Source: Melioribacteraceae bacterium
GTDB lineage: Bacteria > Bacteroidota > Ignavibacteria > Ignavibacteriales > Melioribacteraceae
Direction of reading: 5' to 3'
Assembly: GCA_021740785.1 (NCBI GenBank)
Contig: JAIOZI010000030.1
Location: forward strand, 1-58,327
Length of the DNA stretch: 58,327 bases
Shown: positions 1-58,327 of the stretch, one piece after another
Layout: every line of letters begins with the position of its first letter
Position numbering within the stretch: the stretch's first letter is position 1
Notes under the pieces: generated by a model
Database searches by the model: none
Seen by the model: only the letters and a program-made list of their open reading frames with translations
What the model was told of the DNA's origin: nothing
Made by a program: the position numbers and the translations under genes

Positions 1-2
1 CC

Positions 3-788
3 GCCGATGGTAAAAATTATAAAACCAAATTTTATAATCTAGACGCTATAATTGCAGTCGGCTACAGGGTTAACAGTAAAAAAGCAACTCAATTTAGAAT
101 TTGGGCAACAAAAACCCTAAAAGAATACATTATAAAAGGATTTGTTTTAGATGACGACAGACTGAAAAACGGAAGATATTTTGGGAAAGACTATTTCCGG
201 GAATTACTCGAAAGAGTCCGTTCAATACGAGCAAGCGAGCGGAGAATTTACCAGCAGATAACCGATATTTTTGCCGAATGCAGCATTGACTATGACCCGA
301 ATTCAGATATCACGAAAAACTTTTACTCAATGATTCAGAATAAATTTCATTTCGCAATAACGGGAAAAACCGCCGCTGAAATCATTTACAAAGAAGCTGA
401 TAAAGCAAAACCTTTTATGGGATTAAAAACTTGGAAGAACGCACCGAAAGGAAGAATTCTTAAATCCGATACGGCTATTGCTAAAAATTATTTAACAGTA
501 ATCGAAATAAAAAAGCTTGAAAGAACTATCTCAGGTTATTTTGATTACATTGAAAGGCTTATTGAAAATAGAACTACCTTTACGATGGAACAACTTGCTG
601 AATCGGTAAATAAATTCTTAGAATTCAATCAATACAAAATACTCGACGGTAAGGGAAAAATTTCGCACAAAAAAGCCGAGCAGAAAGCATTTACCGAGTA
701 TGATGAATTTAATAATACTCAGGAAATAGAATCCGATTTTGATAAAGAAGTAAAAAAAATGTTAAGAAATAGAAATCAATCAGAATAA
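3..788 (+). CDS. RhuM-family protein, 3' part (starts outside window)
   Basis: The frame is open from base 3, so only the C-terminal ~261 residues are present. The early part (YNLDAIIAVGYRVNSKKA, then FRIWATKTLKEYIIKGF) matches the RhuM/virulence-protein family as I remember it, including the 'FR.WAT..L..Y...G' block, followed by 'RYFGKDYF.ELLERVR.IRASER'. The internal Met at 330 is not the true start, because the conserved block lies upstream of it. RhuM proteins are widespread in accessory regions and often lie near restriction or toxin genes; their biochemical role is unclear. It is the only plus-strand gene before 30.8 kb and is followed by a decayed arsC tail and a hairpin. Confidence 0.8.
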   Translation, partial: ADGKNYKTKFYNLDAIIAVGYRVNSKKATQFRIWATKTLKEYIIKGFVLDDDRLKNGRYFGKDYFRELLERVRSIRASERRIYQQITDIFAECSIDYDPNSDITKNFYSMIQNKFHFAITGKTAAEIIYKEADKAKPFMGLKTWKNAPKGRILKSDTAIAKNYLTVIEIKKLERTISGYFDYIERLIENRTTFTMEQLAESVNKFLEFNQYKILDGKGKISHKKAEQKAFTEYDEFNNTQEIESDFDKEVKKMLRNRNQSE

Positions 789-790
789 AA

Positions 791-927
791 TTATTTCTGG
801 GAATCGACATTTGAAAAAGCGTACACCATTTCTCTACCAATCTCTTCAGCCCGTTCATCTTGTTTTACTTCTTCCAGTTCTTTCTCAAGGAAGTTGATGG
901 CAAATTGTGATTATTGCTGCAGCACTT
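791..927 (-). pseudogene. Remnant of an arsC-like gene (C-terminal end)
   Basis: Read on the minus strand, 791-910 encodes FAINFLEKELEEVKQDER followed by AEEIGREMVYAFSNVDSQK and a stop. This parallels the end of the intact ArsC at 4191-4820 (ELEELKYDERVEQIGREM). Just upstream, 903-927 in another frame reads AAAIITIC, resembling AAIMTCSD of the intact gene, so the middle appears deleted and the frame shifted. There is no start codon or catalytic loop. It is probably the leftover of a second arsC copy or of a rearrangement that separated it from an ars cluster. Confidence 0.6.
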
Positions 928-987
928 AGTATTGATGGTACGGTTTAAACCCGCGATACAATTAGCTAAAATTAGATAACAATTATG

Positions 988-1017
988 AAAAGAGCCATCG
1001 TTAAATGGCTCTTTTTA
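988..1017. terminator. Rho-independent-type hairpin, possibly bidirectional
   Basis: AGAGCCAT and ATGGCTCT form an 8-bp stem around CGTTAA, flanked by A-runs on the left and CTTTTTATT on the right. It lies between the arsC remnant and the 3' end of the minus-strand cytochrome gene at 1049, so it can end transcription of that operon and any plus-strand transcript. Confidence 0.7.
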
Positions 1018-1048
1018 TTACGGGTTACAGAAAGAATAAAAGAGAAAA

Positions 1049-2158
1049 TTATTTAATCAGATTCATCTTGATAGTTTTCATATAATCTTGTGAGGTTAAG
1101 CGGGCAAAATAAATTCCACTGCTTACCTTGCGCCCGGCATTATCCGTTCCATTCCATTTAGTTTCATAATTACCTGCATTCAAGTATTCAGAATCAATAA
1201 TTGAGTTTATCAGTTTACCCTGAATGTCATAAATTTCCAATCGCACTTTACCTTGTTGCGGTATTGAGAATTTAATATTTGTTGTTGGATTAAAAGGGTT
1301 GGGATAATTCTGTTCCAACTTATAATTTGTCGTTATTCCACCAACATTTTCGATACCGCTCGTGTCATGCGGATCACCATGACAGGAAGTGCATTCCATA
1401 TGAGTCATTACATTTCCTAATACAGCCGAGCCGTGGCAGGTCATACATGCAGCAACAGTTTCAGGATCAACAAATGTTCCGGTGAAAGTGCCGGCAAAAT
1501 AGTCGTTCAATATTTCAACAGTCTTAGCCGCAATATCACCAGTTATCCTGGCGCATCTTTCTTTTCTCTCAATATCAGCTACTTTTTTCCCTGCAACATT
1601 GCACCATTGACTAACGGATGAATGGCAAAGGGGGCTTCCTGATATATTTTGCGGTAAATCCCCCACATAGTTTTGAACTTCATATGTTGCTTCATTAGCT
1701 GCGTCTGTGGGTAACATCTCAGTAGTATACCAGCCCCATAATTCATTGATTAATGCGCCTGATGGACCTTTTTCCGTTACCAAACTTATTAAGGCAGCTC
1801 CGCCGTTTAAGCATCCGCATATTGAACCCCAGCCGACTCCGCCTCCTCTGCCGAATAACATAACTTCAATCGGAAAACTTGTCCATGGCTCGCCCATTGA
1901 TTCAGCCAATAGATCAGTAATTCCGCCGAAAGTGCCCGCACAGCAATCCTTCTCGTTCCAATACAAGGTGTGCGCTTTAATCCTAACGGCTTCCGGGTCT
2001 AAGGCTGTGTAAGGATAAGGCCAATCAAAAGTTTTGGATCCCGCCATTAATTTACCGCCGGCTAACATGTTTAATCCGGCAACTCCAGCAACAGCTCCAA
2101 CAGCGTATTTCGATGTACTCGTCAAAAAATCCTTCCTGGTAATTGTTTTCTGCTCCAT
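1049..2158 (-). CDS. Split-Soret-type dihaem cytochrome with T9SS sorting domain
   Basis: 369 residues. A twin-arginine-like leader (TRKDFLTSTSKYA at 7-19, with RK in place of RR) is followed by a small-residue hydrophobic stretch. Residues ~50-205 carry the spaced cysteines of the C_GCAxxG_C_C/split-Soret group (CC at 72-73, CGC at 114-116, C178, C186, C202). Two CxxCH haem sites follow (CMTCH 238-242, CTSCH 256-260). Residues ~279-369 are a T9SS C-terminal domain (YPNPFNP, SSGIYFARL). Split-Soret cytochromes are bis-histidine redox proteins of anaerobes; an export role in periplasmic or surface electron transfer is inferred. It lies 13 nt downstream of a TPR gene and probably shares its sigma-54-type promoter. 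A Tat-like leader with a T9SS tag is unusual. Confidence 0.8.
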   Translation of the reverse strand: MEQKTITRKDFLTSTSKYAVGAVAGVAGLNMLAGGKLMAGSKTFDWPYPYTALDPEAVRIKAHTLYWNEKDCCAGTFGGITDLLAESMGEPWTSFPIEVMLFGRGGGVGWGSICGCLNGGAALISLVTEKGPSGALINELWGWYTTEMLPTDAANEATYEVQNYVGDLPQNISGSPLCHSSVSQWCNVAGKKVADIERKERCARITGDIAAKTVEILNDYFAGTFTGTFVDPETVAACMTCHGSAVLGNVMTHMECTSCHGDPHDTSGIENVGGITTNYKLEQNYPNPFNPTTNIKFSIPQQGKVRLEIYDIQGKLINSIIDSEYLNAGNYETKWNGTDNAGRKVSSGIYFARLTSQDYMKTIKMNLIK

Positions 2159-2171
2159 AATTCGATTCCTT

Positions 2172-2609
2172 TTAATTTGTTGTGGATACTAGATGATTTA
2201 TTTTATTAATAAGTCGATTAATTTTGGTTTTGTAGGTTTCATCTCTCAACATCTCAAAATATTTTATGGAATTCAGCGGATCGCAATACAACCATAAAAT
2301 GGCTAAAGATAAAATTTTATTTGTATCGTTTTCAGTAACCTCGGCTGCTTCAAGTTCGGCAATAATATCTCTACAAGGACAGCCTTCTTTTAAGTAATCA
2401 GAATTTGTTATAAATCTTATATCTTTTGAAACAAGATTATAGAATAATTCAAATGCTTCATTATACCGCCCGGTTTTTATATAACAAATTATTAGTCTTT
2501 TTTGAATACACTTGTTTGAAGGATTCTTCTGTAAGGCTTCTTGTAATTCTTTCCGTGCATCCAAGAATCTGTGAGTTAAAAAATATTGATTTCCTAACAT
2601 TTCACTCAT
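2172..2609 (-). CDS. Small TPR-like protein
   Basis: 145 residues without signal peptide. Residues ~8-60 look like one to two tetratricopeptide repeats (F.DARKELQEALQKNPSN, then YIKTGRYNEAFELFYNLV); the rest is helical and contains CPC at ~77-79. I do not recognise a specific family. It is first in a two-gene unit with the cytochrome at 1049. A sigma-54-like promoter ends only a few bases upstream of the ATG at 2609, so the Met at codon 4 (2600) could be the real start. It may help maturation or delivery of the cytochrome, but only position suggests this. Confidence 0.6.
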   Translation of the reverse strand: MSEMLGNQYFLTHRFLDARKELQEALQKNPSNKCIQKRLIICYIKTGRYNEAFELFYNLVSKDIRFITNSDYLKEGCPCRDIIAELEAAEVTENDTNKILSLAILWLYCDPLNSIKYFEMLRDETYKTKINRLINKINHLVSTTN

Positions 2610-2623
2610 AATTGATAGATCAG

Positions 2624-2639
2624 TTCAAAAGGCGTGCCG
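2624..2639 (-). promoter_or_regulatory. Sigma-54-like -24/-12 promoter
   Basis: On the minus strand the sequence is CGGCACG-CCTT-TTGAA against the consensus TGGCACG-N4-TTGCA, with the GG-to-G distance exactly 12. The main deviation is GA instead of GC at -12. Predicted +1 is near 2613, just ahead of the TPR gene. The gene for a sigma-54 activator lies directly upstream, which supports the call. Confidence 0.6.
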
Positions 2640-2690
2640 GTTATTTTTAGTTAATTTGATTAGTAAATGAGGTTTTTCATTAAACGAATT

Positions 2691-2779
2691 GCAACGATTT
2701 GCAACTTTTCCGCTATGTTGCTTGAGAATATTCAGTTTAATGAGTTTGAACGATGTGTTTCACCGCAACATTATGCAAC
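2691..2779 (-). promoter_or_regulatory. Candidate upstream activator sites (paired GTTGC repeats)
   Basis: Two pairs of GTTGC (minus strand), each with its members 10 bp apart: 2691-2695/2701-2705 and 2765-2769/2775-2779. The pairs are 74 bp apart, close to seven helical turns, and centred roughly -85 and -160 from the predicted start. A single inverted copy lies at 2717-2721. Position, phasing and the adjacent activator gene fit enhancer sites for that activator. Confidence 0.5.
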
Positions 2780-2780
2780 A

Positions 2781-4106
2781 CTAAAATTCACTTTGGTTAA
2801 TAGATTTAAGACGTCTGTGTACCGTACTTCTATCAACACCGAGGATTTCAGCTACACGTGTTTTATTCCAATTGTTTTTTCTCAATAAATGTAACAGCTC
2901 ATTTGCGCGGTCATCTATCTCAAGCTGGCGGGCATCTAATTTTTCTTTACACTCTTTCTGCGGACGAATATGAGGGGGCAGGCAACAAAGACAAACCGAG
3001 TCGGAACGTTTTGCGCGAATAAAAGAATATTCAATTGCATTCTCTAATTCACGCACATTGCCGGGCCATTTATAATTATTTAAAATTTCTATTGCACCGG
3101 GCGATATATTATGAATGTTCTTTTTATATTTTTCAGCAAATTTTCTAACAAAAAATTCTGCAATCAAAAGTATATCCGTCTCTCTTTCTCGCAACGGCGG
3201 AACTTTTAAAGGAATGACATTAAGCCTGTAGTATAAATCCTCTCGAAATTTCTTTTTTACTATTTCCTCTTCTAAATTTTTATTAGTGGCGGCAATGATT
3301 CTTACATCCACTTTTTGTGTTTTTGATTCACCTACTCTTTCAAATGTACCTTCTTGAATTATCCTCAACAATTGAGTCTGCATATTGTAGGGCATTTCGC
3401 CGATTTCATCTAGAAAAATAGTCCCCGTATCTGCTAATTCAAATCTGCCTATTCTATCCCTGGTAGCATCTGTGAAAGCTCCTCTTACATGTCCAAATAG
3501 TTCACTCGCTAAAAGTGTTTCGGGAAGCACGGCACAATTAATTTTAACGAAAGGTTTGTTCTTCCTTCTACTGGTTTCAACAATTGCATTTGCAACCAAT
3601 TCTTTTCCAACACCTGTTTCCCCGGATATTAAAACCGAAGTATCCGTTTCCTTAATTTCTTCAATTGTATTAAAGAGTTCTATCATTTGCTCGGATTTAC
3701 CAACTATACCATAATAGTGAGAATCGTTTTCAAGAATATTTTTATAATTAATTATATCTTTTTTCTCTTGGAAAGATATCACTCCGCCTATCGGTTCATT
3801 ATTTTCATCTTGCAATACTGCTGCATTAATTTTTACCGGTAGTGTTTCACCTCCACTCTTTTGATAAACAGTCTCTAAATCGTAAATATTTTTGCCGGTA
3901 ATTAAGATCTCACTAATCGGACACATCAATTCGCATTGCTCTGATAAACAGAAATTTTTACATACCATGCCGACAATGTCTTCCTTTTTCTTGTTTAAAA
4001 GTTTGCCGGCAGCTCTATTAATGCTTATTATCTTGAATTCTTTATCAAGAACTATTACACCCTCGGAAAGAGAGTTTAATATGTATTGACTGTACTTGTC
4101 TATCAT
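2781..4106 (-). CDS. Sigma-54-dependent transcriptional activator (PAS, AAA+, Fis)
   Basis: 441 residues. A PAS domain (~5-115) contains a four-cysteine cluster (C49, C53, C58, C62). The central AAA+ domain has Walker A GETGVGKE (162-169), the sigma-54 contact loop as GAFTDA (209-214, usually GAFTGA) and Walker B IFLDEIGE (230-237), then the WPGNVRELEN box. A linker has CLCC, and the C-terminus is a Fis-type helix-turn-helix (NWNKTRVAEILGVDRSTVHRRL). It activates RNA polymerase containing sigma-54 by ATP hydrolysis. With no receiver domain, the PAS cysteines are the likely sensor (redox, metal or Fe-S). The likely target is the TPR-cytochrome unit next to it. The variant GAFTDA loop deserves attention. 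Confidence 0.9.
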   Translation of the reverse strand: MIDKYSQYILNSLSEGVIVLDKEFKIISINRAAGKLLNKKKEDIVGMVCKNFCLSEQCELMCPISEILITGKNIYDLETVYQKSGGETLPVKINAAVLQDENNEPIGGVISFQEKKDIINYKNILENDSHYYGIVGKSEQMIELFNTIEEIKETDTSVLISGETGVGKELVANAIVETSRRKNKPFVKINCAVLPETLLASELFGHVRGAFTDATRDRIGRFELADTGTIFLDEIGEMPYNMQTQLLRIIQEGTFERVGESKTQKVDVRIIAATNKNLEEEIVKKKFREDLYYRLNVIPLKVPPLRERETDILLIAEFFVRKFAEKYKKNIHNISPGAIEILNNYKWPGNVRELENAIEYSFIRAKRSDSVCLCCLPPHIRPQKECKEKLDARQLEIDDRANELLHLLRKNNWNKTRVAEILGVDRSTVHRRLKSINQSEF

Positions 4107-4190
4107 TTTGGGTGAACACTGTTTTAATAAAAAATTATAAAATAACGTAACAATATAGTTAAAAACCCATTTGAAAAGATTGTCTTAATA

Positions 4191-4820
4191 CTATGATAAA
4201 CAGCTTACCAAGAATAAAACGAACAGCATCTCTCTTCCGATCTGCTCAACCCGTTCATCGTATTTTAGTTCTTCAAGTTCGGTTCCGTCAAATTCTTTGG
4301 GATCGTCATAGCGAATTGGGAAACGGGCTTCAGCACCGAATACGACGGGACAGTTTTCATCGGCATCCGAGCAAGTCATGATTGCAGCAAACTCTTTTTG
4401 CGGATTGTATTCATCACTATAAACTTTTGAGAAACATTCAACCGGTTGTTTATCATCGGAATAATATACAAGGTAAACCGGGTTAGCCGAATCATTTTTC
4501 ATTTCTATTTTGAATCCGGCTTTTCTCATCGCTGTTATCGCACGTGGGTTGAATGCAGTTGCTTCCGTTCCGCCGGAGTAACATTCAATATTAGGAATGT
4601 TGTAAAACTCAGCGGCTGCCTGTGCCCAAATTTGACTAATGTGACTTCTACGAGAATTATGTGTACAGATGAAAGTAAGATTTATTTTTTTTTCTTCTTT
4701 AAATTTATTTGAAATGTATTGCGCTAACTGATTTAATAGTTCTTTCCGTTCATTAGGTATTAATTCGAAAGAATCTTCCAGTTGCAAAATTTTTGTTTCA
4801 ACCTCATTTAGAACCGGCAT
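4191..4820 (-). CDS. arsC: Arsenate reductase / LMW tyrosine-phosphatase fold (ArsC)
   Basis: 209 residues. The phosphate loop is CTHNSRRS (C52 to R58, a CX5R motif) in the 'FICTHNSRRSH' form usual in Bacteroidota. Further cysteines at 129, 150 and 157 (MTCSDADENC) can provide the relay that passes the disulfide to thioredoxin. It reduces arsenate to arsenite in the cytoplasm. It is last in the cluster arsR-(ahpD)-trx-trx-ccdA-arsC, 21 nt after ccdA. The last ~10 residues (FVLFLVSCLS) differ from the remnant at 791 (YAFSNVDSQK), so a late frameshift is possible. The N-terminal ~45 residues are an extra helical segment seen in relatives. Confidence 0.87.
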   Translation of the reverse strand: MPVLNEVETKILQLEDSFELIPNERKELLNQLAQYISNKFKEEKKINLTFICTHNSRRSHISQIWAQAAAEFYNIPNIECYSGGTEATAFNPRAITAMRKAGFKIEMKNDSANPVYLVYYSDDKQPVECFSKVYSDEYNPQKEFAAIMTCSDADENCPVVFGAEARFPIRYDDPKEFDGTELEELKYDERVEQIGREMLFVLFLVSCLS

Positions 4821-4841
4821 AATATTCCTTTCTTGTTTTAA

Positions 4842-5543
4842 TTAAAATGTAGTGTATACTAAATAAACGCCGCCAAGTATAACGAGTACACCGCAAACTC
4901 TTTTTATCCACAAAATTATATTTGATTCTTCGGACCAGTTCAAATACTTCTGAACTTTTCCTGCAAGTGTGCCGGCGCCAACAATAACAGCACAGTGCCC
5001 AATTCCAAATGCTAACAGAAATAAAACTGCGAGGAAATAATTAGTTTGAGCCGTTTGGAAAACAACACCGAGTACCGGCGCCATATATGCAAATGTACAA
5101 GGTCCAAGGGCAATTCCAAAAAGCAATCCAAGTATTAATGCTGCAAGTAATCCCTTAACTTTCGTTTGTTTTAATCCCGCAGTGTTCCAATCAATTTTAA
5201 TAATGTCGAGTAAATAAAGTCCTACTAAAAAGAAAATTGCAGCAACAAAATAATTTCCATAAACGCCAACATCCCCCATCAATCTTCCGAGCGATGCAGT
5301 AATCACACCAATTAACGCAATTGTAATTAAAATACCGATTGAAAAAACAAGCGAAATATTAAACGTTCTTTTGACAGATATTTTTCCTTGCGTGCTGATA
5401 AATCCAACCACAAGCGGTATACTAGATAAATGACACGGCGAAAGAAGAATTGATAATATTCCCCAAATGAATGAGGCTAAGAGAGCAATCCAAACCGCGC
5501 CGGTCATTGCTTCGTAAAGTGTTGTGAAAAGTGATTCGAACAT
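4842..5543 (-). CDS. ccdA: CcdA-like cytochrome c biogenesis / thiol transport protein
   Basis: 233 residues, about six transmembrane segments. The two membrane cysteines typical of the CcdA/DsbD core are present in SPCHLSS (C37) and GPCTFA (C149). The family carries electrons from cytoplasmic thioredoxin across the inner membrane to periplasmic thiol proteins. The next upstream gene encodes a thioredoxin-like lipoprotein, a natural partner. Its place between thioredoxins and arsC in an ars cluster suggests thiol supply during arsenic stress. A tandem-repeat spacer separates it from the lipoprotein gene, so it may have its own promoter. Confidence 0.85.
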   Translation of the reverse strand: MFESLFTTLYEAMTGAVWIALLASFIWGILSILLSPCHLSSIPLVVGFISTQGKISVKRTFNISLVFSIGILITIALIGVITASLGRLMGDVGVYGNYFVAAIFFLVGLYLLDIIKIDWNTAGLKQTKVKGLLAALILGLLFGIALGPCTFAYMAPVLGVVFQTAQTNYFLAVLFLLAFGIGHCAVIVGAGTLAGKVQKYLNWSEESNIILWIKRVCGVLVILGGVYLVYTTF

Positions 5544-5593
5544 TTTAATCCATTTAGTTTATTATCTTAGAACAAATCTGAAAGAAATATAAA

Positions 5594-5771
5594 AGTCATT
5601 TGTAGTCATTAAGTCATTTATGGTCATTAGTCATTTATAGTCATTAAGTCATTTATGGTCATTAGTCATTTATAGTCATTGAGTCATTTGTAGTCATTAG
5701 TCATTTATAGTCATTAGTCATTTATAGTCATTAAGTCATTTGTAGTCATTAAGTTATTTGTTGTAATTAGT
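5594..5771. repeat. Tandem repeat of AGTCATT-type units
   Basis: About 178 bp of imperfect tandem copies built from AGTCATT and (T)ATAGTCATTA, with unit lengths around 16-19 bp. A partial inverted copy (AATGACTATTTATGAC) follows at about 5822-5838. It fills the spacer between ccdA and the upstream thioredoxin gene. The units are too similar and too short to be a CRISPR array; replication slippage is the likely origin. Confidence 0.85.
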
Positions 5772-5886
5772 TGAAAATCATAAAGCTGTTACTCTTAAAT
5801 CAGAACAATTTCAGAAACAACAAATGACTATTTATGACAGCTAAGCTAAATGACAATAAATTAATTACAACTTGTTAGTATCAAAA

Positions 5887-6279
5887 TTATTCTATCGCTT
5901 TTAACCCTTGTGCCTGCAGCACTTTATCAATCTCTGCTTCGGGATAAAATCCTTCATGCCTGTGAAATTCTTTCCCGTTTTTATCTAAGAATACTTGAGT
6001 TGGTATAAGTTTGATTCCGTATTCCTGTGCGTAATGTTTTTCTTCCGGTTTCCATACGTCGTGAAAAACAACTTCAACCTGGTCACCGTACTTTTCTTCG
6101 ATGGCTTTCATTACAGGCTGCATCTGTTTACATGGTATGCAGTTAACGGAACCGAGTTCAACAAATGTTACTTTTGCATTATTCTTTTTTACATTTTCTT
6201 CAATAACTTCTTCACTCTGCGCTTTACATCCGATATTCAAAAACAAAAAAGTAATTAATAACATTACGGTAATTTTCAT
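5887..6279 (-). CDS. Thioredoxin-like lipoprotein
   Basis: 130 residues. A lipoprotein signal ends in LNIGC (lipid cysteine C18). The thioredoxin fold follows with active site CIPC (47-50) and the cis-Pro region (KLIPTQVF). It probably sits on the outer face of a membrane and exchanges thiols using electrons from CcdA at 4842. It lies 4 nt downstream of the small CKKC protein, so the two are cotranscribed. C-terminal residues after ~110 are short and helical, as in other single-domain members. Confidence 0.82.
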   Translation of the reverse strand: MKITVMLLITFLFLNIGCKAQSEEVIEENVKKNNAKVTFVELGSVNCIPCKQMQPVMKAIEEKYGDQVEVVFHDVWKPEEKHYAQEYGIKLIPTQVFLDKNGKEFHRHEGFYPEAEIDKVLQAQGLKAIE

Positions 6280-6283
6280 TTTG

Positions 6284-6523
6284 CTATTCTCCGTTTATCC
6301 ATTTAATGATTTGTTCATCTTTAGGAATTATTCCAACACTTTTAACTTCTTCATTTATAATTAAACCGGGAGTCATCATAATTCCGTAATTAACCATTTC
6401 GTTTATATCAGTTACCTTTTCAACATTTGCATCAATTCCGTTTTGCGCAACGAGGTCTCTTACTTTTGCTTCGAGTGTTTGACATTTTTTACAACCGGTG
6501 CCAAGTATTTTGACAGATGTCAT
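6284..6523 (-). CDS. Small thioredoxin-like redox protein (CKKC)
   Basis: 79 residues, cytoplasmic. It has the pattern of the 'redox-active disulfide protein 2' / TM0996 family: KILGTGCKKCQTLE (C11, C14) and MMTPGLIINEEVKSVG. Such proteins are frequent in ars operons of anaerobes beside a permease. It is a paralogue of the protein at 27767-28015 (CPNC), which sits beside a permease in the second ars cluster. The substrate is not known; a role in recycling ArsC or feeding the efflux proteins is inferred. Confidence 0.8.
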   Translation of the reverse strand: MTSVKILGTGCKKCQTLEAKVRDLVAQNGIDANVEKVTDINEMVNYGIMMTPGLIINEEVKSVGIIPKDEQIIKWINGE

Positions 6524-6524
6524 T

Positions 6525-6865
6525 TTATTTTTCTCCTTCTAAGATTTTAAGCGAATTAGCAATTGTATCATTTACCGTTGCTTGTTTCATATAACGTGCA
6601 ACTTGCATTGTTTCTACAATTTCTTCATTTGTTACATTATTTTGTTTAGCCATTTTAGTCCACATCTGTGTACAAGTATCGCTTCCCAAAGCTGCTGCAA
6701 TTCCAATTCCGACCTGCCTACCGGCAGGCAGGCTAACATTTTATACTTATTAGGCACTTTTTGATACTTCTCATTCTCGAAAATGAGAGCTTTTTCATCC
6801 ATTTGATTTTTTGCAAACTCCGGTGCAAACCCTTTTAATAATTCCATCGGTGTCTTATTACCCAT
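6525..6865 (-). pseudogene. AhpD-like (carboxymuconolactone decarboxylase family) gene broken by a palindrome
   Basis: The first half reads MGNKTPMELLKGFAPEFA to VPNKYKMLA from the ATG at 6865. The second half, in a different frame, reads GIGIAAALGSDTCTQMW to SLKILEGEK, ending at 6525. Removing 20 bases (about 6711-6730) rejoins the halves as MLAGIGIAAALG, the expected family sequence. The inserted bases are the core of a CCTGCC..GGCAGG palindrome; 20 is not a multiple of three, so the frame is lost, and translation of the first half stops at 6632. AhpD-like proteins are small alkylhydroperoxidase-fold enzymes often found in ars clusters. A programmed frameshift is possible but not indicated. 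Confidence 0.75.
6711..6732. repeat. Inserted short palindrome (CCTGCC...GGCAGG)
   Basis: The 20-bp near-palindrome CCTGCCTACCGGCAGGCAGG (6713-6732) lies inside the AhpD-like gene. The halves of that gene join cleanly when 20 bp are removed. Similar GCAGG palindromes are common interspersed repeats in this bacterial group, from memory. Confidence 0.7.
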
Positions 6866-6894
6866 AACAATACTCCTAATTATTAAAAATTTAG

Positions 6895-6912
6895 TTTCGG
6901 TAATTACCGAAA
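6895..6912. promoter_or_regulatory. ArsR operator (perfect 18-bp palindrome)
   Basis: TTTCGGTAATTACCGAAA is a perfect inverted repeat between arsR and the AhpD-like gene, about 30 bp before the latter's ATG. A closely matching site precedes arsR (7272-7289), so it is very likely bound by that repressor and gives the downstream trx-ccdA-arsC genes their own arsenic control. Confidence 0.7.
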
Positions 6913-6922
6913 TTAAAATCTG

Positions 6923-7264
6923 TTAACAGAGGATATTATGTCTATCGACAGTCTTTATTTTTTCTCTATCTATTTCAAGCTGCTCAAAATCTCCTATCCA
7001 AAAATCGAGCGAAGTCAGAATTGCTGTTATTCGCTCATCATCATGATGGAAATTGATTGAATAATTTATCCATCTACCGTCACGTTTTTCTTCTATAAAT
7101 CCGCTTTTTTTAAGAATATTCAAGTGCTGCGAAACGGTAGAAGTTGAGAGACCTAAAATTTCTGTGATTTCACAAACACACAGAGGCGAGATTTGGAGCA
7201 TTTTTAAAATTCTCAACCTGTTTGGATCGGAAAGAGATTTAAAAATATTAGATGTTTTGTTCAT
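6923..7264 (-). CDS. arsR: ArsR-family metalloregulator
   Basis: 113 residues with the SmtB/ArsR winged helix (ILGLSTSTVSQHLNILKKSGFI). The CVC motif in LCVCEI (C29, C31) matches the arsenite-binding type in the alpha-3 helix of ArsR repressors. It represses its operon until As(III) or Sb(III) binds. Its own promoter carries a palindromic operator, and a second one lies downstream before the AhpD-like gene. It is a close paralogue of the ArsR at 29473 (the LSD.NRLRILK, LCVCEI, STVSQHL, ILTSLDFWI blocks are shared). Confidence 0.92.
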   Translation of the reverse strand: MNKTSNIFKSLSDPNRLRILKMLQISPLCVCEITEILGLSTSTVSQHLNILKKSGFIEEKRDGRWINYSINFHHDDERITAILTSLDFWIGDFEQLEIDREKIKTVDRHNILC

Positions 7265-7271
7265 AATTTGA

Positions 7272-7316
7272 TTTCGTTAGCTACCGAAATATAACAAAGG
7301 ACAAACTAAACTACAA
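7272..7316 (-). promoter_or_regulatory. arsR promoter with operator
   Basis: On the minus strand TTGTAG (7311-7316), a 17-bp spacer and TATATT (7288-7293) form a sigma-70-like promoter. The operator TTTCGTTAGCTACCGAAA (7272-7289, plus-strand reading) overlaps the end of the -10 element. It differs in one arm position from a perfect palindrome and matches the site at 6895. Confidence 0.55.
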
Positions 7317-7366
7317 AGAAATTGAAGCAATATTTTTTAATACACATTGAATTTATTTCAATAATT

Positions 7367-7403
7367 CCTCTCGTAAGATATCAAAAGTGAATCTTACGAG
7401 AGG
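7367..7403. terminator. Long hairpin downstream of the C45-like gene
   Basis: CCTCTCGTAAGAT and ATCTTACGAGAGG form a perfect 13-bp stem with an 11-nt loop. It lies 38 bp beyond the stop of the minus-strand gene at 7442 and upstream of arsR. A clear T-run is missing, so it may be a terminator or an mRNA-stabilising or repeat hairpin. Confidence 0.5.
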
Positions 7404-7441
7404 ATGGGGAGGGAGCAATACAACAGTCGATATATAAATAT

Positions 7442-8680
7442 TTATATCCCGAATTCTTTTTGGTAAACAGAATTAATATATTCATCAAGCCACTGATAAT
7501 ATTCTGCAGCTTCTTCCTTTTGAAAAGAATTTGTCGTCCAGTTTTTAATAAGAGTTTGGGCTTTGTCTATTATCTCTTTTTCGTACGGGAACAACTTTTG
7601 GATTATTCCTGTTTCAGCTTTATTCAGTAATGCTGATACATTTAAGTAATCTGATCCATGTCCATAATCTATTGGGAAACATTTTTCTTTTAAGTGAAGT
7701 GATTTTTTATTAATTGGCGCCGTTATACCTTCTTTTCCAATTGTAACAGTAGGTAAATTTTCACCGGCAGCTACCCATACCGGCGTAACAAGGGTTGTTA
7801 CCGGGAATCCCAAAACTGTCCACAAAGTTGTTAACGCAGGATCTTCTCCCGGTTTTACTCCTTGAATAATCATTGATGAGATGGAGGAGTACCTTACAAT
7901 AAAATCTCGAAACGGTATAAACTTATTATCTGTTGTATCTTGAGGTAAGTCCATTTTATATACATCGTCCTTGGTCAGAGAGTGAAGCATGTTTCTATCT
8001 GCTGTTTTCAATATAAATGGGAAACAAATGTGTTGATCTCTAGCATAATGTTCATTAAAAAGTTTTTTAGCAGTTTCATAGCGCATATAACCATGACCCT
8101 CCAAATCTCTTCCGCTTACGGCATAGTTTGTGCGTATAAGATAACCATCCGGGGCTATTGCCGGATCATTAACATCAAACTTTTTATAAGAATGATGGTC
8201 AACTTCATAATATGCAGCGCCTCCCTGAGCATCAATAACCCCAAAATTTGATGCGACCCCCCATTTCCCAACAAGTGTATCCAGTAAGGCTTCAAAGTCG
8301 GCGAGTGTTGCGCATTCGGCAAGAGCTTTTTTCATAACATAGCCGTCACGTTCAATTGGGATTTCATTTTCATTGGTCTCATCAACATTATAGGCGGCTG
8401 TGTTAATAATACTAAAACCGGCGGTATTGCTTCCCATCCAAACCGAATTAGCCAGCGTGTCCTTAACATTAACATCGGCAATAAAATCATACTTAAATCC
8501 TTTAAAGAACATAAGTTTGTTTTCATAATGACTGGCATCACGATGTTTCCACAATAAAGGTCTGCCGTTTGGTGAAGCTTTCCCGGAAACTATTGCAGAT
8601 GTACATGGGAAAACCACTGATTGTGAAAAGAATAGAAACAACAAAAATATCTTGTGAATTATTTTAACTTGATTTCTCAT
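7442..8680 (-). CDS. Exported C45/acyltransferase-like Ntn hydrolase
   Basis: 412 residues from the ATG at 8680, chosen because AGGGAG precedes it by about 8 nt and it begins a signal peptide; a longer open frame reaches 8794 but would bury the signal. After the hydrophobic leader comes FPCTSAIVSG with C26, which would become the N-terminal nucleophile after cleavage, then GRPLLWKHRD and NTAGFSIINTAAYN, as in the peptidase C45 / penicillin acyltransferase-like group. Such enzymes hydrolyse or transfer amide-linked acyl groups. The substrate is unknown. It follows the cysteine-desulfurase-like gene on the same strand. Confidence 0.65.
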   Translation of the reverse strand: MRNQVKIIHKIFLLFLFFSQSVVFPCTSAIVSGKASPNGRPLLWKHRDASHYENKLMFFKGFKYDFIADVNVKDTLANSVWMGSNTAGFSIINTAAYNVDETNENEIPIERDGYVMKKALAECATLADFEALLDTLVGKWGVASNFGVIDAQGGAAYYEVDHHSYKKFDVNDPAIAPDGYLIRTNYAVSGRDLEGHGYMRYETAKKLFNEHYARDQHICFPFILKTADRNMLHSLTKDDVYKMDLPQDTTDNKFIPFRDFIVRYSSISSMIIQGVKPGEDPALTTLWTVLGFPVTTLVTPVWVAAGENLPTVTIGKEGITAPINKKSLHLKEKCFPIDYGHGSDYLNVSALLNKAETGIIQKLFPYEKEIIDKAQTLIKNWTTNSFQKEEAAEYYQWLDEYINSVYQKEFGI

Positions 8681-8787
8681 ATATACTCCCTGCAATATTT
8701 TGGATTGTCTATAGTTGTACGATTTTATGAATTTGAATAACTCAGAATCGCTCAAATAACTTGTCAAATATTCATAAATATTTCGAT

Positions 8788-10248
8788 TTAACATTTAAAA
8801 GATTTTTTAAGATCAATACTAAAAGCCGGATCGTTGAGAGGATCAAAATCACCTTTGTGCGGATCAAACTTATATCCCTTTATCCAATCCTTATAATTTA
8901 TTGTGATTTCGTTCAAGGCATCAAGAATAAAATCAATTTCTTCATTCGTCATGGTTGGATGAATCGAAATCCTTACCCAGCCCGGTTTTTCACTCAAATC
9001 GCCAACATCTATTTTTTCCGTAATTCGTTTGGATTCATGAAAGTCAATATGTAACAATACATGCCCGTAAGTTCCGGCGCAGGAACAGCCGCCCCGTGTT
9101 TGAATTCCGAAGCGGTCATTTAATAGGCGGACAATCAAATTGTGGTGTATACCTTTAATGTAAAATGAAATATATCCTAACCGGTCTTGTTGAGATGCTT
9201 CCAGAACTGTTACTCCATTTATCGACTGGATTCGATTTAGCAATTTTTCTTTTAATTCATGTTCGCGTTCAATAATCTTTGATACACTCATTTCCTCTTT
9301 CAACAAAATTGCCAACGCAGCCTTTATGCCTTGCAGAAAACCTGGCGTGCCTCCATCCTCACGGAGTTCTACATTATCAAAATAACGATGCCCGCTCCAC
9401 GGGTTTGTCCATAAAACCGTGCCTCCACCGACTTGATCGGGAATTTTATTTTGATACAATTGCGAGTTAAAAACAATCACACCCGATGATCCGGGTCCGC
9501 CCAAAAATTTATGCGGGGAAAAAAAGATAGCATCTAAAGATTGCTTATCATTTTCAGGATGCATGTTGATATCGACGTATGCAGCCGAAGCAGAGAAATC
9601 AATAAAACATAGCCGGTTATATTCATGCATTATTTCAGCCATTTCAGGGTACGGGGTAATAATCCCGGTTACGTTTGAGCAGGCTGTAAACGATCCGATA
9701 ATCAACTTTCGATTTATATTTGATTTTAAGATATCCCGCAAATGCATAAGGTCTGGCAAACCATCTTCTGTTCGTTTAAGGATTTCAATATCAACCATAC
9801 ATTCCACCCAAGATGTTTGATTGGAATGATGCTCCATGTGCGTGAGTATTACTAGTGGTTTATTTTCAATCGCAATCTTGTCTTTAAATTGTTCGGGGAG
9901 CCGCAAACCAAGCATGCGCTGAAATTTATTAATTACCGCTGTCATTCCAAATCCGGCAAAAAGCAGCCTGTCTTCAGAATTAGCATGAACATGTTTTTTA
10001 ATAATGACGGAAGCCTGGTGATAAGCATTTGTCATAACCGTTCCGGTCAGCGTTGTCTCGGTATGAGTATTTGCTACATACGGACCTAAGGTGTTCGAGA
10101 TATAATCTTCGATTGGTTTGTAAAGGCGACCGCTTGCTGCCCAATCAGCATAAATGATAGGTCTTTTACCTGTTTCAAATTCATGTTCAAAGTTGTAACC
10201 AATTATATTATTTCGGAATTTTTCAAAATATTTTTCTAATGAACTCAT
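8788..10248 (-). CDS. Class V aminotransferase-fold PLP enzyme (cysteine desulfurase-like)
   Basis: 486 residues. Fold-type I PLP enzyme: the cofactor lysine is K247 in FFSPHKFLGGPGS, the aspartate pocket is FIDFSASAAYVDI, and a loop RGGCSCAGTYGH near residue 388 carries cysteines at the place of the desulfurase catalytic cysteine. It is longer than SufS (~410), with an extra C-terminal segment (HKGDFDPLNDPAF). A role in releasing sulfur from cysteine fits the thiol-rich surroundings, but relatives annotated simply as class V aminotransferases exist. The gene is 18 nt downstream of dsbD, so both are likely cotranscribed. Confidence 0.75.
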   Translation of the reverse strand: MSSLEKYFEKFRNNIIGYNFEHEFETGKRPIIYADWAASGRLYKPIEDYISNTLGPYVANTHTETTLTGTVMTNAYHQASVIIKKHVHANSEDRLLFAGFGMTAVINKFQRMLGLRLPEQFKDKIAIENKPLVILTHMEHHSNQTSWVECMVDIEILKRTEDGLPDLMHLRDILKSNINRKLIIGSFTACSNVTGIITPYPEMAEIMHEYNRLCFIDFSASAAYVDINMHPENDKQSLDAIFFSPHKFLGGPGSSGVIVFNSQLYQNKIPDQVGGGTVLWTNPWSGHRYFDNVELREDGGTPGFLQGIKAALAILLKEEMSVSKIIEREHELKEKLLNRIQSINGVTVLEASQQDRLGYISFYIKGIHHNLIVRLLNDRFGIQTRGGCSCAGTYGHVLLHIDFHESKRITEKIDVGDLSEKPGWVRISIHPTMTNEEIDFILDALNEITINYKDWIKGYKFDPHKGDFDPLNDPAFSIDLKKSFKC

Positions 10249-10266
10249 TATTTACAAAGCCTTAAT

Positions 10267-12108
10267 TTATTTTAATACACTTTGCATAATTGGTAATAAT
10301 TCTTCTTTTTCTAAAAATCCCACAACACGTAAATCCGGTAATTCCTCTCCGTCAGTATTCAAAAAAACAAGCGTAGGCACTCCTTTGATGTTGAAGTTAG
10401 ATTTTAATTCTTTTGCCTGTGGAGTGTCTTCAGTTGTTAAATCTACTTTTAACATTGTAAAGTGTCCTGACATTTCGATCACTTCCGGTTGAGAGAAAGT
10501 GAATGCATCCATTTCCTTGCAGGGCACACACCAATCAGCAAAAAAATCTATCATCACTGGTTTATTCTGTTCTATTGCATTCCGTATTTTTTGTTCGGAA
10601 TATTCCGTCCAATTAATCTGTTCTGTAGAAGCTAAACTTCCGGCTTCGGTTTTGGCGAAGGCTAAAGATTTTTCAACATACGATTGTACGCTGCTTGCAG
10701 ATATTATCACTGCAAGTAGAAAAAAGATAATACCAACCAGGTTGCGAACAATCGGAAATATTTTACCGGATGATTTACTTGACTCGATCCATGCCATGTA
10801 AATACCGCCGATAAAAAAAACTAGAGCTAATGAGAAATAGTACAATAATGAATTGGGGAAAAGAGGCTCTAAAAAATAAATTGCCATTGCTATTAAAATA
10901 AATCCGAAAATAGCTCTCACCCAGATCATCCAGGCGCCGGAACGCGGGAGCTTTTTTATACTGCCTGAAAATACCCCTAAGAATATAAAGGGTATTCCCA
11001 TGCCTATAGCCAGCACAAAGAACAACCAGAATCCTAACAGTACATCTCCTTTTTCACCAACAAAAGTCAATAACGCTAAAACAAACGGACCAATACAAGG
11101 AGCGGCAACTATTCCAACGGTAAGCCCCATAAAAAACGTACCCCAAAATCCCCGCCTTGTATCGCCGGCAAACTTAGTTAAAAATGACGGTAAGCGGATT
11201 TCATATAAATCAAACATACTTAATGCAAGCGCCACAAGTATAATTGCTATACCAACAAGTACAATTGGATTTTGTAATGCCGCTCCAAACAGGCTGCCGG
11301 TCAAAGCTGCAATCATTCCTAAAATTGAATAAGTTATTGCCATTCCCAACACATACAGCATTGAATGAACAATTAGATTGCTTTTTTTACCCTGGGTCTG
11401 ACCGCCAAAATAACTTATTGTAATCGGGATTAACGGGTAAACGCATGGTGTCATGTTCAACGCGAGCCCGCTGAGAAATACTAAAATAAACGTCCACAAC
11501 AACCCTTCTTCTGCCGCTGTTTTTGCGAGGTCATATTGTTTTGTGGATGCGTCGATTTTCTTTTCATCTTTATCAGGTTGCCGCTGTTTAAAAATGCCTT
11601 TATTGATTGAAGATATAGTCTCGTTGGTTTTAGTTATCAAAAACTCTTGTCTAAAAGAAACTTCTTCCGGTTCTAAACAAAACTGTTCATTACACGGTTG
11701 AAACTCTACCACTCCCTCAATTACAATACTTTTCGCTTGAATATCTGATGATATGGCTACTGAAGAAAAAATGTAAACCGTGTCGTCATAAACCGCTAAC
11801 GGTTTTTCAGAAAATGCAAAAGTTTTATTTTGGGATGGGGGGTAAACAATTTCACCGTAAGTCATATCATCTTGTAAATCAAACTTTACAACTGTTGGTA
11901 TCAAAAATTCATCAAGGGGTTTGTTTCCGTTTATATGGTACGGCTCATGGATATACAGAGCTGCAGCAACCGGGTAAGTTTCTCCAGCTTTAAGTTTATC
12001 AACGGAACTTATAATTTTAACAGTAACGACATCGTTTGCATCCTGGCTCTTAACAGATACCGGCAGAATTAATAACAAAAAAATAAAAAATGTTATAATT
12101 GATTTCAT
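10267..12108 (-). CDS. dsbD: Thiol:disulfide interchange protein DsbD
   Basis: 613 residues with the usual three parts. A signal peptide (1-21) leads a periplasmic alpha domain with C139/C144 (PCNEQFC). The eight-helix membrane core has C222 (NMTPCVYP) and C338 (AAPCIGP). A C-terminal thioredoxin domain has ADWCVPC (C527, C530). It moves electrons from cytoplasmic thioredoxin to periplasmic thiol oxidoreductases. The window thus encodes two such systems, this and CcdA at 4842. The TlpA-like protein at 12304 is a probable client. Confidence 0.93.
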   Translation of the reverse strand: MKSIITFFIFLLLILPVSVKSQDANDVVTVKIISSVDKLKAGETYPVAAALYIHEPYHINGNKPLDEFLIPTVVKFDLQDDMTYGEIVYPPSQNKTFAFSEKPLAVYDDTVYIFSSVAISSDIQAKSIVIEGVVEFQPCNEQFCLEPEEVSFRQEFLITKTNETISSINKGIFKQRQPDKDEKKIDASTKQYDLAKTAAEEGLLWTFILVFLSGLALNMTPCVYPLIPITISYFGGQTQGKKSNLIVHSMLYVLGMAITYSILGMIAALTGSLFGAALQNPIVLVGIAIILVALALSMFDLYEIRLPSFLTKFAGDTRRGFWGTFFMGLTVGIVAAPCIGPFVLALLTFVGEKGDVLLGFWLFFVLAIGMGIPFIFLGVFSGSIKKLPRSGAWMIWVRAIFGFILIAMAIYFLEPLFPNSLLYYFSLALVFFIGGIYMAWIESSKSSGKIFPIVRNLVGIIFFLLAVIISASSVQSYVEKSLAFAKTEAGSLASTEQINWTEYSEQKIRNAIEQNKPVMIDFFADWCVPCKEMDAFTFSQPEVIEMSGHFTMLKVDLTTEDTPQAKELKSNFNIKGVPTLVFLNTDGEELPDLRVVGFLEKEELLPIMQSVLK

Positions 12109-12200
12109 AATTCCTCAATAGCATTTACCTGGAAGATTATTTTTTGACAACCAAAAAATCCGGAACACCGTTTAATTAATCATTCTATTTTGGGCAAGCT

Positions 12201-12268
12201 GGAATATTCCAACATTCCAACATTCCATTATTCCAGCATTCCATTATTCCAACATTCCATTATTCCAA
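12201..12268. repeat. ATTCCA tandem repeat
   Basis: About 68 bp of CATTCCATTATTCCA-type units (period about 8 and 16) in the spacer between dsbD and the tlpA-like gene. It is low-complexity, probably generated by slippage, and has no coding potential. Confidence 0.8.
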
Positions 12269-12303
12269 AAGTTGCGCCTCAGTTCAGTTAAACATTTTGC
12301 CAA

Positions 12304-12846
12304 TTACTGCAATTTCTTATCGAGTTCATTTTTTATTGTTTCAAAAATTTCTTCAATTCGATTTTCAGGCGAACTTTTTGATACAAGTTTAATTTTTCCA
12401 TCTTTCCCGATTACAAAATTTCTTGGAATATATTTCTCGGCGTATTTGCCGTAAATTTCTTTTTGGGGATCAGGTGCAAAAGGCAAATTAATTTTTTTTG
12501 TTTCCTTAAACTTTTCCAATTCAGATGAATCATGCTTTCGACCAATAACTATCAGCTCAAAATCATTCCTATCCTTAAAGACATTATATATTTTATCTTC
12601 TATTTGCGGCAGTTCTGCAAGGCAGTGCGAGCACCATGTGGCAAAAAAAGTAACCAACACCACTTTCCCTTTTTGTTTACTCAACGTAAAATTTTCCCCG
12701 GAGATTGTTTTGCATTCAAAATCCGGCGCTTGATCACCTACACTAACCAATGTTTTAACCACATAGTCATCTGTTGGCTCAGACTGTGCAAGAATTGTAA
12801 GTGAGAAAAAAAATAAAATTATAAATACTTTCATTTGTATATCCAT
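12304..12846 (-). CDS. TlpA-like exported thioredoxin
   Basis: 180 residues; the Met at codon 5 (12834) is an equally good start because it directly precedes the hydrophobic signal (KVFIILFFFSLTILAQ). The AhpC/TSA-thioredoxin fold follows with VGDQAPDF, then FFATWCSHC (C72, C75). TlpA/ResA-type proteins reduce periplasmic disulfides, for example during cytochrome maturation. It sits between a TonB receptor and DsbD on the same strand; DsbD would supply its electrons. Confidence 0.82.
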   Translation of the reverse strand: MDIQMKVFIILFFFSLTILAQSEPTDDYVVKTLVSVGDQAPDFECKTISGENFTLSKQKGKVVLVTFFATWCSHCLAELPQIEDKIYNVFKDRNDFELIVIGRKHDSSELEKFKETKKINLPFAPDPQKEIYGKYAEKYIPRNFVIGKDGKIKLVSKSSPENRIEEIFETIKNELDKKLQ

Positions 12847-12864
12847 TCAATAATTCAAAAATAT

Positions 12865-12900
12865 TGTTCCCAAGTTCATTCAAAAAATTCCTTGGGAACA
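12865..12900 (-). terminator. Terminator hairpin after the TonB receptor
   Basis: TGTTCCCAAG and CTTGGGAACA (10-bp perfect arms, 16-nt loop) lie 10 bp past the receptor stop. On the minus strand the stem is followed by AATATTTTTG, a short T-run. Confidence 0.6.
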
Positions 12901-12909
12901 GTTATTAGG

Positions 12910-15687
12910 TTACAAACTTACATTTAGACGGGTATAAACATATCGACCATTATATCCTGATGGAGAAAAACCGGAATATTGAAAAATTCCATTAAAGGCA
13001 CTTACCTTAAGGTTTTTTTCCGGGTATACATCCAGCAAATTATTGCTGCCAACAGCTAGCTCAATTCCCTCAGTAATGTCATAAGATAATTCAATGTCGG
13101 TAATCCACACCGGTTTACGTGTTTGATCTCTTGTAGGATCAGTAGTATGTAGTGATGTAAATTCGCCATACCTTAATATTCTCAACATAAACCCAAAATT
13201 ATTCCAATTATAATTAGTCATAAAATTCCAGGAAGATTTCGGATAACCCACGGTTAGTCTGCCTAAAGTAGCTCTTGATTGTAGGGGAATATCCGTAACT
13301 GCAGTAAGTTCGGCAGGGGTTTGAATCTCATCTTCATTGGTTACTTCCGTTTCATTGAAGTTCATAGCCAATGTAAGTTTTAAGGAAGATTCATTGCCGA
13401 GTCTTATTCCATAACTGGATGTAATATCTAAACCTTTCGTTTTAGTATTCAGCGCGTTGATAAAATATCTGCCGCCGGTAGCCTGAATTCCCTTTGATAA
13501 CAAAAGTGAATCAATAGAACCGCCTCTAAAATTTTCCGTTAAACCTATTCTGTCGTTAACACTTATTTGATATGCGTCAACAGTTAACGAGAAATTAGCC
13601 ATGGAATAAGTTGCCCCGGCGCTTAAATTAACAGATTTTTCTGCCTTTAAATCTTCCGCTCCTAATGCTTTTGCCGCCGCTGAAGCAACTGGAAACGTGC
13701 CTACTTCAAAAGGTTCGCCATTTATAAATACGGTTGCAATTGATGTATAAAATTCCTGCTGCAATGAAGGCGCTCTAAAGCCGGTACTGATAGCGCCACG
13801 TAAAGCAAATCCTTTTAAGAATTCATATCTAGTAGAAAGTTTGCCGATGATCGTTGATCCAAAATCGCTATAATTTTCAAATCTACCTGCAGCGCCTACC
13901 GTCCAATTTGAAACTATATCATTTTCCAAGTCGATGTAAATTCCCATGTTTGTTCTGCTCTCATTCTGCACATCTCTTGGTGAATACCCGGGAAATACTT
14001 GTGCTCCGCTGGCTGCTGAATTACCGGCATTTGGCCCATCTAAAATCGGAACACCGCCATCAATATACGAGTTAGGTTCTCCAGCCTCTTGTTGATATTT
14101 TTCCCATCTAAACTCCAGTCCCATTGCAACATTTAATGGGGTTGCAGTTCCAATATCAAACTGGTTTATCAAATCCAAATTAGTGGTTGACTGATAAAAC
14201 TTTAGTGTACCGCAATCAAATTCGGTAGGGCTTGCTGCGCCCAAGGATGCATTCAGAGAATTTGTGACGTTAAAATTAAATGAATTCCCGCCGAAGGTTT
14301 CGCTTATATCATAATTCCAGCCCCCGATATTACCTTTCAAACCTGCGGCAAAAGAACCGTCATATATTTTTGCATTAATTTTTGGTAAGTAACCATCAGG
14401 GTAAATAGCTCTTATATTTCTATTATCACTTGCTCTCCTGTAAAATCCGCCTGAAAGACCATCCCTGTATGAAAAACCTCCAAATGAATAGAATTGAATA
14501 TTATCTGTTAAAGGTAAATCACTGTTCAAGAATAATCCTATATCAGATACTTCGGAATCTCCCCATCTGTGATTAATTCGGTCAAATGTTTCTTCACGAG
14601 GATCTGGATTTCCATCTATTGTAAAATATTGTTGTCTTGGGTCTTCCCCAGACCTATTGGTGTAATTGTGTTTTCTGTATTCACCACTAATATAAATCGT
14701 TCCGGTATTTAATACTCGAAAACCATAACCTGCATGCAAAGCGGTTGAAAGTCCGTCCTGAATACTTACATCCTCTACATTTCCATCCCAGCTATAAGTG
14801 GAAGCATCCTGTCCATCGATAAGCTTTTCACTCTCGAGATAACCTCGTTCCATGGTAGTAATGTATTCTCCCATAGAAGCAGAAACATCTAAACCCGTTC
14901 TTTTTTTAAGGACAATATTAATGACGCCGGCAATAGCATCTGATCCGTATTGTGCCGACGCTCCGTCACGCAGAACTTCAATACTCTCAATAGCAGAAGC
15001 CGGAATTGCATTCAAATCAGCTCCTGTACTTCCCCGCCCAATGGATCCATTCAAGTGAACTAATGCGCTTGTATGTCTTCGTTTACCGTTTATTAAAACT
15101 AGAACCTGGTCTGGACCTAGCCCTCTTATTGCTGCAGGTTTAACATGATCCGAACCATCAGTAACAGTATTTTGTGGGGCGTTATAAGAAGGGACTAACA
15201 TTTTTAACAATTCAGTGGTCTGTGTTAATCCGCTTTTCTTAATTTCCGCAGCAGAAATAACATCAATTGGAACCGATGATTCAATAATAGTTCTGTCCGA
15301 TCTTCTTGTTCCCAACACAACAATTTCTGACGTGCCGGTTAAGTCTGTTTCAAGTTCAAAATTCTTTATTATTGTTTCATTGGCTTCGATAACTATCACA
15401 TTTTTTATTGTTTTATAACCTACATAACTCACCTGGAGTGTATGAGTACCTGGTTTAAGGGAGATTTGATATTCACCACTTTTATCGGCTGCAGTTCCTA
15501 TTTGCTGCCCAACTACAACTATATTTGCCCCAGGTAATGAGGTGCCGGATGCTGCATCTGTTATTTTCCCTTCAATAATACCATTTGATTGGGCGCTTGC
15601 CGGCATACTAAGTATAAACAGTAAAATAACAACAAGGAAGATGGTTGACTTATAAATTGATAAGCCATGGTTAGTAAAAATTTGCAT
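12910..15687 (-). CDS. TonB-dependent outer-membrane receptor
   Basis: 925 residues. A signal peptide (~1-32) precedes a carboxypeptidase-regulatory-like domain (~36-113, GIIEGKITDAASGTSLPGAN). The plug domain (~125-255) has IRGLGPDQVLVLINGKRR and IPASAIESIEVLRDG, then AGVINIVLKK. The beta-barrel runs to the end (YTRLNVSL). It imports a large or scarce ligand across the outer membrane with TonB energy. The ligand cannot be read from sequence. Placement next to gamma-glutamyltransferase and upstream of thiol genes makes a peptide or thiol compound an option. No SusD partner is present. Confidence 0.92.
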   Translation of the reverse strand: MQIFTNHGLSIYKSTIFLVVILLFILSMPASAQSNGIIEGKITDAASGTSLPGANIVVVGQQIGTAADKSGEYQISLKPGTHTLQVSYVGYKTIKNVIVIEANETIIKNFELETDLTGTSEIVVLGTRRSDRTIIESSVPIDVISAAEIKKSGLTQTTELLKMLVPSYNAPQNTVTDGSDHVKPAAIRGLGPDQVLVLINGKRRHTSALVHLNGSIGRGSTGADLNAIPASAIESIEVLRDGASAQYGSDAIAGVINIVLKKRTGLDVSASMGEYITTMERGYLESEKLIDGQDASTYSWDGNVEDVSIQDGLSTALHAGYGFRVLNTGTIYISGEYRKHNYTNRSGEDPRQQYFTIDGNPDPREETFDRINHRWGDSEVSDIGLFLNSDLPLTDNIQFYSFGGFSYRDGLSGGFYRRASDNRNIRAIYPDGYLPKINAKIYDGSFAAGLKGNIGGWNYDISETFGGNSFNFNVTNSLNASLGAASPTEFDCGTLKFYQSTTNLDLINQFDIGTATPLNVAMGLEFRWEKYQQEAGEPNSYIDGGVPILDGPNAGNSAASGAQVFPGYSPRDVQNESRTNMGIYIDLENDIVSNWTVGAAGRFENYSDFGSTIIGKLSTRYEFLKGFALRGAISTGFRAPSLQQEFYTSIATVFINGEPFEVGTFPVASAAAKALGAEDLKAEKSVNLSAGATYSMANFSLTVDAYQISVNDRIGLTENFRGGSIDSLLLSKGIQATGGRYFINALNTKTKGLDITSSYGIRLGNESSLKLTLAMNFNETEVTNEDEIQTPAELTAVTDIPLQSRATLGRLTVGYPKSSWNFMTNYNWNNFGFMLRILRYGEFTSLHTTDPTRDQTRKPVWITDIELSYDITEGIELAVGSNNLLDVYPEKNLKVSAFNGIFQYSGFSPSGYNGRYVYTRLNVSL

Positions 15688-15919
15688 TGTACTTCTCCTT
15701 AAGTTGGTTTTTATTTAGTTGATTAACTAATATTTAATTTCACTACCAATCCTTCGTTATGGTACATTTGAGTTTAAGTCCTTGTGTTGTTTTCTTTACT
15801 AAAAATCAAAATTTTCACTTCTCCACAAATTATCTTTCCTTATTATTTCGTCTGTTCAAATATTTCTTTAATTCAGTATCTTCAATTTATTTTGCTTAAA
15901 AGAAGAAATAGGTTTTATA

Positions 15920-17614
15920 TTAATATCCAACTGCGGCACCGTCAGTACTGCGAGAATCTGCTGCACCGTAAAGTAAACCGGTTTCCGGATCTTTATAAAT
16001 TCCCATACATCTTCCAAAATAATTTTCATAATTTATTGCATGTCCATATTCTTTATAAATTCTCTCAGTATCAGGAGAAAAACCCCAATCCTCTATAACT
16101 GTTTTATCCGGAAGCCATTGGTGATGAATTCGCGGAGACTCAATTGCCTCAGCAATATTCATCTTGAATTCAATCACATTGAGCAAAACTTGCAACACCG
16201 TATTAATGATTGATCTGCCTCCCGGACTGCCGAGAACCAACATTGCCTTCCCGTCTTTCGCAACGATAGTAGGGCTCATACTGGAAAGCATACGCTTTTG
16301 CGGTTGAATAAGATTGGGTTTTGTACCAATATTACCATGAGAATCGGTGGTACCAGGAATCGGGTTGAAATCACCCATTTCGTTGTTCAGCAAAAAACCA
16401 GCGCCTTCAACAACCATCTGATTACCGTAATAATAATCCAGCGTATAAGTAAGAGAAACCATGTTGCCCATACTATCTACCACGGACAGATGTGTAGTTT
16501 CCGGGCTTTCGTAATTGTTATTAAAATTTGTGCTATCACTTACAGATGCTTCGGTAAGCGAGATGCTGCCACTCAACCTGGCGGCATGTTCTTTAGAAAT
16601 AATTTTTTTAATCGGCATATCCGGGTTAAATTCAGGATCGCCTAAAAACTGTGCACGGTCGGCAAAAGCGCGGCGCATTGTTTCGGTAAGCAGATGCAGG
16701 TACTGGGCTGAGTTGTGACCCATTTCCCTCAGGTCGTATCCTTCCAGAATATTAAGCATTTCCACTATTGTCACTCCGCCTGAACTAGGAGGTGCCATAG
16801 AATAAATATCATAACCGCGAAATGTTCCATGAACTGGTACTCGTTCAATTGCTTCATATTGATCGAGATCATTTTGAGTAATAAGTCCATTATTTTTTTG
16901 CATAAATTCTACAATATATTTTGCAGTCTCTCCTTTATAGAATCCATCTCTTCCTTCATTCATAATTCGTTCGAGTGTGGCTGCTAAATCGCGTTGTATC
17001 CATAAATCTCCCGGCTCATACAAACTACCGTCTGCTTTGAGAAAAACTTTGGCTGAAGACGGGTATTTTAACCAGTTTTCTTTTAGCAATTTAAAATCAT
17101 CATATAATCCCCAAGTTAAAGGAATCCCGATTTTAGCTAACATCAATGCAGGTTTCACAAGTTGTCTCCATCCCAGCTTACCAAATTTTTTATGCGCCAA
17201 AACAAGACCAGCTACTGTACCCGGCACACCGGTAGAAAGTATACCTTCATGATTACTATTTTCATGAATATTACCGCTTGCATCCAAATACATATTTGCA
17301 GTTGCAGCTAACGGAGCTTTCTCACGAAAATCAATAGTTGTGATTTTACCATCAGCACCATAATATACCAGGAAGCCGCCGCCACCGATGTTTCCTGCAG
17401 AAGGCAAAGTAACTGCTAAAGCAAAAGCAGTAGCCACAGCAGCATCAATTGCATTACCACCGTTTTTAAGCACCTGCATTCCAATTTCAGAAGCATATTT
17501 TGATGATGAAACCACCATACCATACTTAGCTCGCACAGGTAGTCTGCCGCCACCAAAAACCGGAAACTGAATCAGAATAAAAACACTTAATAACATCAAT
17601 CTTGCTCTAGCCAT
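15920..17614 (-). CDS. ggt: Gamma-glutamyltransferase
   Basis: 564 residues, usual length. Signal peptide (~1-21), then the large-subunit block NGGNAIDAAVATAFAL and AGNIGGGGF. The autoprocessing site lies at T373 in TTHLSVVD, which becomes the nucleophile of the small subunit, followed by the substrate loop (VSLTYTLDYYYG) and SPGGRSIIN. It cleaves the gamma-glutamyl bond of glutathione and related peptides outside the cytoplasm. It is the last of five overlapping genes; its start overlaps the M20 gene by 8 nt. Products such as Cys-Gly could be taken up and hydrolysed by its operon partners. Confidence 0.95.
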   Translation of the reverse strand: MARARLMLLSVFILIQFPVFGGGRLPVRAKYGMVVSSSKYASEIGMQVLKNGGNAIDAAVATAFALAVTLPSAGNIGGGGFLVYYGADGKITTIDFREKAPLAATANMYLDASGNIHENSNHEGILSTGVPGTVAGLVLAHKKFGKLGWRQLVKPALMLAKIGIPLTWGLYDDFKLLKENWLKYPSSAKVFLKADGSLYEPGDLWIQRDLAATLERIMNEGRDGFYKGETAKYIVEFMQKNNGLITQNDLDQYEAIERVPVHGTFRGYDIYSMAPPSSGGVTIVEMLNILEGYDLREMGHNSAQYLHLLTETMRRAFADRAQFLGDPEFNPDMPIKKIISKEHAARLSGSISLTEASVSDSTNFNNNYESPETTHLSVVDSMGNMVSLTYTLDYYYGNQMVVEGAGFLLNNEMGDFNPIPGTTDSHGNIGTKPNLIQPQKRMLSSMSPTIVAKDGKAMLVLGSPGGRSIINTVLQVLLNVIEFKMNIAEAIESPRIHHQWLPDKTVIEDWGFSPDTERIYKEYGHAINYENYFGRCMGIYKDPETGLLYGAADSRSTDGAAVGY

Positions 17615-18752
17615 TTGAAACTACCTCTTTAGATTGGACATAATTTAAAACATTCTCAATAATGAAATCTTTTACCGAATTATACATAGGCAGAATTGAC
17701 GGGATATGCAGTTTTTCTTCCGGAGTATGATGACCTTCCCCAACCATTTTTATGATCACAATCGGAATTCCTTTATTTGCAAAAAAACGTGCGTCTGATG
17801 AACCATTTTCAGAGTGTACAACGATTGGCTGGTTAAAATGATGCTGTAGTTTTTGCTGCATCTGAATAATTTGTTTGTTCCCCGGTTCGAGATAAACTCG
17901 TTCGCTGCCCCACAATTTCTCAATTGCAGCATGCTTCAGAAGATTCTTAATATCTTGGAATAAAGTATCACTTGAAATATCATCCGCGAAATAGATGTTA
18001 ACTTTCATTTCAGCATGATGGGGTGCAAAAAGCGGTTCATTTTTTACACAAATATCATACGATGAATATGTGGTGTACCAATTGTCGGAATCTGTAGCTA
18101 TTCCTTGATCTTTAAATAATGAGATTATTTGAAAATAGTCTTCAATAAGAAGGTCAAAAGCATTCTGACCATTCCACGGGTATGTATGTCTACCTGATAT
18201 ACTTTCTACCTTTAGTTCAAATTTTAGAATGCCCTTTTCGGCATAGGTAACTGCGTAATTGTAACCGCCGTCGCCGTTAATTAATATACCGGGCAAATAG
18301 TTTTCTTCTACAAGGCAAGCGGTGCCGTTGCTGCCCCCGACTTCTTCATCAAAAGTGAGCATTAATCCAATAGAAATCTCCGGGTGAGATTTTCGAAGAT
18401 GTTTAACAAGATGCATGGCTAAGGCATCAAAACCTTTCATATCAACCGTACCGCGTCCATGCAAATATTCACCATTCTGCTGTGGATGGAATTGTGAATC
18501 CGAGCCGTCAACTACATCCAAGTGCCCTTGAAGCATAAAGGTAGGAGTTTTTGTTTCCTCTGATAAAATAACCAATGCCGGGTACCCGGAGTAATTATAT
18601 TTTTTTATTATTACATCCGAACCGGCAAAAAAATCTTCACAGTACCTAACAGTTTTCTCAAATACATCATTAGCACCATCAACCGTTCTGAAGCTCACTA
18701 AATCTTCAATTGTTGTTAATATTTTGTCAAGTATTATATCATCTTGTTTCAT
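17607..18752 (-). CDS. M20-family metallopeptidase / deacylase
   Basis: 381 residues, cytoplasmic. Zinc ligands of the M20 family are visible: H77 and D79 in LQGHLDVVDG, D104 in GRGTVDMKG, and E136/E137 in TFDEEVGG. The dimerisation domain lies at ~180-290, and the last ligand is probably the histidine in EGHHTPEE. The family includes ArgE, DapE and dipeptidases. With gamma-glutamyltransferase and an OPT transporter in the same operon, a dipeptidase role is more likely than amino-acid biosynthesis. It overlaps the XRE gene by 14 nt and ggt by 8 nt. Confidence 0.88.
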   Translation of the reverse strand: MKQDDIILDKILTTIEDLVSFRTVDGANDVFEKTVRYCEDFFAGSDVIIKKYNYSGYPALVILSEETKTPTFMLQGHLDVVDGSDSQFHPQQNGEYLHGRGTVDMKGFDALAMHLVKHLRKSHPEISIGLMLTFDEEVGGSNGTACLVEENYLPGILINGDGGYNYAVTYAEKGILKFELKVESISGRHTYPWNGQNAFDLLIEDYFQIISLFKDQGIATDSDNWYTTYSSYDICVKNEPLFAPHHAEMKVNIYFADDISSDTLFQDIKNLLKHAAIEKLWGSERVYLEPGNKQIIQMQQKLQHHFNQPIVVHSENGSSDARFFANKGIPIVIIKMVGEGHHTPEEKLHIPSILPMYNSVKDFIIENVLNYVQSKEVVSNG

Positions 18753-19578
18753 CTAACTGCTTCCTTAAAAATTCAATGGTCTGCGCCCTATCTGGGTAAC
18801 AACCCAGATTATATTTATATTTTTCAACTTCTTTTAAAAAATTCTGGAGAATATTAGGATGGGTTTGCCTGAATAAAGCGCTGCCGAAATCGAATACTAA
18901 TACTTCCCGGTTAATAATTTCATAATTAACTGAGAAAAATTGACGCGGTATGATAATTAATTCAAAACTAAGCGGATCATTTTCAAGTCTGCTTATTATT
19001 CCGTTCACACATTCATGGATAAGCTTTTTATCAATCAAATCGAAAGGCTTACGCTGTTGAATAAAATCAATAATTTCGCTTTCAACAACTACTTCAATTC
19101 TGCTTTTTTCTTTTTTATTGATAATCTGCTGCCGTTTTTGAAAAGCCTGCATTGCAGGTTCAACCTGATCATCCGGTAATCGGTAAATATTTTTATAAAT
19201 AACTCGCCGCATAACTTCCGACTGATTTGCGGTACTAAAATTTCGCGACACAACGATTCTCTCACCGCCGTTTGGTCCGAACCAAACATCTTCAAATTTA
19301 CCAAGTATTAAACTTTCATCTACTTTTTGAGAGTAAACAGGAAATGTATTTACTTCTAAATCAAGCAAAGCATCCATGCTGATTTGAAGAGATGTGCATA
19401 TCCGTTCAAGTTTTTCAACACTAGGCTGTTGATGACCGTTAATAATTGAATACAACGTATTCAATTCTATCCCAGTATTTTTTGAAAGTTCTTTACCGGT
19501 AATCCCAAAAGTGTTAAGATGATCTTTAATTTTTTTACTAATCTTATCGTTCTTTTTTAATTCTTTTGATTTGCTCAT
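18739..19578 (-). CDS. XRE-type regulator with uncharacterised C-terminal domain
   Basis: 279 residues. An N-terminal Cro/C1 helix-turn-helix is clear (~15-75: ITGKELSKNTGIELNTLYSI, then NGHQQPSVEKLERICTSL). The remaining ~200 residues form a domain I do not recognise; it is mixed alpha/beta, has no membrane segment, and contains FELIIIPRQFF and EVLVFDFGSALF. The gene is embedded in the OPT-M20-ggt operon, so it may sense imported peptides or amino acids and control the operon. It overlaps the upstream gene by 4 nt (ATGA). Confidence 0.8.
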   Translation of the reverse strand: MSKSKELKKNDKISKKIKDHLNTFGITGKELSKNTGIELNTLYSIINGHQQPSVEKLERICTSLQISMDALLDLEVNTFPVYSQKVDESLILGKFEDVWFGPNGGERIVVSRNFSTANQSEVMRRVIYKNIYRLPDDQVEPAMQAFQKRQQIINKKEKSRIEVVVESEIIDFIQQRKPFDLIDKKLIHECVNGIISRLENDPLSFELIIIPRQFFSVNYEIINREVLVFDFGSALFRQTHPNILQNFLKEVEKYKYNLGCYPDRAQTIEFLRKQLDETR

Positions 19579-20096
19579 AACGTAACGTCCATTATTTTAT
19601 TTATTTCGTCTTTAGTCATTTTAAAAAAATCGAGGCTTTGAGTTAAACTTTGCTTCGCTTCATCATAATATTCGTCGGTTGCCGAAGAGTATCCGCGGTA
19701 TAACAACCGTTCTGCACGAGCAAATGGTGAAATGATAGATATATATTTTTTCATCCCCAGTTGGTTAATTATGCCGACCCGTACCTGTTCAACCTGGTTA
19801 TATAAATGTTCAATGTGACTGTTTTCCAATAAGCTATTTATAGCATTATCGCTTTCAATAACTCTTGTAACTAATTCAACATATTCATCTATTAAGATTC
19901 TAAATTGGTTTAGAGGGTTAGCAGAATTGTTTTGTGATTTGAGTATCGCCGATGTTTTCTTACGATTCAGATATATGCCGGCGCCGGTAATAACTAAAAA
20001 AATAATAAATTCCAACCAAAGCGGCGGAATATGAGCTGCCGTAATTGCAGCGCCTATTGTGCCTATGCTAATGGTTAAAATTGCAAATACTCTCAT
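19575..20096 (-). CDS. Small membrane-anchored protein of unknown function
   Basis: 173 residues. Two N-terminal hydrophobic helices (~2-22 and ~27-43) are followed by a soluble, mostly helical part (~60-173). I do not recognise a family. The gene starts immediately after the OPT transporter stop and overlaps the XRE regulator, so it is part of the five-gene operon and might form a complex with the transporter or link it to the regulator. Confidence 0.65.
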   Translation of the reverse strand: MRVFAILTISIGTIGAAITAAHIPPLWLEFIIFLVITGAGIYLNRKKTSAILKSQNNSANPLNQFRILIDEYVELVTRVIESDNAINSLLENSHIEHLYNQVEQVRVGIINQLGMKKYISIISPFARAERLLYRGYSSATDEYYDEAKQSLTQSLDFFKMTKDEINKIMDVTL

Positions 20097-21833
20097 TTAG
20101 TTTAAAACTCCGCTTACAGTTAAAAATGCAAATACAATTATCAAAAGCGCTTCACCAACTATTAATCCTGCCGCAAAAGGAACGCCCCATTTTTCCGACC
20201 AGTCCTTACCTTTTTTTCGGACTATTATTAAATTGAGAATACTACCTAAACCGTAGGGGAGAATATGCTTTATTGAAAGATACATTGCGATTCCCATAAT
20301 AACTCCCAATCCCGGGATACCGCTGAATGATAATAAAGCGCCTAAAATACCACCGGTAAGAAATTTATCACCGGGAACATTCCCTTCAACAATGCTATCA
20401 ATGGTAGCTCCCAGAGCTATAGCTTGAGGCGCCTGAACATCCGTTCCGGGACCAAATCCCGGCTGTTGAACTCCACTTACCGGGTCAATTGCACCACTAT
20501 TCCAGATAAGTAACATTACTGATATAGAAACAATAGGTCCAATTCCGGCAATGATTAACTGCATGGTTTGCTGTTTAGCGGGTATACTGCCGACTAAGTA
20601 ACCGGTTTTCAAATCCTGCATCATATCGGCACATTCTGCTATTGCAACTGCAACTGCCGCACCTATCAAAACGGCTGTAACAAGTTGATCCGACGGCAGG
20701 AAGAGCATCAAAATTGCTACTGCCAACAGGGACATTCCACTAATGGGAGTCCAGTCAGTCATCCCGGTTGCCTGCGAAATAATAATTCCGGCAAAGAATA
20801 ACCAGAGAGTTCCAACTATTGATACAATTAAGGCGGTAAAAAATGAAATAGATGATGTTAACCAGGCGGCTAGAAAAAACAGAACAAACGCTGCCGAGAT
20901 AACTATATATAGAATCTTTATTGGGAGCTCATCCGAACCTGCGCTTCCGAAAGACTTGATATTGAAACTTTTTACGGTTGATTTTAATGCCGGCAGTGTA
21001 AAAATAATACTCATTAAAGAACCGCCGATTAGCATACCTATTCCCAAAGGGCGTGTCATTTGATCATGAATGAACGAAGTCATTCCTGTCCCTTTGATAT
21101 CAGCAGGAATCCACCCTAAGGAAATAACAAAAGGCGTTATAAGCCAATAAGCCAAAACTCCACCTGCAAGAACAAATAAACCGTTTCGTCCTGAGATAAA
21201 TCCAATTCCAAGACTTAAAAGCGACACAGCCCAAATATTATCAATGTAATCGGGCAAATTAAGAAATGCTCCAAGATCAATAGTACCCGGAAGAATTTCC
21301 GGTAATCCCATCCGGGGAAATTGGGTTAATAAGTAGATTGACGCTGAAATTAATGCTCCATAAATCAGCAACCTTGATTTTTTGATTCCCTCGGCAGGAG
21401 ACTTAAGTATACTTGCAACCGCTGTTCCCGATGGGAATCGCAGCCGGTCAATATCCAGCATTTGTTTTCTTAATGGGATAATAAAACCTACACCAAGAAT
21501 AGCCCCGGCTACAGCAGCGGCACCTACCCACCAAACATTAAACTCAATACCACGAATTAATAGAACAGGCAATGTGAAAATTACGCCTGAAGTGGCAGTA
21601 TTAATTCCGGATGCAACAGTTTGTACTATATTATTTTCAACAATAGTACCGCGTTTAAAAATTGTTCGCATTATTCCCCAGCCCAAAACAGCAGCAACCG
21701 GGGAACCATTAGTTGAAAAACCCAATACGAGCGCCGCATAAGAAAAACTGGCGGTCATTAACAAACCTATTGTAACGCCAACAAGAATTGCCTGCGGTGT
21801 TATTTCCGGATATTTTACAGTATTATTTTTCAT
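20097..21833 (-). CDS. OPT-family oligopeptide transporter
   Basis: 578 residues with about 14 hydrophobic segments. The opening PEITPQAILVGVTIGLLM, the MQDLKTGYLVGSIPAKQQ block and GSILNLIIVRKKGKDWSEKW are characteristic of bacterial OPT proteins. The family moves peptides, glutathione or metal chelates with protons. It is first in the operon that ends in ggt, which supports a peptide or gamma-glutamyl-dipeptide substrate rather than a siderophore. A 615-bp spacer upstream should hold the operon promoter. Confidence 0.88.
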   Translation of the reverse strand: MKNNTVKYPEITPQAILVGVTIGLLMTASFSYAALVLGFSTNGSPVAAVLGWGIMRTIFKRGTIVENNIVQTVASGINTATSGVIFTLPVLLIRGIEFNVWWVGAAAVAGAILGVGFIIPLRKQMLDIDRLRFPSGTAVASILKSPAEGIKKSRLLIYGALISASIYLLTQFPRMGLPEILPGTIDLGAFLNLPDYIDNIWAVSLLSLGIGFISGRNGLFVLAGGVLAYWLITPFVISLGWIPADIKGTGMTSFIHDQMTRPLGIGMLIGGSLMSIIFTLPALKSTVKSFNIKSFGSAGSDELPIKILYIVISAAFVLFFLAAWLTSSISFFTALIVSIVGTLWLFFAGIIISQATGMTDWTPISGMSLLAVAILMLFLPSDQLVTAVLIGAAVAVAIAECADMMQDLKTGYLVGSIPAKQQTMQLIIAGIGPIVSISVMLLIWNSGAIDPVSGVQQPGFGPGTDVQAPQAIALGATIDSIVEGNVPGDKFLTGGILGALLSFSGIPGLGVIMGIAMYLSIKHILPYGLGSILNLIIVRKKGKDWSEKWGVPFAAGLIVGEALLIIVFAFLTVSGVLN

Positions 21834-22448
21834 ATCGCTGATAAAAGCAAAAATTTATTCTAGATAAGTGTTTAACCTATCCTAGGTTATAGAATCTTTA
21901 TTTATCAAGTAAAACATGCTCATGAAAATATTTATTCTCATACTCTAACTTTACGTTTGCCTTTGTATTAATCTCACAATAAAAACAAAACACAACGTAC
22001 TCGATATAAACATAATATCTTGGTTACACCACAATATAACATTATAACCAAGCTTTGTCAAGAATTATTCTTTCTCTTTTGAATACGAGATAGATATAAA
22101 TTGAGAATATTACTTTAAGCGGTTTTCTTTTAGCTATTAGAGTTTGCCGGACTGCCATTTTAAATCAGACTTTTCCGGCAGCCATTTGAACAGTTTTTAT
22201 TCCTGAGTAAGTTCTGGTTTGTTGAATTAGAAAAGCAATATTTTTACCTATACTTTCTAGTTCTGAGGTGGGGAAATCAATTAATACAGGCTGATTTTGG
22301 TACTAAACATTACTATAAGATTCTTGTCATTTTGCGAAACTGGTATTTCATAAAATAGGCAAATACTTGAAATATAGGTCTCTCATTTTCGCCTCCAGCC
22401 ATTACGTAATGGATTGATTTATTAAAATATTCGGAATATCAGTTTAAT
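21834..22448. other. Gene-free spacer with a possible gene remnant
   Basis: 615 bp between the OPT gene and the thioredoxin gene at 22449. On the minus strand, 22165-22302 reads YQNQPVLIDFPTSELESIGK then NIAFLIQQTRTYSGIKTVQ and MAAGKV before a stop, with protein-like composition but no start codon; it looks like the tail of a lost gene. A stretch around 22144-22190 repeats the pattern CCGG.C.GCCATTT twice. The operon promoter is expected near 21850-21950, but I could not fix it. Confidence 0.4.
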
Positions 22449-23003
22449 TTACTCATCCCAGAAATACATTTTGGCTTCGAGTGAGTTCGGATATTTATTT
22501 TGTATTTCCTTCATAGTCTTTCGAAATGCCGGGTTGTCTTTTGTTTTTATGTATTTCGCAATACCGGCTTGTACTAATACTTTAGGAAGCAATGCTGATT
22601 TTTCAAATGAATCAATTTCTTTAGTTGTAACTTCTATCACTTCGTCGTACTTCCCTTTCGGAATCATTGATTCGGAATAACCGATTCGAAGCATTAGCCT
22701 AAATTCTTCAATCGGCAGATAACCGTTGAAATTGTAATACGATTTTCCATTGTGATCTAAAAAGTAAAACGATGGAGTCCAATAACCGGAAAGTTCTCTT
22801 CTAATTTCACGATCCTTTTTCAAGTCAAGCTTTAGGAGAACGAACCATTCGTTCATTTCTTCTTGCACTTTTTCATCCGGATAAGTTTCTTCGTACAATT
22901 TTTTACACCCGCCGCAACTGTCCATTTCAAACTGAAGCAAAATGGGTTTGCGGGATTTTTGTGATTCTTCTTTTGCCTGTTCCAGATCAGTTAACCATTC
23001 CAT
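22449..23003 (-). CDS. Thioredoxin-fold protein (CGGC)
   Basis: 184 residues, no signal peptide. The N-terminal thioredoxin-like domain has DSCGGCKKLYEET (C30, C33) and GYWTPSFYFLD as the cis-Pro region; the last ~70 residues are helical, with TPR-like spacing (ALLPKVLVQAGIAKYIKTKD). It resembles the 'thioredoxin family protein' group related to thioredoxin-domain DUF255 proteins. It is monocistronic as far as can be seen. The substrate is unknown. Confidence 0.75.
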   Translation of the reverse strand: MEWLTDLEQAKEESQKSRKPILLQFEMDSCGGCKKLYEETYPDEKVQEEMNEWFVLLKLDLKKDREIRRELSGYWTPSFYFLDHNGKSYYNFNGYLPIEEFRLMLRIGYSESMIPKGKYDEVIEVTTKEIDSFEKSALLPKVLVQAGIAKYIKTKDNPAFRKTMKEIQNKYPNSLEAKMYFWDE

Positions 23004-23238
23004 TTCTATCTCCTATTTTGTCAATTATAAATTTATAATTCTAACTGCATTCTTTCCTTAAGGAGTTGTGAACTTTATTATTTTTAACAACTAAACGATG
23101 TATCTTTCCATAAAGAAATTAAAAGATTAATTTCTCACATCAGCTTTGGCAAATTCAATTTTCATATGATCTATTCTAAAAATTATAGTATCAAAGTGTG
23201 ATATTGGGGATGATTAGCATTTACTATATGCTGGGATT

Positions 23239-23496
23239 TTAGTCATAATGAAACATGCATGCATAAATTAGCAATTCATTTTTTTGAAATTTATAAACCA
23301 ATCTATGTTCTCTGTCAATTCGTCTGGACCAGTTTCCGGTCAAATCATACTTTAAAGGTTCAGGCTTGCCAAGTCCTTCAAAAGGAGTTTTTTGAATGTC
23401 CTTAATCAAGTCATTAATTTTACGTAATATCTTTTTGCTTTCCTTTTGCCAGGATAAATAGTCCTCCCAAGCAATTATTGAGAATGTAATTTTCAT
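23239..23496 (-). CDS. yoeB: YoeB-type mRNA endoribonuclease toxin
   Basis: 85 residues, the normal YoeB length. It carries the family signature PFEGLGKPEPLKYDLTGNWS, followed by RRIDREHRLVY with the catalytic Arg/His region and the C-terminal CMFHYD. YoeB cuts mRNA in the ribosomal A site. Its start overlaps the last base of the antitoxin stop, the usual tight coupling. Complete and probably functional. Confidence 0.93.
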   Translation of the reverse strand: MKITFSIIAWEDYLSWQKESKKILRKINDLIKDIQKTPFEGLGKPEPLKYDLTGNWSRRIDREHRLVYKFQKNELLIYACMFHYD

Positions 23497-23750
23497 TAGT
23501 CATCAATCAAGTTTTTATTAACAGTCTCCCCTTTTTTCATTTGATTAATTGACTCATAGAGTCTCGCAGCATTTGTTTTTGAACTTAAAAGATGAACAGT
23601 TTCCATAATAGAATTGTACTCATCTAACGAGATCAATACCGTCCCTTTACCGGTTTTTCTTTTAATGATGAGAGTTTCATTATTATCCTCAACATTATCA
23701 AGATATGCTTTCAATTTTGTTCTGAATTCTGAAAAATTCGCAGCAATCAT
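23496..23750 (-). CDS. yefM: YefM-type antitoxin
   Basis: 84 residues from the ATG at 23750; a GGAGG lies 8 nt upstream, which favours this start over the ATG at 23765. The Phd/YefM N-terminus (ANFSEFRTKLKAYLDNVEDN) binds DNA, and the C-terminal part (LYESINQMKKGE) wraps the YoeB toxin. It neutralises the toxin and represses the operon together with it. Confidence 0.9.
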   Translation of the reverse strand: MIAANFSEFRTKLKAYLDNVEDNNETLIIKRKTGKGTVLISLDEYNSIMETVHLLSSKTNAARLYESINQMKKGETVNKNLIDD

Positions 23751-23774
23751 AATTAAATCCTCCATATTTTATAC

Positions 23775-23808
23775 GTACAAGTATAAGTACATATTTAGTA
23801 ATATTCAA
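23775..23808 (-). promoter_or_regulatory. yefM-yoeB promoter and operator
   Basis: Minus strand TTGAAT (23803-23808), 17-bp spacer, TATACT (23780-23785). Two GTAC boxes (23775-23778 and 23787-23790), 12 bp apart, flank the -10 element inside a larger imperfect palindrome, as in known yefM operators with paired TGTACA motifs. Confidence 0.55.
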
Positions 23809-23882
23809 GACTATAAATTATTTTAGATTAGCTTTGTGTGCCGGATAATGGATTCCACATATATATCAGTATATGAATTTTC

Positions 23883-24743
23883 TTACAGAGTTTTGTGCGG
23901 AGAACATTTTATCAATCTATCAAATAAATCAGTTTTTGTGATATATGTTTTTGTATTGAATCCTTTGCTCTCTTTATCAATTTTAATCAATCCGAAGTAA
24001 TCTAAAAACCGGTCGAATGTACGAAGGGAATAACAACCTGTTGAGTAACTTTCCAATGTTCCATAAGTCGGTTCAATGGAGTTTAATAATCTGGGATATG
24101 CTTTAAAATATTTCTCAGCATAAAATGAATCCAATCTTTTTTCATTTCCGTATTTTGACAACAAAATCAATGAAAACCCCCATCCAAGCTGCCCGATTTG
24201 ATTTTCACCGTATCCATCATAGTATGCCCAATTAAATTTGGTTGTAAAAGTTTCAATAATAGTTTTTAACAAATCCTCATTGCCGGAGATTATTTTTTCC
24301 CCGGATTTAGTCAAACTTAGTTTGCCTTTTCGTTTTTTGGTAATTCCCGATAATTCTAAAAGGATCCGGATCAAATTTATTGTAATCGAATCCGTCTCCT
24401 TATACAATTTTGAATACCCCTTTTCAATTAACTCATCTTTCATAAACCCTTGTTGATAAAGTTCGGAAACGATTTTTGTCGGTAAAAATCCTTTCTTTGT
24501 AAGTTTAATTTCTCCGGCTTTGTCAATCAAGCGGGCTAGATATTTAACCTGGTTAAGGATCGGGATCTTTTGATAATCGGAATCGGAGAGTTTTTGTAGT
24601 TTCACCGGACTCTCCTGTTCAAAAGTAAAGTATATTATTTGAGTCATTTCGTAAGGTGAATAACCTTCGAAATCCGAAATACCCTGATTGTTTTGTTGAT
24701 GCATTAACTTGTCAAAATGGCTTTGTAGTTCTTCTAAGTTCAT
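23883..24743 (-). CDS. Conserved hypothetical protein
   Basis: 286 residues from the ATG at 24743; the open frame could begin with TTG at 24770, but the ATG version (MNLEELQSHFDKLMHQ) looks natural. The region FEGYSPYEMTQIIYF, then KYLARLIDKAGEIKLTKKGF and ENQIGQLGWGFSLILLSKYG recall a family of Bacteroidota proteins without assigned function. Two segments (~75-115 and ~135-165) resemble winged-helix strand-turn patterns (ELSGITKKRKGKLSLTKSG). It is last in line with the DUF1016 locus, following a 58-codon stub. Confidence 0.6.
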   Translation of the reverse strand: MNLEELQSHFDKLMHQQNNQGISDFEGYSPYEMTQIIYFTFEQESPVKLQKLSDSDYQKIPILNQVKYLARLIDKAGEIKLTKKGFLPTKIVSELYQQGFMKDELIEKGYSKLYKETDSITINLIRILLELSGITKKRKGKLSLTKSGEKIISGNEDLLKTIIETFTTKFNWAYYDGYGENQIGQLGWGFSLILLSKYGNEKRLDSFYAEKYFKAYPRLLNSIEPTYGTLESYSTGCYSLRTFDRFLDYFGLIKIDKESKGFNTKTYITKTDLFDRLIKCSPHKTL

Positions 24744-24770
24744 AATTTTTTCTATAATTTTTTTAAGCAA

Positions 24771-24947
24771 CTATTTGCTATTTGTATCAGCGCAGGTTAA
24801 CAAATTACTTTCATTGTAATTTGCAGAACATTTTTTTAAAAAACTGCAGCTTGGCTTTAGCAATAAAATATTCATCATGTTAAATCTGTTTTCAATTGTT
24901 TTATCGAAAACATCAGTTATAATATTTTGGGCTTCGTACAGTTTCAT
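24771..24947 (-). pseudogene. 58-codon stub, possible N-terminus of a restriction/methylase-type protein
   Basis: MKLYEAQNIITDVFDK then TIENRFNMMNILLLKPSCS, ending at a TAG. The first ~23 residues recall the start of large Bacteroidota DNA methylase/restriction proteins ('EAQ.II..VFD....NRF'), from memory; the remainder diverges into unrelated sequence. It starts 1 nt after the DUF1016 stop and ends where the TTG of the next open frame begins. It is probably the truncated front end of a lost gene. Confidence 0.4.
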
Positions 24948-24948
24948 A

Positions 24949-26073
24949 CTAAAACTCGTTTAATTCCTTTTCAATGTGTTGCTGCAATATTTTGGCATCA
25001 GGTAATTTCAGCATATATTGCTGCACAAAAAGGTTTTTATCCATGCCGGCAGTTGCATACTTAACCAAAGCACGGTCTTTTTCTGCAGCCAGTAAAATAC
25101 CCACCGGAGGGTTATCTTCCGTTTCCGAAATTTCTTCTTTAAAGTAGTTCAGGTAAGTATTCAATTGCCCTATATCACCATGTTCGAATTCTCCTATTTT
25201 CAGATCGATCAATACATGGCATTTCAAAATCCGGTGATAAAAAACCAGGTCGATAAAGTAATATTTATCGCCGATAAGAATTCTTCTTTGCCTTGTTTCA
25301 AAACAGAAGCCATACCCCAGTTCGATAATAAAATGTTGTAGATTGTCGAGCAAAGCTTTTTCCAGATCTGATTCTTCCACAATTTCTTTAATGGGTAAAT
25401 CAAGAAATTCAAAAGCATAAATGTTTTTAATGATGTCGGTTGACTCTTGTGGCTTTATTTTTTGCTGAACCAGTTTTGCAAGCTTTCCCGGGTTTCCGGA
25501 TAATCCGCTTCGTTCATAGTACATGCTGTTGATTTGCCTTTTCAATTCACGCACACTCCAGGCGCCTTTGATACATTCTGTTTCGTAGAAGCAACGTTTG
25601 AGGGGTTCATCAATTCCCAAAAGTTGTTCGATATGCGTGTATGAAAGTTTTGTGAGGATTTTATCACCCGGCACAAATAACCCGGTTTCCAATTGTGGGG
25701 TCACTGACCCCACAATTTGTGAACCAGGTAATAGTGGGGTCACTGTCCCCACTTTTTCCAGGTTTGGTAAAATGGGGGTCAGTGAACCCCGAATTGCTTC
25801 TGCAATTTGAGGATAATAAAGGTAAAACTGCCGAAACCTGAAAAGCGAACGTTTATCAATGCCTTTGATATGCATCAACTCAACAGCAATACTTTCAATT
25901 AACCGGTCGCCATATTCCGCCCTGTCTTTTCCCTTTTGCTCAAACTCAACAATGTAGTAACCAATCATCCAGTTTCGTATTGTTAACATTTGATTTACTG
26001 CATTTACAGCCGACTGCTGCAACTGTTTATGCAAATGCTGTATGGCGGATACAAGATTTTTAAAATTGTCCAT
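24949..26073 (-). CDS. DUF1016 / YhcG-family PD-(D/E)XK nuclease-like protein
   Basis: 374 residues. The N-terminal domain (NQMLTIRNWMIGYYIVEFEQ, then KGKDRAEYGDRLIESIA) and the C-terminal nuclease-like domain (RRILIGDKYYFIDLVFYHR, CHVLIDLKIGEF) are typical; the D and (D/E)XK residues appear as D in YFIDLVF and DLK. The family is frequent in defence islands near type I restriction genes. Between the domains it carries three 13-residue repeats (GSLTP, GTVTP, GSVTP units) encoded by near-palindromic DNA at 25691-25790. It lies between two N-terminal gene stubs, so its native partners seem lost. Confidence 0.85.
   Translation of the reverse strand: MDNFKNLVSAIQHLHKQLQQSAVNAVNQMLTIRNWMIGYYIVEFEQKGKDRAEYGDRLIESIAVELMHIKGIDKRSLFRFRQFYLYYPQIAEAIRGSLTPILPNLEKVGTVTPLLPGSQIVGSVTPQLETGLFVPGDKILTKLSYTHIEQLLGIDEPLKRCFYETECIKGAWSVRELKRQINSMYYERSGLSGNPGKLAKLVQQKIKPQESTDIIKNIYAFEFLDLPIKEIVEESDLEKALLDNLQHFIIELGYGFCFETRQRRILIGDKYYFIDLVFYHRILKCHVLIDLKIGEFEHGDIGQLNTYLNYFKEEISETEDNPPVGILLAAEKDRALVKYATAGMDKNLFVQQYMLKLPDAKILQQHIEKELNEF
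25691..25790. repeat. Three tandem palindromic units inside the DUF1016 gene
   Basis: Unit one (25691-25717) is a perfect inverted repeat with 13-bp arms (AATTGTGGGGTCA / TGACCCCACAATT) around one base. Unit two (25733-25753) has AGTGGGG/CCCCACT arms. Unit three (about 25773-25790) is GGGGGTCAGTGAACCCC. All keep the reading frame and encode G(S/T)(V/L)TP repeats. Confidence 0.8.
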
Positions 26074-26094
26074 TCTGCCTATTTAATAAGATAT

Positions 26095-26265
26095 TCAGAT
26101 TTCAAATGATTTGTAAAGTTGTTGAAAGCCGCTAATCCTGAAATAACCAACAAGAATATCAAAGAATTCTACAGTTTTTAAAACTGCTCTAAACCTGTCA
26201 AGAATTGAATCTTCCGAATCGTTCGCAATGAATATTAAGTCAGTATATTTTGTTTCTATATCCAT
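26095..26265 (-). pseudogene. 56-codon stub, N-terminus of a PLD-like/helicase-type protein
   Basis: MDIETKYTDLIFIANDSEDS then ILDRFRAVLKTVEFFDILVG and YFRISGFQQLYKSFEI, then TGA. The 'F.DILVGYFRISGF..LY..' stretch matches the start of phospholipase-D-like domains found at the N-terminus of helicase-related defence proteins, from memory. The true protein would be many hundreds of residues longer, so this is a truncated remnant. It lies 21 nt upstream of DUF1016 on the same strand. Confidence 0.5.
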
Positions 26266-26627
26266 TCAAATTTTCTTTTTATATCAAAATAATAAAAACA
26301 GCTCTTTGTTGATGAGCATGTCTTGTCTGTCAATATTCAATTATCTTTTTGTCGTTTCTATTTTTTAGCATTATACACAACATCCCAACAAACGAATTGT
26401 ATTACCTATGACTTTGAACTTTCTAGTGTTTGTAACGAAAATTACTTGACTAATAATGAAAAAGCAAGATGATTTGAAAATGCTGGTAAGCCGTTATACA
26501 ATTTTCAAATTCTCAAAGTAATTTTTTCGGAATCTTCAAATCTCAATTCTCGTTCTTTACTCTGGCTGCAAATAGATCATAAACCTTTTTTGCTCTTGAG
26601 CGTAGAATGGCTTGATAACTCCTAATT
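26266..26627. other. Gene-free spacer between the DUF1016 locus and acr3
   Basis: 362 bp. No gene is evident. Near the acr3 stop, minus-strand 26543-26623 reads RSYQAILRSRAKKVYDLF then AARVKNEN and a stop, protein-like but only 26 residues without a start; it may be the tail of a vanished gene. The rest is AT-rich with no clear terminator. Confidence 0.4.
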
Positions 26628-27713
26628 TTACGGACATACATCCGGCGCTTCCACATCACCTTTTTCAACTTCACCTTTGAAATACTTTTTCTGAAACCAA
26701 AGAGCTACATTAACCAACGCAATCAACACCGGAACTTCAACTAAAGGACCGATTACTGCAGCGAACGCTTCGCCGCTGTTTATTCCGAATACCGCTATGG
26801 CAACTGCAATTGCTAATTCAAAATTATTGCTGGCTGCAGTGAAAGATAGTGTTGCGGTTTTTGAATAATCCGCCCCGATTTTTTTACCCATATAGAATGA
26901 TATAAGAAACATTATCACGAAATAAAGTAAGAGCGGAATAGCAATCCTTACAACATCCAATGGTATTTTAACAATGTATTCACCTTTAAGTGAAAACATT
27001 ACGAGAATCGTAAAGAGTAATGCAATTAATGTTATAGGACTGATACGAGGAATAAATTTCTTCTCATACCACTCTTTTGATTTCACTTTAAGCGCAAGGT
27101 AACGGGTTATCATACCGGCAATGAAAGGAATTCCGAGATAAATAAAAACACTTTCGGCTATCTGCCCGATAGTAATATCAACAGCAAAAGTTTGAAGCCC
27201 AAGCCACTCCGGCAAAATAGTTAAAAACACATAAGCATAAACCGAAAAGAAGAGTACTTGAAAAATTGAGTTGAACGCTACAAGTCCGGCTGCATACTCT
27301 GTATCACCCTTAGCAAGTTGATTCCAAACAATTACCATTGCAATGCAGCGCGCTAATCCGATTAGGATTAATCCAGCCATATACTCGGGATAATCCTGCA
27401 GAAATAAAACGGCAAGTACAAACATTAGCACAGGTCCAACGATCCAGTTTTGAACGAGTGATAAACTAAGAATTTTTACATTTCTAAAAACATCGGGGAG
27501 TTCTTCATACTTCACTTTTGCAAGCGGCGGGTACATCATCAAAATTAATCCAATTGCAATTGGCACGTTTGTAGTTCCTACACTGAACGAATCCCAAAAC
27601 GTTGCTACTGATGGAAATAAATGTCCCGATAATACTCCGATAAACATTGCGAGAAAAATCCACAACGTTAAGTATCTATCTAAAAACGAGAGTCTCTTTG
27701 TAAGGCTGCTCAT
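26628..27713 (-). CDS. acr3: ACR3-type arsenite efflux transporter
   Basis: 361 residues, ten hydrophobic segments as in the BASS-fold ACR3 family. Diagnostic blocks are [19 protein letters not shown] with the essential membrane cysteine, [21 protein letters not shown], and [12 protein letters not shown]. It exports arsenite using the proton motive force. It is last in the second ars cluster (arsR, permease, small thioredoxin, acr3). The arsenate reductase that makes its substrate is in the first cluster at 4191. Confidence 0.95.
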
Positions 27714-27766
27714 ATTTATCCTTTATTTCTTCGTTGAAAATAATAAACCCTGTCAGTAATCATGGT

Positions 27767-28015
27767 CTATTCTGCTTTTGCATTATTTAACCAATTCTCA
27801 AGTGTTGATTTTGTAGGTATCTTTCCTTGACTCAAAACATTATCGTTTACAATCAATCCGGGTGTCATAAATACACCTAATTCCGCGAAGTTATTTACAT
27901 CAGATACCTTTTCTATATTTGCATCAAATCCTTTTTCTGAAACTACTTCATTACAAAGTGCTTCCAACTTTTGACAATTCGGACAACCGCTTCCTACAAC
28001 TTTTATGTTTAGCAT
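27767..28015 (-). CDS. Small thioredoxin-like redox protein (CPNC)
   Basis: 82 residues from the ATG at 28015, which has AAGGAGG 7 nt upstream; the longer frame to 28054 lacks such a site. KVVGSGCPNCQKLEALC and VFMTPGLIVNDNVLSQG place it in the 'redox-active disulfide protein 2' family and make it a paralogue of 6284-6523. Such proteins are commonly paired with the permease family encoded next door and are thought to serve it or ArsC; this partnership is inferred. Confidence 0.8.
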   Translation of the reverse strand: MLNIKVVGSGCPNCQKLEALCNEVVSEKGFDANIEKVSDVNNFAELGVFMTPGLIVNDNVLSQGKIPTKSTLENWLNNAKAE

Positions 28016-28040
28016 TTTATTCCTCCTTAAAAATTTTACT

Positions 28041-28114
28041 ACACGGAGTACCACCGAGTAAAATCAATGATTTCTCTGTGATTCTCTGTGCTTTCTCCGT
28101 GGCTCTCGGTGTCA
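28041..28114. repeat. Inverted CACGGAG/ACCGAG repeat
   Basis: ACACGGAGTACCACCGAG on the left and CTCCGTGGCTCTCGGTGT on the right form an imperfect inverted repeat around a TCTCTGTG direct duplication, in the short spacer between permease and thioredoxin genes. It resembles the 'CACAGAG/CACGGAG' repeats that are scattered in many environmental genomes. Confidence 0.6.
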
Positions 28115-28118
28115 TGTA

Positions 28119-29420
28119 TTAAAATAAACCCCCATAAATCATTCCTACTATTGTTGACATAATTACAACAAGTGAAACGAAGACCGCCGTTTTCTTCGTA
28201 CCGATTACACTTCTTATAACAAGCATATTCGGTAATGACAAAGCCGGTCCCGCAAGTAATAATGCAAGCGCCGGACCTTTACCCATTCCGCTGTTTATCA
28301 ATCCTTGTAAAATCGGGATCTCGGTCAAAGTTGCGAAATACATAAACGCACCAACAATCGAGGCAAAGAAATTTGAGAACAATGAATTTCCGCCAACCAA
28401 ATTTGTAATCCATTCATTCGGGATAATACCGTTACCGTTATCGGCAGAACCGAGTAAGAAACCGGCAACCAAAACGCCGGCAGCGAGCAGCGGCATTATC
28501 TGTTTAGTAAATCCCCAAGTTTCACCTAACCATTCGTTCGGCTCGCCTTTGCTGAATGTAAGTAATAATGTTAAAATTATAACTGCTGAAGTGAACGGAA
28601 TTAATGGCTGGCTTCCCCAAATAATTGCTGTTACCAAAACAATTGCTGAACCAATAAATACATATAATTTATTGAGCTTAAGAATGAAGGCGAGTGAAAG
28701 CGAAAAGAGAATTCCGAATATTCCAACGAAGAGCCATTTATAATCGAACATAAAATACCAGAAGCCTTCGCTTGTATCCGGGCTGCCCCAATTGGCAAAA
28801 ACTAAAATTGCTACTAGCACAAAAAAGTGGAATGCTGTCTGCCAAATTGGTCTGATCTCCCCCGGCTCCGGTAATGCTAATTGTGCTGCTGCTCTTTCTT
28901 TTTCTTCTTTTCTGTAGATGAAACTCATGATAAGTCCAATTACAATACTAAATGTAACAGCGCCAATAACTCTTGCAACACCTAATTCAAAACCAAGAAT
29001 TCTTGCAGTCAATATTATTGCTAGTATATTTATAGCCGGGCCAGAGTAAAGGAAAGCAATTGCCGGACCTAATCCCGCACCCCGTTTATGAATACCGGAA
29101 AACAGTGGAAGTACGGTACATGAACATACAGCTAAAATTGTTCCCGACACAGATGCTACAGAATATGCTACCCACTTCTTCGCTTTGCCTCCGAGATATT
29201 TTATCACTGCATTCTGACTAACAAACACAGCAATAACACCCGCAATGAAAAACGCCGGGATTAAACAGAGTAAAACATGTTCCTGTGCGTACCACTTGGC
29301 AAGATCGAAAGCCGCAATTATTGCAGCAGAAAATGATTCATCTTCAATCGGCATAAAGTATGCAAATAGAAAGAATCCGAGTATCCATAAAAATGATTTG
29401 TACTGCTCTTTCCAATCCAT
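28119..29420 (-). CDS. Permease of the ArsP/YraQ (UPF0718) family
   Basis: 433 residues, about ten membrane segments. Characteristic are the cysteine pair in CSCTVLPLFSGIHKRGAG and the SGPAINI signature (FLYSGPAINILAII), repeated as LLAGPALSLPNM in the second half. Some members (ArsP) export trivalent organoarsenicals; others are unassigned. It follows arsR directly, with an ArsR-like operator between, so it belongs to the arsenic response. The small CPNC protein is next. Confidence 0.85.
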   Translation of the reverse strand: MDWKEQYKSFLWILGFFLFAYFMPIEDESFSAAIIAAFDLAKWYAQEHVLLCLIPAFFIAGVIAVFVSQNAVIKYLGGKAKKWVAYSVASVSGTILAVCSCTVLPLFSGIHKRGAGLGPAIAFLYSGPAINILAIILTARILGFELGVARVIGAVTFSIVIGLIMSFIYRKEEKERAAAQLALPEPGEIRPIWQTAFHFFVLVAILVFANWGSPDTSEGFWYFMFDYKWLFVGIFGILFSLSLAFILKLNKLYVFIGSAIVLVTAIIWGSQPLIPFTSAVIILTLLLTFSKGEPNEWLGETWGFTKQIMPLLAAGVLVAGFLLGSADNGNGIIPNEWITNLVGGNSLFSNFFASIVGAFMYFATLTEIPILQGLINSGMGKGPALALLLAGPALSLPNMLVIRSVIGTKKTAVFVSLVVIMSTIVGMIYGGLF

Positions 29421-29437
29421 TCTAATTCCTAAAAATT

Positions 29438-29456
29438 ATTTCGTCTACAAACGAAT
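29438..29456. promoter_or_regulatory. ArsR-type operator before the permease gene
   Basis: ATTTCGTCTACAAACGAAT has TTCGT/ACGAA arms in the same spacing as the site before arsR (29825-29844). It lies about 18 bp upstream of the permease ATG. Confidence 0.6.
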
Positions 29457-29472
29457 TACATTTGAAAATTGA

Positions 29473-29814
29473 TTAAACTCCGCAAATTGTATTTCTATCA
29501 AGCTTCTTAATTCTTTTTTTATCTTTTATAATAATATCATCGTCATTTATCCAGAAATCCAGTGATGTTAATATTGAAATTATTCTTTGATCCTTATTGC
29601 CGGCATTAATCTTATAATTAACCCATTTACCATCTTTCTCCTCTAAAATAAAAGATGACTCCTTAAGAATTTTAAGATGCTGAGATACGGTTGAGTTTGC
29701 CAATCCCAGCAACTCACGTATTTCACATACACATAATTTCTTAGCCTGAAGTGCCTTTAAAATTCTCAGCCGGTTTATGTCTGAAAGGGCTTTAAATATT
29801 TTTGTTGTATCCAT
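29473..29814 (-). CDS. arsR: ArsR-family metalloregulator (second copy)
   Basis: 113 residues, the same length as the copy at 6923 and alike throughout. The winged helix (LLGLANSTVSQHLKILKESSFI) and the arsenite cysteines C28/C30 in LCVCEI are present, and the C-terminal LDRNTICGV keeps a further cysteine. It represses the permease-trx-acr3 genes until arsenite binds. Similar operators at both ars loci suggest partial cross-regulation. Confidence 0.92.
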   Translation of the reverse strand: MDTTKIFKALSDINRLRILKALQAKKLCVCEIRELLGLANSTVSQHLKILKESSFILEEKDGKWVNYKINAGNKDQRIISILTSLDFWINDDDIIIKDKKRIKKLDRNTICGV

Positions 29815-29824
29815 TACCTATCTC

Positions 29825-29870
29825 ATTTCGTTATGTGACGAAATGTAATGTTTGCACGGAACATTTCCAA
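29825..29870 (-). promoter_or_regulatory. arsR (second copy) promoter and operator
   Basis: Minus strand TTGGAA (29865-29870), 17-bp spacer, TACATT (29842-29847), overlapping the palindromic operator ATTTCGTTATGTGACGAAAT (29825-29844). The arrangement equals that of the first arsR promoter. Confidence 0.55.
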
Positions 29871-30139
29871 ATTATTTTATTGTAAATGGAATTCCTGCGG
29901 GAAAATTTACATTCTTATATGAGACGATGAGTGATTATAAGAGTGCATTGAAATACAACAAAAAATCTAGGGAAGCTATTCAGAATTGATGTACACTCAC
30001 TACGCTCGATACAAATGATGTAGCATGAACGGAAATTGGTTTAATTTCATGCAGAGAGTTAGTTGAAAAAAACCGCGGTAAAATTTGGCTGAAAGTTAAT
30101 TGGGGAAAGGAAGTAAATTTAATTTTGTTCTTCCAGTAG

Positions 30140-30237
30140 AAGAGTAAGAGTAAGAGTAAGAATAAGAGTAAGAATAAGATTATGATTAAGAGTAAGAACA
30201 TTTCCTAATCTTAATCATACTCCTAATCTTAATCTCA
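30140..30237. repeat. Low-complexity inverted repeat (AAGAGTAAG units)
   Basis: A run of AGAGTAAG/AATAAGAGTAAG units is followed by its rough reverse complement (CCTAATCTTAATCATACTCC), so the whole can fold back. A second version lies at 30631-30702. Confidence 0.75.
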
Positions 30238-30630
30238 TCAACAGAGTGTTGTCAATTATTCATTTAATAAATCATCCCGGGTGGCGAGAACCTTTATCCG
30301 CCGTAACTGACAAGCGAAGGCGGGACTTCCAGACGGAAACACAAAATCTTAGTGTCAAGGTGTGGACCTTGGCACCCGAGTGCATAAAGACGGGGTAATA
30401 AAGAGGGTTCTTTTTTTTGCGGCAGATTCTCGAATGTAAATTCGTAAAACCTCACATTTTAATTTCATCAGAATTAATTGGTTTGCAGCAATATTGAAAG
30501 TCAACAAATTCCGAAGGGATGGAATTATTTCTCTCAATGAATTCATGCAGAGAGAAATTCAATCGATCAAATAGCTCCGTCATTTATGGCGGAGATTAAT
30601 GAAAACAAAAAAGCTGCCGGGCTTTAGCCC

Positions 30631-30702
30631 AAGTAAGAGTAAGAAAAAGATTATGATTAAGATCAAGAACATTTCTTACTCTTACTCCTAATCTTAATCT
30701 CG
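30631..30702. repeat. Low-complexity inverted repeat, second copy
   Basis: The same composition as 30140-30237: AAGTAAGAGTAAGAAAAAG leading into TTCTTACTCTTACTCCTAAT. It follows directly after the REP-like GGGCT/AGCCC hairpin (30619-30630). Confidence 0.75.
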
Positions 30703-30807
30703 CATAAGTTTAGTGTCCCCTGAAGAATACCCAAAGTAATTTTGATCATCTCTCCAAACATTTATTCCGCGAAATAATTATATTCTACTGAATTTATTGG
30801 AGAAAAT

Positions 30808-31272
30808 ATGATTATACAATTTCAAGACAAAATAGATTTACTTAGAACGCTGGATCCGGATACTAAACCGTTGTGGGGAAAGATGACAGCCCAGCATATG
30901 GTTGAACATCTTATCTTAGCTGTAAAAATGGGAAACGGTAAAATGAATGTTGAGTGCATAAATCCACCGGATAAACTTCCCACATTAAAACGGTTTATGA
31001 TGAGCAGCCGCCCCATGCCGCGCGGATTTATAAATCCAATGATCGGTACAGAATTAATTCCACTTGAATACGAAAGCATGAACGCAGCAATCGAAATGCT
31101 GAAGAAAGAGCTTTCCGATTACGAAAAATATTTTGATGAAAATCCGGGTAAGGAATTAATGAATGCAACATTCGGTCCGCTGAACAAAAAAGAGTGGGAT
31201 GTATTTCACGAAAAACATTTTACTCATCACCTAACACAATTCGGATTAATAAATAATGGAAAGGAAGAATAA
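30808..31272 (+). CDS. DUF1569 (DinB-like) protein
   Basis: 154 residues, cytoplasmic. The opening pattern LLRTLDPDTKPLWGKMTAQHM, with VEHLILAV, is that of DUF1569 proteins, which have a DinB-like four-helix fold; histidines in QHMVEH and HEKHFTHHLTQF could bind a metal. The function is unknown; thiol-dependent transferase activities exist in the wider fold. It is cotranscribed with the VOC protein that follows. Confidence 0.75.
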   Translation: MIIQFQDKIDLLRTLDPDTKPLWGKMTAQHMVEHLILAVKMGNGKMNVECINPPDKLPTLKRFMMSSRPMPRGFINPMIGTELIPLEYESMNAAIEMLKKELSDYEKYFDENPGKELMNATFGPLNKKEWDVFHEKHFTHHLTQFGLINNGKEE

Positions 31273-31273
31273 A

Positions 31274-31669
31274 ATGATAAAGAGTCTGTCGCCTAACATG
31301 ATAGTAGAAAATGTAAATGAAACTATCGAATACTATAAAAAATTTATCGGGTTCGAATTAATACATACTGTTCCGGATGAAGGAACATTCAATTGGGCAA
31401 TGATGAAACATGGTGAAATTAATTTGATGTTTCAATCGGTAGAAAGTATAATAGCGGAGCTGCCTCAATTTTCCGGGCAGTTGAACAGCAGAGGCTGCGC
31501 GCTTTTTATGGTTGTTGAAGGACTCGAACAAATGTACCGTAAAATCAAAGATGATGTAGAAGTAATAAAACCGTTCGAGAAAACTTTTTACGGAATGAAC
31601 GAGTTTACCATCCTTGATATCAACGGATATTTTCTCACATTTGCCGAACCCGTTGCTGAAGAAAGATGA
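31274..31669 (+). CDS. VOC-family (glyoxalase/bleomycin-resistance fold) protein
   Basis: 131 residues from the ATG at 31274, preceded by GGAAGG within the end of the previous gene; a start at 31256 would overlap it by 17 nt. One betaalphabetabetabeta module pair: SPNMIVENVNETIEYYKKFI at the front, and FEKTFYGMNEFTILDINGYFL at the back, typical of DUF-type VOC enzymes and glyoxalase-like resistance proteins. No specific substrate can be given. Confidence 0.82.
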   Translation: MIKSLSPNMIVENVNETIEYYKKFIGFELIHTVPDEGTFNWAMMKHGEINLMFQSVESIIAELPQFSGQLNSRGCALFMVVEGLEQMYRKIKDDVEVIKPFEKTFYGMNEFTILDINGYFLTFAEPVAEER

Positions 31670-31680
31670 TTTAATTTGGT

Positions 31681-31712
31681 ATTGAAGTAAAGCAATACTT
31701 TCTTTACCTTTG
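31681..31712 (+). promoter_or_regulatory. Possible Bacteroidota-type promoter before the T9SS array
   Basis: ATTG (31681-31684), 20 bp, TACCTTTG (31705-31712) fits the TTG-N19-21-TAnnTTTG consensus of Bacteroidota primary sigma factor. It lies about 50 bp upstream of the first array gene. Confidence 0.35.
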
Positions 31713-31762
31713 TCAAGAAATAGGAAGTGTAGTTGTTCCGATTGAATTCATTAACATAGAGG

Positions 31763-33157
31763 GTGTTTATGAAGCAGGCAATTATTTTTCTTCTCATCTT
31801 TTCAACATATCTTTCCGCACAATCAGTCTACAAAGAAGGCAATCTTGTAAGAATTGATTTTAGAGAAAGAGAAATTTCTTTGGCGGACACTTTTTTAACC
31901 TGGTACAGAAGAAGCGATGAATTCAGGTCAAACTCGCTGAAGTATGTTTCTTCCGTAAGCTGCGGCAGTAAAAATTATTTGATTAGTTATTACTATTATT
32001 CTGATAATTTTATCACATTTCAAAATGGGAGCGGCTATTCATTATATCGCGAAGATGGAACAGCATCTTATGACATAGGCGGTGTATCGGGGTCCACTGA
32101 TCTTTTCTGGCCGTATTTATGCGACTTTCCGACACAACTTAAAACCCGTACCGGAGTTTGGTTTCTTATGGGCATGTCCGGAAATCGTTTCGTATCAGAA
32201 GACGGCTCTGTTTACGGATTTTTTCAACATTTTACATGGGATGATGCGCCGATTTTTATTTGCGGAGAAGTTGATTCTTTGTACATGGTAAGCTATATGG
32301 ATGAAGATTATTATGAAATTGAATATCGTCTTCTTGAATTAGATAACATGCCGGAATTTGATTCAACCAACGCACCAAAAATTACAATTTATCCGGATAA
32401 TCCCGTACACCATGTCGCTCATATTGACAGCAATTTCTACTTAATTGATGTCGCCGGTGAGATGGAAAATCTATCAGAAGGTCATCTAGGTATTTATACA
32501 AAAGAGAATTTGCAGTTTAACCTTGTTAGAATAATAAAAGACAACATCGAACCGAGGTTTGATTATAGGTGGCGGTACAAAGATGATCATCTGTACATGC
32601 GTGGTGGTATTTATATCAAACAATATGATTTTAATTATGCCGATACAAACTTTGTTTTTCAACAGAATGTATTCGAAGCCCCGCAGGGAACCGCGTTAAG
32701 TTATGACTGGAAATTCGCAGCGAGAATAGATGGAGATTCGCTTTATGTAATGAAGACATTCGAAAATGACACGGTAAACATTCTGGATATTTCAAGAATA
32801 ACCGCACCGTCACGATTGATAATCGATTCCCCGTATGTGTACATTCACCAATTAAAAAAGGTGACCGACGTAAAAGAAAATGATGAAGCAATTGTAAGCA
32901 AATACTCTCTTTCCTCTTACCCGAATCCGTTTAATGCAGTCACAACAATAACCTACTCGGTTCCCGAAGCAGAGCAGGTAGAAATAAAAATATACGATGT
33001 GCTGGGAAGAGAAGTAACAACATTGAAAAATGAAATAGAAGAAGCGGGTAAACATCAAGTAACATGGGATGCAAATAACACATCAAGCGGTATTTATATA
33101 TGCACAATGAAGACGGAACGAAAGTTAATGAGCACAAAGCTGCTGTTAATGAAATAA
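31763..33157 (+). CDS. T9SS-exported protein, tandem array copy 1
   Basis: 464 residues. A Sec signal (~1-19, FLLIFSTYLSAQS) precedes a conserved start SVYKEGNLVRIDF, a divergent middle (~40-265) rich in aromatic residues and Asp, and a shared block from ~267. The end (~385-464) is a T9SS domain: SSYPNPFNAVTTITYSVPEA, KIYDVLGREV, SSGIYICTMK. I do not recognise the middle domain; a beta-propeller or beta-sandwich is plausible from strand-like spacing. The last 597 bases are nearly identical to copy 2, a sign of gene conversion. Copies are separated by about 25-30 bp and probably cotranscribed. Confidence 0.85.
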   Translation: MFMKQAIIFLLIFSTYLSAQSVYKEGNLVRIDFREREISLADTFLTWYRRSDEFRSNSLKYVSSVSCGSKNYLISYYYYSDNFITFQNGSGYSLYREDGTASYDIGGVSGSTDLFWPYLCDFPTQLKTRTGVWFLMGMSGNRFVSEDGSVYGFFQHFTWDDAPIFICGEVDSLYMVSYMDEDYYEIEYRLLELDNMPEFDSTNAPKITIYPDNPVHHVAHIDSNFYLIDVAGEMENLSEGHLGIYTKENLQFNLVRIIKDNIEPRFDYRWRYKDDHLYMRGGIYIKQYDFNYADTNFVFQQNVFEAPQGTALSYDWKFAARIDGDSLYVMKTFENDTVNILDISRITAPSRLIIDSPYVYIHQLKKVTDVKENDEAIVSKYSLSSYPNPFNAVTTITYSVPEAEQVEIKIYDVLGREVTTLKNEIEEAGKHQVTWDANNTSSGIYICTMKTERKLMSTKLLLMK

Positions 33158-33187
33158 AAAACACAACTAAATTCAAGTAAACATATT

Positions 33188-34570
33188 ATGAAAAGCATTG
33201 TACTATTAATAATAATAACCTTTTCAGTAAGCGCACAATCAGTCTACAAAGAAGGCAATCTTGTTAGAATTGATTTTGGACAAAGAGAAATTTCTCTGGC
33301 GGATACTTTTTTAACCTGGTACAGAATGAATGATGAATTCAGTCAAAAATCATTGGAATATAAATCGGCAGTTACATGCTGCGGAAATAATTACCTGGTT
33401 AGTAGTTTTTCTTATTCAAGTGATGATATAACATTTCTGAATGAATCGCATTATTCTCTATACCGGGAAGACGGAAGCATAAGTTTTAATATCAGCGGAA
33501 ATTATGCAAACGCAGACGTGATTGGACCATATACCTTTTTTTACCCCACCCAACTTAAAACCGAAAACGGAGTATGGTTTTTGATGGGTGAATTCGGAAG
33601 TTGTTTTTTATCAAAAGATGATACGGCATATGAATTTCAGCAAACATATGATTCGGAAAATCCACCGATATTTATTAGTGGAAAAGTAGACTCTTTATAT
33701 CTCGTAAGTTACTTTGATGAAGAATATAATCTTGATTGCAGGCTCCATAAGCTTAACAATATTCCTGAATTTGACTCAACCAACGCACCGCGAATAACAA
33801 TATCACCATTCAATACTCCGCTTCATATCGCCCGAATTGTTGATGATATTTATTTAATGGATACAGGCGGTGATATAAATGGTTTTGAAAGCGGACATTT
33901 GGGAATATACAAAAGAGACAGTCTGAAATTTACACTTGTTAGAATATTGCGAGATGATTTTTTTCCACAACTTGATTATAGGTGGCGGTACAAAGATGAT
34001 CATCTGTACATGCGTGATGGTATTTACATCAAACAATATGATTTTAGTTATGCCGATACAAACTTTGTTTTTCAACAGAATGTATTCGAAGCCCCGCAGG
34101 GAACCGCGTTAAGTTATGACTGGAAATTCGCAGCGAGAATAGATGGAGATTCGCTTTATGTAATGAATACATTCGAAAATGATACGGTAAACGTTCTGGA
34201 TATTTCAAGAATAACCTCACCGTCAAGGTTGATAATCGATTCCCCGTATGTGTACATTCACCAATTAAAAAAGGTGACCGACGTAAAAGAAAATGACGAA
34301 GCAATTGTAAATGAATTCTCTCTTTCCTCTTACCCGAATCCGTTTAACGCAGTAACAACAATAACCTACTCGGTTCCCGAAGCGGAGCAGGTAGAAATAA
34401 AAATATACGATGTTCTGGGAAGAGAAGTAATAACATTGAAAAATGAAATAGAAGATGCGGGTAAACATCAAGTAACATGGGATGCAAATAACACATCAAG
34501 CGGTATTTATATATGCACAATGAAGACGGAACGAAAGTTAATGAGCACAAAGCTGCTTTTAATGAAATAA
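33188..34570 (+). CDS. T9SS-exported protein, tandem array copy 2
   Basis: 460 residues, same plan as copy 1. The signal-coding sequence (MKSIVLLIIITFS) is almost identical to that of copy 3, while residues ~18-45 (SVYKEGNLVRIDF, REISLADTFLTWYR) match copy 1. The segment ~48-260 is its own, then the block from 33973 to the stop follows copy 1. Cysteine pairs (CC at ~62) are new. The 30-bp spacers on both sides are nearly the same sequence. This copy thus looks like a patchwork of its two neighbours. Confidence 0.85.
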   Translation: MKSIVLLIIITFSVSAQSVYKEGNLVRIDFGQREISLADTFLTWYRMNDEFSQKSLEYKSAVTCCGNNYLVSSFSYSSDDITFLNESHYSLYREDGSISFNISGNYANADVIGPYTFFYPTQLKTENGVWFLMGEFGSCFLSKDDTAYEFQQTYDSENPPIFISGKVDSLYLVSYFDEEYNLDCRLHKLNNIPEFDSTNAPRITISPFNTPLHIARIVDDIYLMDTGGDINGFESGHLGIYKRDSLKFTLVRILRDDFFPQLDYRWRYKDDHLYMRDGIYIKQYDFSYADTNFVFQQNVFEAPQGTALSYDWKFAARIDGDSLYVMNTFENDTVNVLDISRITSPSRLIIDSPYVYIHQLKKVTDVKENDEAIVNEFSLSSYPNPFNAVTTITYSVPEAEQVEIKIYDVLGREVITLKNEIEDAGKHQVTWDANNTSSGIYICTMKTERKLMSTKLLLMK

Positions 34571-34600
34571 AAAATACAACTAAATTCAAATAAACGTATT

Positions 34601-35965
34601 ATGAAAAGCATTGTACTATTAATAATAATAACCTTTTCAATAAACGCACAATCAATCCGCAAAGAAGGTAACCTGGTAAGAATTGATTTTCGGGAAGATC
34701 AATTTTGTTTATGCGACACTACAGCAAACTGGTTTTATTCTTCAAATCCCACAAATTTTCATTTATTAGAATACATAGGAGCAATAACAAGATTTTCCCA
34801 AAACCATTTTGTTTATAGAGAGTTGTTTCAATATGATGATGGAATATTGTATGAGGGATGGATGAATTATGGGTTGATGAATTCGGAGTCATTTGAAAAG
34901 AGTGGACTTTTCTCATTACCGTTTTTTCTCTATTTCCCAACGTATTACTCAGTGGTAAATTTTAGTATAGTCGATATAGATCACGGCGCTTGGTTTTTAA
35001 CAGGAAATAGGGGCAACAACTTTATGGACACAACTGGTTATATTACTAATGTTATTCCCGAGTTGTCCGGCTTTGTTTTTATTTGCGGACAAATTGATTC
35101 ATTATATTTAGTTGTGTTTTACAAAAATTTGGATTTTTCTCAATATGATTTTAAACTAGCTGATTTAAGCGGCTCTCCGGAAATTGATACCACAAATGCC
35201 GTTGATATATCCATAATTCCTAAAGCTTATCCCTTGCATATTTCCAAAGTTACTGAGAACATCTACCTGATGGATGATGCAGAATCGGAATCGCTTGGAT
35301 TATATTTAAAAGAAGAAAATAATCTAATTAGAATAAAAAAAATATTCGAAGACCTTTGGTTATATGGGCGTGAACCATGGAAATACTATGATGGATTTTT
35401 ATTTATAAACAGCGATGGGGTTCTTAAAAGGTTTGAGTATAATTCTGCCGATACAAGTTTTATTAACGAGACAATATTACACCCAATAAACGACAACACC
35501 GTTATAAGCTACGATTGGAAATATTCGGCTAAAATTATTGGCGATTCACTATTTGTTATTAATACAAAACTGAACCAAATTGTGAACGGTTATAATATTT
35601 CCAATATTAATTCACCATCACGACCTGTCATCGATTCCCCGTATGTGTACATTCACCAATTAAAAAAGGTGACCGATGTAAAAGAAAATGACGAAGCAAT
35701 TGTAAACGAATATTCACTTTCCTCTTACCCGAATCCGTTTAACGCAGTTACAACAATAACCTATTCGGTTCCCGAAGCGGAGCAGGTAGAAATAAAAATA
35801 TACGATGTTCTGGGAAGAGAAGTAACAACATTGAAAAATGAAATAGAAGAAGCGGGTAAACATAAAATAAACTGGGATGCAAATAAATCATCAAGTGGAA
35901 TATACATTTGCACCATGCGAACGAAACAGAATATACTTAGCATTAAGCTACTTTTGATAAAATAG
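34601..35965 (+). CDS. T9SS-exported protein, tandem array copy 3
   Basis: 454 residues. Signal peptide like copy 2; the mature start (SIRKEGNLVRIDF) is conserved. The body (~30-345) is divergent, and only the last ~110 residues (from DSPYVYIHQLKKVTDVKEND) follow the other copies, ending in the T9SS domain with SSGIYICTMRTKQN and a diverged last strand (LSIKLLLIK). The boundary of similarity lies about 220 codons later than between copies 1 and 2. Confidence 0.85.
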   Translation: MKSIVLLIIITFSINAQSIRKEGNLVRIDFREDQFCLCDTTANWFYSSNPTNFHLLEYIGAITRFSQNHFVYRELFQYDDGILYEGWMNYGLMNSESFEKSGLFSLPFFLYFPTYYSVVNFSIVDIDHGAWFLTGNRGNNFMDTTGYITNVIPELSGFVFICGQIDSLYLVVFYKNLDFSQYDFKLADLSGSPEIDTTNAVDISIIPKAYPLHISKVTENIYLMDDAESESLGLYLKEENNLIRIKKIFEDLWLYGREPWKYYDGFLFINSDGVLKRFEYNSADTSFINETILHPINDNTVISYDWKYSAKIIGDSLFVINTKLNQIVNGYNISNINSPSRPVIDSPYVYIHQLKKVTDVKENDEAIVNEYSLSSYPNPFNAVTTITYSVPEAEQVEIKIYDVLGREVTTLKNEIEEAGKHKINWDANKSSSGIYICTMRTKQNILSIKLLLIK

Positions 35966-35990
35966 GGCAATCAATTGATATGGAAGTAGC

Positions 35991-37370
35991 ATGAAAAACA
36001 CGGCTATATTATTCTTCATAATGACCCTTTGTGTATATTCACAAACATATTATGAAGAAGGGAATCTTGTAAGAATTGATTTTAGACAAAGTGAATATTC
36101 ACTTTCCGACACGATTTGCAAATGGTACTCTAGCAGCAACGAACACGGCTATGATATATTTCGATTTATTGATGCAATTGATGTAAACTCTCAAACACTG
36201 TTTATCTATGAAGAACATTTTCAAGAGGATGTTATGGGCTGGTGGAACGGCACTTATTTTGGCGTTGTGAATCCAAGTGAAAATGAACCAGAAGAAATGC
36301 TGTTTTTACCTGCTTGGTGGGATATTTTTGATGTGTATGATTATAGTTATCCGACAAAACTTAAAACGGAAAGCGGGATACTATTTATGATGGGAAATGT
36401 TGCTAACAGTTTTATATCGAACAATGCTGAAGTCTTTAAAATTCAGTATAGCGACGATAGTCTTGGCACCTTGATTTATTTAGCAGGAAAAATTGACGAT
36501 AAGTATTTAGCTGTATTTTCATCAGATGGAGGGTGGGATGATTACGGTTTTTATTTAATTGATTCACTAGATTTTACCGATATTAATCCTAACAATCCTC
36601 AACAAGTATTTTTCCCGGAAGGAGTTTTCCCGCACCACTTGGAACATATTTCCGGAAATATTTTTATTTCGGATTATGCTGCATACGGAGGAGGACTTGG
36701 AATATTTATTAGAGATGGATTGATCTTTTACTTATATGAGAATATTTTTTTAACTAATATTTTTCCCAGCATGGAATATAATTGGCGTTATAGAAACAAC
36801 TACTTATATATTAATTACCATCCAACTGTTAGACGATATGAATTTAATTCCTTGGATTCAAGCTTTACTAATGAAACAATTTTATTTGATTTTAATTACG
36901 ACATGGTTTTTGATGATGATTTTAAATATGCAGCTTTTATAAGTAACGATTCTTTATTCGTTTTTAATACAATAGTTAATGATACAATAAGTTACTATGA
37001 TATTTCAAGAATAACCTCACCGTCAAGGTTGATAATCGATTCCCCGTATGTGTACATTCATCAATTAAAAAAGGTGACCGTTGTAAAAGAAAATGATGAA
37101 GCAATTGTAAACGAATATTCACTTTCCTCTTACCCGAATCCGTTTAACGCAGTAACAACAATAACATACTCCATTCCAGAAGCAGGTCAGGTAGAAATAA
37201 AAATATACGATGTTCTGGGAAGAGAAGTAACAACATTGAAAAATGAAATAGAAGATGCGGGTAAACATAAAATAAACTGGGATGCAAATAACACATCAAG
37301 CGGTATTTATATATGCACAATGAAGACGGAACGAAAGTTAATGAGCACAAAGCTGCTGTTAATGAAATAA
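35991..37370 (+). CDS. T9SS-exported protein, tandem array copy 4
   Basis: 459 residues. The signal peptide (NTAILFFIMTLCVYSQ) differs from the other copies, but YYEEGNLVRIDFRQSEYSLS is recognisable. The body is divergent; from ~336 (DISRITSPSRLIIDSPYVYI) it rejoins copies 1-2, and the final strand (TERKLMSTKLLLMK) is that of copies 1 and 2, not of neighbouring copy 3. It closes the array; a 164-bp spacer follows. Confidence 0.85.
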   Translation: MKNTAILFFIMTLCVYSQTYYEEGNLVRIDFRQSEYSLSDTICKWYSSSNEHGYDIFRFIDAIDVNSQTLFIYEEHFQEDVMGWWNGTYFGVVNPSENEPEEMLFLPAWWDIFDVYDYSYPTKLKTESGILFMMGNVANSFISNNAEVFKIQYSDDSLGTLIYLAGKIDDKYLAVFSSDGGWDDYGFYLIDSLDFTDINPNNPQQVFFPEGVFPHHLEHISGNIFISDYAAYGGGLGIFIRDGLIFYLYENIFLTNIFPSMEYNWRYRNNYLYINYHPTVRRYEFNSLDSSFTNETILFDFNYDMVFDDDFKYAAFISNDSLFVFNTIVNDTISYYDISRITSPSRLIIDSPYVYIHQLKKVTVVKENDEAIVNEYSLSSYPNPFNAVTTITYSIPEAGQVEIKIYDVLGREVTTLKNEIEDAGKHKINWDANNTSSGIYICTMKTERKLMSTKLLLMK

Positions 37371-37534
37371 TTTTTAGCGAATAGAAAAGATAGTGATCAG
37401 AACTTTACCAATTAACAATGTCTCGATGTATCGGCGGCAGTATTAAAATCAAAATAACCTAAACTTTCCTTTGTCCTTTAACCAGGAATTCTGCAAATTT
37501 AGGAAATCGTAATCATCAATAAACTCGAGATCTT

Positions 37535-38428
37535 ATGAAAAAGATAGATGTACTCTGCGTTGGGAATGCGTCGTTTGATATGATATTCACTGTTGAGCAT
37601 CATCCGCAGGCAGATGAAAAAATGACTGCCTCATCATATATCTGTGCGGGCGGCGGACCGGCGGCTAATGCAGCGATCACTGCGGCTCGGTTGGGATTCA
37701 AATCAGCATTTGCGGGTTATCTTGGCTACGATTTTTACGGTAACTCGAGTATGATTGAATTCGAACATGAAAATGTTATGACCTCGTTTGTCATACGCGG
37801 CGCCGTGCCAACACCTCTCTCCGTTTCAATTGTTAAACCCGATGGATCACGCTCGTTGGTTAACTATAGAAAAAGCACAAAACCGTTATCGGAAAATGCA
37901 ATTGATTTTTCTAATATTGAACCAAAGGTAATTTTATTCGACGGACATGAACCAAATATTTCCTTGGTATTATTGGAGCTTGCAAAAGCAAAAAACATCA
38001 TCACAATTCTAGATGCAGGTTCGTTAAACGACGGCACCTGTGAATTATATAATAAAGTTGATCACCTTATCTGCTCGGAAAAATTTGCGTTGGAACTGAC
38101 GGGTGAGAATAGCGGAGAAGAAGCGATTGAAAAATTATACGAACAAAACAAAAATGTAGTTATCACTTTAGGAAGCCGGGGATTAATTTTTAAGAACGAA
38201 AGTTCGTCTGGTAAAATGCCTGCGTTTAATGTTGATGTGAAAGATTCCACCGGCGCGGGGGATGTATTTCACGGAGCGTTTGCAGCCAGTTTGGTTTTCG
38301 GTATGACTTATGAAGAGAGTTTGAATTTTTCATCAGCCGCGGCGGCAATGAGCTGCCGGGAAATTGGTGTTAGAGCCGGAACACCGGATTTTCTAGAAGT
38401 TGAAGAGTTTTTAAGAACTAATTCATAA
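37535..38428 (+). CDS. PfkB-family sugar/nucleoside kinase
   Basis: 297 residues. The N-terminal glycine motif CAGGGPAANAAITAARLG and the C-terminal ATP/anion-hole motif DSTGAGDVFHGAFAASL (catalytic Asp of GAGD) define the ribokinase family. It phosphorylates a sugar, sugar acid or nucleoside; the lid region (FDMIFTVEHHPQADEK) does not single out a substrate. A GNAT gene follows after 10 nt, so the two form an operon. Confidence 0.9.
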   Translation: MKKIDVLCVGNASFDMIFTVEHHPQADEKMTASSYICAGGGPAANAAITAARLGFKSAFAGYLGYDFYGNSSMIEFEHENVMTSFVIRGAVPTPLSVSIVKPDGSRSLVNYRKSTKPLSENAIDFSNIEPKVILFDGHEPNISLVLLELAKAKNIITILDAGSLNDGTCELYNKVDHLICSEKFALELTGENSGEEAIEKLYEQNKNVVITLGSRGLIFKNESSSGKMPAFNVDVKDSTGAGDVFHGAFAASLVFGMTYEESLNFSSAAAAMSCREIGVRAGTPDFLEVEEFLRTNS

Positions 38429-38438
38429 AGAATGTCGG

Positions 38439-39287
38439 TTGAGTAAAGATTATATAATTAGAAAAATGACGCATGATGAAATTTCAATTGCCGTTGATTG
38501 GGCGGCGAAGGAAGGCTGGAATCCCGGGTTGAATGATGCAGAATGTTTTTATAATACCGATCCCAATGGTTATTATCTCGGTCTGCTTGACAATGAACCA
38601 ATCTCCACAATCTCCGTTGTAAAATATGATAATACTTTCAGCTTTCTTGGATTTTATATTGTTAAAGAAGAATACCGGGGAAAAGGTTACGGATTAAAAT
38701 TGTGGAACAAAGCTATTAAATATTTAGAAGGAACAAATATCGGTTTGGACGGAGTCGTTGATCAACAGCATAATTATAGAAAATCCGGATTCAAGCTGGC
38801 GTATTCCAACATTAGGTATGAAGGAATTTCATTTAAAGAAAATATTTCCGGCAGTAAAATCTTTGCTTACAACAACTCGCATTTCGAAGATTTGTATAAA
38901 TTCGATTCCCTGCACTTTCCAACACCTCGAAAAACATTTATTAACTGCTGGGTGAACAACATCAATAACAAAACTTTTCTTTTTATTGATAACGAAAAAA
39001 TTAAGGGATACATAGTAATTCGTAAGTGCGGAACCGGGCACAAGATAGGACCGCTTTTTGCCGAAGATAAGAACATTGCCGAAGAACTTTATTTGTTTGC
39101 GATTTCCAATATAGAAGAGAAAGTCCCCGTATATTTTGATCCCCCCGAAGTTAATGAAGACGCACTCACCCTGGTAGAAAAATATAATATGAAAAAAGTT
39201 TTTGAAACTGCCCGTATGTATACCGGCAGCTTTCCCGAGCTCCCGCTGAAAAATATTTTCGGAGTTACAACATTTGAACTAGGCTGA
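38439..39287 (+). CDS. GNAT-family N-acetyltransferase
   Basis: 282 residues from a TTG at 38439 (SKDYIIRKMTHDE); an ATG at 38466 is an alternative but would cut into the first strand of the GNAT fold. The acetyl-CoA pyrophosphate loop is EYRGKGYGLKLWNKAI (~80-95). The second half (~130-282) is the additional domain found in YitH-type acetyltransferases. The acceptor is unknown. Confidence 0.8.
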   Translation: MSKDYIIRKMTHDEISIAVDWAAKEGWNPGLNDAECFYNTDPNGYYLGLLDNEPISTISVVKYDNTFSFLGFYIVKEEYRGKGYGLKLWNKAIKYLEGTNIGLDGVVDQQHNYRKSGFKLAYSNIRYEGISFKENISGSKIFAYNNSHFEDLYKFDSLHFPTPRKTFINCWVNNINNKTFLFIDNEKIKGYIVIRKCGTGHKIGPLFAEDKNIAEELYLFAISNIEEKVPVYFDPPEVNEDALTLVEKYNMKKVFETARMYTGSFPELPLKNIFGVTTFELG

Positions 39288-39411
39288 GCGGTAGTCGTTA
39301 ATTTTGATATAAATATTTTTCCATTGAATTTATGATATAGTTTGTTTACGTTCTAATCGACTTTCATGTCTTAATAGGTACAATATTTTTACACATCAAG
39401 AGGGTGGTCTT

Positions 39412-41733
39412 ATGTTAAATACTATTACTTTATTCCTATCCTTGCTGCTATTCTTACAACTTTCGGCGCAGTCAAAAAAGGATTTCGATCTTTCTTTGCC
39501 GGATAATGAAATCGGTAAAACAACCGTTTACCGTGACGGCAAAATGTTTAAGGGCACTAAACTGGAGTATTCCCTAATGGAAGGAGGCTACTTCACCATG
39601 GGCACTTCAAACGGGATTTCCGAATCAAACCTGGATAATCAATTACAGCTTACGTTCGGACATCCATACGCACTAACTTCTTTTATTGAAATAAGCATTA
39701 ACGGAGGAGCTTATTTAAATTTCGACGACTTATTTCCAGCCGCAGCAATTTCAAAATCCAACGACACATTAGCAGTAGCGGGCGCATCCGAAAATTTATC
39801 GGCGCTGATTTATCTCAATCAGAAAAATGATTCAACAATATCAATCACCGGTTCCATTTTTAATACTGGCGCAGAAACAATAGAAGCATCAATGAAACTG
39901 AACATTGATCCCGCAATCGGTAAATGGGGCGACGGATTTCTATTCTACAATGACGAATTTTTCGCTCAGCAAAATGTTATTACCGGGATTTCATCATCGG
40001 ATCAAATTGAAATTTATGAAAGAAGCGGTCAGCCTTTCGGCGCCGGTATCTCTTTATCATTCCCGGGAAATCTTCCTGAAAGTTTTGCGGTAATGAATTG
40101 GAATTATTCGGATGAGACTATCACGGAATTGTTTGATCTTTATGTTGAAATTGAAAGTCCGACTGTAAACATTGAGCCTGAAAGTAGCTACGAGTTTGCG
40201 GTTGAGGTAAAACTGCTCGAACCGGAATTTACAAATCCCGTTTTTGTAAGATGGGATTTCCCGCAGTTCTTGACGGTCGACAACGGGCTGCTTTTTCCAC
40301 GCAATATTAATTCGATGATTCGTGCATATAACAGCATCGAATCGAACATACAAATCGAATCACTCTCGTTTTCTGCAAATGAGTTGATAGATACAACAAC
40401 CTCATTTAAAGATACAATCATTAATGTCAATTCAAGTACGTACATGGGGATGAATATTTTTGTCCCGGAAAATTATGAAGATAAAACATTGTCGGTTACA
40501 CTCGAAGCCTTAAACGCAGACGGAATAGCACTTGATGCAGTAACACGGAGAATATTTATTCCGGCTGTTCCACTTTCGGATTCCGGATTGGTTGTTAATG
40601 TAGATTCTATTATGACTTCGGGTTTCCCGGATATTGATATTCGCTTTAATGTAAAGAATGAAGAAACGGGCGGGTATGTATTCGGATTAAGAAAAGAAAA
40701 TATTTTCCTATATGAAGAGGGAACCCGGCTTTATGATTACACAATAATGAAAGATACTTCCGGTGGTTCAAATGAAGTTGATATTGTTTTTGTACTTGAT
40801 GTTACCGGCAGTATGTCGGATGAAATTGTGGCGGTTAAAAACAACATTATTGAATTTGCCGACAGCTTAATTTTACGAGGAGTAGATTATAGATTAGGAA
40901 TGGTAACATTTCTCGATATCATTGAAAATGTATATGATTTCACTGATGATGCCGTGTTATTCAAATCATATGTAGCCGAACAATTTGCTCACGGCGGCGG
41001 CGACTATCCCGAAAATTCTCTCGAAGCATTGAACACCGCCACGCAGTTTGATTTTCGTCCAAGTTCAAACAGAATGGTGATTTGGATAACCGATGCGAGC
41101 TATCATGAAGGTGATGGAGTTACTTCCCTTACTGTTGAGGATGTACTCCCCAATCTTTTGACTGCAGGTATGACTGTAAACTGCATCGGCAATTCATACG
41201 AACAAACTGATTTTTATGATCCGATTGTAATTCCTACAGGCGGAACGTTTTATGATATTTACGGAAACTTTAGAGATATTCTTCTTGATATAACAAGAGG
41301 TCAATCGACCTTCAATTACCTGCTTTCATATACATCTACTCAGGCGGCAGGAAGCCAAATTAACGGCACGATAGAAGTACATTATGCAGGTCTCGGAGCA
41401 ATTGAAAATTTTGTAATTCCGGGAACTCTTTCCCCTCAGAAGTATGCGCCGGTATTACAATGTTATCCAAATCCGTTCAATCCGTATGTAAATATTCAAG
41501 TAGAGAAATCGATCCAAAGCATGGGTGCGGTTAGAATATTTAACGTGCTCGGGGAAGTGGTTTACAGCGCAAATATTCCAGCCGGTGAACCGCTCTTTAG
41601 ATTAACATGGAACGGTATAACGGATTCCGGATTCAAGGTAAGCAGCGGAGTTTACATTGTACGCGCGGTGCTTGAAAACACGAAAGGAAAAGTAAATGAA
41701 GTTCTTTCACAAAAATTACTTTATCTAAAGTAG
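39412..41733 (+). CDS. T9SS-exported VWA-domain protein
   Basis: 773 residues. Signal peptide (~1-20, LLLFLQLSAQS), beta-rich region (~25-440), then a von Willebrand A domain (~455-650) with the metal site DVTGSMSDE near residue 463 intact and VIWITDASYHEGDG. A T9SS domain closes it (CYPNPFNPYVNIQV; IFNVLGEVVYS; SSGVYIVRAV). VWA domains bind protein ligands through a metal ion; a surface adhesion or protein-assembly role is inferred. It is followed after 12 nt by a second VWA-type protein, so the two probably act together. Confidence 0.87.
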   Translation: MLNTITLFLSLLLFLQLSAQSKKDFDLSLPDNEIGKTTVYRDGKMFKGTKLEYSLMEGGYFTMGTSNGISESNLDNQLQLTFGHPYALTSFIEISINGGAYLNFDDLFPAAAISKSNDTLAVAGASENLSALIYLNQKNDSTISITGSIFNTGAETIEASMKLNIDPAIGKWGDGFLFYNDEFFAQQNVITGISSSDQIEIYERSGQPFGAGISLSFPGNLPESFAVMNWNYSDETITELFDLYVEIESPTVNIEPESSYEFAVEVKLLEPEFTNPVFVRWDFPQFLTVDNGLLFPRNINSMIRAYNSIESNIQIESLSFSANELIDTTTSFKDTIINVNSSTYMGMNIFVPENYEDKTLSVTLEALNADGIALDAVTRRIFIPAVPLSDSGLVVNVDSIMTSGFPDIDIRFNVKNEETGGYVFGLRKENIFLYEEGTRLYDYTIMKDTSGGSNEVDIVFVLDVTGSMSDEIVAVKNNIIEFADSLILRGVDYRLGMVTFLDIIENVYDFTDDAVLFKSYVAEQFAHGGGDYPENSLEALNTATQFDFRPSSNRMVIWITDASYHEGDGVTSLTVEDVLPNLLTAGMTVNCIGNSYEQTDFYDPIVIPTGGTFYDIYGNFRDILLDITRGQSTFNYLLSYTSTQAAGSQINGTIEVHYAGLGAIENFVIPGTLSPQKYAPVLQCYPNPFNPYVNIQVEKSIQSMGAVRIFNVLGEVVYSANIPAGEPLFRLTWNGITDSGFKVSSGVYIVRAVLENTKGKVNEVLSQKLLYLK

Positions 41734-41745
41734 GAGGGGGCTAAA

Positions 41746-43776
41746 ATGAAAAAATTATTATTTATAACAACAATGATTTTACTAGCGAATACATTAACAG
41801 CAGGCGGTTTGCTTTTATCAAATAATGAAGATTATCCCGGCAGACTGCTTAGAAATAAAACAATGGCGATTGATGTAAAAATCAATAATTATTTTGCTGA
41901 AACCATTGTTTATGAAGAATTCATAAATGATTGGGATGAAACGGTTGATGCAGTTTACTCGTTTCCGCTGCCGGATGGAGCTCGTACGGTTCTATTGCTT
42001 TACTGGAGCGGCGATACGACATATAAAGCCGTGCTGCAGGTAAAACAGCAGGATATAAACCCCGGTACCGGTGAAGGCGGGATCGCTGCCGAAGTAAATG
42101 AATACATCGGGCGAAACGGGATCAGATTACAACTAAGAGATATTGAGCCGGGAGAAATTCAGAAGGTAGAACTTCGTTATATAAGCAACCTCGATTATCA
42201 CAAAGGAACGGCTTACTATTCTCTGCCTGTGAACACTTCTCAATTCTTGGATTACCCGATAGATATTTTTGCATTCAATATTAACGTAGAAAGTTCGAAA
42301 ACGATTACAGGGTTCGATGTTCCCAGTCACCCGGATTACAGTGTTGATGTAAGCGGTGAACATCAAATTCAGTTATCGTATGAAAAATCAAAAAAGTATT
42401 TAACATCGGATCTTGCATTTGAATATACTGCTGCGAGCGAAGATGTGTCGGTAAATTTTGAAACTGAATTTATTGATACTCTCGGCGGACATTTTAATCT
42501 ATTCGTTACATCACCGAATGAAGTTGACGAATCGGAAATCATTCACAGGAACGTTGTATTCCTTCTGGAAAATTCATCAAAAATGTTCGGCATTAAATTA
42601 CAGCAGAGCAAAGACGCTATTATTAATGCTCTTGATTTACTTAACGAGATGGATAGTTTTAACATCATCACATTCAATCAATTGATAAATGAATGGCAGC
42701 CGAATCTTGTGCCCGCAACGGAAACCAATAAAACCTCGGCGATAACATTCCTTGAGGATGTTATTGCTCAGTACGGCACAAATTTGCAGAACGCTTTAAG
42801 TACATCTCTTTCGCAGTTTACCAGCGACACCTTAAATAATTCCATCATATTATTCAGCGGCGGCAGGTCTGATGTTGATCCCGTAAACATTGCTTCTAAC
42901 AACAACTTTGATACGGGAATATTTGCAATTGGGCTGGGCGATGATGTGGACAGAGAAAAGCTCGAATTTATTTCGCAGTTGAATTACGGGTTCGTTACTT
43001 ACTTTGATGTGACCGATAATGTTCAGCAGGGAATAGGAAGAGTGATTGAAAAAATTTCCACCCCGATTATTAAAGACGTGGCAATTGATTTCAGTAAAGA
43101 TGATATCCATCAAAAAATACCGGCAACGTATCCTTCTATATTTGCGGGATCTTACTCTTATATAGTCGGCAGATACGATGAGGGAGGCAACTCGGATATA
43201 ACTATCACCGGGAATACGACCGGCGAGGAATTTATCTCAAATTACCAGGTAACATTTAATTCCGGGTACCAAAGTAACTTTTCCGATAAGCTTTGGGCAA
43301 AGGAAAAGATCGATCAGCTTGAAAGATATATAGAAACGTACGGAGAGGACGATGCATTAAAGGACAGCTTAATTGAATTGAGTCTCACCTATGAAATTAA
43401 ATGTAAATACACCGCGTACATCGCCGATTACGAAGAAGAATATGATTTAACCGGTGTCAAAGAAACTGATGAACTACTGCCGGTTTCATATTCGTTGATT
43501 GCGCAGAATTATCCTAATCCTTTTAATGCAACTACAACCTTCAGATTTTTTGTTTCAGAGAAAGATGCAGGCAGAGCGGTTCTTCTAAAAATTTATAACA
43601 TACTTGGCGAACTCGTTGCAGTGATTGATCTTTCAAATTATTCAAGCGGATGGCATCAAATTGTATTCAATGGAAAAGACGGATTCGGAAACGTTCTGCC
43701 GAGCGGAGTTTATATCGTCAGTATGCAAGTCGGAAATAAAATTGTAAACTCGGTAAAAATTAATTTACTGAAATAA
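41746..43776 (+). CDS. T9SS-exported VIT/VWA-domain protein
   Basis: 676 residues. After the signal, a VIT domain (~25-150: VDAVYSFPLPDGARTVLLLY, GIRLQLRDIEPGEIQKVELR) precedes a VWA-like domain (~265-430). At the place of the metal motif DxSxS it reads ENSSK (residues 275-279), so metal binding is probably lost. The T9SS end (NYPNPFNATTTFRF, IYNILGELV, SGVYIVSM) follows. VIT-VWA proteins in eukaryotes form protein-binding assemblies; here it may pair with the intact VWA protein upstream. Its last ~30 codons are almost identical to those of 46085-46942. Confidence 0.87.
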   Translation: MKKLLFITTMILLANTLTAGGLLLSNNEDYPGRLLRNKTMAIDVKINNYFAETIVYEEFINDWDETVDAVYSFPLPDGARTVLLLYWSGDTTYKAVLQVKQQDINPGTGEGGIAAEVNEYIGRNGIRLQLRDIEPGEIQKVELRYISNLDYHKGTAYYSLPVNTSQFLDYPIDIFAFNINVESSKTITGFDVPSHPDYSVDVSGEHQIQLSYEKSKKYLTSDLAFEYTAASEDVSVNFETEFIDTLGGHFNLFVTSPNEVDESEIIHRNVVFLLENSSKMFGIKLQQSKDAIINALDLLNEMDSFNIITFNQLINEWQPNLVPATETNKTSAITFLEDVIAQYGTNLQNALSTSLSQFTSDTLNNSIILFSGGRSDVDPVNIASNNNFDTGIFAIGLGDDVDREKLEFISQLNYGFVTYFDVTDNVQQGIGRVIEKISTPIIKDVAIDFSKDDIHQKIPATYPSIFAGSYSYIVGRYDEGGNSDITITGNTTGEEFISNYQVTFNSGYQSNFSDKLWAKEKIDQLERYIETYGEDDALKDSLIELSLTYEIKCKYTAYIADYEEEYDLTGVKETDELLPVSYSLIAQNYPNPFNATTTFRFFVSEKDAGRAVLLKIYNILGELVAVIDLSNYSSGWHQIVFNGKDGFGNVLPSGVYIVSMQVGNKIVNSVKINLLK

Positions 43777-43839
43777 TGAAGAGATAATAAATACATATAA
43801 ATAATAAACTATCCTAACCCTTTATCAAAAGAGTCACAA

Positions 43840-45204
43840 ATGAAGATTATTAAAATTCTTTTGTTAATCACATCATATAGCATTGCTCAAAATTATGGAA
43901 ACTGGATTGAACTTGATTCTATGCATGTTGAACGAATAGGACATGCGTTGGTTGAACTACCTAATGGTAACATTCTTGTTAGCGGTAATGGGGTCGATAG
44001 CACACAATCCAATGCAGAAATATATGATTTTACAATAGGTAAATGGCGAATGACAACTCCAATGAATGTTCCAAGAGTATCGCATGCTCTTATTCTAGTG
44101 AATACTGGAAAGGTTCTTGCAATAGGTGGGTATAAAGAACAAAGTTGTGAATTATTTGATCCAGTTAGTGAAACTTGGAGTATGACTGACTCCATACCTA
44201 CATTCAGGTGGTTTAATCCGAGTGTAACTGAATTGGCAAATGGTAACATTCTGGTTACAGGGGGTGGCTATATTGATACTACAACTTGGGATGACTATAT
44301 ATTAAGTAATGCAGAAATATATAACATTGCTACAGAAAGTTGGGGAATTGCTACTCCAATGAATATTAAAAGAAAAAATCACTCTGCCACATTATTGTTG
44401 GATGGCAGAGTTCTTATAACTGGTGGATTCAACAAAGACTTAGAGTTGGATGACTGTGAAATATATAATCCTGATGATAATACTTGGACTCAAGTTGCCC
44501 CCTTAAGCGAAGCGAGAAATATGCATAGTGCAATATTGCTAAAAAATGGGAACGTATTTGTAAGCGGCGGAAATTTAAAAAGCTGTGAAGTATATGATGT
44601 TAATGAAAATCAATGGTTTTCGGTTGATGATATGTTAGCATATAGAACGGGTCACAAAATATATTATATCTCAAAAATAGATAAACTATTTATTTTGGGC
44701 GGAGAGGCCAACTGGGAAATCTATGATCCAATTAATTTAACACCGGTTTACAAAGGATCATTTCCAACAAACATATTTTTGAGGGACAATAACCTACAGA
44801 TGTCGAATGAGAATATTTTTGTTGCCGGTGGAGAAGAGTATGAGATACCGGATGACGGTCTTCCTTATACATGGCCTTCTAAACGAAGCTGGACATTTGA
44901 TGTCATTACAAGTATTAATGAGGATAACGATAATCAAACCAAAGGGTTTAAACTAATGCAAAATTATCCAAATCCGTTTAACGGGCAAACGCAAATATAT
45001 TATTCAATACCATCAAAAGGAGAAATATCTATTAAAGTATATAACTCACTTGGTCAAGAAATAGAAGAATTGTTTAATGGTTATAGAACAAAGGGAAGTT
45101 ACATTATAAATTGGAAGCCGGACAATATAACAAGCGGAGTTTATCTCGTTGTTTTTCAAACTCCATCTCAAATAATAACAAACAAAACAATTTATTTAAA
45201 GTAG
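43840..45204 (+). CDS. T9SS-exported Kelch-repeat protein
   Basis: 454 residues with signal peptide. Five to six Kelch repeats (~20-350) show the pattern 'LLxxGxVLxxGG......CEIYxPxxxTWxxxxPM' (for example GKVLAIGGYKEQSCELFDPV and GRVLITGGFN), forming a beta-propeller. The T9SS domain (NYPNPFNGQTQIYYSIPSKG) ends it. The function is probably binding at the cell surface. Its sorting domain is nearly identical in DNA to that of the next gene, although the two bodies are unrelated. Confidence 0.88.
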   Translation: MKIIKILLLITSYSIAQNYGNWIELDSMHVERIGHALVELPNGNILVSGNGVDSTQSNAEIYDFTIGKWRMTTPMNVPRVSHALILVNTGKVLAIGGYKEQSCELFDPVSETWSMTDSIPTFRWFNPSVTELANGNILVTGGGYIDTTTWDDYILSNAEIYNIATESWGIATPMNIKRKNHSATLLLDGRVLITGGFNKDLELDDCEIYNPDDNTWTQVAPLSEARNMHSAILLKNGNVFVSGGNLKSCEVYDVNENQWFSVDDMLAYRTGHKIYYISKIDKLFILGGEANWEIYDPINLTPVYKGSFPTNIFLRDNNLQMSNENIFVAGGEEYEIPDDGLPYTWPSKRSWTFDVITSINEDNDNQTKGFKLMQNYPNPFNGQTQIYYSIPSKGEISIKVYNSLGQEIEELFNGYRTKGSYIINWKPDNITSGVYLVVFQTPSQIITNKTIYLK

Positions 45205-45212
45205 GTGCGGTT

Positions 45213-46076
45213 ATGAACACTATAAAAAACATTTTTTACTTCACGGTATTTTTATCATTTACTTGTTTTGCACAAGAAGAAGATACTCTGAGTTATTTCC
45301 CTCTTCAAGTAGGTAATCTTTGGCAGTATTATCAACCTCACAATGGTGATTATTTTCAAGTAGAAGTATTATCTGAGGATACCAGCGCGGAAGAATCTTC
45401 AATAATTTATCTAGTTAAAATACGTTATGCGGAAATACCTCATAAAGTTTTTATAAATGATTTGAACACAATTTATTGGAAAACTTCGTCTGATTCAAGC
45501 TGGTCTATTAAATATAAATTTAATGCAGCAATTGGTGAAGCATGGATAAGTAATTCGTTTCACCAATATTATACCGTCTATAAAGGTCAAGATGAAGATA
45601 TTTTATTTGGTCAAAATGTAGAAACGAAAGAATTTTGGCTTACTGATCATCCCCAAACAACATTGCCTTTAGCAGCAGAGTGGTTAGCAAAGGGATTTGG
45701 TCTTTATAAAAGCGAATTTGAAGTAGGCGCTACTTTGTTAATTGGTTGCATAATAGACGGTATTCGATACGGCACAATAGTAGAAGTTGAAGAAAATAAT
45801 AATGAAGAAATAATAAATACATACCAATTAAAAAACTATCCAAATCCGTTTAACGGGCAAACGCAAATTTATTATTCAATACCATCAAAAGGAGAAATAA
45901 CTATTAAAGTATATAACTCACTTGGTCAAGAAATAGAAGAGTTATATAGAGGTTTTAAAACAAAAGGAAGTTATACTATTAATTGGAAGCCGGACAATAT
46001 AACAAGCGGAGTTTATTTTGTTGTTCTGCAAACTTCTTCCCAAGTTAAAACTAACAAAACAGCTTATTTAAAGTAG
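45213..46076 (+). CDS. T9SS-exported protein of the 'YFPLQVGN.W' family (a)
   Basis: 287 residues from the ATG at 45213; an upstream in-frame ATG at 45111 lies inside the Kelch gene and would bury the signal (FYFTVFLSFTCFAQ). The body opens with YFPLQVGNLWQYY and closes with GCIIDGIRYGTIVEVEE, a frame shared with 46085, 47018 and 52208. The T9SS domain matches that of the Kelch gene. Function unknown; the family is common in Ignavibacteria, from memory. Confidence 0.8.
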   Translation: MNTIKNIFYFTVFLSFTCFAQEEDTLSYFPLQVGNLWQYYQPHNGDYFQVEVLSEDTSAEESSIIYLVKIRYAEIPHKVFINDLNTIYWKTSSDSSWSIKYKFNAAIGEAWISNSFHQYYTVYKGQDEDILFGQNVETKEFWLTDHPQTTLPLAAEWLAKGFGLYKSEFEVGATLLIGCIIDGIRYGTIVEVEENNNEEIINTYQLKNYPNPFNGQTQIYYSIPSKGEITIKVYNSLGQEIEELYRGFKTKGSYTINWKPDNITSGVYFVVLQTSSQVKTNKTAYLK

Positions 46077-46084
46077 GTGCGGTT

Positions 46085-46942
46085 ATGAAAACTATAAAAA
46101 AAATTTTTTACTTCACAATATTTTTATCATTTACTTGTTTTGCACAAGAGGAGGATCCCCTAGAATACTACCCACATAACGTAGGAGATGCTTGGCAATA
46201 CGAACGAGTTCCCGTAGGAACTATACGAACAATACAAATAACAAGAGTAGATACAAGTGCAGATGGGAATGAACATTACATTTTTCATGGTAATTCTGAT
46301 ATATCCTATGAAAAAGTGGTTGTGGATTCAGCATTGGTATATTATTCAGGCAATCCAAATCCGTGGTATAAACTAGATGTACCAATAGGTTCAATTTGGA
46401 TCAGAGAAGAAGGAGTTGAGTGGGTTAAGTACGGCAGAGATGATATTGACTATAAATGGGGTCAAGAATTGCAAACGAAAACATTTTATAATTATTACTG
46501 GGATCCTCCGGATAGTTCCTCCGGTTATGCTGGTTCCGCCGAAGTATTAGCAAGAGGCATAGGAATACTAAAGTATGAATGGGAAGGTGGTAAAGAAGAA
46601 TTAACAGGTTGCATAATAAACGGAGTTCAATACGGCACAATAGTAGGAGTTGAAGAAAATAGTAATGAAGAATTAGTAGATAATTACCAATTAGAAAGTT
46701 ATCCAAATCCTTTTAATGAGCAAACTCAGATTTATTATTATATACCAAAAAGTTCCTTGGTAACAATAAAAATATACAACATACTTGGTCAAGTAATCGA
46801 TCAAATATCCAAAGGAATAAAAGAAGCAGGTGAATACATAATTAACTGGAAGCCAAAAAGTTTATCAAGCGGAGTTTATATCGTCAGTATGCAGGTCGGA
46901 AATAAAATTGTAAACTCGGTAAAAATTAATTTGCTGAAATGA
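46085..46942 (+). CDS. T9SS-exported protein of the 'YYPHNVGDAW' family (b)
   Basis: 285 residues. The first ~25 residues and the bases upstream of the ATG are almost identical to those of the previous gene (8-nt spacer), so it arose by tandem duplication. The body is different (YYPHNVGDAWQYE to GCIINGVQYGTIVGVEE). The C-terminal end (SSGVYIVSMQVGNKIVNSV) copies that of the VIT/VWA gene at 41746 instead of its sibling. It is thus a hybrid with a swapped sorting domain. Confidence 0.82.
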   Translation: MKTIKKIFYFTIFLSFTCFAQEEDPLEYYPHNVGDAWQYERVPVGTIRTIQITRVDTSADGNEHYIFHGNSDISYEKVVVDSALVYYSGNPNPWYKLDVPIGSIWIREEGVEWVKYGRDDIDYKWGQELQTKTFYNYYWDPPDSSSGYAGSAEVLARGIGILKYEWEGGKEELTGCIINGVQYGTIVGVEENSNEELVDNYQLESYPNPFNEQTQIYYYIPKSSLVTIKIYNILGQVIDQISKGIKEAGEYIINWKPKSLSSGVYIVSMQVGNKIVNSVKINLLK

Positions 46943-47017
46943 AGTTAAGCTTACTAGATTAATTTGGTTAAGTATCTAATTTTTACTCGTCATTTGTAAT
47001 AAAAACGCAAGGTAAAT

Positions 47018-47890
47018 ATGTACCATGTTTATATAATATTGTTTTTTTATTCTATTCCTATAATTGCCCAAATAGATACAGCAATTTGGTATCCATTAGA
47101 TGAAGGAAACTATTGGGAATATTATAATACTACAGGTGAACTTGAACATTATGGCGAAACAGTAATGGGTGATACTGTTATGCCGAATGGAAAAACTTAT
47201 GCTGCAATTAAGGTCTTTGATTTTATAACGAATGAAATCCGATATAGATATTTACGGGATGAAAATAATGAGAGAATATTTATATATAATTCAGTATCTG
47301 ATACTGAAATCATTGGCTATGATTTCATAAATTCCTCATGGCTGGTTATCGAACCAAATATTTATAAAATTCGTGAATATGAGGCATATAATTACAATTC
47401 ATTAGTTAATGACACATTATTAACTTATGGATTTGCAGATTTGATTATTGATACTACTAATTATTTTGATACAACTTGGCTAGGAACAGCATGGACAGTA
47501 TCCAAAGGTCTTGGTCTCGTTCAATTTTGGGCAGAAGGCAGTGGTCATCTTAGATTAATAGGTTGTATAATTAACGGACAGCAATATGGTTTGGTAGATA
47601 TAAAAAATTCAAATCTTGCAACAGAAGAATATAAGCTATCAATAAAGAACTATCCCAACCCATTTAATCCAACGACTCAAATAGTCTTTCAAATTAAAGA
47701 AAGCGGACATGTTCGGTTAGCAATTTTTAATACACTTGGTCAAAAAGTAGCAACACTGGTTAATGAAGTAAAATCAAAAGGAAAATATTCAGTAAACTTT
47801 AATGCAGAAAATTTACCAAGCGGAGTATACATATGCTCGCTACAAGTAAATGATTTATTTATAAATCATAAGATGGCTTTTGTGAAATAG
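47018..47890 (+). CDS. T9SS-exported protein of the 'WYPLDEGNYW' family (c)
   Basis: 290 residues. Short signal (YIILFFYSIPIIAQ), then IWYPLDEGNYWEYYNTTGE, VMGDTVMPNGKTY and the closing GCIINGQQYGLVD shared with its relatives at 45213, 46085 and 52208. The T9SS domain is of a different subtype (NYPNPFNPTTQIVFQIKESG, LPSGVYICSLQ). The function is unknown. A terminator-like hairpin follows at 48001. Confidence 0.8.
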   Translation: MYHVYIILFFYSIPIIAQIDTAIWYPLDEGNYWEYYNTTGELEHYGETVMGDTVMPNGKTYAAIKVFDFITNEIRYRYLRDENNERIFIYNSVSDTEIIGYDFINSSWLVIEPNIYKIREYEAYNYNSLVNDTLLTYGFADLIIDTTNYFDTTWLGTAWTVSKGLGLVQFWAEGSGHLRLIGCIINGQQYGLVDIKNSNLATEEYKLSIKNYPNPFNPTTQIVFQIKESGHVRLAIFNTLGQKVATLVNEVKSKGKYSVNFNAENLPSGVYICSLQVNDLFINHKMAFVK

Positions 47891-47997
47891 TAGTCAGCAA
47901 AAAGTCAGCGTATGAGCAAGATGAAAATATAGTGGTTACAATTTAATGAGAATCGCTTCAACAGCCATGCCGCCGACTCGAACATCCCGCCCGCAAT

Positions 47998-48037
47998 ATT
48001 AAACCGTATGTTCTTCGGGGCATACGGTTTTCTTTTT
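47998..48037 (+). terminator. Rho-independent terminator
   Basis: AAACCGTATG and CATACGGTTT pair around TTCTTCGGGG, followed by TCTTTTTT. It ends the run of T9SS genes that stops at 47890 and precedes the nucleotidase gene. Confidence 0.8.
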
Positions 48038-48091
48038 TCAAATTTTATTATCATTTTGAATCCGATATTATAAACTATTCTGAAGAATAAC

Positions 48092-49849
48092 ATGAACAAA
48101 CTTAAAGCAGCGTTTGTAATTCTCTTTATTGTATCGGCAGTATGTTTTCCCCAGACTCATAAAATTAAAATTATAGAAACAAGCGATGTACACGGCATGG
48201 TTCTGCCTTTTGATTTTACAAACAACCGTGAAGCAAATTTTTCGCTTGCTCATTTTTCAACATTTCTAAATAAAGAAAGAGCGGATACGAATCAAACCGT
48301 GCTGCTCCTTGATAACGGGGATATTCTTCAGGGAACACCACTTGTTTATTACTACAATTTTGAGAGGACAGACATACCTCATGTGTATGCACAGGTGATG
48401 AACTATCTCGATTATGATGCAGCCACAATCGGCAACCACGATATCGAAACCGGTCACGATGTTTACGATAAATTCAGAACCGAGATTGATTTCCCCTGGC
48501 TTGCGGCAAATGCGGTTAATGTTTCTGACGGCGAACCATATTTTCAACCTTATAAAATAATAATGGCTGAGGAAATTAAAATTGCCGTACTGGGTTTAAT
48601 TACACCGGCAATTCCTAATTGGCTGCCGGAAAAAATTTGGGAGGGAATGCGGTTTGAAGATATGATTGAAACCGCACGGAAATGGATTGCAGTAATTGAG
48701 GAAAAGGAATCGCCGGATATTGTAATCGGTCTGTTTCATGCGGGTTTCGATTACACGTACGGCGGACAAAGTGAAAACTCATACTTGAACGAGAATGCAA
48801 GTCAGTTAGTTGCCAAACAGGTGCCGGGATTCGATATCATTTTTATCGGTCACGATCACGAAACACGTGACACGGTTTTAACAAACATTGCCGGTGATAA
48901 CGTTTACATGTTGGGACCCACATCACAAGCCCGCAATGCTGCTGTGGCGGAAGTCAACCTATCATTCGATAAGCAGAACATGAAATGGGATAAAGAGATT
49001 GACGGATATATCGTTAACTTAACGGAATTCGAACCGGATGAAAATTTCTTAGAAAGATTTGATTTTGCCTTCGATGAAACAAAAGAATATGTATCGAAAA
49101 AAATCGGAACGTTTTCCTCTTCAATCCCCGCATCCGAATCGCTATTTGGTGATGCGGCGTTTACCGATCTCATTCACACAACACAGCTTGAATTAACAGG
49201 CGCCGACGTTTCTTTTACCGCGCCGCTTTCAATTAATACATCAATTGATACCGGAGATATTTTCGTTAAAGATATGTTTAAGCTTTACCGCTACGAAAAT
49301 CTTTTATATACAATGGAATTAAGCGGAAGTGAAATAAAAGATTATATCGAATATTCATACTCGCTTTGGTTTAATCAAATGAAATCGGGAGATGATAACC
49401 TGCTTTTGTTCGAAACCGATGAATCCGGAAAATTAATCTATTCCGAAAGAAGCAATTCGCCCATGCTTAAAGAAAGGTATTACAACTTTGATTCCGCCGA
49501 AGGAATTGAGTACATGGTTGATGTATCAAAACCTGCCGGGGATAGAATTAAAATATTGGGATTCACAAACGGGAATGAATTTAATCTCAGCAGCAAATAT
49601 AAAGTTGCGGTAAATTCTTATCGGGGAAATGGCAGCGGCGGTCACCTCACACGCGGCGCAGGAATTGACAAGGAGGAATTGTCAAAACGGATTATCAATG
49701 CAACCGAAAAAGATTTGCGGTTTTATATGATGAAATGGATTGAAGGGCAGGGCGTTGTTAATCCAACCGCTACAAATAATTGGGAGGTAACGCCAAATGA
49801 TTGGTGGATGAAAGCAAAAAAGAAAGATTACAAATTGATGTTCAATTAA
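48092..49849 (+). CDS. Exported metallophosphatase / 5'-nucleotidase (UshA-like)
   Basis: 585 residues with signal peptide (~1-21). Metal-binding motifs of the metallophosphatase domain: ETSDVHGMVLP, LLDNGDILQGT, TIGNHDIETG, GLFHAG and FIGHDHETRD. The C-terminal 5'-nucleotidase domain (~330-530) has the substrate loop NSYRGNGSGGHLTRGAG. It hydrolyses nucleotides, UDP-sugars or cyclic nucleotides outside the cytoplasm. No T9SS tag, so it stays in the periplasm. It is followed after 13 nt by a serine hydrolase gene. Confidence 0.9.
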   Translation: MNKLKAAFVILFIVSAVCFPQTHKIKIIETSDVHGMVLPFDFTNNREANFSLAHFSTFLNKERADTNQTVLLLDNGDILQGTPLVYYYNFERTDIPHVYAQVMNYLDYDAATIGNHDIETGHDVYDKFRTEIDFPWLAANAVNVSDGEPYFQPYKIIMAEEIKIAVLGLITPAIPNWLPEKIWEGMRFEDMIETARKWIAVIEEKESPDIVIGLFHAGFDYTYGGQSENSYLNENASQLVAKQVPGFDIIFIGHDHETRDTVLTNIAGDNVYMLGPTSQARNAAVAEVNLSFDKQNMKWDKEIDGYIVNLTEFEPDENFLERFDFAFDETKEYVSKKIGTFSSSIPASESLFGDAAFTDLIHTTQLELTGADVSFTAPLSINTSIDTGDIFVKDMFKLYRYENLLYTMELSGSEIKDYIEYSYSLWFNQMKSGDDNLLLFETDESGKLIYSERSNSPMLKERYYNFDSAEGIEYMVDVSKPAGDRIKILGFTNGNEFNLSSKYKVAVNSYRGNGSGGHLTRGAGIDKEELSKRIINATEKDLRFYMMKWIEGQGVVNPTATNNWEVTPNDWWMKAKKKDYKLMFN

Positions 49850-49862
49850 GAAAGGGAAATAA

Positions 49863-51386
49863 ATGAAAAAGTTTTACATCACTTTTATAACAACAATTCT
49901 ATTTGTCTTTTCTGTAAACGCACAAGACACACTAAACACAACCGAGCTTGATAGTTTGCTCAATAGAGCTTTTTCCGATTTTGAACTTACAGGTTTATCT
50001 GTTGGAGTTGTGAAGGATAGTCAAATCGTTTTCACAAAATCTTATGGCTACAGAGTTTGGGATACGAATAAAAAAATTAACTCGGAAACATTATTCGGAA
50101 TTGCATCGTTATCAAAAGCTTTTACTGCGGCTTCAATTGGAATGCTGGTTGACGAGGGCAAACTCAGCTTTGACGACCGCGTAATAGATCACCTGCCGTG
50201 GTTCGATTTATATGACCCGTATATAACTCGCGAATTGCGAATAGAGGATTTGCTTACCCACCGCGCCGGCTACCGCACGTTTGACGGCGATCTTTTATGG
50301 TACGGTTCGAATCATTCGAGAGAAGAAATACTTAATCGATTTCAGAAAATGCCCAACAGGAACGGGTTTAGAAATAATTATGGTTACTCTAATATTATGT
50401 TTCTTGCCGCCGGTGAAGTTATTGAAGCAGTCAGCGGAATGACATGGGATGAATTTATTAATGAAAGAATTTTCAAACCGCTGCAGATGAACGAATCAAC
50501 AACTACTAATGCAGGCTTCAACGAAACAATGAACATTGCGCTGCCGCATCTTTACCGCGAGCCGGTGGATTTTATAAGTTACGACAACATCGCACCCGCC
50601 GCATCAATTAACTCTTCGGTTGACGATCTGCTGAAATGGCTTAACATGTGGCTGCATGACGGAACGATCGGTGAAAATCAAATATTATCAAAACGTACGC
50701 TTAACCGGATTCTCTCTTCATATATGGCGATAAATGTTGGTCACGTTAAAAATGTGATGGGCAGACATTTCATGAACACAGGGATGGGCTGGTTCCTTTC
50801 CGATTCAAAAGGCAGAAAAGTTATTCAGCACGGAGGCGGGCTGCCGGGATTTATTTCCAATGTTACGATTGTCCCGGAAGAGAAATTGGGAATCGTAATT
50901 TTGATGAACGATATGGGTTTTATTTCCGGTTCGGTTGTTAATTATATTCTTGATAGTTATACGGGATTCAAAGAAGAAAAAAATTATAATGATTATTTCG
51001 GCGGGGTTCTGAAATATTTCATTGGACGAGAGACAAGGGAAGCTGCATACATCAATGAGCTCGATTCTCTGCAGGTTCAAAACACAAATACGTCACTTAA
51101 TCTTACCGACTACGCAGGGACATACAATGACGAAATGTACGGAGATGCTTCCGTTGAATTGATTGACGGTGAATTGAAATTAACTTTGATTCCGACGAAA
51201 GGATTATTTACTGCTGAACTTAATCATTACCACTACGACACGTTTAGATTCCGGTTTGCCGATCCTTATCTTCCCGAGGGATTGGTAACATTTGAATTAA
51301 ATAACAAAGGCGGAGTTGAAGGATTCAAAATTGACTTGCCGAATCCCGATTTTCATTTTAGCAATCTTCATTTTATTAAGCAATAA
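49863..51386 (+). CDS. Exported serine hydrolase (class C beta-lactamase fold)
   Basis: 507 residues; signal (~1-20). Catalytic motifs are present: SLSK (S82, K85), YSN (Y175, N177) and HGGGLPGF (~320) in place of KTG. A C-terminal beta-barrel-like domain (~405-507, TDYAGTYNDEMYGDASVELI) is of the DUF3471 type. Members act as esterases, D-aminopeptidases or carboxypeptidases rather than antibiotic hydrolases. Cotranscribed with the 5'-nucleotidase and the methyltransferase (12-nt gap). Confidence 0.9.
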   Translation: MKKFYITFITTILFVFSVNAQDTLNTTELDSLLNRAFSDFELTGLSVGVVKDSQIVFTKSYGYRVWDTNKKINSETLFGIASLSKAFTAASIGMLVDEGKLSFDDRVIDHLPWFDLYDPYITRELRIEDLLTHRAGYRTFDGDLLWYGSNHSREEILNRFQKMPNRNGFRNNYGYSNIMFLAAGEVIEAVSGMTWDEFINERIFKPLQMNESTTTNAGFNETMNIALPHLYREPVDFISYDNIAPAASINSSVDDLLKWLNMWLHDGTIGENQILSKRTLNRILSSYMAINVGHVKNVMGRHFMNTGMGWFLSDSKGRKVIQHGGGLPGFISNVTIVPEEKLGIVILMNDMGFISGSVVNYILDSYTGFKEEKNYNDYFGGVLKYFIGRETREAAYINELDSLQVQNTNTSLNLTDYAGTYNDEMYGDASVELIDGELKLTLIPTKGLFTAELNHYHYDTFRFRFADPYLPEGLVTFELNNKGGVEGFKIDLPNPDFHFSNLHFIKQ

Positions 51387-51398
51387 TAGGGGTAAAAT

Positions 51399-52142
51399 AT
51401 GGATAGTCATTATAACAGTCTGCTTGCCGAATGGTATGATGAACTTCTGTGGAACGAAGGAAAAGACATTGAATTTTACACTAGCGTAATTAAAAAAGAA
51501 AATGAACCGGTTCTGGAATTAGCGTGCGGAACAGGACGAATTTTAATTGAGTTATTGAAAAACGGTGTGCAGTGCGACGGACTGGATCTTTCTCATGATA
51601 TGCTGAATATTTGCAGAGACAAATTAGAGAAAAATAAACTGACAACCGATTTATATGAACAAAACATCATCGATTTTGAAATTGATAAAAAGTACAAAAC
51701 CATTTTCGTTCCCGGCGGTTCGTTTCAGTTGGTTAGTGATTTCGATGAAGCCCTTCTTTCAATCGAAACGATATATAATCATTTAATTGATGGCGGTAAA
51801 TTCATTATCGATTTGTTTCTGCCGTATAATGATATCGCTAAAAACAATGACGGTGTTTGGAAATTGATGCGAACTGCCGAACGCGGCGACGAAAAGTTTA
51901 TTGCCAACGGATCAACAAAGTATGATTATTTAAATCAGCTTATCAACGGAGAATACCGCTACGAGTTATATAAAAACGGCGGACTAGTAAAAACAGTTAA
52001 CGATAGTTTGAGTCTGCGCTGGTACGGCGTTAACGAGTTTGTTTTGATACTTGAAGGAATAGGATTTTCAAATGTAAGTATCGATACAAAAAACATAATT
52101 TCATCCCACGGAAATTCCATTGTAATTTTTGCCGAAAAATAA
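51399..52142 (+). CDS. Class I SAM-dependent methyltransferase
   Basis: 247 residues. SAM-binding motif I is PVLELACGTGRILIEL (~33-48), followed by CDGLDLSHDMLNI (motif II) and GGKFIIDLFLPYND. It belongs to the small-molecule methyltransferase group; the acceptor is unknown. It is last in a three-gene run with the nucleotidase and hydrolase. A 65-bp spacer separates it from the next T9SS gene. Confidence 0.88.
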   Translation: MDSHYNSLLAEWYDELLWNEGKDIEFYTSVIKKENEPVLELACGTGRILIELLKNGVQCDGLDLSHDMLNICRDKLEKNKLTTDLYEQNIIDFEIDKKYKTIFVPGGSFQLVSDFDEALLSIETIYNHLIDGGKFIIDLFLPYNDIAKNNDGVWKLMRTAERGDEKFIANGSTKYDYLNQLINGEYRYELYKNGGLVKTVNDSLSLRWYGVNEFVLILEGIGFSNVSIDTKNIISSHGNSIVIFAEK

Positions 52143-52207
52143 TACATTGATGCCGAATCGATTATGGCACAATCAATTAAAATAAGGGTAAAGCAACAGG
52201 GGGTGAA

Positions 52208-54142
52208 ATGATTTTAAAAAAAATCTTTTCTGCAGCAATTTACTTTTTCTTAGTTGCAACACTAACGGCACAAAGCGATTTAAAGATTTTGAGCATGGAA
52301 GGACTTGAGGATCCAAATAACGAAACCCTTCTTTATTACGGGATTGATTCTTATTACAGTGAATATAGCTGGAGTGTTTACGGATCCACCATTAACCGGT
52401 TACATGTTGCTTCAGGGCAGGATACGACATTTCTTTGGCGGATCTCCATTATAAATCCGTATGAAACTTATACAGAATTTTATTCGGATTTTGATTTATG
52501 GAATAATGATCCAAATAGATGGATCGCATCGGGAATTGTTTCGGGACTTGATCCAAGCTTGTCGGTAAAAAGATTTGATAGTGAATATCCAGATGAAATT
52601 TGGATTGGCTTTGATTTATCAAAAGTGTTTATATCCAACCTGTCGGATTCAACAGTATACTGTTCAGCCAAGAATTATCTTGTTACATCGAATGACAGCG
52701 GAAAAACATGGGACGGAAGCGCATATTTAAACTTTTCATTAATAGGGTTAACCGGCAGCGATTTAATGTTTGGTTACAATGAAAACGGGAATCTTGTTAT
52801 TTCTACAGATGCGGGAAACACACAACAAATAGTAGATGATAACACATTCTGGAATTTCGACACAGAATTATTTTATGATTCAGATCAATCCCACATTTAT
52901 GCATTGGCAAACTCAGAGGGAAATTCATATTTGGCTGTATCTGATAATTCCGGCGATCCCTATACATGGCAGGTTGTTCGGCAGTCATCCCGGCGAATGA
53001 GATTCGCATTTGATGATTCAACAAGCGGCGAGTTATATTATTCCAAAGGTAATTCTATTTATAAATCCGAAGATTACGGTATATCATTTAATGAATTAAT
53101 TGCTCTCGATCACCGGGTAACCGGGCTGTATAAGAAACCCGGCTCCGATAAACTTTACGCTTCTACTTATTTTAATATTGTTGAAATAACTGCGGACTCT
53201 GTTGAGCTTCTCAAATCTATCATTCCTACAGAAAGCATTAAGTACTATCCGCTTCAAATAGGGTATAAATTTGTTTATACAAGAAAGAGCTGCGTTATTC
53301 CCGAATACGATTGTAACGAACGGTATCTTACTCGCGAAGTAATTGGCGATACATTGATGCCGAATAATAAAAAGTATTTCGCAATTATTGAAGACGACGA
53401 GAACACGGATTTTGAACCCGTATATTATGAGCGTATCGATACACTTACCGGCAAATTATTCCGTTATGATGAACATGCCGATATTTCTTGTTACGAGTAC
53501 GTACTTGATGATTTTGCTGCAATTCCGGGGGATAGTTTTTACACTGAAAGATTCAGTTTCGGCTTAAATCCTTTTATTGCCGAGGTTACCGCAGAAGATG
53601 ATATTTTATTTTGGGAAGAAGAAACTTCTGTAAAATCATATAGCATTATGACGGGAACCTTTACATCGACTTATCAATATGTAAGAGAATTTGGGCTTTC
53701 TGAGGTTGAAACGTGGAGCGACTTTTTATACATGAAAGATTCTCTACGCGGCGCTGTAATAAACGGAATAGTATACGGCGATACGGCTTTGGTTGTATCT
53801 GTAAATGATGATAATGAATATCTAGCAAAAGAATTTAAGCTGTACCAAAACTATCCAAACCCGTTCAACCCGACAACAAAAATTAAATATACAATCCCAA
53901 CTGTAGAGCGAAACGCTGTTTCGCTCAAAAAGAATAAGCGATTCGGCAAATCGCATTACAACGTAAGCTTAAGAGTTTACAGCATTCTCGGAGAAGAAAT
54001 AACAACACTAGTAAACGAAGCCAAACAACCGGGTACCTACGAAGTTGAATTTGATGCAGCCAAATTACCGAGCGGTGTTTATTTTTATAGATTAAACGCC
54101 GGCGATTATTCAGAAACAAAGAAGATGATTTTAATTAGATAA
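52208..54142 (+). CDS. T9SS-exported protein with BNR-like repeats and 'YYPLQIG' domain
   Basis: 644 residues. After the signal (FFLVATLTAQS) come sialidase/BNR-like segments (~100-330: SNDSGKTWDGSAY, STDAGNTQQ, SDNSGDPYTWQVV, SEDYGISFNEL), then the family domain seen at 45213-47890 (YYPLQIGYKFVYT, VIGDTLMPNNKKY, GAVINGIVYGDT). The T9SS domain (NYPNPFNPTTKIKYTIPTVE) carries an in-frame insertion encoded by two hairpins at 53906-53926 and 53938-53954, giving RNAVSLKKNKRFGKSHYN before NVSLRVYS. The same insertion occurs at 57931-57979. Confidence 0.85.
   Translation: MILKKIFSAAIYFFLVATLTAQSDLKILSMEGLEDPNNETLLYYGIDSYYSEYSWSVYGSTINRLHVASGQDTTFLWRISIINPYETYTEFYSDFDLWNNDPNRWIASGIVSGLDPSLSVKRFDSEYPDEIWIGFDLSKVFISNLSDSTVYCSAKNYLVTSNDSGKTWDGSAYLNFSLIGLTGSDLMFGYNENGNLVISTDAGNTQQIVDDNTFWNFDTELFYDSDQSHIYALANSEGNSYLAVSDNSGDPYTWQVVRQSSRRMRFAFDDSTSGELYYSKGNSIYKSEDYGISFNELIALDHRVTGLYKKPGSDKLYASTYFNIVEITADSVELLKSIIPTESIKYYPLQIGYKFVYTRKSCVIPEYDCNERYLTREVIGDTLMPNNKKYFAIIEDDENTDFEPVYYERIDTLTGKLFRYDEHADISCYEYVLDDFAAIPGDSFYTERFSFGLNPFIAEVTAEDDILFWEEETSVKSYSIMTGTFTSTYQYVREFGLSEVETWSDFLYMKDSLRGAVINGIVYGDTALVVSVNDDNEYLAKEFKLYQNYPNPFNPTTKIKYTIPTVERNAVSLKKNKRFGKSHYNVSLRVYSILGEEITTLVNEAKQPGTYEVEFDAAKLPSGVYFYRLNAGDYSETKKMILIR
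53906..53954. repeat. Palindromic insertion in a T9SS domain
   Basis: GAGCGAAAC-GCT-GTTTCGCTC (53906-53926, perfect 9-bp arms) and GCGATT-CGGCA-AATCGC (53938-53954) lie in the loop between the first and second strands of the sorting domain. They are in frame. The copy at 57931-57979 has the second hairpin in a perfect form. Confidence 0.75.
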
Positions 54143-54162
54143 AAATAAAATCCTGAATTAAC

Positions 54163-55473
54163 ATGAACGCAATTTTAATAAAAACGATATTACTGTTATT
54201 CATTGTTTGTAATTTTGTTTCTGCACAGAAGTACAATCCGAAGATATTATTTCATATTCTTTATTCCGTAGAAAACCTAAATCCTATAGATTTTTATGTC
54301 AACCGGGATTATGCTGTTAGTAGAAAGAACCAAAACAACTTTGTTAAAATTGATAGCTTAATTGCAGAATCAATCCTTGGATCAAAAATGAAAATGTTAT
54401 TTCGGTATAATGAAATAGACGAAATTTTAATGCAGCACACCATTGGTAATAGCTGGGTAAATAGTAATAAAATTATCTTTGAATATGATGAGGAGGATAA
54501 ATTATTGTCTGAAACCGAATACTATTGGAATAACAGAACATGGGAGTGTTTTTCTTTAAAAACCTATTTTTATAATTCCGATGATAACGTATATCAGACA
54601 GTATTACAATATTACTCGGGGAATGAGTGGACAAACAATTTTCGATCTTCATTTGAGTATGATTCGGAACTTAATTTAAGTAGCAAATTGGATCAATATT
54701 GGGATTCGGAAGCATGGATTAATGAGCACCGCTTAGAATACTTCTATTATAGAGGCAAAAGAGATTCTATTTTATTCTTAAAGTGGAATATAAAAGAGTG
54801 GGAGAACGGGTTCAAAAGTGTTTTTTATTATAATGATGTCATGAAAATTGATTCGATTGTTGCTGAGAGTTGGATTGGATTCGATTGGGTAAAAAGAATT
54901 AAAAGAAATTATGTGTATGATTCTTCTTTTACCCAAACTAAGGTTATTGATCAAGACTGGATCGATGGAATGTGGAAAAACACATTTCGATATATTTATA
55001 AATTTAATGAGTTGAATTATATTGTTTCCGTTAACTGCCAGGCTTGGACAGGGAGTGATTGGGGCGATCAAGACTGCATGTTAATGGTTGAAAATCCTGA
55101 TGGGTTTAAAATCGGACTGATAACAAACAATGTATCATTATATTACACTACAACACTTACGGAAATTAATTCATCGCTTGAATCTATACCAAATAGATTC
55201 AGACTATACCAAAACTATCCCAACCCGTTCAACCCAACAACAAAAATAAAATTTACAATCCCGGTTGTAGAGACGACTCGGCGAGTCGTCTCTACAAAAT
55301 TGATTGTATACGATGCACTCGGCAGAGAAGTAAAAACCCTCATAAACGAGCCGCTTGCTCCCGGAGCATACGAATTAAAATTTGACGGAAGTGATTTACC
55401 AAGCGGAATATATTTCTACAGTCTAACCTCAGGCATCCACACCCAAACCCGCAAGATGATCCTCTTACGCTAA
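54163..55473 (+). CDS. T9SS-exported protein with Trp-rich tandem repeats
   Basis: 436 residues. Signal (TILLLFIVCNFVSAQ). Residues ~90-310 contain about seven imperfect repeats of ~30-35 residues with the pattern 'W.....S.F.YD......S.....W....W', for example GNEWTNNFRSSFEYDSELN and ECFSLKTYFYNSDDNVYQT. These resemble RHS/YD-like or other beta-hairpin repeats, but I cannot name a family. The T9SS domain follows and includes an in-frame palindrome (VETTRRVVSTK) at 55265-55297. Confidence 0.82.
   Translation: MNAILIKTILLLFIVCNFVSAQKYNPKILFHILYSVENLNPIDFYVNRDYAVSRKNQNNFVKIDSLIAESILGSKMKMLFRYNEIDEILMQHTIGNSWVNSNKIIFEYDEEDKLLSETEYYWNNRTWECFSLKTYFYNSDDNVYQTVLQYYSGNEWTNNFRSSFEYDSELNLSSKLDQYWDSEAWINEHRLEYFYYRGKRDSILFLKWNIKEWENGFKSVFYYNDVMKIDSIVAESWIGFDWVKRIKRNYVYDSSFTQTKVIDQDWIDGMWKNTFRYIYKFNELNYIVSVNCQAWTGSDWGDQDCMLMVENPDGFKIGLITNNVSLYYTTTLTEINSSLESIPNRFRLYQNYPNPFNPTTKIKFTIPVVETTRRVVSTKLIVYDALGREVKTLINEPLAPGAYELKFDGSDLPSGIYFYSLTSGIHTQTRKMILLR
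55265..55297. repeat. Perfect 33-bp palindrome in a T9SS domain
   Basis: TTGTAGAGACGACTCG and CGAGTCGTCTCTACAA are 16-bp perfect arms around a single G. It sits at the same point of the sorting domain as the hairpins in the genes at 52208 and 57532. Confidence 0.8.
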
Positions 55474-55591
55474 AAAGTAGCTTCGGCGGACAAGTGTTGT
55501 TGATGTAATCTATTCTATTTTATTTAGACATATTTTTTTAATTAACAGATTGGGAGAATGATGATATGATTTCAAGCTACATTCTTTTAAT

Positions 55592-55620
55592 TTGACAATA
55601 CGTACCAATAATGGTACATT
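55592..55620 (+). promoter_or_regulatory. higBA promoter with operator in the spacer
   Basis: TTGACA (55592-55597), 17-bp spacer, TACATT (55615-55620). The palindrome GTACCA-ATAA-TGGTAC (55602-55617) fills the spacer and would block polymerase when bound by HigA. The start site falls at about 55626-55627, at the ATG of higB. Confidence 0.6.
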
Positions 55621-55625
55621 GCTTT

Positions 55626-55976
55626 ATGGATTTTGAAAAACGATTGGTAGTAAGGTTTTACAAAACGGAATTAGGCAAAGAGCCGGTTAGAGATTTATTA
55701 CAGAAATTAGATAAGCAAGCCAAGAAAATTATAGGGGAGGACATTAAAACAGTTCAATATGGTTGGCCGCTGGGAATGCCGCTTGTCCGAAAACTTGAAG
55801 CCGGTTTGTGGGAAGTCCGCTCTAATTTAGAAAATAAAATTGTAAGAATAATTTTTACCGTTATTAATAAAACAATAATATTGCTACACGGATTTATAAA
55901 GAAATCAACAAAAATACCAAAAACAGATATTGAATTAGCAAGAAAAAGGTTATCAGATTTAAGGAGAAATAAATGA
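55626..55976 (+). CDS. higB: HigB-type (RelE fold) toxin
   Basis: 116 residues from the ATG at 55626. An upstream in-frame ATG (55611) lies within the promoter and cannot be used. KRLVVRFYKTELGKEPVRDLL, PLVRKLEAGLWEVRSNLENKI and LLHGFIKKSTKIPKTDIELA fit the phage-derived Gp49-like/HigB family, which cleaves mRNA. The toxin precedes the antitoxin, the order typical of higBA, and their frames overlap by 4 nt. The transcript may be leaderless. Confidence 0.88.
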   Translation: MDFEKRLVVRFYKTELGKEPVRDLLQKLDKQAKKIIGEDIKTVQYGWPLGMPLVRKLEAGLWEVRSNLENKIVRIIFTVINKTIILLHGFIKKSTKIPKTDIELARKRLSDLRRNK

Positions 55977-56257
55977 GAAAAAAACATGTTGGCAGCAGCT
56001 TTGATGATTTTCTTGAAAAAGAAGGTTTGCTTGTAGATGCTGAAACTACGGCTATAAAAAGAGTGATTGCATTCAAACTACAGCAAATGATGAACGAAGA
56101 TAAAATGACGAAGAGTGAATTAGCAAAGAGAATGAAAACTAGCCGCTCGTCGGTTGATCGATTGCTTGATCCAAAGAATGAATCTGTTTCACTCCAAACC
56201 CTTCAACGTGCTGCAATTGCTTTTGGGAGAAGACTACATGTGAATTTTGTGAGTTAG
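55973..56257 (+). CDS. higA: HigA-type antitoxin
   Basis: 94 residues with an XRE-like helix-turn-helix (MTKSELAKRMKTSRSSVDRLL, trailing part ESVSLQTLQRAAIAFGRRLH). It binds HigB and the operator at 55602-55617. The start overlaps the toxin stop by 4 nt (ATGA), the usual translational coupling. The short N-terminal arm (SSFDDFLEKEGLLVDAE) probably contacts the toxin. Confidence 0.88.
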   Translation: MRKKHVGSSFDDFLEKEGLLVDAETTAIKRVIAFKLQQMMNEDKMTKSELAKRMKTSRSSVDRLLDPKNESVSLQTLQRAAIAFGRRLHVNFVS

Positions 56258-56385
56258 GTTATTCTCTAATTGAGAAACATTCGAAATTAAAAAAGCCACC
56301 TTTGCTTTAAGTTGTGAAAAGCTTTAGTTTAATTGATGAATTCTGACTCTGCCCTAAATATTTAATGACCTAATTGGCATATGAC

Positions 56386-56721
56386 ATGGCTCGAAGACAA
56401 AGAATAAGTTCTATTTATCTCATCATAGTTGTCGTAGTATTCTTTTTTGTTCACGAGAAATATGGAAATGATCTTCACCAATCAATTTTAGTTTTCGCTA
56501 CCATAGATGTCATCATAGCTATCTTCGCTATTCTCAAAGGTTTATTTCAAGGTAAAATGTGGGCTGTTGCTGGTGGGGCTATTTGTGGAATTATAGCTTA
56601 TCAAGCTACAAAGAACATAAGTTATATTTCTCTATTATTTCAAGTTTTAGGAGGCTTAGTTGGAGTAAATGCTGCGATCACAAAATCTTTGAAGAAAGTA
56701 TTAGATAAAAATGAAGAGTAA
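56386..56721 (+). CDS. Small integral membrane protein, unknown
   Basis: 111 residues from the ATG at 56386; a TTG at 56374 would add four residues. Four hydrophobic helices (~9-25, ~35-55, ~62-78, ~83-100) end in a basic tail (TKSLKKVLDKNEE). I do not recognise a family. It stands alone between higBA and a broken T9SS gene, with no operon partner. Confidence 0.6.
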   Translation: MARRQRISSIYLIIVVVVFFFVHEKYGNDLHQSILVFATIDVIIAIFAILKGLFQGKMWAVAGGAICGIIAYQATKNISYISLLFQVLGGLVGVNAAITKSLKKVLDKNEE

Positions 56722-56807
56722 TGAAAAAGAGTAAATCAAAATCTAGCTATCTACCATTAGTATTCTTTATCCAATTCTAAAACGTATATTATTTTTGAGG
56801 GAAGATC

Positions 56808-57371
56808 ATGCGATATAATTACTATTACTTCACTATTTTTTTCTTTACTTCACTTATAATTTTAACAGCCCAAGACCGTCCGATAAACGAACCGACTCCG
56901 CTCACGACCGTTGGTGATTTTCACAGGCAAGATAATATTCGTTGGGCGACAGGTTTTAACAAACTCGACTGGTACGGCTCAGGCGACGTAAACAACGACG
57001 AGAAAATTGATTCTCTTGACGTTACAGCAATAGACACAACAAATTCATACAGAGGCGACATCGACGGTGACGCAGTACCTGGAACCGTAAATGATAGAAT
57101 AACCCTTGAAAATTACCTAAACGGAACAACCGATTACCTTCCCGGACACTGGGACAAACTACAAACTCCCGAAGAACGAGTCTCGTGGCTTGAAAAAATG
57201 ATTCCAATAGAAATGGAGATAAGGGCAGGACAGAATTATACTTTTGGGTTTGATGCTGCTCAGAGTTTTGTTAATTTCACTGGTATTTCAGATATTTCTG
57301 GATCATTCAATCTGCTTCTTAAGAAAGCCACTGGATCGGTTAACTCTTCCCTAATATTCCAAAAAATTTAA
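56808..57371 (+). pseudogene. Secreted dockerin-like protein, front part of a broken T9SS gene
   Basis: 187 residues. A signal peptide (YFTIFFFTSLIILTAQ) precedes a duplicated calcium-loop pattern (SGDVNNDEKIDSLDVTAID, RGDIDGDAVPGTVNDRITLE) as in dockerin-type repeats. The frame ends after FNLLLKKATGSVNSSLIFQK without any sorting domain. A sorting domain occurs 160 bp downstream in another frame (57532-58167). The sequence was probably one long gene that lost its middle; I cannot exclude two unrelated fragments. Confidence 0.55.
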
Positions 57372-57531
57372 CGTAATCTAAAACTGGTTGTCTTAAAAGA
57401 TTCAGATAGACGTTTAGAAAAGAGAATTCAACTGACAGAAAGTTAAAGTAAAAGTTGTATAAAACAGAATATGGAATACTGGTTTTAAGGTATCTTACGA
57501 AAGCGAGCCCAAAAGTAATAAAACATAATTT

Positions 57532-58167
57532 TTGTTATCGGTGTACTGTTTTTACTTGACTTTTTCTTTAATAGAAGACCCAAATCTTGACCCAGACATG
57601 ACAAACATGATAAAAGGAGAAATAAAAAATGAGGTTCAAAAGTCAATTGTTGACACAACTTACTTAAATCCAGATAGCACAATTTTTAGAGTTAAAAAAA
57701 AGTTTGTACGTCTTGAGTCAGAAATTGATTCTGTTGGGAGAACAGATGTGGGTTTCTGGGGTGCCACTAAATTTTCTTTGGATAAAGACTCAGTTTATCA
57801 AAATATAACTGTGGACTTAACGACAGGCGTTGAAGATGAAAATCCTCTTGAAAAAAAGTTTAGCGTTTCTCAAAATTATCCCAACCCCTTCAACCCAACA
57901 ACAAAAATAAAATATACAATCCCAACTGTAGAGCGAAACGCTGTTTCGCTCAAAAAGAACAAGCGATTCGGCGAATCGCGTAACAACGTAAGCTTAAGAG
58001 TTTACAGCATTCTCGGAGAAGAAATAACAACACTAGTAAACGAAGCCAAACAGCCCGGCACCTACGAAGTTGAATTTGATGCATCTAAATTACCGAGCGG
58101 AGTTTATTTTTATAGATTGAATGCTGGAGATTATTCAGAAACGAAGAAAATGATTTTGATAAGGTAA
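57532..58167 (+). pseudogene. T9SS sorting domain, rear part of a broken gene
   Basis: 211 codons open, starting only with a TTG at 57532 just after a stop; there is no signal peptide, so the piece cannot be exported by itself. The final ~95 residues are a T9SS domain (NYPNPFNPTTKIKYTIPTVE; LRVYSILGEEITTLV; LPSGVYFYRLNAG) almost identical in DNA to that of 52208-54142, including the palindromic insertion (57931-57979). The preceding ~115 residues (EDPNLDPDMTNMIKGE to KDSVYQNITVDL) are not recognised. Confidence 0.55.
57931..57979. repeat. Palindromic insertion in a T9SS domain, second copy
   Basis: GAGCGAAAC-GCT-GTTTCGCTC (57931-57951) and GCGATTCG-G-CGAATCGC (57963-57979), the latter a perfect 17-bp palindrome. 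It is homologous to 53906-53954, where the second hairpin is degenerate. Confidence 0.75.
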
Positions 58168-58233
58168 GTTGGTTATGTTTTTAGAGTATGATTAATCCCT
58201 TAGCTGTTAAAATCTACGTAAATCGGAAACTTT

Positions 58234-58327
58234 TTAATTAGCTAATGCAGGAATTATATTTTTTTCTTTTAACATCATAATTATAGCAATAGCTTTTTTA
58301 CCCAAAGCTGTCAAATAATATTTTGTT
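58234..58327 (-). CDS. C-terminal end of a gene running in from the right
   Basis: The minus-strand frame is open from the window edge and ends TKYYLTALGKKAIAIIMMLK then EKNIIPALAN at TAA (58234-58236). The 'YYLTALGKK' element resembles the wing and end of winged-helix proteins, but the fragment (30 residues) is too short for an assignment. Confidence 0.45.
   Translation of the reverse strand, partial: TKYYLTALGKKAIAIIMMLKEKNIIPALAN

Follow-up and report, generated by a model that had tools for sequence, protein, structure and literature searches.

Probable overwriting of gene ends by homologous recombination in a tandem T9SS cargo family from a Melioribacteraceae genome

Introduction

A contig of a Melioribacteraceae bacterium (JAIOZI010000030.1) carries a tandem array of four T9SS genes, here copies 1–4 (c1–c4), in which stretches of near-identical DNA at the gene ends flank divergent middles. 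The arrangement raises the question of what made the ends alike; a preliminary description of this DNA read it as gene conversion within a surface-antigen diversification cassette. Here the array is analysed within its window, the whole stretch of 58,327 nucleotides, within its source genome (G000, a 115-contig assembly) and against genomes of the same family, including the single-contig G060 and G049. In all probability, c1–c4 represent a tandem T9SS cargo family with old bodies, whose ends have been overwritten between copies by homologous recombination.

Organization of the array and its products

The four genes lie on the + strand as complete open reading frames: c1 (31769..33157), opening with ATG, c2 (33188..34570), c3 (34601..35965) and c4 (35991..37370), with gaps of 25–30 bp. 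Each of the 4/4 opens with a start codon and a signal-like segment and closes with a type A sorting tail, and each body is homologous to those of the other copies. The four-gene array thus stands as first described, with its start shifted from 31763, an in-frame GTG two codons upstream, to the c1 ATG at 31769. The genes probably form one transcription unit. Scanning of positions 31600–37600 yields 20 sigma-70-type promoters against 27.9 expected from shuffles, a count below expectation that renders the promoter scan uninformative, and 1 terminator-like site against 3.1 expected; RNA family and tRNA searches of the window return 0 each.

The c1–c4 products score 46.5–50.9 bits against PF18962 (curated cut-off 27) and 44.5–46.8 bits against TIGR04183 (curated cut-off 23). 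At the opposite end, a hydrophobic N-terminal start followed by AQ or SQ, recognized by eye, constitutes a putative Sec signal peptide; the portion of PMC5837995 concerned with this residue describes Gln after the cleavage site as typical of Bacteroidetes and not of related phyla. The bodies are predicted to be all-beta and are perhaps propeller-like. Specifically, the c2 model, built from 4 sequences, is all-beta at low confidence (mean pLDDT 54.7), and many of the 50 PDB matches listed for it are WD-repeat chains, the matches listed being weak (TM by query ≤0.31, rmsd ~9 to 29).

Genome-wide body searches recover only c1–c4 themselves. Array-body matches occur in 10/79 family genomes including the source genome, the 9 others holding 1–3 distant ones, and in none of these 9 do two matches share a contig. 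No close body homologue is present in the other 78 family genomes (best match E 3e-32), and a scan of named-genome contigs for array-body homologues returns none.

The T9SS machinery is present in the source genome, which encodes SprA in a 2315-aa frame and yields 21 PorV-family matches, of which 14 exceed the cut-off. In Flavobacterium johnsoniae, the sections of PMC12618676 on type A tails report recognition through structural motifs despite <40% identity, with all type A tails recognized by PorV. Recognition of this kind would allow tail swaps without loss of export. PorV serves all type A tails in that part of the F. johnsoniae work, whereas the source genome holds 14 PorV-family matches.

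Shared blocks and their boundaries

The copies share blocks of DNA in a patchwork, the outline of which agrees with the preliminary description. The last 597 bp of c1 and c2 are near-identical (576/597), within a block of 599 bp with 578 identical positions that occupies 32559..33157 (+) in c1 and 33972..34570 (+) in c2, and whose dS of 0.045–0.157 stands against a saturated body. The block runs on through the spacer and the c2 start, giving 656/687 identical positions from 32553. Further upstream, c1 and c2 also share the mature N-terminus at 31816..31921 (+) and 33232..33337 (+), with 97/106 bp identical and a dS of 0.28. Between c2 and c3, the sharing involves the signal-coding start and the spacers: the c1–c2 spacer with the c2 signal start (33158..33238, +) matches the c2–c3 spacer with the c3 signal start (34571..34651, +) at 76/81 bp, with a signal dS of 0 over 17 codons. 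The middles (codons 51–277) are strongly divergent, at 43–61% nucleotide identity.

The 3′ ends of c3 and c4 add internal boundaries. In c3, a tail region common to the other copies (35594..35857, +; tail core dS 0.25–0.31) is followed by a last 35 codons that are not in common (35858..35962, +; dS 1.26–1.54 to c1, c2 and c4). Among codons for the same residue, those identical to the other copies number 67/77, 70/77 and 66/76 in the c3 tail core and 11/20, 12/20 and 14/23 in the last 35 codons, which probably represent a part that conversion missed. As the preliminary description held, the c4 end resembles those of c1 and c2 and not that of its neighbour c3, with last-60-bp identities of 1.00 (c1/c4), 0.98 (c2/c4) and 0.68 (c3/c4). 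Across its length, the c4 tail (36999..37370, +) contains exact matches of 62 bp to c2 at the start, 68 bp to c3 in the middle and 93 bp to c1 at the end.

A corresponding mosaic inside the c4 tail, which would resemble first c2, next c3 and finally c1/c2, has mixed support. Run tests over codons 358–442 reach the observed value in 10/5,000 permutations for c2/c4 and 7/5,000 for c3/c4 and find nothing among c1, c2 and c4 alone; nor are the 13 informative sites within the tail significantly ordered (3,881/10,000). A younger c1/c4 tail end is suggested by identical codons (28/28 in the tail end versus 66/76 in the core, p 0.059), small counts on which this suggestion rests.

Silent-site divergence along the copies

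Analysis of silent sites reveals that the tail core differs by a dS of 0.16–0.31 in 6/6 copy pairs, with bodies saturated or at dS >2. In c1/c2, silent divergence jumps at a sharp boundary, from saturation in codons 51–277 to a dS of 0.045 in codons 278–357. The recombination analysis that the preliminary description called for, carried out as a silent-codon segment test, gives an observed score reached by 0/10,000 permutations in 6/6 pairs. Silent divergence is accordingly heterogeneous along the copies beyond chance, and the uniform divergence that would have spoken against gene conversion is not seen.

The bodies follow another course. Between c1 and c2, replacement change is lower than silent change (pN 0.29 versus pS 0.78), and informative splits in alignment columns 121–834 number 52 versus 19 versus 19, with one tree dominant. 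The informative-split analysis detects no recent exchange in the array middles.

Tail sharing elsewhere in the window and source genome

Tails are shared in the same window by genes with no detectable body similarity. For example, the last 244 bp of a Kelch-body T9SS gene (43840..45204, +) and 124 bp downstream recur at the next gene, with 319/369 bp identical; no similarity was found between the two bodies. The neighbour with this second copy of the tail-spacer-signal module (45177..46076, +; start approximate) is followed by a gene (46085..46942, +) whose signal start matches that of the 45177 gene and which has a 73-bp 3′ stretch 97% identical to the gene at 41746. Additionally, the tail of a T9SS gene at 52208..54142 (+) is also carried, over ~316 bp at 90%, by a short T9SS gene at 57532..58167 (+), and similarity between these bodies was not detected. 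Elsewhere in G000, C39_87337 combines the FG-GAP body end of C10_29865 with the tail of the M14-peptidase gene C65_970. It weighs against this evidence that, in the 115-contig assembly, the C10, C39 and C55 genes concerned sit close to contig ends.

Both single-contig genomes display similar patterns. In G060, an adjacent pair shares 660 bp at 97–100% per 60-bp window, with 45–68% upstream. In G049, 3.1-kb tandem units are 94.6% identical, yet their large genes bear different tails, each 95–97% identical to the tail of a gene 33–37 kb away, and the tail switch falls at the NYPNPFNP codons. Both high-identity tail pairs on unrelated bodies in G049 are far apart rather than near.

Near and far gene pairs

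The G000 sample comprises 165 of 168 tail ORFs, from the window and 80 stretches picked by tail matches, after removal of ORFs <100 codons and of tails >12 residues from the C-terminus; G060 contributes 64 tails (127 matches) and G049 45 (85 matches). The distance tables exclude pairs with bodies <60 aa in G000 and G060, no such filter being applied in G049, and tail pairs with <180 aligned tail bases were dropped. The silent tail/body comparison further excludes pairs above E 1e-10, short body alignments and pairs with few comparable codons.

Among 53 far-apart homologous G000 pairs, median silent identity is 0.465 in tails and 0.456 in bodies, and this likeness indicates that slow-evolving tails do not explain the contrast. 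Tail silent identity exceeds that of the body by >0.15 in 2/53 far pairs versus 9/20 pairs within 12 kb, the array supplying 6 of the 9. The reverse excess, body over tail by >0.15, appears in 7/53 far pairs and 0/20 near pairs, which is what tail replacement would give. Once the array is set aside, G000 shows a weak near/far contrast (3/14 versus 2/53, p 0.058); in G060 alone it is not significant (4/11 versus 2/15, p 0.35), and pooled over both genomes it gives p 0.007 on non-independent pairs. When proximity is tested in G000 at distances of 3 and 6 kb, 151 and 49 permutations out of 5,000 match the result for nucleotide identity; the silent-site version is stronger, with 2 and 0. Tails at ≥85%, a threshold chosen post hoc with the data already seen, occur on bodies without blastp similarity in 4/138 pairs within 6 kb versus 10/15,171 others; bodies counted as unrelated lack a blastp match at E 1e-3 or 1e-2, which leaves room for remote homology, and in two of the four near pairs a Pfam body domain is absent from both members.

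Discussion

Recombination at the ends is the most likely cause of their near-identity. End conversion is well supported by the silent-site profiles, the sharp boundaries and the like patterns in G060 and G049; observed directly are the mosaic at silent sites, the recurrence of such mosaics at other loci, and different tails on near-identical tandem units of a single-contig genome. Of the preliminary description, conversion of the ends (or an equivalent process of non-allelic homologous recombination) is well founded, whereas its surface-antigen diversification cassette lacks support.

Among other readings, the most serious, though improbable, holds that the middle is the mobile part: copies of recent origin retained their ends, and what lay between was replaced by divergent alleles of other strains or of paralogues since lost, which would make the array a true diversification cassette. 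Because matching DNA flanks the differing middles of c1 and c2 (97/106 and 578/599), body replacement requires one event where end conversion requires two, and the flanking matches could equally reflect middle replacement or end conversion. Against it, searches of the other 78 family genomes and of named-genome contigs find no close body and hence no known donor, the two c1/c2 blocks differ in dS, tails alone are common to unrelated bodies elsewhere, and the body splits follow one tree. Strong constraint on slowly evolving tails after plain tandem duplication, without recombination, is scarcely credible: the tails are indeed conserved sorting domains, but silent sites show the same contrast, the 53 far pairs lack slower silent tails, and the last 35 codons of c3 are far more silent-divergent than the rest of its tail. 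An artefact of a metagenome-type assembly, whether a chimera or a collapsed repeat, draws some plausibility from the at least 11 of 150 tails listed that lie within 1.2 kb of left contig ends (4.3 expected, p 0.005), an enrichment from which it follows that tails probably break assemblies; it is nevertheless very unlikely, as the longest exact match between array copies is 120 bp, each copy has private differences, and the single-contig G060 and G049 show like patterns.

Antigenic or phase variation, in which conserved ends drive reshuffling of variable centres during growth and produce surface-variant subpopulations, is likewise very improbable. The array does combine conserved ends with variable centres, and the pilE/pilS- and vlsE-type systems likewise have conserved flanks around variable centres. 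Unlike those systems, the array has no silent cassettes or single expression locus, and its recent exchange lies on the flanks. Silent partial copies are absent, 4/4 genes being complete with a signal-like start and a tail, and four complete genes 25–30 bp apart give no sign of one expression site with silent donors. Moreover, the centres, saturated or at dS >2, lack detected recent exchange, and body change is mostly silent. An enzyme of the window finds its best named match in a Melioribacteraceae metagenome genome. The Melioribacteraceae are free-living, so no host immunity is known for this presumed environmental bacterium. Recent exchange homogenizes the ends and generates no novelty in the middles, and the antigen-cassette reading is not supported. 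The reading draws some support from Porphyromonas gingivalis, whose T9SS proteins show domain rearrangement and allelic exchange in the portion of PMC5266723 that treats them. A diversity-generating retroelement was also considered and rejected: the sole RVT_1 match of the genome lies on contig C17, outside the window, and its protein, judged by eye, presumably resembles a group II intron protein; the template/variable repeat search finds no repeat ≥40 bp in L045 and, in L155, one 30-bp pair (80%) with both copies in the upstream T9SS gene.

Under overwriting of the ends by homologous recombination, c1–c4 would derive from old duplications, after which the bodies diverged under purifying selection. 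The 3′ sorting tails, the spacers and parts of the 5′ ends would then have been overwritten several times between copies, in a direction that the comparison leaves unpolarized, by gene conversion or unequal exchange, probably of RecA type; such later overwriting makes the ends look young and the middles old. Sorting-tail DNA, common to many genes of the source genome, may serve as anchors for exchange, which would be commonest between neighbours and would also place tails on unrelated bodies with a breakpoint at the NYPNPFNP codons. Selection presumably keeps tails functional without rewarding diversity. A more speculative extension, possible but doubtful, is that sorting-tail DNA acts as genome-wide recombination anchors, with NYPNPFNP-to-NYPNPFNP modules (tail, spacer and next body) being copied and swapped so that exported proteins gain new tails; as the genome has 14 PorV-family matches, such a tail might direct a body to another shuttle and destination.

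This behaviour resembles gene conversion and concerted evolution in multigene families, in which parts of paralogues are likewise homogenized locally in sharp tracts, with bodies less alike. It differs in that the homogenized part is an export signal common to many otherwise unrelated genes, and in that tails also occur on unrelated bodies. In its account of gingipains and HagA, PMC5266723 describes T9SS surface-protein genes of P. gingivalis, a host-associated species, exchanging domains by recombination, with adhesin and catalytic-domain variants among strains; in the present case the exchange concerns sorting tails, inside a single genome whose bacterium is presumed to be environmental. A literature search found no report of T9SS tail exchange of this kind.

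Gene conversion between paralogues is well known; what is converted in this case is an export signal, carried by 165 sampled genes. For bacteria with large T9SS secretomes, tail sharing between unrelated proteins offers a possible route by which a protein becomes secreted or changes its tail, and tail conversion would explain near-identical tails on some adjacent cargo genes. Tail-based phylogenies and metagenome assemblies of T9SS genes can mislead on this account and call for caution. The finding also raises a testable question: whether tails are freely interchangeable or shuttle-specific.

Organization of the tandem array

The four tandem T9SS cargo genes c1 (31769-33157), c2 (33188-34570), c3 (34601-35965) and c4 (35991-37370) all lie on the forward strand with 25-30 bp between them, and each comprises a hydrophobic start, a body of ~340 residues and a C-terminal type A T9SS sorting domain, or tail, that scores above the curated cut-offs. 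No Pfam or NCBIfam family matches the body above its cut-off. A structural model built from four sequences is all-beta, and its PDB matches include many WD-repeat propellers; because of the low mean pLDDT (54.7) and poor superposition on these matches, a propeller-like fold is only a suggestion. The window corresponds to contig C79, 1-58327, of its genome (G000; 4.85 Mb, 115 contigs, 99.9% complete). A gamma-glutamyltransferase encoded in the window finds its best named match (48% identity) in a Melioribacteraceae metagenome genome, with two much lower-scoring hits from Paracoccaceae and Rhodobacteraceae, so the family is probably Melioribacteraceae. G000 encodes SprA and has 14 PorV-family matches exceeding the curated cut-off, a large number for the protein that PMC12618676 describes as shuttling type A cargo in Flavobacterium johnsoniae. 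Upstream of the array, imperfect repeats of the TAAGAGTAAGA type (30145-30229 and 30634-30700) lie in a gap of ~1 kb at which both gene orientation and GC skew reverse. Downstream, two adjoining T9SS genes (39412-41733 and 41746-43776) carry von Willebrand A domains, the second being a VIT-VWA gene with a sub-threshold resemblance to a marine sortase-target family.

Silent-site patchwork among c1-c4

The patchwork of common blocks proposed in the preliminary description is real and visible at silent sites, where dS differs block by block rather than uniformly. Specifically, c2 and c3 are alike in the signal peptide (dS 0; all other pairs at least 0.6 or saturated), while c1 and c2 are alike at the mature N-terminus (0.28; remaining pairs at least 0.78) and again in codons 278-357 (0.045; the rest above 2 or saturated). 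The strongly divergent middles reported earlier are borne out in body codons 51-277, where every pair is saturated or exceeds a dS of 2. The tail core (codons 358-440) gives 0.16-0.31 across all pairs, and in the last 35 codons c4 resembles c1 and c2 (0.025-0.08 among the three), unlike its neighbour c3 (1.26-1.54 versus the others), as had also been described. Restricted to same-residue codons, the best identical segment exceeds all 10,000 shuffles in 6/6 pairs. The likeness of c2 to c3 includes the spacer, the c1 tail, spacer and c2 signal recurring continuously as the c2 tail, spacer and c3 signal (656/687 bp).

The c4 tail has exact matches of 62 bp to c2, 68 bp to c3 and 93 bp to c1, and is plausibly itself a mosaic, with mixed statistics. 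Blocks of one pair clearly differ in age for the c3 end relative to the rest of the tail (p 0.002-0.013); for the c1/c4 tail blocks the difference is only suggestive (p 0.059). Since different blocks are common to different partners, several events are needed. For c1/c2 alone, the middle may have been replaced and the ends kept, accounting for two matching flanks in one event.

Tails shared by genes with unrelated bodies

The clearest swap lies in G049, a single-contig genome of the same family. There, a pair of 3.1-kb tandem units agree at 94.6%, but the large genes within them, 1784451 and 1787305, have different tails. Each of these tails matches, at 95-97%, that of one of the two adjacent genes 1751447 and 1750575, which lie 33-37 kb away on the opposite strand and whose bodies lack similarity. 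The partner switch falls at the codons of NYPNPFNP, in an identical base run common to all four genes. The adjoining stretch, from tail through spacer to the next body, also matches between both places at 88-89%, so tail-bounded segments appear to be transferred jointly. A switch of this kind in G000, among C10_29865, C39_87337 and C65_970, carries less weight because the C10 and C39 genes lie near contig ends.

Within the window, the Kelch gene at 43840 and its neighbour repeat a 369-bp tail-spacer-signal module (319/369) beside bodies without detected similarity, and genes 52208 and 57532 have a tail in common at 90%. Adjacent genes 1477488 and 1480813 of G060, the other single-contig genome, share the anatomy of c1/c2: taken in steps of 60 bp, their final 660 bp are 97-100% identical, against 45-68% further up. 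Background tail identity is ~0.54; tails at least 85% identical, a line chosen after the data were seen, occur on bodies without blastp similarity in 4/138 pairs within 6 kb (3/68 in G000, 1/42 in G060, 0/28 in G049) and in 10/15,171 other pairs across the three genomes.

Slow tails, assembly and selection

Slow tail evolution as the cause is ruled out by 73 body-homologous T9SS gene pairs sampled in G000 (20 near, within 12 kb; 53 far), since median silent identity in the far pairs is 0.465 for tails and 0.456 for bodies. The tail exceeds the body by >0.15 in 9/20 near pairs, six of them from the array, and 2/53 far pairs; the body exceeds the tail by that margin in 0/20 near and 7/53 far pairs, the latter being what tail replacement would give. 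Covering G000 and G060, the near/far contrast is 3/14 vs 2/53 (p 0.058) in G000 minus the array, 4/11 vs 2/15 (p 0.35) in G060 and 7/25 vs 4/68 (p 0.007) when these are pooled, the p-values serving only as guides because pairs share genes. The assembly is fragmented (115 contigs), and 11 of the 150 tails listed fall within 1.2 kb of left contig ends against 4.3 expected (C11, C32, C47, C55, C65, C79, C80, C84, C85, C103 and C108), an excess suggesting that tail repeats break assembly, although the longest exact repeat within the array is just 120 bp.

The array had also been proposed as a surface-antigen diversification cassette. The c1 and c2 bodies differ far less at replacement than at silent sites (pN 0.29, pS 0.78), leaving no hint of diversifying selection in a test limited by saturation. 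Elsewhere in G000, a reverse transcriptase ORF (C17, 73044-74363), which by eye we take to be of group II intron type, follows a T9SS gene of 1459 aa at a distance of ~0.5 kb; repeats of the diversity-generating kind were not found around it.

Proposed mechanism

Tail DNA held in common would provide homology for RecA-type recombination. Between neighbours, conversion tracts would begin in the tail and may extend up into a related body, as in c1/c2, or cross the spacer downstream and reach the next gene's signal sequence, as in c1-c2-c3; between unrelated bodies, the tract would end at the tail's 5' edge. Selection would demand only that the tail stays recognisable, and bodies would then diverge independently. 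Type A tail recognition is reported to rest on structural motifs, not sequence (PMC12618676).

Gene conversion is already known, as is T9SS domain rearrangement in P. gingivalis (PMC5266723); there, domains of T9SS proteins rearrange, whereas in G000 sorting tails appear to be exchanged. Among the literature matches listed, mostly titles and abstracts on T9SS recombination, gingipain conversion and Ignavibacteria or Melioribacter secretion, there is no report of sorting-tail exchange between unrelated genes. In G049, near-identical T9SS tail segments lie inverted 33-37 kb apart on contig C1 (1750000-1754000 and 1782000-1790000), and recombination between them could invert the intervening stretch.
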